Below, piece after piece: positions 1-24,746 of a stretch of 24,746 bases of DNA. Within the stretch, counting starts at the first letter, position 1. Every line of letters begins with the position of its first letter. The notes beneath the pieces are model-generated. The model did no database searches. It was not told the origin of the DNA and saw only the letters and a program-made list of their open reading frames with translations. The DNA is from a virus. Location: IMG/VR virus record IMGVR_UViG_3300012000_000119, positions 1 to 24,746 of that record. One strand, given 5' to 3'. The position numbers and the translations under genes were made by a program.

Positions 1-996
1 AGGTGCGGCGTTGAATTGAGCCGCCAGAGCGCCCCAGTCGCCCTGTGGGATCGCCGCCTCGCGTGCAGCAAGCAGTGAGTTGGCGGCTGCAACGGCCTCT
101 GCTGTGCCCTCCGCCTGACGCGCAGGAGCCGGCGTCGCGAGCGCGCGATTGCGGTTGATCTTGTCGGTGCCAAGCGCGCTCGGGTCACGCCGCACGCGCT
201 CCGCCATCTGCGAAAGCGTGTCGAGGCGCCGCTGGGCTTCCGCAGCCGCTTCCGCTCGCACCGCATCGGACGCCTGCGGCGACACGTATCGGCTTAGTTC
301 GCTGCGACTAAGAAGGTCTTGGAGGTCTTCTGGAGACAACTTGCTTACGGCGGCCTGCAACTGTCGCAGGCCAGCCACGCCCTCCAGACGCGACACATCA
401 GAGTCCATCGTCGCCTGCCGAATGCGACTGGCGAGCAGGCCGATCTTGTCTTCGTTGGCACGGTTCGGGCGAAGGGTCGTGGCCGGACTGTCCAAATCAA
501 TCGCCGAATTGTCGAGGTCGGACGGGCCATCGAAGATCGAGGCAACCTGCGGGTTGTCGGACACGTCGCCGATCACGCGGCCGTCTTGGTCGGTGATTCG
601 GCCGTCAGCGCGAATCCAGACTCGATCGCCATCGACTTCCGCCATGCGGATAGCGACGCCGTCGTCCGCCACCAGCGCTCCATCGACTTCGGCGAACGGC
701 AGAATCTCACCGTCCGTGACCTGACGCACGACGGGCGGGGCAGCGTCGTCAACGACGGCGCCGGCCATGTCGGCACGCCGCAGGAGCGCGCGCTCTGGTG
801 CAGTGAGGCTATCCTCGCCGAAACTCTCGATCTTTGCGAGAATCGCATCGACCTGCGAACGCATCACGGGCTGCACTGCTGGCGCGGGAGGAGCGACGCG
901 AGGACGCGGCGCTGGCGCAGGGGCACCGGCGGCAGCGCGCGCGTCGTTGACCTGCTGAATCAGATTGCGGGTGCTGCTTGTGCCAAACCGTCCCAT
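1..996 (-). CDS. Unknown virion-cluster protein, partial (3' end beyond window)
   Basis: Translating the minus strand from the ATG at 994-996 gives 332 codons without a stop down to base 1, so the C-terminus lies outside the window. The start is supported by AAGGA six bases upstream of the ATG. Visible parts: a short N-terminus beginning MGRFGTSST, an Ala/Pro-rich linker at about residues 22-45, and a region at 93-142 with a roughly 17-residue repeat. The AEVDG motif recurs at residues 102 and 119, followed by ADGRIT and QDGRV, which suggests short beta hairpins. Residues 180-300 look helical and alanine-rich. It is the last of a run of tightly packed genes behind the tail module, so a structural or internal virion role is likely, but I do not recognise a family. 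Confidence 0.85.
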   Translation of the reverse strand, partial: MGRFGTSSTRNLIQQVNDARAAAGAPAPAPRPRVAPPAPAVQPVMRSQVDAILAKIESFGEDSLTAPERALLRRADMAGAVVDDAAPPVVRQVTDGEILPFAEVDGALVADDGVAIRMAEVDGDRVWIRADGRITDQDGRVIGDVSDNPQVASIFDGPSDLDNSAIDLDSPATTLRPNRANEDKIGLLASRIRQATMDSDVSRLEGVAGLRQLQAAVSKLSPEDLQDLLSRSELSRYVSPQASDAVRAEAAAEAQRRLDTLSQMAERVRRDPSALGTDKINRNRALATPAPARQAEGTAEAVAAANSLLAAREAAIPQGDWGALAAQFNAAP

Positions 997-1020
997 GTGT
1001 CTTCCTTGACTGGTGCGTGG

Positions 1021-1302
1021 TCACTCTTGCGGCGACGGCTTCTTGGCTTTCTTCTTGGCGGCCTTCTCCGGCGCGATCATCTCTTCGGCCGACGAGTCCT
1101 CTTCGTCGTCTTCCTGCTCTTCTTCCGACGAGCCGCCGGTCTTCATCTCGTCGTGCAGCATGGCGAGTTGATCGCGCTCGTCGTCCGCCTTGTCGTCCTC
1201 TTCCTCGTCGCGCGGCTGGTCGCGCTTCGCCATCGCGGCTCGCAGCATCTTGCGGAGCACCTTCGGTGGGAGGTCGTCAAAGTCGATCTCGATGCCGTCC
1301 AT
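1021..1302 (-). CDS. Small acidic hypothetical protein
   Basis: This 93-residue protein is strongly charged. After an N-terminus MDGIEIDFDDLPPKVLRKML, which could form one helix, residues 30-75 are dominated by Asp and Glu, and the C-terminus is Lys-rich (KAAKKKAKK). There are no cysteines and no membrane segment. The start at 1302 is well supported: AGGTGA lies five bases upstream of the ATG, in the TGACGCATG context seen at three other starts here. It begins 7 nt after the preceding gene's stop. The composition suggests an intrinsically disordered chaperone-like or DNA-mimic-like protein, but nothing in the sequence decides this. Function unknown. Confidence 0.8.
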   Translation of the reverse strand: MDGIEIDFDDLPPKVLRKMLRAAMAKRDQPRDEEEDDKADDERDQLAMLHDEMKTGGSSEEEQEDDEEDSSAEEMIAPEKAAKKKAKKPSPQE

Positions 1303-1309
1303 GCGTCAC

Positions 1310-1864
1310 CTATGAGAAGAGGTTCTGGAACAGTGCTTGGTAGAGAGGGCCGTAGTCCAACTGCGCTCCCGATGTCAGCGAGAACTGGCCGCGCCGCATT
1401 GCCTCGCGCAGGTTCTGCTGCCAGCCGGTCTTGGCGATCTTTTCCTGCTCGACGTTGCTGCGGAGTTGCTCCAGCAGGCCCGTGTTCTGCAACTGCTCGT
1501 TGCGCATAGCGTTGTCAAACGCGGAGCGCGCATTCGCATTGGCTGCGGCGGCACCCATCTCCGTCTGGGCGGCGCCAGAGCGAGCCGTCACGTCGGCCGT
1601 CGCCTCTGCCATATCCGCCACGCGCTGCTGCCCAGCGCCACGAGACACGCCCGCACGGTCGCCGGCTGCGAGCGCTGCCCTGCCGGAGCCGGCTGCGGCG
1701 GCCAACTGGTTGTTGACCATGTCCTGCACGGCACCGTCGGGAATCATCGTCGGCGCCGGAGCGAACGATGGAACGCTCATCGGCTTGGCGGCCGGCTTCG
1801 GCGCAAGTGGCGGCTTCATTGCCCCGAGATTGGGGCGCAGGCTCATGTCAGCGCCGATCGCCAT
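1310..1864 (-). CDS. Ala/Gln-rich helical protein, possible ejection (internal virion) protein
   Basis: This is a 184-residue protein. Residues 1-45 are Pro/Ala/Met-rich and probably disordered; residues 50-165 are Ala/Gln/Asn/Arg-rich and predicted helical by eye (QLAAAAGSGRAALAAGDRAG, ANANARSAFDNAMRNEQLQN). The end is aromatic/hydrophobic (YQALFQNLFS). The ATG overlaps the previous stop by one base (TGATG), and GAGG lies eight bases upstream, so translation is probably coupled. A Met at residue 7 is an alternative start. It is the third of three successive genes with the same plan (disordered N-terminus, Q/N-rich helices, short hydrophobic C-terminus). Small helical proteins placed after the nozzle in podovirus-like genomes are often DNA-ejection proteins; that role is inference from position and composition only. 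Confidence 0.82.
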   Translation of the reverse strand: MAIGADMSLRPNLGAMKPPLAPKPAAKPMSVPSFAPAPTMIPDGAVQDMVNNQLAAAAGSGRAALAAGDRAGVSRGAGQQRVADMAEATADVTARSGAAQTEMGAAAANANARSAFDNAMRNEQLQNTGLLEQLRSNVEQEKIAKTGWQQNLREAMRRGQFSLTSGAQLDYGPLYQALFQNLFS

Positions 1865-2238
1865 CAGAACATCCTCGCTACGGCGTTGAGGAGCATCTGC
1901 TGGAACTGCGTCTGCTGGCGCTGCTGCTGTGCGGCCGAGTCGTAGGAGAAGCCGATGTCCTGCGTGAGCCCGCGATTGCGCATGTCGCCGCGAGCAATGA
2001 ACTCACGCGACATGTTGCTGGCTTGCTTGGTCTGGTTCTGGTTGGCGAGCATGCGCTGCTGGCTGTCTTGCTGCATCTGCTCGACCGCCAACTTTTGGTT
2101 CTGCTGCGCGCGATCCATGTTGAGGCCGGTGGCTCCGGCCATAGCCTGACCGTACGCAGCCGCACCTGCGTCGCCCTTGCGACTCAGGCCAGCGAGCAGG
2201 CGATTGGATGGATTGAAGCCAACGGCAGTCGGGTACAT
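1864..2238 (-). CDS. Gln/Asn-rich helical protein, possible ejection protein
   Basis: I use the ATG at 2236-2238, giving 124 residues that start MYPTAVGFNPSNRLLAGL. The same frame is open further upstream to 2406, but that extension overlaps the preceding gene and has a shadow-like Arg/Ala/His composition. The chosen ATG forms TGATG with the preceding stop, so the genes overlap by one base. The protein is rich in Gln, Asn, Arg and Met, has long helical stretches such as LAVEQMQQDSQQRMLANQ, and ends hydrophobically (LLNAVARMF). It resembles its two neighbours in plan rather than in recognisable sequence. A role in the ejected internal proteins of a short-tailed phage is plausible but not shown. 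No cysteines and no classical membrane segment are seen. Confidence 0.8.
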   Translation of the reverse strand: MYPTAVGFNPSNRLLAGLSRKGDAGAAAYGQAMAGATGLNMDRAQQNQKLAVEQMQQDSQQRMLANQNQTKQASNMSREFIARGDMRNRGLTQDIGFSYDSAAQQQRQQTQFQQMLLNAVARMF

Positions 2239-2645
2239 CACCAGTTCCGGACGGTGGTGGAGGCGGCTGCTCCGGGCATGGCGCGCGACAGAAGGCCGGA
2301 GAGCACGTTGTATTTCTGCCGCGCGTTCTCCTGCTGCCCCATCGTCTCTTGATTGCGGCGCATCTGCTCGGCGGCTTGCAGGTTGCGCTCGTGGGCGGCC
2401 TGCCACTGGTTCTCCTGCTGCGCTTGCAGCATGTTGGACTGCGCCAACTTGTTCTGCTCGTCGACAAGGTCCGTCTCGTGCTTGGCAAGTTCCTCGCGCG
2501 TCTTGTCAACGGCCGCCGGAGACGCGCCCAAGAAGCCGTTGCCGCTGAAAGTCATGCGGCCGGCCGCGTCGTAGCCAGCGCCTACACTGCGCGCAAAGTC
2601 ATTGCGACGCCGGAGCGCGTCGTTGTACTCATTCCAATTGCTCAT
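2238..2645 (-). CDS. Gln-rich coiled-coil protein, possible ejection protein
   Basis: This 135-residue protein starts MSNWNEYNDALRRRNDF. Residues 45-115 form an uninterrupted polar helix rich in Gln, Glu, Asn and Ala, consistent with a coiled coil (QENQWQAAHERNLQAAEQMR). A hydrophobic patch follows (NVLSGLLSRAMPG). The start has one of the best ribosome sites in the window, AGGAG five bases before the ATG, and the ATG overlaps the previous stop as ATGA. It belongs to a three-gene set with the two genes that follow. I infer an internal virion or ejection protein from the position after the tail genes and from the composition; no domain family is recognised. Confidence 0.82.
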   Translation of the reverse strand: MSNWNEYNDALRRRNDFARSVGAGYDAAGRMTFSGNGFLGASPAAVDKTREELAKHETDLVDEQNKLAQSNMLQAQQENQWQAAHERNLQAAEQMRRNQETMGQQENARQKYNVLSGLLSRAMPGAAASTTVRNW

Positions 2646-3004
2646 ACCTTCTCCTGCTCTTCGCGCTTTTTGGTGGACATGGAGTACGGGGGCGGGTCTT
2701 CGCTCATGGACAACTGCGGGCCGTCGATGTCCATGCTTGTGCTGCGCGAGCGGCTGCGGACGCGGGACAGCGGGACTTGTCCCGATTCGTAGGCGGCGAT
2801 GGCGTCCATGAGCCCGCGAATGCGCGCGCTTGCGGACAGCGAGCCGGCGATGTCGCCCTTGTAGAGGGCCGCCTGCTTCTGCGATGCGAGGGCAGACGCC
2901 TCGTCCCGCTTGCGCAGGAGGTCGTCCATGCCGTCGTATTCGTACGTGTCAGACGCCGACGACGACGCGGAGGCGGATGGCGCTTTGTAGGACTGTGCAG
3001 GCAT
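2642..3004 (-). CDS. Small Ser-rich hypothetical protein, start codon inside a hairpin
   Basis: The ATG at 3002-3004 gives 120 residues starting MPAQSYKAPSASASSSASD. The frame is open upstream to 3142, but that part overlaps the previous gene and reads like a shadow. The N-terminus is a Ser/Ala linker. Residues 25-80 look helical (DGMDDLLRKRDEASALASQK), and the C-terminus has an Arg/Ser-rich patch (SRVRSRSRS) and a charged tail (TKKREEQEKV). The start codon and the GAGG ribosome site lie in the 3' arm of a hairpin at 3003-3025, so translation may be controlled by structure. The stop overlaps the next gene as ATGA. Function unknown; it opens the cluster of small helical proteins. Confidence 0.8.
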   Translation of the reverse strand: MPAQSYKAPSASASSSASDTYEYDGMDDLLRKRDEASALASQKQAALYKGDIAGSLSASARIRGLMDAIAAYESGQVPLSRVRSRSRSTSMDIDGPQLSMSEDPPPYSMSTKKREEQEKV

Positions 3005-3025
3005 AAACCCCTCAAGGGGATTTAT
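3003..3025 (-). promoter_or_regulatory. Hairpin sequestering ribosome site and start codon
   Basis: In the minus-strand transcript the arms AUAAAUCCCC and GGGGUUUAU pair around a UUGA loop. There are four G-C pairs and five A-U pairs, with one bulged U. The 3' arm contains GAGGGG (partly in the loop) and the first two bases of the AUG at 3002-3004. It sits in the 28-nt gap between the 255-residue and 120-residue genes. No T tract follows, so it is not a normal intrinsic terminator. A translational control element is inferred. Confidence 0.5.
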
Positions 3026-3032
3026 GTCCCGG

Positions 3033-3800
3033 CTAACCCGCGCTCGCGGCGGCCTTTCTGGCTCGCCGGATAGCCATCTTGACGATTTGCTCGCCGGCCA
3101 ACCGCACGAACGGCAGGCCGCGCCGCTTGGCCTCCTCGCCAAGCCACGTCACGATCTCCGGCATGCGCTTTTCGCACTCGTCTGGGCCCCACTCGTCCAT
3201 CTGCTTGGCCCGTGCGTTGCACGAGCAGTTGGGAGAAGACGTAATGCCGATGAGCGACAGCAGCGCCTTCAGTTGCGTTCCGGGACCAGTTGGCGCCGGC
3301 TCTGCGGCCGTTTGTTCTGGCGCCCCAAATCCGGCTGGCTGCACCAATTCGCCGTATTTCGCCCGCAGCCGTCGATAGTTGGACGTAGTCAATTCAAAAA
3401 ACTTGGCCGTTCCGGATTCGTCGGTCGCTTGAGTGGACGCCTCCATGAGGTCGCGCAAGAACTCGGGCGGCTGCTGCACGGCAGCGGCCACGACGACGTG
3501 ATGCGGAAGGCGAACGGAGTTGGCGGGCATACGCAAGCCTGCTGGTAGTGGTGATTCGCCAGCAACGTCAGCCGGCGGGCCATGTGAAGCCATCTGTTGA
3601 GCGTACAGTGCCTCGACGGCACTCGATAGGTCCGGAAGGTGCGGGTCTGGGGCGCCATTTCCGCGAGGATAAGCGTCGTGTTCCTCGTCTATCGTCCACA
3701 TGTCGCCGTCTTTGACCACGACGCATGTATCTGCTTTTTCCGGATCGACTCCACGCTGTGCGCAGCGGTCCAAAAAGAACTGTTTGTGGCAAGTAATCAT
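3033..3800 (-). CDS. Two-domain Cys-containing phage protein of unknown function
   Basis: This 255-residue protein overlaps the preceding Cys-rich gene by 4 nt (ATGA). The N-terminal part has Cys4, Cys13 and Cys26, followed by an acidic stretch with MWTIDEEHDAYP. A variable linker (50-170) follows. The C-terminal module, residues 172-250, starts GPGTQLKALLSLIGI and has CSCNARAKQMDEWG, with Cys192, Cys194 and Cys209. Those cysteines could bind a metal. It then runs through a helical ending (EEAKRRGLPF, AIRRARKAA). From memory, GPGT-x-LK...CxCN modules recur in environmental phages and some planctomycete genomes without assigned function; I cannot verify that here. It follows the large Cys-rich gene, so the two may act together. 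No catalytic motif is evident. Confidence 0.85.
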   Translation of the reverse strand: MITCHKQFFLDRCAQRGVDPEKADTCVVVKDGDMWTIDEEHDAYPRGNGAPDPHLPDLSSAVEALYAQQMASHGPPADVAGESPLPAGLRMPANSVRLPHHVVVAAAVQQPPEFLRDLMEASTQATDESGTAKFFELTTSNYRRLRAKYGELVQPAGFGAPEQTAAEPAPTGPGTQLKALLSLIGITSSPNCSCNARAKQMDEWGPDECEKRMPEIVTWLGEEAKRRGLPFVRLAGEQIVKMAIRRARKAAASAG

Positions 3801-6400
3801 GGCAGTGGATTCACGTTACACGGCTGTTCGCGGCATTGCCCATCGCAGCAAAAGCGTTTGACGGCGAAAGCAGCGCAGTGGCTAAACCCGTGCCACTGAC
3901 ACGCGGACTTTGTTGGTCCCGGATATCCGTTGCACCGAACGTCTGTGGCCGATATTGTAGCGCACAGAATACCGGCGGCCGCTGCGGACCTTTCAAGAAA
4001 CTCTACGTTGTTGTTGACCGACAATTCCCCGTTGCCATCAAGACATCCGGATGGCACAGACAACGAAGACCCAGCGGGAGGCAGCGGGTTCGACGCCGTC
4101 GCGTAAAACGTGCGACCCATCAGTTTGCATTTATACGTGGGGTTGAACCGATTGGGAGGCCATGCTCCACTCATCAAATTGGCGGGAGGGTTGGCCGGAG
4201 GCAGCGCGTACCCTTCCGGCGCGGCAGAACAATCTGGAGGTTCCGGGCAGCACCCGCACCACCCGTAGGCAGATTGAAGCGAGAATCCTCCACACGACCA
4301 GCAATCAGCGCCGCACTCGACAGGATGGTTTGGCGGATTACACCACGACGAACATGGACTAGAGGTTTCGCGCGAAACCGCTTCTCCACAAGTCCACCAC
4401 TCAACGTAGTAGCCGCAGTCGGCGTCAGTGGCGCACTGTTGCCCGACGCACTGCCCGCCAACGCAGGTTTGGTTAGCGTTGCAGCAAGTCGCGCCACATT
4501 TGTTTTGCGTCGGGCCGCAACAAGGCGGCTCTTCGCACTTGCCGTTGCAACACGTTTTGCCTATTTGCTCACACGGCTTACACACAGTGTTGCAGTGGGT
4601 GCCTACGCGCTGATGGCATGCGGGGCATGCTGCGTTATCGTCGTCCACGCATTGGCCGTTCACGCAACACTTGGTGTCTTCACAACACGAGAATGAATAG
4701 GTGTTAGGAGGGGTGAATGTGCCGCAACAGGTACTGCCGGGCGCACAGTCGTTGGCCCCGTTGACTGGGCAACACAAGCCGGGTCGGCACGATATGCCGC
4801 CCTCGAGCATTGACGTCCCGCCTAACGCTTCGCACAACTCGGGTAGCACGTTCGGAATGCACCCGCCTGCTTGCGGCAGGCAGCAGGGCGGATAGTCCAC
4901 TTCTTCGCAGGTGGCGTTGGGTGGCGGTAAAAAACAAGCGGAATTCTGCGGGTCGCAACAGCAGGGAGCGGGGCATGCGCTGCCGTATCCGTATGCCGCG
5001 CACTCAGGCTTGCACGTTGCGTAAGTGCAGCACACCCCCTCCGGCTTGCAGGGGTCTGCTGGCGTAGAAAACTTGCCTTTCTTTTTCTCGCAATCGCGGA
5101 CACACAGCACCTCACACGACCATTCTCCGCACGGCTCAGTCGGCGGGATGCAACATTGGCCGGGTCCGTCTGGGTCGCACTCTTGACTCAAGGCGCGCGT
5201 ATCGGGGCAGTCAGGGCACGAGATGTCCCAGCATACCTTTGGGGGCGCGCAGTTCTTGTCGTAGAGTACGCGAACGGTAAACGACGTGACCCCGCGAGGT
5301 TTTGTCCACTTGAAACCGCCGTCTTTGGCTCCGCATTCTTTGGAGCGCTGTTTGTCGCACTTGTCGCACTTGCACGGCGTCGGCTGGCAGAAGCCGTTGC
5401 AGCAGTACGGAGCAGATGGGTCTAGTTTCTTGCACTCATCGCTAAGGCCCGGAGTCTTCGAGCACTGCTTGCAGTCGACGCATGGATCAGCCGTACACCT
5501 CCATCCTGTGTCGCGCATGACGATGCTGGACGCGACGACGCGGCACTGCCGATCGAGCATTGGCGCCTTGAGCAGTATCCGGAAAAGACCTTTGCCCGGA
5601 TTGCCGCGCGAGTCGAATTTGAGGCACAGCGAGGACTTGGCGGACTGCACAGAGTAGTGGAAGTCCGACCAAAAAACCGTGCCGAGCGAGCCGCGCGTTT
5701 CCCCAAGAGGAGTCAATGCGCAGTCGGGCTCAATCTTGTCGCGGCACGCTTTCTCGCATTGCCACTTCGTCGCGTACCGGCCTCCGCGAACAAGCCGGCA
5801 ATCGCCGTCGCCGCACAAGTTGCGCGAGCACGAGTACCCCCATCCTGTCGGCTTCCTGTCAGGGCACAGAGCCGGAAACGCTTCGCACATCTCAAGCGGA
5901 ACGCACTCGCAGTTGAATCCGCTGCCGTCTCGGTCAATGCAGATGGTGTCGTCCGGGCACGGAACACAGCGGCCGGCGGCTTCTGCCTCCTCGCTTGTGC
6001 AATCCATGCAGCAGCCGCAGTCGCCTTCTGCGCACGACGGATACTTGTCGCACCCGCACGCATCGTCCGTGCCTGTGCCAAACGCGCCGCACAAATCCCC
6101 GTCGCAATTCTCCCCGTCGAGTGTGCGACAAGACTCCTCGCACTCCTCGCATGCGCCCGTGATCGGGTTCGGCGACGAGCAGCAGCCGCAGTCAAACGTG
6201 TCAAGGCAGCGGCGCTCGCACGCCTCGCGAGACACGTAGCGACCGACCCATGGGCCGTCGGGAGCCAGTTCGGACTGGATGCAATTACCGTAAAGGCACC
6301 ACCAGTCGCCGGTAAGAGGATCGTTCTCGCCGCAACAGCAACCTGCCGCGAGAGAATCGCCCACCTTTAGCAAAGAAGTGCCCGAGACAGCCAGCGGCAT
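3797..6400 (-). CDS. Giant cysteine-rich protein, putative virion surface or adhesion protein
   Basis: This 867-residue protein contains about 123 cysteines by hand count, roughly one in seven, with many CC and CCC runs. Repeated modules can be seen. A CC-x-G-x-C-xxx-PC unit recurs at residues 333-343, 617-626 and 851-861, and relatives occur at 578-585 and 645-651. A C...C...GRY...CExxC module appears at 35-65 and again at 191-219. A CCLP...C..LGGT...C...CC unit spans 506-544. Cys-poor beta-rich islands occur at about 228-300, 355-385 and 755-830. No signal peptide or membrane helix is visible at the N-terminus. The gene starts 3 nt after the previous stop, without a clear Shine-Dalgarno. 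Its place between tail genes suggests a virion component, perhaps disulfide-stabilised after release or metal-binding. The role is inferred. Confidence 0.9.
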   Translation of the reverse strand: MPLAVSGTSLLKVGDSLAAGCCCGENDPLTGDWWCLYGNCIQSELAPDGPWVGRYVSREACERRCLDTFDCGCCSSPNPITGACEECEESCRTLDGENCDGDLCGAFGTGTDDACGCDKYPSCAEGDCGCCMDCTSEEAEAAGRCVPCPDDTICIDRDGSGFNCECVPLEMCEAFPALCPDRKPTGWGYSCSRNLCGDGDCRLVRGGRYATKWQCEKACRDKIEPDCALTPLGETRGSLGTVFWSDFHYSVQSAKSSLCLKFDSRGNPGKGLFRILLKAPMLDRQCRVVASSIVMRDTGWRCTADPCVDCKQCSKTPGLSDECKKLDPSAPYCCNGFCQPTPCKCDKCDKQRSKECGAKDGGFKWTKPRGVTSFTVRVLYDKNCAPPKVCWDISCPDCPDTRALSQECDPDGPGQCCIPPTEPCGEWSCEVLCVRDCEKKKGKFSTPADPCKPEGVCCTYATCKPECAAYGYGSACPAPCCCDPQNSACFLPPPNATCEEVDYPPCCLPQAGGCIPNVLPELCEALGGTSMLEGGISCRPGLCCPVNGANDCAPGSTCCGTFTPPNTYSFSCCEDTKCCVNGQCVDDDNAACPACHQRVGTHCNTVCKPCEQIGKTCCNGKCEEPPCCGPTQNKCGATCCNANQTCVGGQCVGQQCATDADCGYYVEWWTCGEAVSRETSSPCSSWCNPPNHPVECGADCWSCGGFSLQSAYGWCGCCPEPPDCSAAPEGYALPPANPPANLMSGAWPPNRFNPTYKCKLMGRTFYATASNPLPPAGSSLSVPSGCLDGNGELSVNNNVEFLERSAAAAGILCATISATDVRCNGYPGPTKSACQWHGFSHCAAFAVKRFCCDGQCREQPCNVNPLP

Positions 6401-6403
6401 GCG

Positions 6404-7084
6404 CTAACAGGAGACTGTGGAGATGACAGTCTCCTCCTCCTCGCCGCTGCCGATTGCGGCTACGCGAGTTTTAGTGACAACCAGACCGCGATCCGTGAGG
6501 CGCACGTCCGTGACCACCCACAGCCCAGACTCTCCTCCCGCAAAAAACTGGAGTTTCCAAACCAACTCCTGCGCATTCTCTTCCACAAAGAATCGCAGGC
6601 CGGAAGCGTCCGTCTCGGCGCGCACGCGCTTGCCAATGATGGCGTTCGCGGTGCCGTCCACCGTCGCGATGGATCGGTCGGGGCCCTTGATGTTGAGCCC
6701 GACCGCGATCTGGTCGCCGCGAGTGACGGACGTGGTGAAGGAGCCGCCTGCCACATTGAAGGGCGTCTCTGTCTGCTGCGGGGCCTGCGGCGTCCGCAAC
6801 GTCGATGGCTGCTCGGGCCGCGTGCGGTTTTCGCTGGTGTTGCCGCGCGGCTTGCGGTAGTACGGGTCGTCGTCGCGGTAGTCGAAGTTGGTCAGTTCGT
6901 GCTTGCGCACGCCGCGCGTGACGTACCGCATCGACTGCGGCGTGGTGTCTACCTGCTGCGGAGACACCTTCTCGCTGACGCCGATGGCACCGAGAATCTG
7001 CGCCACGCGATTCGCGGCGTCAGGAGCCATGCCGGCTGCGCGCAGGGCGTCCGCCAACTGTCCTGTCTTGTCTGCGTCAAGCAT
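6404..7084 (-). CDS. Unknown virion-cluster protein
   Basis: This 226-residue protein starts MLDADKTGQLADALRAAGMA and overlaps the end of the nozzle C-terminal gene by 8 nt, so coupled translation is likely. Residues 1-40 look like a short helical pair. Residues 60-110 are polar and Arg/Pro/Thr-rich, probably a linker. Residues 110-226 alternate in a beta pattern (GLWVVTDVRLTDRGLVVTKT) and look like a small beta sandwich. There is one Cys near the C-terminus and no membrane segment. The helix-linker-beta plan and its location directly after the tail nozzle would fit a tail accessory or fibre-anchor protein, but I do not recognise the family. Confidence 0.85.
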   Translation of the reverse strand: MLDADKTGQLADALRAAGMAPDAANRVAQILGAIGVSEKVSPQQVDTTPQSMRYVTRGVRKHELTNFDYRDDDPYYRKPRGNTSENRTRPEQPSTLRTPQAPQQTETPFNVAGGSFTTSVTRGDQIAVGLNIKGPDRSIATVDGTANAIIGKRVRAETDASGLRFFVEENAQELVWKLQFFAGGESGLWVVTDVRLTDRGLVVTKTRVAAIGSGEEEETVISTVSC

Positions 7085-8579
7085 CGCCGATGCCGTAAAT
7101 GTTGAGCGCGTAAAGCACGACGGGATCGTGGTTCTTGCGCGCGCCGACCAACTCTACGGCGACGCTCCGATCCGACGAGTTTACGTCGTCCATTGTACGG
7201 CCGGCGTATAGGGCTCTCGATACTCCAGTGTCCGCTCCGAACTCCGTTGTGAAGCGCCCCATATCGAGGCGCGCCGCAGCATCCACAACATCGTGCGCAA
7301 AGCCTGTCCCGCGATCACGGGCCGCTACGTTGGGGCGTGGGTGCGGGGCGTTGTTGTAGTACAGGCGCATCGACAACTCGCACGCGGACGGCTGCGGGGC
7401 GTACGACAGGCTGATCGCTCGCGACATCTCCGACCCAGCGGCAGGCTCCTGCACGTCCGTGAGATACGACACGCTGCCGCTCTTGTACCGGTACGTGGGG
7501 AACAGAGGCGTGTCGGCAGTGGTCGAAGACGCAATGAAGGTGCCGGTCGCGCGCGTGCCACCGGAAGGCGGCGGGTCAATCAGCAGGTCGCCGCTCGCGT
7601 AGCCGTTGCCGGTGGACATAATCCACAGGCCGGGCACCTGCCCCTCGCCGTTGATGGTGGCCTGCACCTTTCCGCCGCTGCCGCCCGACGCATAGACGTT
7701 GGGTGGCGTGCGATAGCCGCTGCCAGAGCCGGTAAGTGTGACGGACGTGATCGCGCCCCTGCCGAGATCGACGCTGCCCTCGTTGAGGACGTATACGCCC
7801 CCCGTCGCCGCATACACGCAGCGGTAGTCGCCGTTAGTCAGCAAGACGTGCGCCCCGCCTGCGATGCTCTGCGGGTACATCTCGACCCACCACGTTTTCG
7901 TTTCCAGCGAGTAGCACAGGACGCGCGTGGGGCGGCCCGACGACTCGTCTTCTCGGAACGCCACAAAGCATCGCAGCGTGCGGTGCTTGGGGTCCACGAT
8001 CAGTGAGCACCACTTCGACTTACCGAAGTCGATGCGCCCAGTAAACATGTCGTCGATCGCTTCGGACAGCGGCTCGATCTGGCCCGTCGGAGCAATGCCG
8101 TACACGCCGTACTGATCCATGACGTAGCACGCGCCGCCGTGAATGTCCCAGCAACGCTGGTTCAGTGCGCCCCTGTAGCCGATGGGCGTTACCTGTGCGT
8201 CGAGTACAGGCTGTCGCACAAACGTGATGGAGTAGGCGTGCCTGTGCTGCATTGCCAGCAGCGTCGAGCCGAACGGAATCAGCGCCGTGATGGAGTCGGC
8301 GTCCTTCGCGTTCTGCTGCAAGATTAGTTGGTTGCTCTCGGGGACGCTCTCCGGCTCATCGACTTCGGAGTAGTACAGCGTGTTCGGCTCGTCGCCGCTG
8401 GTGTCCACGCCGTACCAGTGCCGATCTTGGAATCGCACGACGACCGCCTTGTCGTCCGGCGGAGGCGTAAAACGATTGGCATTGATGTCGCCATTAGGCA
8501 GGACAATCGGCATTGCCGCGTAGCCCGGACGGTCGGGGTCGCGCAACTCGTCGTCAGTGAGGTCGTCGTAGAATGGCAT
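7077..8579 (-). CDS. Tail nozzle C-terminal part (beta-propeller), split protein
   Basis: This 500-residue protein shows the pattern I associate with the beta-propeller half of short-tail nozzle proteins (the P22 gp10 / T7 gp12 functional class). Visible marks are DDLTDDELRD at 5-14, a PP-containing strand and RHWYGVD at 53-59, TLYYSEVDEPESVP at 67-80, and DSITALIPFGSTLLAMQ at 95-111. Blade-like strands follow (CYVMDQYGVYGI, VLCYSLETKTWW). Residues 275-335 carry GSGSGY and GNGY repeats like those in the upstream gene. It begins mid-domain for this fold and starts one base after the upstream stop (TGA-C-ATG), with no Shine-Dalgarno. It therefore looks like a continuation of the preceding product rather than a stand-alone gene. 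Family assignment is by pattern; the split is inferred. Confidence 0.8.
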   Translation of the reverse strand: MPFYDDLTDDELRDPDRPGYAAMPIVLPNGDINANRFTPPPDDKAVVVRFQDRHWYGVDTSGDEPNTLYYSEVDEPESVPESNQLILQQNAKDADSITALIPFGSTLLAMQHRHAYSITFVRQPVLDAQVTPIGYRGALNQRCWDIHGGACYVMDQYGVYGIAPTGQIEPLSEAIDDMFTGRIDFGKSKWCSLIVDPKHRTLRCFVAFREDESSGRPTRVLCYSLETKTWWVEMYPQSIAGGAHVLLTNGDYRCVYAATGGVYVLNEGSVDLGRGAITSVTLTGSGSGYRTPPNVYASGGSGGKVQATINGEGQVPGLWIMSTGNGYASGDLLIDPPPSGGTRATGTFIASSTTADTPLFPTYRYKSGSVSYLTDVQEPAAGSEMSRAISLSYAPQPSACELSMRLYYNNAPHPRPNVAARDRGTGFAHDVVDAAARLDMGRFTTEFGADTGVSRALYAGRTMDDVNSSDRSVAVELVGARKNHDPVVLYALNIYGIGDA

Positions 8580-8580
8580 G

Positions 8581-10554
8581 TCAGGAGGACGCCAGTATTT
8601 GGTCGGCCGTAATGGTGCTGCTCGTGACGGAGGCTACGCCAGAAGTACTGCTAGACACGATGCAGCGGTGCTCTGAAAACAGCGACCTGCGCCCGCCCAG
8701 CCCACCATCGGGATACACGTCCAAAGCGCGGGAGGCTACGTACGGGATGGCGCACGTCGGGCGCTCGCAATCGAGCGTGTATCCACCGGGAATGGTCGTC
8801 CACTGTGTCGAAACGGTAGTGCCGTTGAGCAATTTCTGGTTGCGCCCCTGCCACTGATAAGACAGGGTGCCCGGACCAGTCGCCTGTACGGTGACTCGGT
8901 AGTACGGGTAGGGATTGAACTCTTTGCCGATGTATCGAGTGGCCTGCGGTTGCTGGGTAATCACGATGGCCGACGTGGGCGGTGGCGGTCTGGTGCCGCC
9001 GCCGTCGCACGGAGGAGAGTCGCGCATCCACATTTTGTAGTACCACTCGCCGCAGTCGCCTCCGCCGCCATTGTCTCCGCCAGTGTCTGTGGACCCCTCT
9101 GTCACGGAGAGGCGCGCCACTCGATACAGCGTGGTGGCTTGATTGCCTGTCGTGCGCCACAGTTCGATGTGGGACGCTCTTCCGACAGGCGGAGGCGCCG
9201 TCCATGCGATCCGCGACGTGCCGTCGCCGGCGTCGACTTCGGTCACAGGAGACAGGCTGCTGGGGATCGGGCCGCCCAAGTCTTCGGAAGTGTTGTCTAC
9301 GTAGCGGTAGTAGCACTGATACTTGCCGCGCAGGTGCGGCCTAGCAACCGCAAACACCTCCGCTCCTCCGGCCACCACCTCAACTTTCGGTGCGTCCTTG
9401 TAGCCGCCGCCACCGTTCTCAAGCGTCACGGTGTCGATCTTGCCGTCCTTGACCGTGCAGGTGGCATATGCACCAAATCCAGAATCGGACGTGATCTTGA
9501 TCTGCGGCACGACGAGATAGCCGCTGCCCGGCTCGACAATCTTGATCTCTTTGACGCTGTAGCGCGGAGCGGCGGCCGACGATGTGTTGGACTCGGCCTC
9601 AAGTATCGCGTCACGATCTCTGCTGGCCGTAACCCAGCGCTGCGACTCGACGTCCCACGACTGGGCCGCCTGTATCGTGACGGTCACTTTCTTCTTGTAA
9701 CCAGTCCCGCGCTTGGCCGCTGACACGCTGTCAATGCGCCACGCGCCAACAAGGGTCTGGAAGCACACTGTCTGTCCGGGACCAACGACGTTGCACTCGC
9801 AGGTGATCGCATTTCCGCCAAAGCGCACGCGAGCCTTCGCCCCAGTGCCGGTCGAACCCGACACGCTGTACGGGATTTTGACGTTGATGACCGAAAACGA
9901 CGACGGATTGTCTGGGCAGATGGCGTATCGAGTGTCTGTGTACTCGTACGATCCGTCGGCGTCGATCGGCAGGTCTACCCACCCCCACGTTTGAAAGTAC
10001 GTCTTGTAGAGGGGAGGGAAGTCCACCTCGTCTTCGTACGGAGGGCCTTCGATTACCGACCAGTACCGCAGTTGCGTGTTGTCTGGTGGCTCGCCGCCAG
10101 CCTCAGGCACATCGAGCACTGCCTCCAGCACGGCGCCCTTGCCGTGCGTGTCGCTCAAGGCGGCCGATGGCGGCTGCGTGTAATACTTCCCGCCATTCTT
10201 GACCAGCACTTCGCTTACTGCCGCCTGCGACAGATAGGCAGCGGCCGACGCGCTCCGGAATCTGTCAGGCGCCACATCAGAGGGCGTGGAGAAAGTCACC
10301 TCCGGCGGCGAGTAGTACACGGCTCCGGGCTGCTGCACATCCACGCGGGCCACGTAAAAGGCGTTGGCCGAGTCAGCCGTGACCTGCGGCGCCGCTGTCG
10401 GCGCATCCATGCCGGCGTCGATCGCAACGCCAGCGCCGTCCCATCGCGCGGGCCGCACGCCATGTCCCTGCACGACGATGACCTCGCCATGACGGCTCTG
10501 TGCCATAGACACTGGGTAGTCGGCGGAAAAACGATCAGAAATCACGGCGCACAC
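8581..10554 (-). CDS. Tail nozzle middle part with GxGY beta-repeats and Ig-like domain
   Basis: This 657-residue protein starts at GTG (10552-10554), with GGAG just upstream. A Met at residue 17 is an alternative start. It overlaps the upstream gene by 13 nt. Residues 17-58 (GEVIVVQGHGVRPARWDG, then APTAAP) and 408-490 (YQCYYRYVDN, SLSPVTEV, HIELWRTTGN) match segments expected in the N-terminal half of a single-chain nozzle. Between them, 110-400 is a block of glycine-tyrosine beta repeats (GGKYY, GTGY, GSGY, GGGGY). After residue 490 come a Gly/Cys linker with four tryptophans or cysteines and an Ig-like domain (about 527-655, TLSYQWQGRNQKL). The coding sequence ends TCC-TCC-TGA-C, directly before the next start. 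Likely a structural tail protein. Confidence 0.8.
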   Translation of the reverse strand: MCAVISDRFSADYPVSMAQSRHGEVIVVQGHGVRPARWDGAGVAIDAGMDAPTAAPQVTADSANAFYVARVDVQQPGAVYYSPPEVTFSTPSDVAPDRFRSASAAAYLSQAAVSEVLVKNGGKYYTQPPSAALSDTHGKGAVLEAVLDVPEAGGEPPDNTQLRYWSVIEGPPYEDEVDFPPLYKTYFQTWGWVDLPIDADGSYEYTDTRYAICPDNPSSFSVINVKIPYSVSGSTGTGAKARVRFGGNAITCECNVVGPGQTVCFQTLVGAWRIDSVSAAKRGTGYKKKVTVTIQAAQSWDVESQRWVTASRDRDAILEAESNTSSAAAPRYSVKEIKIVEPGSGYLVVPQIKITSDSGFGAYATCTVKDGKIDTVTLENGGGGYKDAPKVEVVAGGAEVFAVARPHLRGKYQCYYRYVDNTSEDLGGPIPSSLSPVTEVDAGDGTSRIAWTAPPPVGRASHIELWRTTGNQATTLYRVARLSVTEGSTDTGGDNGGGGDCGEWYYKMWMRDSPPCDGGGTRPPPPTSAIVITQQPQATRYIGKEFNPYPYYRVTVQATGPGTLSYQWQGRNQKLLNGTTVSTQWTTIPGGYTLDCERPTCAIPYVASRALDVYPDGGLGGRRSLFSEHRCIVSSSTSGVASVTSSTITADQILASS

Positions 10555-11111
10555 AACTCCGATCCAGCGACGGAGGGCGGGTACACAGACGAGCCGGCAG
10601 AGCCGCTACGAAATGCGCTGAGTTTCCCGGAGCCTTCGCACAGCGCGTTGGCATTGACCGCGAACGACCACGATGAGGTCGTGGCACGCCCGCCGCGAAG
10701 CGTCGAGTACAGTTGCGTCGGGTCTGGCGTTGGCGGGTCTGGCGGCGGCTCGACCACGTCCACGACGTACCGCATCGTGTAACTGGCGCTGACCGCATCG
10801 GCGGCCTCCAGTTGCGGCTCGATTGGCCGCTCCGGCTCTGCGCCGTACGCAGGCCCCTGCAAGGCCACGAGCGTTCCGTCGTCCCGCAAACACAGCAGCC
10901 AAGACTGGCCGTCCCGCGAATACGGATGGCAGTCGACAAGGCCGGCGCTGGAGCCGGAGGACGGCGCGAATGCGATGGGCCACATGCCGCCGCGCGTGTA
11001 AATCTGGCCCGCGATGTCACACGCCAGATTGACCTGCTCGACAGCGGCACCAACAGGAAGCGCGAACGGGCTCGCGTTCGTTATGAGTCCGCCCCACGCG
11101 CCCTTGCTCAT
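10542..11111 (-). CDS. Tail nozzle N-terminal part, split protein
   Basis: This 189-residue protein starts MSKGAWGGLITNASPFALP and continues with GAAVEQVNLACDIAGQIYTR-GG. That is the pattern of the extreme N-terminus of podovirus nozzle proteins: a 'no complaints' opening of Gly, Asn, SPF, LP and a conserved N-G-x-R strand. Residues 60-100 add blade-like strands (SWLLCLRDDGTLVALQG). A Pro-rich linker (VEPPPDPPTPDP) at about 120-131 precedes a Ser/Ala-rich tail. The start lies in the TGACGCATG context, with GGAG eight bases upstream, 3 nt after the adaptor stop. It is too short for a full nozzle, and the following two genes carry the expected remainder. I saw no slippery heptamer in its overlap with the next gene, so separate translation is more likely. 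Confidence 0.75.
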   Translation of the reverse strand: MSKGAWGGLITNASPFALPVGAAVEQVNLACDIAGQIYTRGGMWPIAFAPSSGSSAGLVDCHPYSRDGQSWLLCLRDDGTLVALQGPAYGAEPERPIEPQLEAADAVSASYTMRYVVDVVEPPPDPPTPDPTQLYSTLRGGRATTSSWSFAVNANALCEGSGKLSAFRSGSAGSSVYPPSVAGSELCAP

Positions 11112-11114
11112 GCG

Positions 11115-12038
11115 TCATGCTCCAGTATCCGGAGCGGACGGCGAGTAGTAGCCCAGCGAGCGCGGCGATCCTGCGTAGGGCGCAACGGCGCTCTCCGGAT
11201 ACCGATCGACGCCCAGCCGGCGACCGCTCATGGGCGCGATCACATCCTGCTCCATCGCCATGCGCAGGTCGCGCTGGTAGACGGCGACGGCACCCTCGAC
11301 GTTCTTGCCTTGCAGGCGCGCCGCCCACACTTCAGCAGCGCTCAGAAGCGCCGTGAACATGTTTTCGGACACGTCGAGGTAATCGCTGACGACCGTCTTC
11401 GCGCCCTGCGGGGCCGTGCCGACCATGCTGCCGGCGAGACCCAGAATCTCCTGTGCCGTGTACGGATACACGCCCGACAGGCCTTCTGGGTAGTTGGCGC
11501 TTGTCCCGTACCGCTTGACGGCTCCGGGAGCGCTCGTCGCATTGAGCGAGCCGTTGCGGCAGATGGACTCATAGCCCATGAAGCGCAGCGGCATCGGCCG
11601 GCGACGGTACGTGATGTAGTAGTTGCTGCCGGCCGGCGCGGCAGGGAAGGTGCCGGCCACCATGATCTTCCAGCGGTCGGCGTGCGCGGTCGAGCGCGAA
11701 ACCGTCCAGTAGATCGGCTCGCCGCTGCCAACGGCTTGGTTCTCGTATCGCCGCCATTCGGACGGCGTGATGTAGGCAGTGACGATCGACGGGTCCGGCG
11801 GGATAAGCGCGTCCACGTTGTTGAGGTCCGCCGGCAGCAGGAACTGCTTCCCGCCAGAATCGGCGATGGCCGCCGGAAGGGTCGTTTCTGTGACGTGCCA
11901 CAGCCAGTCTTTGGCGTGGTACACGTCGCGGTAGGCATGGTGGACGGCCGCCCGGAGGAGGCGGTGTTCGGCGTCCTGCGCCCCGCCGCCGGTCGTGTTC
12001 ATCAGATATTCGACAACGTCTTGGGCTGCGTAATACAT
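11115..12038 (-). CDS. Head-tail adaptor candidate
   Basis: This 307-residue protein starts MYYAAQDVVEYLMNTTGG and is preceded by GAGGA with a four-base spacer. The N-terminal 60 residues look helical and contain HHAYRDVYHAKDWLWH, a feature I associate with adaptor proteins of short-tailed phages (the P22 gp4 / T7 gp11 functional class): helical start, aromatic W/H-rich turn, then a beta region (FLLPADLNNVDALIPPD, YYITYRRRP). The last 100 residues return to helix (FTALLSAAEVWAARLQGK). Its position just before the nozzle N-terminal gene fits an adaptor between portal and nozzle. The family call is from pattern and context, not from a database, so portal-ring adaptor is likely but not certain. 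Confidence 0.7.
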   Translation of the reverse strand: MYYAAQDVVEYLMNTTGGGAQDAEHRLLRAAVHHAYRDVYHAKDWLWHVTETTLPAAIADSGGKQFLLPADLNNVDALIPPDPSIVTAYITPSEWRRYENQAVGSGEPIYWTVSRSTAHADRWKIMVAGTFPAAPAGSNYYITYRRRPMPLRFMGYESICRNGSLNATSAPGAVKRYGTSANYPEGLSGVYPYTAQEILGLAGSMVGTAPQGAKTVVSDYLDVSENMFTALLSAAEVWAARLQGKNVEGAVAVYQRDLRMAMEQDVIAPMSGRRLGVDRYPESAVAPYAGSPRSLGYYSPSAPDTGA

Positions 12039-12098
12039 GCGTTCCTCGCAAAATATCGGGCTACTGGTTTATGTCCGTCAGCCGGGAGGTGCTGGACA

Positions 12099-14483
12099 TC
12101 ACGGCCAATTGTTGACAGGCGGCAGATTTACGCACGGCTCCGGAGAAAACCGCACGCTAATGCTCATGTTGGACGGCTGCGAGCCCGTCTGTCCGCTAAT
12201 TGTGATCCGGTCTCCGACTCCGACATTTTGGATTACGTACACTGCCGCCTTGTCGTCAAATCCCACAAGTTGATCGCGCGGCACGGAGGCGGTTCCGCGC
12301 CACACCATGTGATTGGGTGTTGTGCCTGTGGACGCGATTGCGATGGTCAAATAGCCTTGTGCGGTGGCCTGAATCCACACGTCGTCTGAGTTGCCTGCCA
12401 CGCCAGTCAGCGCGCCCAGCGCAAGATGTAGAGTGTTCTGCGAGCGGCTGTTCGCCGGCCACGCTGGCGACAGAAAAAAGGGCGTGGCGTCTGGTGTGCT
12501 GCCGACCGTGTAATCGACGACGCGCATGACGCCGCCAGCCACAACAAGCGACTGTACCGTCAACTCCACGCCGCCGTGATGCACAACGTAGCGCGTTCCC
12601 GGAGACGCAAAGAAACACAGCCGGTGCGACTGACTTGTGCCTGAAGACTGAGTTACTATCCCGAGTTGTTCGCCGCTGGTATTGTACGCAATCACCATCG
12701 CGTCTGTGACGCCAGTTGTGACAGTGAAGGTAATGATGCCCGGACGTGTAAACGAGAACCATCTACCTGCGGCGTACGGATCATTGTTTGTTGGCTGCGA
12801 CCATCCGGCCGGAGCATTGACAAGGAACGCGCCAGACGGCGACGTGACGTTGTTCGGCATCGCAGCAAGCGAGTTGACCGTGACGGCACCGCGCGGGTAG
12901 TGAAACGGGCCAATACCGGCAGAGCCTTCCGCCGCTACGCGAAAAAGATACGCCTGCGCTGCTTGCAGTCCCGTGATTGTGTAGTAGGTCGTCGTGTGGT
13001 CGTCTTTGTCCACCGTGATCCATGACCCAGTGGCAGAATACGTGCCGTTTGCATTGACTGTCGCCGTGCGATATTGCACGACGTAGTTGGTTGCCGGAGC
13101 GCCCGACGGAGACGCAGCCGGATAGTATTCCAGACGAGTCGCTGTAGAGCCGTGCGTGATGCGCGCCACGACGACTGGGTCATAATCTGTCACGCGCGTT
13201 GAGGTGACGTAAGCGTATGGCCCTTCGGCGCCCACGATTCCGCGCGCCTTGACGCGGACGCGATACGTATTACCGGGAAGGTATGCGTAACGATAATACT
13301 CGTGAGAGTAGCCCGGAATAGCCAGAGGCGCTTGCGCTGGAAGGACGTGATCTGGCGACCACGTTACCCCTCCGTCAGCAGAATAGTTGAGAACGTATTG
13401 CGTAGCCGAAGGAACTGGAAGCCAATACAGCCAGATTGAGCCGCCGTTGGCTGTCCCAAATGCCTCCAACTCTGCCGGCGCGGCCAATCCAGAACCAGCA
13501 GGCGTGATTGGGCCGACTTGCACGATCGGCCCCGCGCCTGCGGTATTCACGCCGGCGACGTACAGGTAATACGCAGTTCCGTTTGTCAGTCCGGAGACAG
13601 ACGCGGACGTCAACGAAGCGTCAACATCTCCCCACAGAGTTTTGGCGGCAGTCGGATTGGTGTTATGCCAAATACGGTATGCACTCGGGGCCGCGCATCC
13701 TGTCGCTAAAGGAGCAACCCACGCTAGCGAGGCGCCTCCACCAAGCGGCGTTGCTGACAGGTTGCGCACGGCGCCCGGCGCAGACGTCGGGGCGGTGTAC
13801 GTAGCGCTTTGAGTGCTGTACGAAGATATAGCCAAGGCCGACTGAGCCGCCACGCGAAACCGATACACAGAGCCGCAAACCAATCCCGATGCAGGCGTAA
13901 ACAAACGCGACGACACGGGCGAGCCCATTGTTTGCCAAGTGATCGAGGAGCCGTTGACCCCAAACTGAACGACGTACGACAACTCGTCTAAAGTAGCGCC
14001 TCCGGTGGTTGCGGGCGCATCCCAATAAATGACAAGTTGCCCCGATTCAAGAACGGCTCGCGCGTTGGTGGGCACTCCGGGCGTGCCTAGTGGTTGGATA
14101 AGATTGCTGCTGGCGCTGTATGCGGTTGGCCCAGATGCCGTTACTGAGGCCACGCGAAAACGATATCGCGTGCCATTTGTCAATCCGCTGATTATGGCCG
14201 TAGACGCGGTAAGAATCGTGGCTACGGAAGTTGTCCACGTCACTCCGTCATCGCCGGATTGCTGGACGGTGTGAGTCAGAGCCGGCTTTGTGGTGGCGAT
14301 CGTCCACGACAGCGTGACAGAAGCATCGCCAGCGATGCCGGTCACGTTGTACGGCGCGTCGTTTGTTTGAGGCGGCGGCGTGCTGGCGCCATAAACCAAA
14401 GACGCGCCCAAGTACATCTTGGACACCGGCGCTGCGCCGAGCCGTAATGTTTGCTGCGCGGCAGCGCCAAGACGAACAGGCAT
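12099..14483 (-). CDS. Multi-FnIII-domain tail/adhesion protein
   Basis: This 794-residue protein opens with a short phage attachment-type sequence: LGAAAQQTLRLG and then KMYLGASLVYG at 22-32. Five fibronectin type III domains follow, at about 43-130, 134-230, 234-328, 335-430 and 436-535. Each shows the late-strand signature (GLTNGTRYRFRVASV, GLTNGTAYYLYVAGV, LPGNTYRVRVKA, GLQAAQAYLFRVAA). Residues 550-794 form one or two Gly/Thr-rich beta sandwiches (RWFSFTRPGIITFTV, GDRITISGQ) that resemble pre-peptidase or carbohydrate-binding folds. The ATG overlaps the preceding stop as TAATG. FnIII repeats in phage tails usually mediate weak glycan or surface binding, so a fibre or adhesion role with its upstream fibre partner is likely. 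Confidence 0.88.
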   Translation of the reverse strand: MPVRLGAAAQQTLRLGAAPVSKMYLGASLVYGASTPPPQTNDAPYNVTGIAGDASVTLSWTIATTKPALTHTVQQSGDDGVTWTTSVATILTASTAIISGLTNGTRYRFRVASVTASGPTAYSASSNLIQPLGTPGVPTNARAVLESGQLVIYWDAPATTGGATLDELSYVVQFGVNGSSITWQTMGSPVSSRLFTPASGLVCGSVYRFRVAAQSALAISSYSTQSATYTAPTSAPGAVRNLSATPLGGGASLAWVAPLATGCAAPSAYRIWHNTNPTAAKTLWGDVDASLTSASVSGLTNGTAYYLYVAGVNTAGAGPIVQVGPITPAGSGLAAPAELEAFGTANGGSIWLYWLPVPSATQYVLNYSADGGVTWSPDHVLPAQAPLAIPGYSHEYYRYAYLPGNTYRVRVKARGIVGAEGPYAYVTSTRVTDYDPVVVARITHGSTATRLEYYPAASPSGAPATNYVVQYRTATVNANGTYSATGSWITVDKDDHTTTYYTITGLQAAQAYLFRVAAEGSAGIGPFHYPRGAVTVNSLAAMPNNVTSPSGAFLVNAPAGWSQPTNNDPYAAGRWFSFTRPGIITFTVTTGVTDAMVIAYNTSGEQLGIVTQSSGTSQSHRLCFFASPGTRYVVHHGGVELTVQSLVVAGGVMRVVDYTVGSTPDATPFFLSPAWPANSRSQNTLHLALGALTGVAGNSDDVWIQATAQGYLTIAIASTGTTPNHMVWRGTASVPRDQLVGFDDKAAVYVIQNVGVGDRITISGQTGSQPSNMSISVRFSPEPCVNLPPVNNWP

Positions 14484-15217
14484 TAGGTAATCACGTACAG
14501 CGTGGTGGGGCTCTTCGGCGACAGCGAGTCATAGTTCGCCTGCGAGATCGAGACGATGTTCGTGATCGCCACCGCTCCGGTAATACCGGTGATCGTGCTG
14601 GTCGGACGAGCCGCCAGTTCACCAGACAGCCCAGTCACATCGCCGACGACATGCGTGTGAGTCGTGGCCGCCTTGCCTGCAAGCGCCGTGACGAGCCCTG
14701 TGATGTCTGCAATCGCGTGCGTGTGCGTCGCCACGCCGATCGTGAGCGTTCCTGCGGTGTCGTTGTACGCCACCGACACGCCAGAGCCTGCCACCACAAG
14801 CGCAGCCACTCGATCGTCCACAGCCTCCGACAGGCCGATCACAGACGACGCATTGATCGTGGTGGAGCCGGTCGAGAAACTGCCGACGACTTGCAGGTTG
14901 CCGCCGACCACGACGTTGCCGGTCGTGGACAGCGCCGACACGAGCAGGCTTGTCGGCAGGTCGTGGACGTGATCTGCGCGAGCAGCCCGTGACGATGTGC
15001 CTGCGGCCGCCGACCCTAGCGGCTGCGGGGCCGTAGAGGACAGTCCGGCCGCGTCGGTGTACGGAAGCGCCGCCCAGTTCGACGTGCCATTGCCGAACTT
15101 GACGCGCCCCGTATCCGTCTCCATGCCAGGCTCTCCGGCAAGCAGCACGGGGTTCGAGGACGCCCAGTTGGCGGCCGTGTCATACCGAACCTGCAAGCGA
15201 ACCAGAGCAGCCGGCAT
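14483..15217 (-). CDS. Tail fibre protein with HxH motifs
   Basis: This 244-residue protein begins with a module (ANWASSNPVLLAGEPGME, then KFGNGTSNWAALPY) that recalls the N-terminal domain of phage tropism-determinant and fibre proteins. It continues with low-complexity Ser/Thr/Ala/Gly beta segments. HVH occurs at 83-85 and HTH at 165-167 and 187-189; the last two are in a 22-residue tandem repeat (THTH..ADITGL / THTH..GDVTGL). In trimeric phage fibres such HxH motifs can bind a metal ion on the axis. The C-terminus (QANYDSLSPKSPTTLYVI) matches endings I associate with fibre proteins. The start is in a TGACGCATG context with GGGGTGA upstream. It is likely trimeric and a partner of the FnIII protein downstream. 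Confidence 0.82.
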   Translation of the reverse strand: MPAALVRLQVRYDTAANWASSNPVLLAGEPGMETDTGRVKFGNGTSNWAALPYTDAAGLSSTAPQPLGSAAAGTSSRAARADHVHDLPTSLLVSALSTTGNVVVGGNLQVVGSFSTGSTTINASSVIGLSEAVDDRVAALVVAGSGVSVAYNDTAGTLTIGVATHTHAIADITGLVTALAGKAATTHTHVVGDVTGLSGELAARPTSTITGITGAVAITNIVSISQANYDSLSPKSPTTLYVIT

Positions 15218-15220
15218 GCG

Positions 15221-15553
15221 TCACCCCTTCACGCTGAGACGAACGGTCGCCGTGCCGGCATCCACTACCGCCACGAGGTACGACGCCCCAGCGAGTGCGT
15301 CCGGAACCGGATATGCCTCGCCGGACGCAATGGTCGTCTCGACGGCGGAGCCTCCCGACTTGACGGCGTACGCCGTGCCCTCCGGCTCCAGCGCGGCGTG
15401 CCACGAGATTTTGGTCGGCGAGCCGCTGACGGCGGTCACAACCACAACGCCGCTGGCCGCAGCGCCGAACGGGATGCGCGGGCTCGTGCTGGCGCTGGCA
15501 GTCGCCACGTACGCGGGCGTAACGGAGTTGAGTCGCTCGATCTTGTTCGCCAT
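15221..15553 (-). CDS. Small beta-rich virion protein
   Basis: This 110-residue protein starts MANKIERLNSVTPAYVATAS, overlaps the previous stop by one base (TAATG) and ends at the TGA that forms part of the next gene's start context. It is Ala/Val/Ser/Thr/Gly-rich, with alternating beta pattern (GVVVVTAVSG, YLVAVVDAGTATVRLSVKG) and no cysteines. The composition is that of small decoration, fibre-base or head-completion proteins. Its position between the portal-proximal gene and the fibre suggests a virion protein. I do not recognise a specific family. Confidence 0.8.
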   Translation of the reverse strand: MANKIERLNSVTPAYVATASASTSPRIPFGAAASGVVVVTAVSGSPTKISWHAALEPEGTAYAVKSGGSAVETTIASGEAYPVPDALAGASYLVAVVDAGTATVRLSVKG

Positions 15554-16095
15554 TACTTCTTCCTCTTCCAGTGCGGGACGATTCGGTCCTTGACTTTCTC
15601 GACGGCCTCCTCGCGACGCATGCGAGGGTTCTGCTTCAGTTCCTTCTTGACGTGCTCTCGCAAAATGCGCGGGTTGATGTCGACCTCTTTGGGAGGGCCC
15701 TTCTGCGGCGGCACGTAGTCAACGATCCCATGCACCTCTAAGTCGCGCTTCTTGGCTACCCGCAGCACGTCGCCAGCCGAATCCACCCACGCCTCTGGGT
15801 CGAGGTGGCCGCGCTTGTCGGCTATCCCGCCCATGTAGAACCGCCCCGATGTATTTATGCCTGCGGCCTTCGCCTCGCGGACCATCCACTCCGCCTGCTT
15901 CTTGGGAAGTCCGTCCAGCCACTGGCCCGCCAAGCGGCCCTCCATGAACGAGCGGTCGGTTCCTCGCGTGCCCGGAGGGTGCTGGAGGGCGCACATTTCC
16001 GCGAAACGGGGCGACTGGCCTGCCGCCACCATGCGCTCGTAGTGCTTCTGCACGGCCGGCCCTGCGGCCTCGATGTCGGGCGGGTACTGCGTCAT
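15553..16095 (-). CDS. Unknown protein downstream of portal
   Basis: This 180-residue protein overlaps the portal stop by 4 nt (ATGA). The N-terminal half contains helical segments and HPPGTRGTDRSFMEGR at about 39-54, then a QAEWMVREAKAAGINTSG segment. The Lys/Arg-rich C-terminal half (VKKELKQNPRMRREEAVEKV, ending HWKRKK) is basic and helical and could bind nucleic acid. There is a single Cys and no membrane segment. Immediate coupling to the portal gene suggests a head-completion, packaging or head-neck role. No known domain is recognised. Confidence 0.82.
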   Translation of the reverse strand: MTQYPPDIEAAGPAVQKHYERMVAAGQSPRFAEMCALQHPPGTRGTDRSFMEGRLAGQWLDGLPKKQAEWMVREAKAAGINTSGRFYMGGIADKRGHLDPEAWVDSAGDVLRVAKKRDLEVHGIVDYVPPQKGPPKEVDINPRILREHVKKELKQNPRMRREEAVEKVKDRIVPHWKRKK

Positions 16096-18110
16096 GGAGA
16101 CAACTCCGGAGGCACGCTAGGAGGCGGCCCTTCGGCCGGCATGGCGTCTGGCGGCGGCGGAGCGGGAAGGCCCGGAGGAGGCCCTCCCTGAGGCCCAGCC
16201 GGCGGCATGGGTGGCTGCGGCGGGGGCGGTGGCGGGATGAGGTACGGGCGCGCGTCGATATCGAGGCTGTCCGCCCAGTCCGAGATGAGGGCGTTGAGCG
16301 GGTCCACGACGCCCATCGGCACGAGCCCTTGCAGGATGGGGCCAAGCGTCTGGAGCGCCGCCTGCATCTGCTCGACGCGCGTGGCCTTGTTCGGCTTGCG
16401 CGCCGAGCCAGCCTCGATGCGGTAGTCGAACTCACGGGCAATGGCGTCGGGGTCCATCGTGGCTACGTGCTGCGCCCACGAGGCCGCGCCGAGCGGGCCA
16501 AGAATGGGCTCCACGTCCTGCGGCTCCAGCAGCCAGCGGGCAGCGAACGCCTCACGGCGAGCCAGCAGGCTCATGGCGTCTTCGAGCCGGTTCGCCATGT
16601 CGTCTGGGCGCACCGACAGTTGCTCTGCCCGCACGCTGGCTTCTGTGGCACTGCGCATCTGGGAACTGGTCATGGCGTACGCCAGTTCCGTCAGGCCGAC
16701 GCGCTTGTCGAACATGTCCGTGACGGCTTGGATGATCTTCCAGAGTTCCGGCGACACCTCCGGCATCTGGAACACGGAGATGAGGTCGTTGACGCTGCGC
16801 CCCAGCGTCTCGCTGATCTCCACGATCTTGAAGCCCTTCTCCGACTGCGCGAGTATCTGGTCTTTGATGTCTTGGTCCGCAGCCTTGCTGACGCCAAGCA
16901 TCGTCTCGCAACTGACGGCTACGCGCTGCGCCAAGAAGGACATCGCGAAGTTCAAGAACCGCAACTCGCCAATGCCCGGCTTGATGTGGCTGATGGGCCA
17001 CACGTATCCGGGCTTGCGGTGGAAGTCGAGCGGCACGAACGGCCACCCGTTGGGCTCTGCCCAGAACGGGATCGGCCACTGCACGGCGCGGAAGAGCGCC
17101 TCCGGGACGCCAGTCTCGCCTTCGACCGGCTGCTCCAGCATCGAGGGCGGCATGTTCAGCGGGAAGTTCACGCCCTCGCACACGACGAGGTAGCAGTTCT
17201 CTCCGACGCTGTCGAAGGCTCCGACCAGTTCCTTCGGGGCGTCCTTGAGACGGTCGCCCATGCCGGTCTTGCTCCAAATCTTCCAGTACGTGACGAGTTC
17301 GTTGCTCTTCCCGACGCGGCGACCCTTATACGGGTGCTCCTCGTTCATGAAGATTTGCTCGTCCACTTCCTGACCGACCGGACGCGCGCCCTCCAAGTGG
17401 CCCTTGAGTTGGTCCCTGTCGAGCCCGTACTTCTGCGCCACTACGTCGATCGGATGCACGCAGCGGCGAGCGCACCACGTAATGTCCTCTATCTCGGTGG
17501 CGTCAGGGTCGAGCGCAAGGTTGTCCACGCTGTCGGCGAACGACCCGACGATGCGGTAGTTGGAGCCCGGAATCGTGACGAGTTCCGTCCACCACACGCC
17601 CATGCCCTTGATGATGCCCTCGTCCACGACGCGCCGGCTGTGCGTCTTGAGGTCGAGTTCGTTGGGCGTGTAGTTCAGGTAGCGCTCCATCAGAAGCGAC
17701 ACGAGACGACGCACCTCCGTGCGCTGCTGCGTCTCCATCGCAGCCTGCTGGTACGCCATCATCGACTGCTCGTCCACCACGCCCAGCGTCTCCGGAGAGA
17801 CGAACGGGTACATGGTGGGCGACACCGTGCGCACCGGATTGCGGTGGTAGATGACGCTGCCGAACAACTTGACCGCCTCGAACACGCGATTGATCTGCAT
17901 GCGAAACGCAGGCGGAGCAATCGTGCGGTTGTAGCCGTGCTCGTGGCGGGCGTAGGTGTCGCGCCAGAACCAGTTGTGCGGGCCGTCGAAGAACGACATG
18001 GCCTCGCGGGCATCCTCCGTGAAGGGCCGCTTGTGCTTGAGCGCCAGTTCGATCTTCTTGAGCCACCCATGCGCTATCGCGCGCAGGGCATCTTCACCGG
18101 TTGGTTCCAC
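16092..18110 (-). CDS. Phage portal protein
   Basis: This 672-residue protein lies directly downstream of the terminase and is the size expected of a P22-type large portal. The start is GTG at 18108-18110, with AGGAAG seven bases upstream. The gene overlaps the preceding small gene by 17 nt. Visible portal-like features are an N-terminal helical region with FWRDTYARHEHG at 48-59, extended alpha/beta domains with many Trp and Pro, a WPIPFWAEPNGWPFVPLDF beta segment in the middle, and LRFLNFAMSFLAQRVAVSCE in a later helix. The last 51 residues (from about 622) hold 27 prolines, an unusually long proline tail. Portals form the dodecameric channel at the packaging vertex, bound by the large terminase during packaging. 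The call rests on position, length and pattern. Confidence 0.92.
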   Translation of the reverse strand: MEPTGEDALRAIAHGWLKKIELALKHKRPFTEDAREAMSFFDGPHNWFWRDTYARHEHGYNRTIAPPAFRMQINRVFEAVKLFGSVIYHRNPVRTVSPTMYPFVSPETLGVVDEQSMMAYQQAAMETQQRTEVRRLVSLLMERYLNYTPNELDLKTHSRRVVDEGIIKGMGVWWTELVTIPGSNYRIVGSFADSVDNLALDPDATEIEDITWCARRCVHPIDVVAQKYGLDRDQLKGHLEGARPVGQEVDEQIFMNEEHPYKGRRVGKSNELVTYWKIWSKTGMGDRLKDAPKELVGAFDSVGENCYLVVCEGVNFPLNMPPSMLEQPVEGETGVPEALFRAVQWPIPFWAEPNGWPFVPLDFHRKPGYVWPISHIKPGIGELRFLNFAMSFLAQRVAVSCETMLGVSKAADQDIKDQILAQSEKGFKIVEISETLGRSVNDLISVFQMPEVSPELWKIIQAVTDMFDKRVGLTELAYAMTSSQMRSATEASVRAEQLSVRPDDMANRLEDAMSLLARREAFAARWLLEPQDVEPILGPLGAASWAQHVATMDPDAIAREFDYRIEAGSARKPNKATRVEQMQAALQTLGPILQGLVPMGVVDPLNALISDWADSLDIDARPYLIPPPPPPQPPMPPAGPQGGPPPGLPAPPPPDAMPAEGPPPSVPPELSP

Positions 18111-18450
18111 TTGGCTGCTTCCTCTGGAGCGCGACCTGCTCTGTCAACGACGCGATCTGCGCCATCATGCTTTCCAACTTCTTGAGTTGGGCAGTCTGCG
18201 GCGCGTATTCCCAACTGCCCCACTGGCGCCAGTCGGCGTTCTCTTGAAGACCCGGATCGTCCTTGTGGCGGACGGATGGCTTCTGCTCGAATCCGTTGAA
18301 CGGCGTGAAGACGAGGACGTTGACGGTGTTGACGCCCGGACGGCCGATCACCCAGCCGACACTCGGGTCGTTGCAGTTGAGCGGGTCGCTGTAGTAGTAG
18401 ACGCAGTCGCCCGGACGGACGGCCGGAGGACTAAAGGATTCGACTTCCAT
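18094..18450 (-). CDS. Small SH3-like/coiled-coil protein between terminase and portal
   Basis: I take the ATG at 18448-18450 (118 residues, starting MEVESFSPPAVRPGDCVYYY). The frame is open further upstream to 18552, but that extension runs through the terminase gene. AGGAG lies seven bases before this ATG. The first 20 bases overlap the terminase end, and the last 17 overlap the portal start. Residues 10-50 (RPGDCVYYYSDP, VGWVIGRPGVNTVNVLVF) look like a small beta barrel. Residues 85-110 (LKKLESMMAQIASLTEQVAL) look like a coiled coil. A small gene of this plan between TerL and portal is plausible as a head-assembly or portal-associated factor, but I cannot name it. Confidence 0.83.
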   Translation of the reverse strand: MEVESFSPPAVRPGDCVYYYSDPLNCNDPSVGWVIGRPGVNTVNVLVFTPFNGFEQKPSVRHKDDPGLQENADWRQWGSWEYAPQTAQLKKLESMMAQIASLTEQVALQRKQPSGTNR

Positions 18451-20137
18451 ATTGGGCTCCTGACTGGGGACCGAGATAGATGAAGTCGTCGGCTTCGGCC
18501 GACAAGCGCTTGCGGCGCTTACGCATCCACTCCACGTACCATGGCTCCGCACCAGTCTCTAGTTTGGGCTTGTGGTAGCGAGGTCGATAGGCACAGAGGT
18601 ACTCAAGGCACTGGCAGGCATGCACTTCGCCGCGCGTATTGGGCTGGTCCGTGACGATGTACGAGCCGGCCACCAACTGGGTCTTCTTCTTGTAGCGCTT
18701 CAGTTCGCGCTCTAGGTCCGGAACCGAACTGCGCAGGACGCGCAGGGTGGGGGTGCCCTCCGGCCGGATATGCAGGTAGTTCTGGACGGCCGCCATGCGG
18801 GCCTGCACGTCGTCGCAGCCGGCCAGAAAACTGTGCCCCGTCGTCTGACTGGCGACCTCCCGCGACTTCAGTTGCTCCGTGTACAGTTCGACAGGGAGCC
18901 GCCCAGAGCCGATCTCGCGCAGCCGGCCGCCGTGCATGTCGATGAGGAAGGCATAGAACGCCTGCCCCTTGCACTTCTCCGCCATCTTCTCGCCGAACGT
19001 GATGGCGTTGCACTGCCGGATATAGAGTTGGTCGTAGATCAGCAGCATCGACTCGTCGGGCGGGACCGCCGCAAAGAGCGCCGCCGTGACGGCGTGTCCC
19101 GGATCGATCGCCACGTAGCGGCACCAGTCCGGCGGGACGACGTTGTTGGGCAGGTCGCCCCTGTCGTAGCCGTGAACGTGGATCGAGTAGGTGGGATAGC
19201 ACAGGATCGAGTCGCTGATGAACTCGCCTTCCGCGCGCATGCGCAGTACGTCCACGCCGAGTGCGGACCACCGCTCAATGTTCTTGCGCTTCTCTTCGGC
19301 GTCGATGTGCGGGTTGTCGAGGAACCGCAATTGGTACTTCACGATGTCGGGATTCTCTCGACCGATTTCGACCTCCTTGTCGGCGCGCTCCGCCAGACCA
19401 AGCAGCGCGTCGTTGCGGCTGTGCGGCATGGCCGACCAGCACAGGACGCCCTTGCGATCCGAAAGGCGGGCCTGCATCTCCGGCACCCACGAGTCGCCGT
19501 TGTTCACGTCCTCGTCGATGTGGACTCTGTTGGCAGAAAAACCTTGCGGCGGCTCTCCCTCCGACGAGAAGAAGTAGATTTGCCACCCATTGACCAACTG
19601 ACAGGACTGGATGTACCGAGCGGACTTTAGAATCCACGACTTCTTGGACACCATGCGCGGCGGGATGAGCGGCGGGGCCGGCTTGGCGTCCTTGCTGCGG
19701 TGCGCGTCGGTGGTGGGGTCGTAGGCGCGCCACTCGCCGGTCTGCTCGTCCTTGATGATCTTGAACGCACCCGCCATGAACAGGAGCGGGTACACCACGA
19801 GCCCGATGTGCTTCCAATCCTTGCCAACAACGACGAGGATGCCGTCCTTCTCGGGGTACTTACCGTGCGGATCGCGCCCAGTCACGGCACGGGCGTCCTC
19901 CACGAACGTGCAAAGCGATTTGCCGGAGCGGTTGCCGCCAAGCACGAGGACTTCACTCGCCTTGCACTGATGGACTTCCTCCTGCTGGCTCGTCGGTCGG
20001 TATAAGCGCAGTGCTTCGATGCGGCGGCTCGCCAGTTCCGCCTGCATCTCCTTCAACTCGTTCTGCTGGAATGTGCCCAAGCGACTGACCGACGGCAGCG
20101 GCGAAATCTTGGGGGGTTTGCGGCGCGACTTGGACAT
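18431..20137 (-). CDS. terL: Terminase large subunit
   Basis: The terminase large subunit is the ATPase/nuclease motor that packages DNA through the portal. The 568-residue product has a Walker A motif (GGNRSGKS, 67-74), a Walker B motif (VHIDED, 205-210) and an RNase H-type nuclease domain: AIDPGH with Asp345 as a likely metal ligand, FLIDMHGG with Asp400, and an acidic EVHACQCLEYL segment near 504-514. The ATG at 20135-20137 has AGGGAG nine bases upstream. A start at Met31 is possible but less well supported. The first 185 nt overlap the preceding zinc-ribbon gene in another frame. The next gene begins 20 nt before this stop. All key motifs of a functional terminase are present. Confidence 0.97.
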   Translation of the reverse strand: MSKSRRKPPKISPLPSVSRLGTFQQNELKEMQAELASRRIEALRLYRPTSQQEEVHQCKASEVLVLGGNRSGKSLCTFVEDARAVTGRDPHGKYPEKDGILVVVGKDWKHIGLVVYPLLFMAGAFKIIKDEQTGEWRAYDPTTDAHRSKDAKPAPPLIPPRMVSKKSWILKSARYIQSCQLVNGWQIYFFSSEGEPPQGFSANRVHIDEDVNNGDSWVPEMQARLSDRKGVLCWSAMPHSRNDALLGLAERADKEVEIGRENPDIVKYQLRFLDNPHIDAEEKRKNIERWSALGVDVLRMRAEGEFISDSILCYPTYSIHVHGYDRGDLPNNVVPPDWCRYVAIDPGHAVTAALFAAVPPDESMLLIYDQLYIRQCNAITFGEKMAEKCKGQAFYAFLIDMHGGRLREIGSGRLPVELYTEQLKSREVASQTTGHSFLAGCDDVQARMAAVQNYLHIRPEGTPTLRVLRSSVPDLERELKRYKKKTQLVAGSYIVTDQPNTRGEVHACQCLEYLCAYRPRYHKPKLETGAEPWYVEWMRKRRKRLSAEADDFIYLGPQSGAQYGSRIL

Positions 20138-20630
20138 TGATGAACGCTCCCTGCATGCTGAGTGCGATGCTGCTTAGACGCTTGTCGAGTTCCGACTCCA
20201 ACTCAGCGTCCGACCACTGGGTCAGTGGCTTCTTGGCGCCGCCCAGTTCGGTGTTCTTGGTGACCAACCGGACGATGCCCTCCAGCAGTTTGGTGCGATG
20301 GGCTCCGCCCGGAGGTGCGTCGAAATACTGCTTGACCATCATGGCGGCGAACCCGCCCGTGCCGCCGAAATACTCCATGAGCCGTTCCAGCAACTCGCTG
20401 GAGTGCGGGATGTTCGCGCCACCACGCTGCGCTGCCTGCGTGAACTGACGCAGGGCCGACGCCTCGATGGCCTTTGTGTCGCGCTCCTTCTGCTTGGCCT
20501 TCTTGCCCCTGTTCACTTTAGCGCGGCACACAAGGCAGCGCGTGTCCCACTCGCCGGACTTCTTGCGGCGGTAGTGGGCTGTGGTTAGAGGGGCGTCGTG
20601 GCCGCAGTCGATGCAGACGCGCGTTGGCAT
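19953..20630 (-). CDS. Zinc-ribbon protein, possible small terminase subunit
   Basis: This 225-residue protein starts MPTRVCIDCGHDAPLTTAHY and has a CxxC-x22-CxxC zinc ribbon (Cys6, Cys9, Cys32, Cys35). A basic stretch follows (KKAKQKERDTK). The middle is helical (SSELLERLMEYFGGTGGFAA, KKPLTQWSDAELESELDKRL), and the C-terminus is polar and Pro/Gly-rich. AGGTGA lies five bases before the ATG in the TGACGCATG context. The last 62 codons lie inside the terminase large-subunit reading frame, an unusually long 185-nt overlap. The position directly before TerL makes it the best small-terminase candidate in the window, but a zinc ribbon is not a usual TerS feature. A DNA-binding regulator or nuclease accessory is possible. 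Confidence 0.75.
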   Translation of the reverse strand: MPTRVCIDCGHDAPLTTAHYRRKKSGEWDTRCLVCRAKVNRGKKAKQKERDTKAIEASALRQFTQAAQRGGANIPHSSELLERLMEYFGGTGGFAAMMVKQYFDAPPGGAHRTKLLEGIVRLVTKNTELGGAKKPLTQWSDAELESELDKRLSSIALSMQGAFINVQVAPQTPQDFAAAVGQSLGHIPAERVEGDAGGTGEPPHRSTALIPTDEPAGGSPSVQGE

Positions 20631-20633
20631 GCG

Positions 20634-20852
20634 TCACCTGTCGGCTTGCGGGACGCTGCGGATCATCGGCGCCATGCCGTCCTTCGGCGTCGGCAGGCTC
20701 CCGGCACCCACCTCGCGCTTGGCCTTGAAGTCCTCCAGTTCCGGGAAGTCGAGGAGGCCGGCCCTGCCGAGTTGATCCATGATCGACGCGCGATCAGCGT
20801 CGAACTGCGTCATCGGGTCTGGCTGATTGCGAATCGGCACGTCAGGCACCAA
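20634..20852 (-). CDS. Small hypothetical protein after the terminator
   Basis: A 72-codon frame runs to the TGA that is part of the next gene's start context. The start is uncertain: TTG at 20850-20852, GTG at 20847-20849, or ATG at 20811-20813. None has a convincing Shine-Dalgarno, and the first two lie directly behind the terminator T tract. Residues 15-50 (MTQFDADRASIMDQLGRAGL, FPELEDFKAKREVG) look like amphipathic helices and do not resemble a shadow frame. The frame is the same as that of the upstream decoration gene, separated from it by that gene's stop codon and 22 sense codons. Function unknown; it precedes the zinc-ribbon and terminase genes in what looks like the next transcription unit. 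Confidence 0.6.
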   Translation of the reverse strand: MVPDVPIRNQPDPMTQFDADRASIMDQLGRAGLLDFPELEDFKAKREVGAGSLPTPKDGMAPMIRSVPQADR

Positions 20853-20892
20853 TAAAGAAGCCGCAGGAGGGTGTCCGAACCCCCCTGCGGCT
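20853..20892 (-). terminator. Rho-independent terminator after capsid genes
   Basis: In the minus-strand transcript, AGCCGCAGGGGGGT pairs with ACCCUCCUGCGGCU. This makes a 14-bp stem around a six-base loop, followed by a U-rich UCUUUAUU tract. The one imperfect pair is G-U on this strand but A-C on the plus strand, which fits minus-strand transcription. It lies 27 nt after the decoration-protein stop and separates the capsid genes from the packaging genes. Confidence 0.88.
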
Positions 20893-20918
20893 ACAGTGAC
20901 GCGACACTGGCGATGAGA

Positions 20919-21455
20919 TCAGTAGCCCGCTTCCGTCTTGACGAGGATGCGACCGGAAGTCGTGGCACTCGTCGCGATGGCGTAGCCGAGCAGGGGATTC
21001 GTGCTCTTCGCAGCCGCCGAACCGTCCGTTGCCGACAGGCCGTAGGCCGCACCCGCCGCAACCGACGTCGAGGTCTTCGTGACCGTCGAGGGGCCGTTCA
21101 CGACGAGCCAGAAGATTTCCCCGTTCGGGACACCAGCGGCCGGCAGGTACTCGTCCACCACGCCCATAAGGAGCGTCGAGGTCGAAGCCTTGCCGTCCAC
21201 CTCCGAGAGGATCGCGCCGGCCTTGAACTTGGCGACATCGCCCGGAAGCAGGGCACTGCCGCTCGTGTTCTTGACGGCCACGCACTCGACGGTGTGGTTG
21301 CTGTTGAGGACGCCCGTCTTGGGGTCTTCGTCGCGGAACGTCTTGCGAACGCCCACGATGTTGGAACCATCACCGACATCGGCCTCGTAATAGGTCTGGG
21401 TGATTCCCAGAACCTGCCCGCGCGCGAATCCCGGATCAGCGGTCAACGTACTCAT
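20919..21455 (-). CDS. Capsid decoration-type protein
   Basis: This 178-residue protein starts MSTLTADPGFARGQVLGITQ. It is beta-rich, Gly/Ala/Ser/Thr/Val-heavy and has one cysteine. Segments such as ECVAVKNTSGSALLPGDVAK, GVVDEYLPAAGVPNGEIFWL and a repeat-like AGAAYGLSATDG suggest a small beta fold like head decoration or head-fibre proteins. AAGGAG lies 11 bases upstream of the ATG. The gene begins 19 nt after the major capsid stop and is followed by a strong terminator, so it is probably the last gene of the capsid unit and highly expressed. Assignment as decoration protein rests on size, composition and context. Confidence 0.75.
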   Translation of the reverse strand: MSTLTADPGFARGQVLGITQTYYEADVGDGSNIVGVRKTFRDEDPKTGVLNSNHTVECVAVKNTSGSALLPGDVAKFKAGAILSEVDGKASTSTLLMGVVDEYLPAAGVPNGEIFWLVVNGPSTVTKTSTSVAAGAAYGLSATDGSAAAKSTNPLLGYAIATSATTSGRILVKTEAGY

Positions 21456-21474
21456 CTGCGGAGTCTCTCCTTAC

Positions 21475-22593
21475 TCAGGCCAGAGCGGCGAACTTCACGA
21501 AGTTGCGAGGTGACTTCATCTTGATGTTGGCGAGGACCGTGACCGCGTACCTGTACGCAGAAAGTTCCTCGTTGTAGAACGGCCCCTCTGCTTCGAGCAG
21601 TTGGCCGGTCATCACCTTCATCTCCATGTTGCCGATCGACAAGGCGTACCCGACGCCCGACGGCACGGCGTAGTCGCTCGCGGTTTCGATGCCGTCGATT
21701 TCGACCACATCGCCGAATCCGTACGACTTGAGGCCGTTCGTCTTCGACACGATGGCGCGCTCGCGGCTGTCGAGCCGGTTGAGGAACTGGATGTAGAGCG
21801 ACCGATCCAGAAGGATCATGTCGATCTGGTTCTCGCGCGTGTCGTTGCGCTTGGCATGGTGGACCGACTCGCGGATCGCCTCGATGCACTGATCCTTCCA
21901 CGTCGCGGTGGCGCCGCCGAAGGCCGTGCTGGTGTAGTTGCACACCAGCGGGCTCCAGAAGTCGTACTCGGGGTCGGCCGGAACCTTCGGCCACGAGCCC
22001 GTCGCCAACTGCGAGCCGGCGTACTGGCCCAGACCCGTCTTGAGTCCGGCGTACTCGTCGTTCGGGAAGCCGAACGGGTCAGCGGCGTTGGCAGTGCGCT
22101 GCGCACCAGTCGCGACGTTCACCGTGCCGTTCACGGCGAACATGGACTCAAGGCCCATCCACCGGTTGTCGTTTCCGCTGGCGTACCCGTCGATGAACAC
22201 CTCCCTGCTCAGGTGTTCCTCCATCGACTCACGCAGACGGTTCGACATCTTGCCGGCCACGTCGATCAGTTGCGCGGGGCCGCGATTCTCCAGCATCTCG
22301 CGCTTGGTGATCTGATCCGTCACGGAATACCCGCGATACGGCAGGTAGGCGCGCTGCCACAGATTGTGGCGAGCGAAGACTCGGGGCGACTCGCCCGTGT
22401 AGGAGGACACGGGGATGTTGCGATAGCGGACCTGCCAGTCGAAACCGCGACCTCCCTGATTCATCGCGACGTTGCCGTTCGCCTGCAAGGCCGCGAAGAC
22501 CTTGAACTTGCGAAACGTCGTCTGCTCCTCTTCCTTGAGGTGCAGGGTCAGGGTGGTGCCGATACTACGGGCCCAGTCGACGCTGCTCGCCAT
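21475..22593 (-). CDS. Major capsid protein (HK97 fold likely)
   Basis: This 372-residue protein follows the scaffolding gene and precedes a decoration-type gene, the usual capsid-core order. The N-terminal region (FKVFAALQANGNVAMNQGG, DWQVRYRNIPV) resembles the opening of coat proteins in many environmental tailed phages. It is followed by an aromatic segment with FARHNLWQRAYLPYRGYSV. Later are a helix-rich middle (EHLSREVFIDGYASGNDNRW) and a beta-rich C-terminal part (AYRYAVTVLANIKMKSPRNF). There is one Cys and no protease motif, so assembly probably relies on the separate scaffold. AGGTAGACGGAAGAC precedes the ATG. The HK97 fold is inferred; no structural motif can prove it by eye. Confidence 0.85.
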   Translation of the reverse strand: MASSVDWARSIGTTLTLHLKEEEQTTFRKFKVFAALQANGNVAMNQGGRGFDWQVRYRNIPVSSYTGESPRVFARHNLWQRAYLPYRGYSVTDQITKREMLENRGPAQLIDVAGKMSNRLRESMEEHLSREVFIDGYASGNDNRWMGLESMFAVNGTVNVATGAQRTANAADPFGFPNDEYAGLKTGLGQYAGSQLATGSWPKVPADPEYDFWSPLVCNYTSTAFGGATATWKDQCIEAIRESVHHAKRNDTRENQIDMILLDRSLYIQFLNRLDSRERAIVSKTNGLKSYGFGDVVEIDGIETASDYAVPSGVGYALSIGNMEMKVMTGQLLEAEGPFYNEELSAYRYAVTVLANIKMKSPRNFVKFAALA

Positions 22594-22611
22594 GTCTTCC
22601 GTCTACCTTTC

Positions 22612-23763
22612 TCAGAGGAGTCCGGCCCGTTTTGCTTGCTGGGTCAGACGTTGCTCGAATGTCATCGGCGCCTGTGCTGCACGAGGGTCGTCAGAGGCAG
22701 TCGCTCGACTGGGGTTCCTTGACGCTTCCCTCCTAAGAAACTCTATGTCCCTCTGGGCACGAGTTGTTGCATCGGGCTGCGCAGCCTGTGGCGCAGATGC
22801 GTCCGCAGGAGCGGCTTGAGCAACTGCACCGGCAGGAGCAAGTTGTGCGTTTTGCGCGGGTAAAACCGCCTCAAACGCGGTGCGCTGCTGCTGCTGCTGA
22901 CGAATGCCTTGCAGTTCGTTGTGCAGTGCATTTTCCAATTTCATCTCTGCAAAACGCCACCGCATTTCCGGTGACGTGATGCCGGCGTCCGCCGCCTCCT
23001 TGATGTACCCCTGCACGGCGAGCCCGTAGCGAGTCGGCTTGCCTTCGGCGTCGTACAGCCAGTCAGCGTTGTCTCGTTCAAGGGTCGAGACGTACTGCTC
23101 CTCCTGTACCGCCTGAAACTGCTCCTGCACGATCTGCTGCGCCTGACGATTCGCGATCTCGCTCACCATCGGCCCGAGAGCCTCGATGGGATTCGAGAGG
23201 AACTTCTGCGCGAAATCCGCCTTGTACTTGAGGTACTCGTACAGGGAGTGCTTGGCGTCGAGCGGAGCCTCCGGCGAGATGACCTCTCGGCCGCTCTCGT
23301 CGCGCACGAGGTACTGCTTGTACGACTCGCGCAGTTCCGGCGGGTTCCAGAACTTCTGGAGCGCATCCTGCACGCTGGGCTGCTGCGCTTGCGGGGCAGG
23401 AGCCTGCGCTTGCGGCTGCTGCTGGCCGCGCGACGCCATCCACTGCTCGAACTCCGGGCGGTGCTGGAGGTACTGCTGCGCGTAGGGGATGTACTGCTGG
23501 TACTGCTGGAGCCGCTGCGTGGCGGATCGCTCGCGCTCCATCGACTCGTACAGGCGACGAGCGATGGCGAGGTCGTCTTGCCCGCGAAAGTCCGGCAGGG
23601 CGCGAAAGGCGTCCCACAGATTCTGCTGCGCCTGCTGCTGCGGCGCTGCGGGCTGCGCTTCCGTCTGCGGCTCCGGCGAGACGGCAGACTCTGCGGACTG
23701 ATCGACTGGCGAATCGTTTGGCGTTTCGACTTCCGAATCGGCGACCAGAGTGTCCTCTGACAT
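22612..23763 (-). CDS. Scaffolding protein candidate
   Basis: This 383-residue protein lies immediately upstream of the major capsid gene. It is highly hydrophilic: an acidic Ser/Glu/Pro-rich N-terminus (SEDTLVADSEVETPND), Gln/Ala-rich linkers (PQQQAQQ, QQPQAQAPAPQAQQ), and long helices (ERERSATQRLQQYQQYI, NRQAQQIVQEQFQAVQEEQY). The C-terminal region is also helical and ends basic (FEQRLTQQAKRAGLL), where scaffolds often bind the coat protein. There are no cysteines and no visible protease motif. GAGG five bases before the ATG supports the start. Position, low complexity and helical content fit a scaffold; a peptidase-scaffold fusion is not supported. Confidence 0.8.
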   Translation of the reverse strand: MSEDTLVADSEVETPNDSPVDQSAESAVSPEPQTEAQPAAPQQQAQQNLWDAFRALPDFRGQDDLAIARRLYESMERERSATQRLQQYQQYIPYAQQYLQHRPEFEQWMASRGQQQPQAQAPAPQAQQPSVQDALQKFWNPPELRESYKQYLVRDESGREVISPEAPLDAKHSLYEYLKYKADFAQKFLSNPIEALGPMVSEIANRQAQQIVQEQFQAVQEEQYVSTLERDNADWLYDAEGKPTRYGLAVQGYIKEAADAGITSPEMRWRFAEMKLENALHNELQGIRQQQQQRTAFEAVLPAQNAQLAPAGAVAQAAPADASAPQAAQPDATTRAQRDIEFLRREASRNPSRATASDDPRAAQAPMTFEQRLTQQAKRAGLL

Positions 23764-23802
23764 GAATGCCTCGTGGGGTCAGCGTCAGCAGGTGCTTGGG
23801 CG

Positions 23803-24746
23803 CTACTGCTTGTAGCCGCGCGGATACTGCGGCTGCGTCAAACCCTGCATCAGTCGACTGTAGGCACTCTGATCTGCTGTCGATACACCGGCCGCATTGT
23901 CCTGTCGGTACATCTGGGCCTGTTCGCGCTGCACCTGTCGCTGTACTTCCGGCGGCACGCGCTCCTCGTCGGACGGCATCGTGTCCGGGCGGCGGAAGCC
24001 GGCCGTGAAGTAGCCCTGCTCGCTGGGCATTCCTGCTGCGAAACCAGCCGACATCCCTCCGGACAGGGCGGCGTCCTGCATCGTGTCGTACGCAGCGCCG
24101 CGAGCCACTGCGCGCACGCCAGAAGTGGGCAGGCCCAGAAAAGCCAGCGCTTGAGTGCCGTCCAAACTCGACACCACCCCCTCGCCCACCGCGCCGCCAA
24201 ACGGGCCCACATCGAAGCCAGTGCGCTGGTAGACGCTATTGCGCACGGAGGGCGGCTCCGCAGCGGCGACCTGCTCGATCAAGCGCCGGACGGCCGAGTC
24301 CTTCTGCTGCGCATCGGCGCCGGACGGGATGTCGAGTATTTGGACGGGCAGGTGCGGGCGGTGGACGGTGCGAAGCCGGTAGTTGGCCTGCGCAGCCTCG
24401 CCGGCGCTCTCTGCGCCGCCCAGAGTGTGGCGGATTCGGTCCGGAATCCCAGCCTCCGTGAACTCGAACGCCTTACCGACTGGCGTGTCTGGGTTCGTCA
24501 ATGCGTTCATCACCGCATTGCCAACCCCGCCGTGCCGGCTGTACGTGCCGGTGTTCCAGTCGCGCCTGTAGAGCGGGGAGTTGTTGCTGGAGTCCCAGTA
24601 ATTCAGCGCCGCCAGCAGGTTTTGGCCGGCGAGGTACTTTGGGCTGTCGCCTCGCGTCACGTCCGTGCCGTCCGCAGCCGCCATCGAGGCGCCCGCAAGA
24701 CGCAGCCGCTCGTCGCCCGGCAGCCCCTCCCTGTCGCCGCCTGCCC
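23803..24746 (-). CDS. Unknown protein, partial (5' end beyond window)
   Basis: The minus-strand frame is open from the window edge to the TAG at 23803-23805. An internal ATG at 24682-24684 has no ribosome site, and the 20 codons upstream of it read as ordinary coding sequence. I therefore treat the gene as starting outside the window, with 313 complete codons seen. The product is Gly/Ala/Ser-rich, with a Tyr/Asn/Trp region (ALNYWDSSNNSPLYRRDWNT), a glycine-rich middle (DVGPFGGAVGEGVVSSLDG) and a polar Gln/Arg C-terminus. It is the gene before the scaffold, separated by 39 nt. A structural or internal virion role is possible; I recognise no family. Confidence 0.8.
   Translation of the reverse strand, partial: AGGDREGLPGDERLRLAGASMAAADGTDVTRGDSPKYLAGQNLLAALNYWDSSNNSPLYRRDWNTGTYSRHGGVGNAVMNALTNPDTPVGKAFEFTEAGIPDRIRHTLGGAESAGEAAQANYRLRTVHRPHLPVQILDIPSGADAQQKDSAVRRLIEQVAAAEPPSVRNSVYQRTGFDVGPFGGAVGEGVVSSLDGTQALAFLGLPTSGVRAVARGAAYDTMQDAALSGGMSAGFAAGMPSEQGYFTAGFRRPDTMPSDEERVPPEVQRQVQREQAQMYRQDNAAGVSTADQSAYSRLMQGLTQPQYPRGYKQ

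What the first reader, a model, noticed from the sequence alone, without database searches (positions are those of the whole stretch)
7077..11111. Tail nozzle protein appears split over three consecutive genes
The 189-, 657- and 500-residue products carry, in order, segments that I recognise as N-terminal, middle and beta-propeller parts of one podovirus nozzle. The first has SPFALP and an N-x-R strand. The second has the RYVDN / SLSPVTEV / ELWRTTG block. The third has DDLTDDELRD, RHWYGVD and TLYYSEVD. No other window gene looks like a nozzle. A nozzle made from three chains would be unusual and would need three-part assembly or recoding.
Basis: inference. Interest (0 to 1): 0.75.

Follow-up and report, generated by a model that had tools for sequence, protein, structure and literature searches.

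The report
Phage tail nozzle in three genes
A short-tailed phage appears to make the ring protein at its tail tip from three separate protein pieces instead of one, with an extra immunoglobulin-like domain attached at one of the breaks, and its relatives carry the same protein as one piece or two.

Summary
Three consecutive minus-strand genes (g1 10542-11111, g2 8581-10545/10554, g3 7077-8579) are the N-terminal, middle and C-terminal parts of one podovirus nozzle. Decisive evidence is fused homologues: profiles of g1, g2 and g3 match one ~970-aa ORF in order, almost without overlap, in six relatives. A model of that ORF matches solved nozzles (Pa223 Z 29, VP1 27, SU10 26, P22 gp10 24.5).

The two breaks differ. 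g1|g2 is ordinary in this clade (71 of 79 non-redundant relatives). g2|g3 is rare and arose twice (window, L002, L003; and L029), both times with TGA-C-ATG and an extra 180-205 aa tail on g2; elsewhere g2+g3 is one gene. Three independent contigs and strong purifying selection (dN/dS 0.02-0.27 in g1, g2 core and g3) argue against error or decay. Junctions look like stop-start translational coupling, not recoding. Break points coincide with mounted accessory domains (Ig-like here; over 1,000 aa of Fn3 repeats in others), suggesting that chain breaks are tolerated attachment sites. Separate translation and assembly of the three chains are inferred, not shown.

The parts
10542..11111 (-). g1 (189 aa): nozzle N-terminal chain: N-terminal strand region and beta-propeller blade 1, plus a ~70-aa variable C-terminal tail
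   Evidence: profile of g1 matches residues 7-94 of single-chain nozzles; core conserved and tail variable
10542..10545 (-). g1 stop / g2 start overlap GTGA (junction A)
   Evidence: sequence; 35 of 71 relatives have the same 4-nt overlap and 17 a 1-nt overlap
8581..10545 (-). g2 (654 aa from GTG 10545; 657 from GTG 10554): blade 2, repeat-type nozzle domains, Fn3/Ig-like last nozzle domain, extra C-terminal tail
   Evidence: profile matches residues 97-554 of single-chain nozzles; conserved part modelled with pLDDT ~80, tail unresolved
8584..9115 (-). extra C-terminal tail of g2 (start approximate): Gly/Pro-rich linker, then a domain read as Ig-like from its sequence pattern; absent from relatives in which g2+g3 is one gene
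   Evidence: alignment; dN/dS 0.13-0.22 in the Ig part; no Pfam hit
8577..8583 (-). junction B: g2 stop TGA, one base C, g3 start ATG
   Evidence: identical TGACATG in L002, L003 and, independently, L029
7077..8579 (-). g3 (500 aa): remaining propeller blades, one repeat-type insert and C-terminal platform part
   Evidence: profile matches residues 552-976 of single-chain nozzles; PHROG 3287 E 1.8e-6; PDB profile hit to Pa223 tail chain 9nwi_Y E 1.7e-6 lies inside this part
11115..12038 (-). upstream gene (307 aa), presumed tail adaptor by position only
   Evidence: conserved immediately upstream of g1 in relatives; no family or PDB hit
16092..18110 (-). portal protein (P22/SU10 type)
   Evidence: PHROG 156 E 4e-16, Pfam P22_portal E 2e-6

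Best explanation
The three genes encode one podovirus tail nozzle as three non-covalently assembled chains. Each is translated from its own start codon by stop-start coupling (GTGA between g1 and g2, TGACATG between g2 and g3), which would keep them near equal amounts and let them fold together as neighbours. g1 gives the N-terminal region and propeller blade 1, g2 gives blade 2 and the distal nozzle domains, g3 gives the remaining blades and the C-terminal platform part, so one seven-bladed propeller is completed from three chains and six copies make the nozzle. The breaks lie between blades 1 and 2 and at the exit from the inserted nozzle domains, where a free C-terminus can carry accessory domains: here a short tail on g1 and an Ig-like domain on g2. 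Shown: homology, order, gene structure, independent recurrence, purifying selection, nozzle fold of the fused homologue. Inferred: separate translation, three-chain assembly, copy number, the blade assignment, and surface exposure of the Ig-like domain.
For: Colinear single-gene homologues. Two-gene homologues in 67 of 79 non-redundant rows. Fold match of single-chain homologue L127 (mean pLDDT 80) to nozzles Pa223 Z 29.1, VP1 27.3, SU10 26.3, P22 gp10 24.5 over model residues 29-957; WD40-type propellers match model residues ~40-815, which run through all three parts. [quoted passage not shown]). Same split in three contigs; dN/dS g1 0.06-0.27, g2 core 0.06-0.07, Ig part 0.13-0.22, g3 0.02-0.05. 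Site-B split twice independently, each with a g2 tail of 179-205 aa and TGACATG. 52 of 71 g1|g2 junctions are 4-nt or 1-nt stop/start overlaps.
Against: No complex was predicted or isolated, so three-chain assembly is not shown. g1 is only weakly conserved beyond ~110 residues, and residues 1-36 of the L127 model have low confidence. g3 has no evident Shine-Dalgarno sequence of its own. Only two lineages show the g2|g3 split. Blade boundaries were read from secondary structure and published descriptions, not from coordinates. The window is a fragment of the genome, so a second nozzle gene elsewhere is not excluded.
Confidence: 0.83

Rival explanations
1. The chains are joined by recoding: a ribosomal frameshift at the g2/g3 junction (+1 over TCC-UGA-C) and a -1 shift at g1/g2 produce some full-length nozzle, and the early stops yield truncated forms.
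For: 60 of 71 g1|g2 junctions are in the -1 frame and both g2|g3 junctions are +1. UGA followed by C is a weak stop context (general knowledge). The g3 frame is open for about 15-52 codons upstream of its ATG.
Against: The -1 bias is what ATGA and TAATG overlaps give. Slippery X-XXY-YYZ sites occur in only 2 of 60 overlaps. The P-site codons TCC and AAC do not re-pair well in +1. Eleven rows are in other frames, and four relatives have another gene between g1 and g2.
Confidence: 0.1
2. The split is an assembly or sequencing error, or a decaying gene.
For: All loci are metagenomic contigs; the window is a 24.7-kb fragment.
Against: Three contigs, whose sequences differ at many sites, keep the identical junction; L029 has it independently; all parts are under purifying selection.
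Confidence: 0.02
3. Only g2+g3 is the nozzle; g1 is a separate small tail protein that has fused to the nozzle in one clade.
For: g1 is a separate gene in most relatives, sometimes with other genes between, and the single-chain clade is nested among two-gene rows in the midpoint-rooted tree.
Against: g1 supplies propeller residues in the L127 model, where propeller matches begin at residue ~40. The g1 profile matches the N-terminus (residues 15-52) of the single-chain tail protein gp38 of Pseudomonas phage PA11 (E 4e-8 in a one-sequence search). Solved nozzles of T7, P22 and SU10 are one chain.
Confidence: 0.12

Closest known systems
Podovirus nozzle (P22 gp10, SU10 gp17, T7 gp12, VP1 gp16, Pa223 9nwi_Y)
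   Same: Fold of the fused homologue, propeller with inserted distal domains, gene position downstream of portal
   Different: Those are one polypeptide; here two or three genes, with an added domain at the second break
phicrAss001 muzzle gp44
   Same: [quoted passage not shown] match Z 25
   Different: A single chain of about 1,350 residues; the added mass sits inside the chain, not on a free C-terminus
Ig-like and Fn3 domains appended to phage virion proteins
   Same: Accessory Ig/Fn3 domains on a structural protein
   Different: The acceptor is the nozzle, and the domain sits at an internal point made terminal by splitting the gene
Two-gene nozzle of uncultured podoviruses (seen in this work)
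   Same: g1 separate, GTGA/ATGA overlaps
   Different: g2 and g3 still one gene in all but two lineages

Membership tests
Podovirus tail nozzle (gp10/gp12/gp17 type) | Nozzle fold: platform plus beta-propeller with inserted distal domains | tested here: met
   Tested on the fused homologue L127: Z 29.1 to 24.5 over residues 29-957 against Pa223, VP1, SU10 and P22 nozzles; the window chains map onto it by profile
Podovirus tail nozzle (gp10/gp12/gp17 type) | Sequence similarity to a solved nozzle | tested here: met
   Profile of the family hits 9nwi_Y (Pa223 tail) at E 1.7e-6; VP1 nozzle gp16 E 0.9, weak
Podovirus tail nozzle (gp10/gp12/gp17 type) | One polypeptide per subunit | tested here: not met
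   Three ORFs in different frames with stops between; met only in the L125-L134 clade. Covalent joining by recoding is not excluded
Podovirus tail nozzle (gp10/gp12/gp17 type) | Hexamer bound to the adaptor in the virion | not testable with these tools
   Needs virion structure or proteomics
Podovirus tail nozzle (gp10/gp12/gp17 type) | Gene lies after portal and adaptor genes | tested here: inconclusive
   Portal confirmed; the adaptor gene is inferred by position, no family or PDB hit
Immunoglobulin-like domain (g2 tail) | Ig-like fold | tested here: inconclusive
   No Pfam hit and tail unresolved in the model (pLDDT about 21-31); assigned by sequence pattern only
Programmed ribosomal frameshift product | Conserved slippery site in the overlap | tested here: not met
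   2 of 60 g1|g2 overlaps have X-XXY-YYZ; at g2|g3 the last sense codons are TCC and AAC

The most novel reading that the evidence does not exclude
In this podovirus clade, breaking the nozzle chain is a display strategy: at two propeller-flanking sites the gene is split so that a free C-terminus can carry exchangeable adhesion modules (Ig-like domains, Fn3 arrays of over 1,000 aa) on the tail tip, with the broken propeller reassembled from two or three coupled chains.
Probability: 0.45. Interest if true: 0.75.

Novelty: new variant of a known kind. Interest (0 to 1): 0.6.

Why it matters
The nozzle is a central channel protein of short-tailed phages and is one chain in the solved structures matched here. 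A natural series of one-, two- and three-gene versions of the same protein gives a direct test of where a beta-propeller can be cut and still assemble, and of whether phages use such cuts to hang host-binding domains on the tail tip. It also matters for annotation: the first piece matches no Pfam, PHROG or NCBIfam model, so it will usually be left as hypothetical.

Tried and rejected
Sequencing error or decay: rejected. Recoding: not supported. Relatives among GenBank phages: none for g3, and for g1 only a weak local match (E 0.6) to PA11-type Pseudomonas phages; g2-type queries hit only short repeat domains shared with phage structural proteins. Relatives in bacterial or archaeal genomes: none found in one scan, so no host is assigned. 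Shared origin of the tails of the window and L029, or with the middle gene of L009/L010/L043: a WQGR-like motif is visible by eye, but a profile search did not connect them. Window tail elsewhere in viral contigs: only L002 and L003. More relatives of L029 with the second split: none. Adding g1 rows to the structure alignment: they scattered, so it was not used. Pfam and NCBIfam for g1-g3: no hits. Papers describing a split nozzle: none in five searches of the open library; most subscription journals are not in it.

Full report
The window is a 24.7-kb linear IMG/VR virus record. Its main genes run on the minus strand: a terminase-like protein at 18431-20137, a portal at 16092-18110, an Fn3 protein at 12099-14483, a 307-aa presumed adaptor at 11115-12038, then the three genes of the finding.

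Observation. g1 (189 aa), g2 (657 aa as listed; 654 aa from the GTG that overlaps the g1 stop) and g3 (500 aa) are present with the quoted peptides. The g1 stop and g2 start overlap as GTGA. The g2 stop and g3 start read TGACATG. g3 is in the +1 frame of g2, and g2 in the -1 frame of g1.

Related loci. A first scan found two near-identical three-gene copies (L002, L003) and five loci at 57-61% identity in which g2 and g3 are one ORF of about 985-1060 aa. Wider scans gave many more loci. Profiles of five segments mapped on all ORFs show three states: one gene for everything, two genes (g1 | g2+g3), and three genes. Of 79 non-redundant rows, 6 are single-gene, 67 two-gene, 4 three-gene and 2 undetermined. 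Profiles built only from the window group match the single-gene proteins in order: g1 at 7-94, g2 at 97-554, g3 at 552-976. This is the central evidence that the three products correspond to one protein.

Identity as nozzle. The single-chain homologue L127 was modelled with 53 sequences (mean pLDDT 80.4). Foldseek and VIA-align match podovirus nozzles of Pa223, VP1, SU10, phicrAss001, P22, Sf6 and others, spanning residues 29-957. By sequence alone the Pa223 tail chain is found at E 1.7e-6. [quoted passage not shown]). Set beside the L127 strands, this puts blade 1 in g1 (strands 53-90), blade 2 and the inserted domains in g2 (strands 101-539) and the remaining blades in g3. This blade assignment is inference. 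The window g2 alone has a well-modelled conserved part, but only single domains (Z up to 8.8 over ~95 residues) and ~40-residue propeller fragments match it, as expected of a fragment.

The two breaks. Site A (g1|g2) is split in 71 of 79 rows. 52 of the 71 junctions are 4-nt or 1-nt stop/start overlaps; four relatives (L009, L010, L043, L090) have another gene between g1 and g2. Site B (g2|g3) is split only in the window group and in L029, which groups with two-gene relatives L012 and L014 (100/100 support), so the tree needs two changes. Both have TGACATG and both have extra g2 tails (179-180 and 205 aa after the last shared segment) that begin with a Gly/Pro-rich linker. In fused relatives the same point usually holds 7-25 residues, but in L061, L064, L065, L073 and L090 it holds about 100 extra residues in frame. 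So site B accepts inserts with or without a break. The association of split with long tail is 4 of 4 versus 5 of 75 rows (Fisher P 8e-5), but rows are related and only two events stand behind it.

Accessory domains. g1 tails exceed 60 aa in 19 of 71 rows and 1,000 aa in four, where they hold Fn3 arrays (Pfam fn3 E 2e-86 in L070) with a possible LamG-like end in L074 (weak, E 0.04). In L002 versus L003 the Ig part is more diverged at synonymous sites (0.37) than the g2 core and g3 (0.08-0.10), as expected if that segment is exchanged by recombination; the window Ig part is close to L003 (0.06) but its g2 core is not (0.51).

Selection. dN/dS is 0.06-0.27 in g1, 0.06-0.07 in the g2 core, 0.13-0.22 in the Ig part, 0.31-0.55 in the linker and 0.02-0.05 in g3. 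All pieces are maintained.

Mechanism. The best reading is separate translation by stop-start coupling followed by non-covalent completion of one propeller. g1 and g2 have GGAG sequences upstream; g3 has none, which fits reinitiation after g2. Recoding was tested and found little support but cannot be excluded without experiment. Which state is ancestral is open: solved nozzles are single-chain, yet the single-chain clade here is nested among two-gene rows under midpoint rooting.

Verdict. It is a new variant of a known protein, with a plausible but unproven case that the breaks serve as mounting points for host-contact domains.

Noticed in passing
window 3797-6400 (-): 867-aa protein with 123 cysteines (14%) and 17 CC pairs, no Pfam or PHROG match.
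   Followed up: no
window 12099-14483 (-): 794-aa protein with four Fn3 domains between the portal region and the presumed adaptor.
   Followed up: no
L010 3882-4838 and 4842-5531: One Fn3 domain is cut between two genes: the g1 tail matches fn3 profile positions 2-42 (weak, E 0.014) and the next gene 42-81 (E 2e-8), separated in frame by TAG-ATT-ATG; L043 and L009 also start the next gene inside an Fn3-like stretch, in another frame. Readthrough or a two-chain Fn3 are both possible.
   Followed up: partly
L069, L070, L074, L075 (g1 genes): The nozzle N-terminal chain carries about 1,100 extra residues, largely Fn3 repeats.
   Followed up: partly
window 8584-10545 versus L002 and L003: Mosaic divergence inside g2: the Ig part and the g2 core have different closest relatives, suggesting module exchange.
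   Followed up: partly
window 19953-20630 (-): Endonuclease VII / HNH-like gene next to the terminase (PHROG 1035 E 3.8e-6).
   Followed up: no
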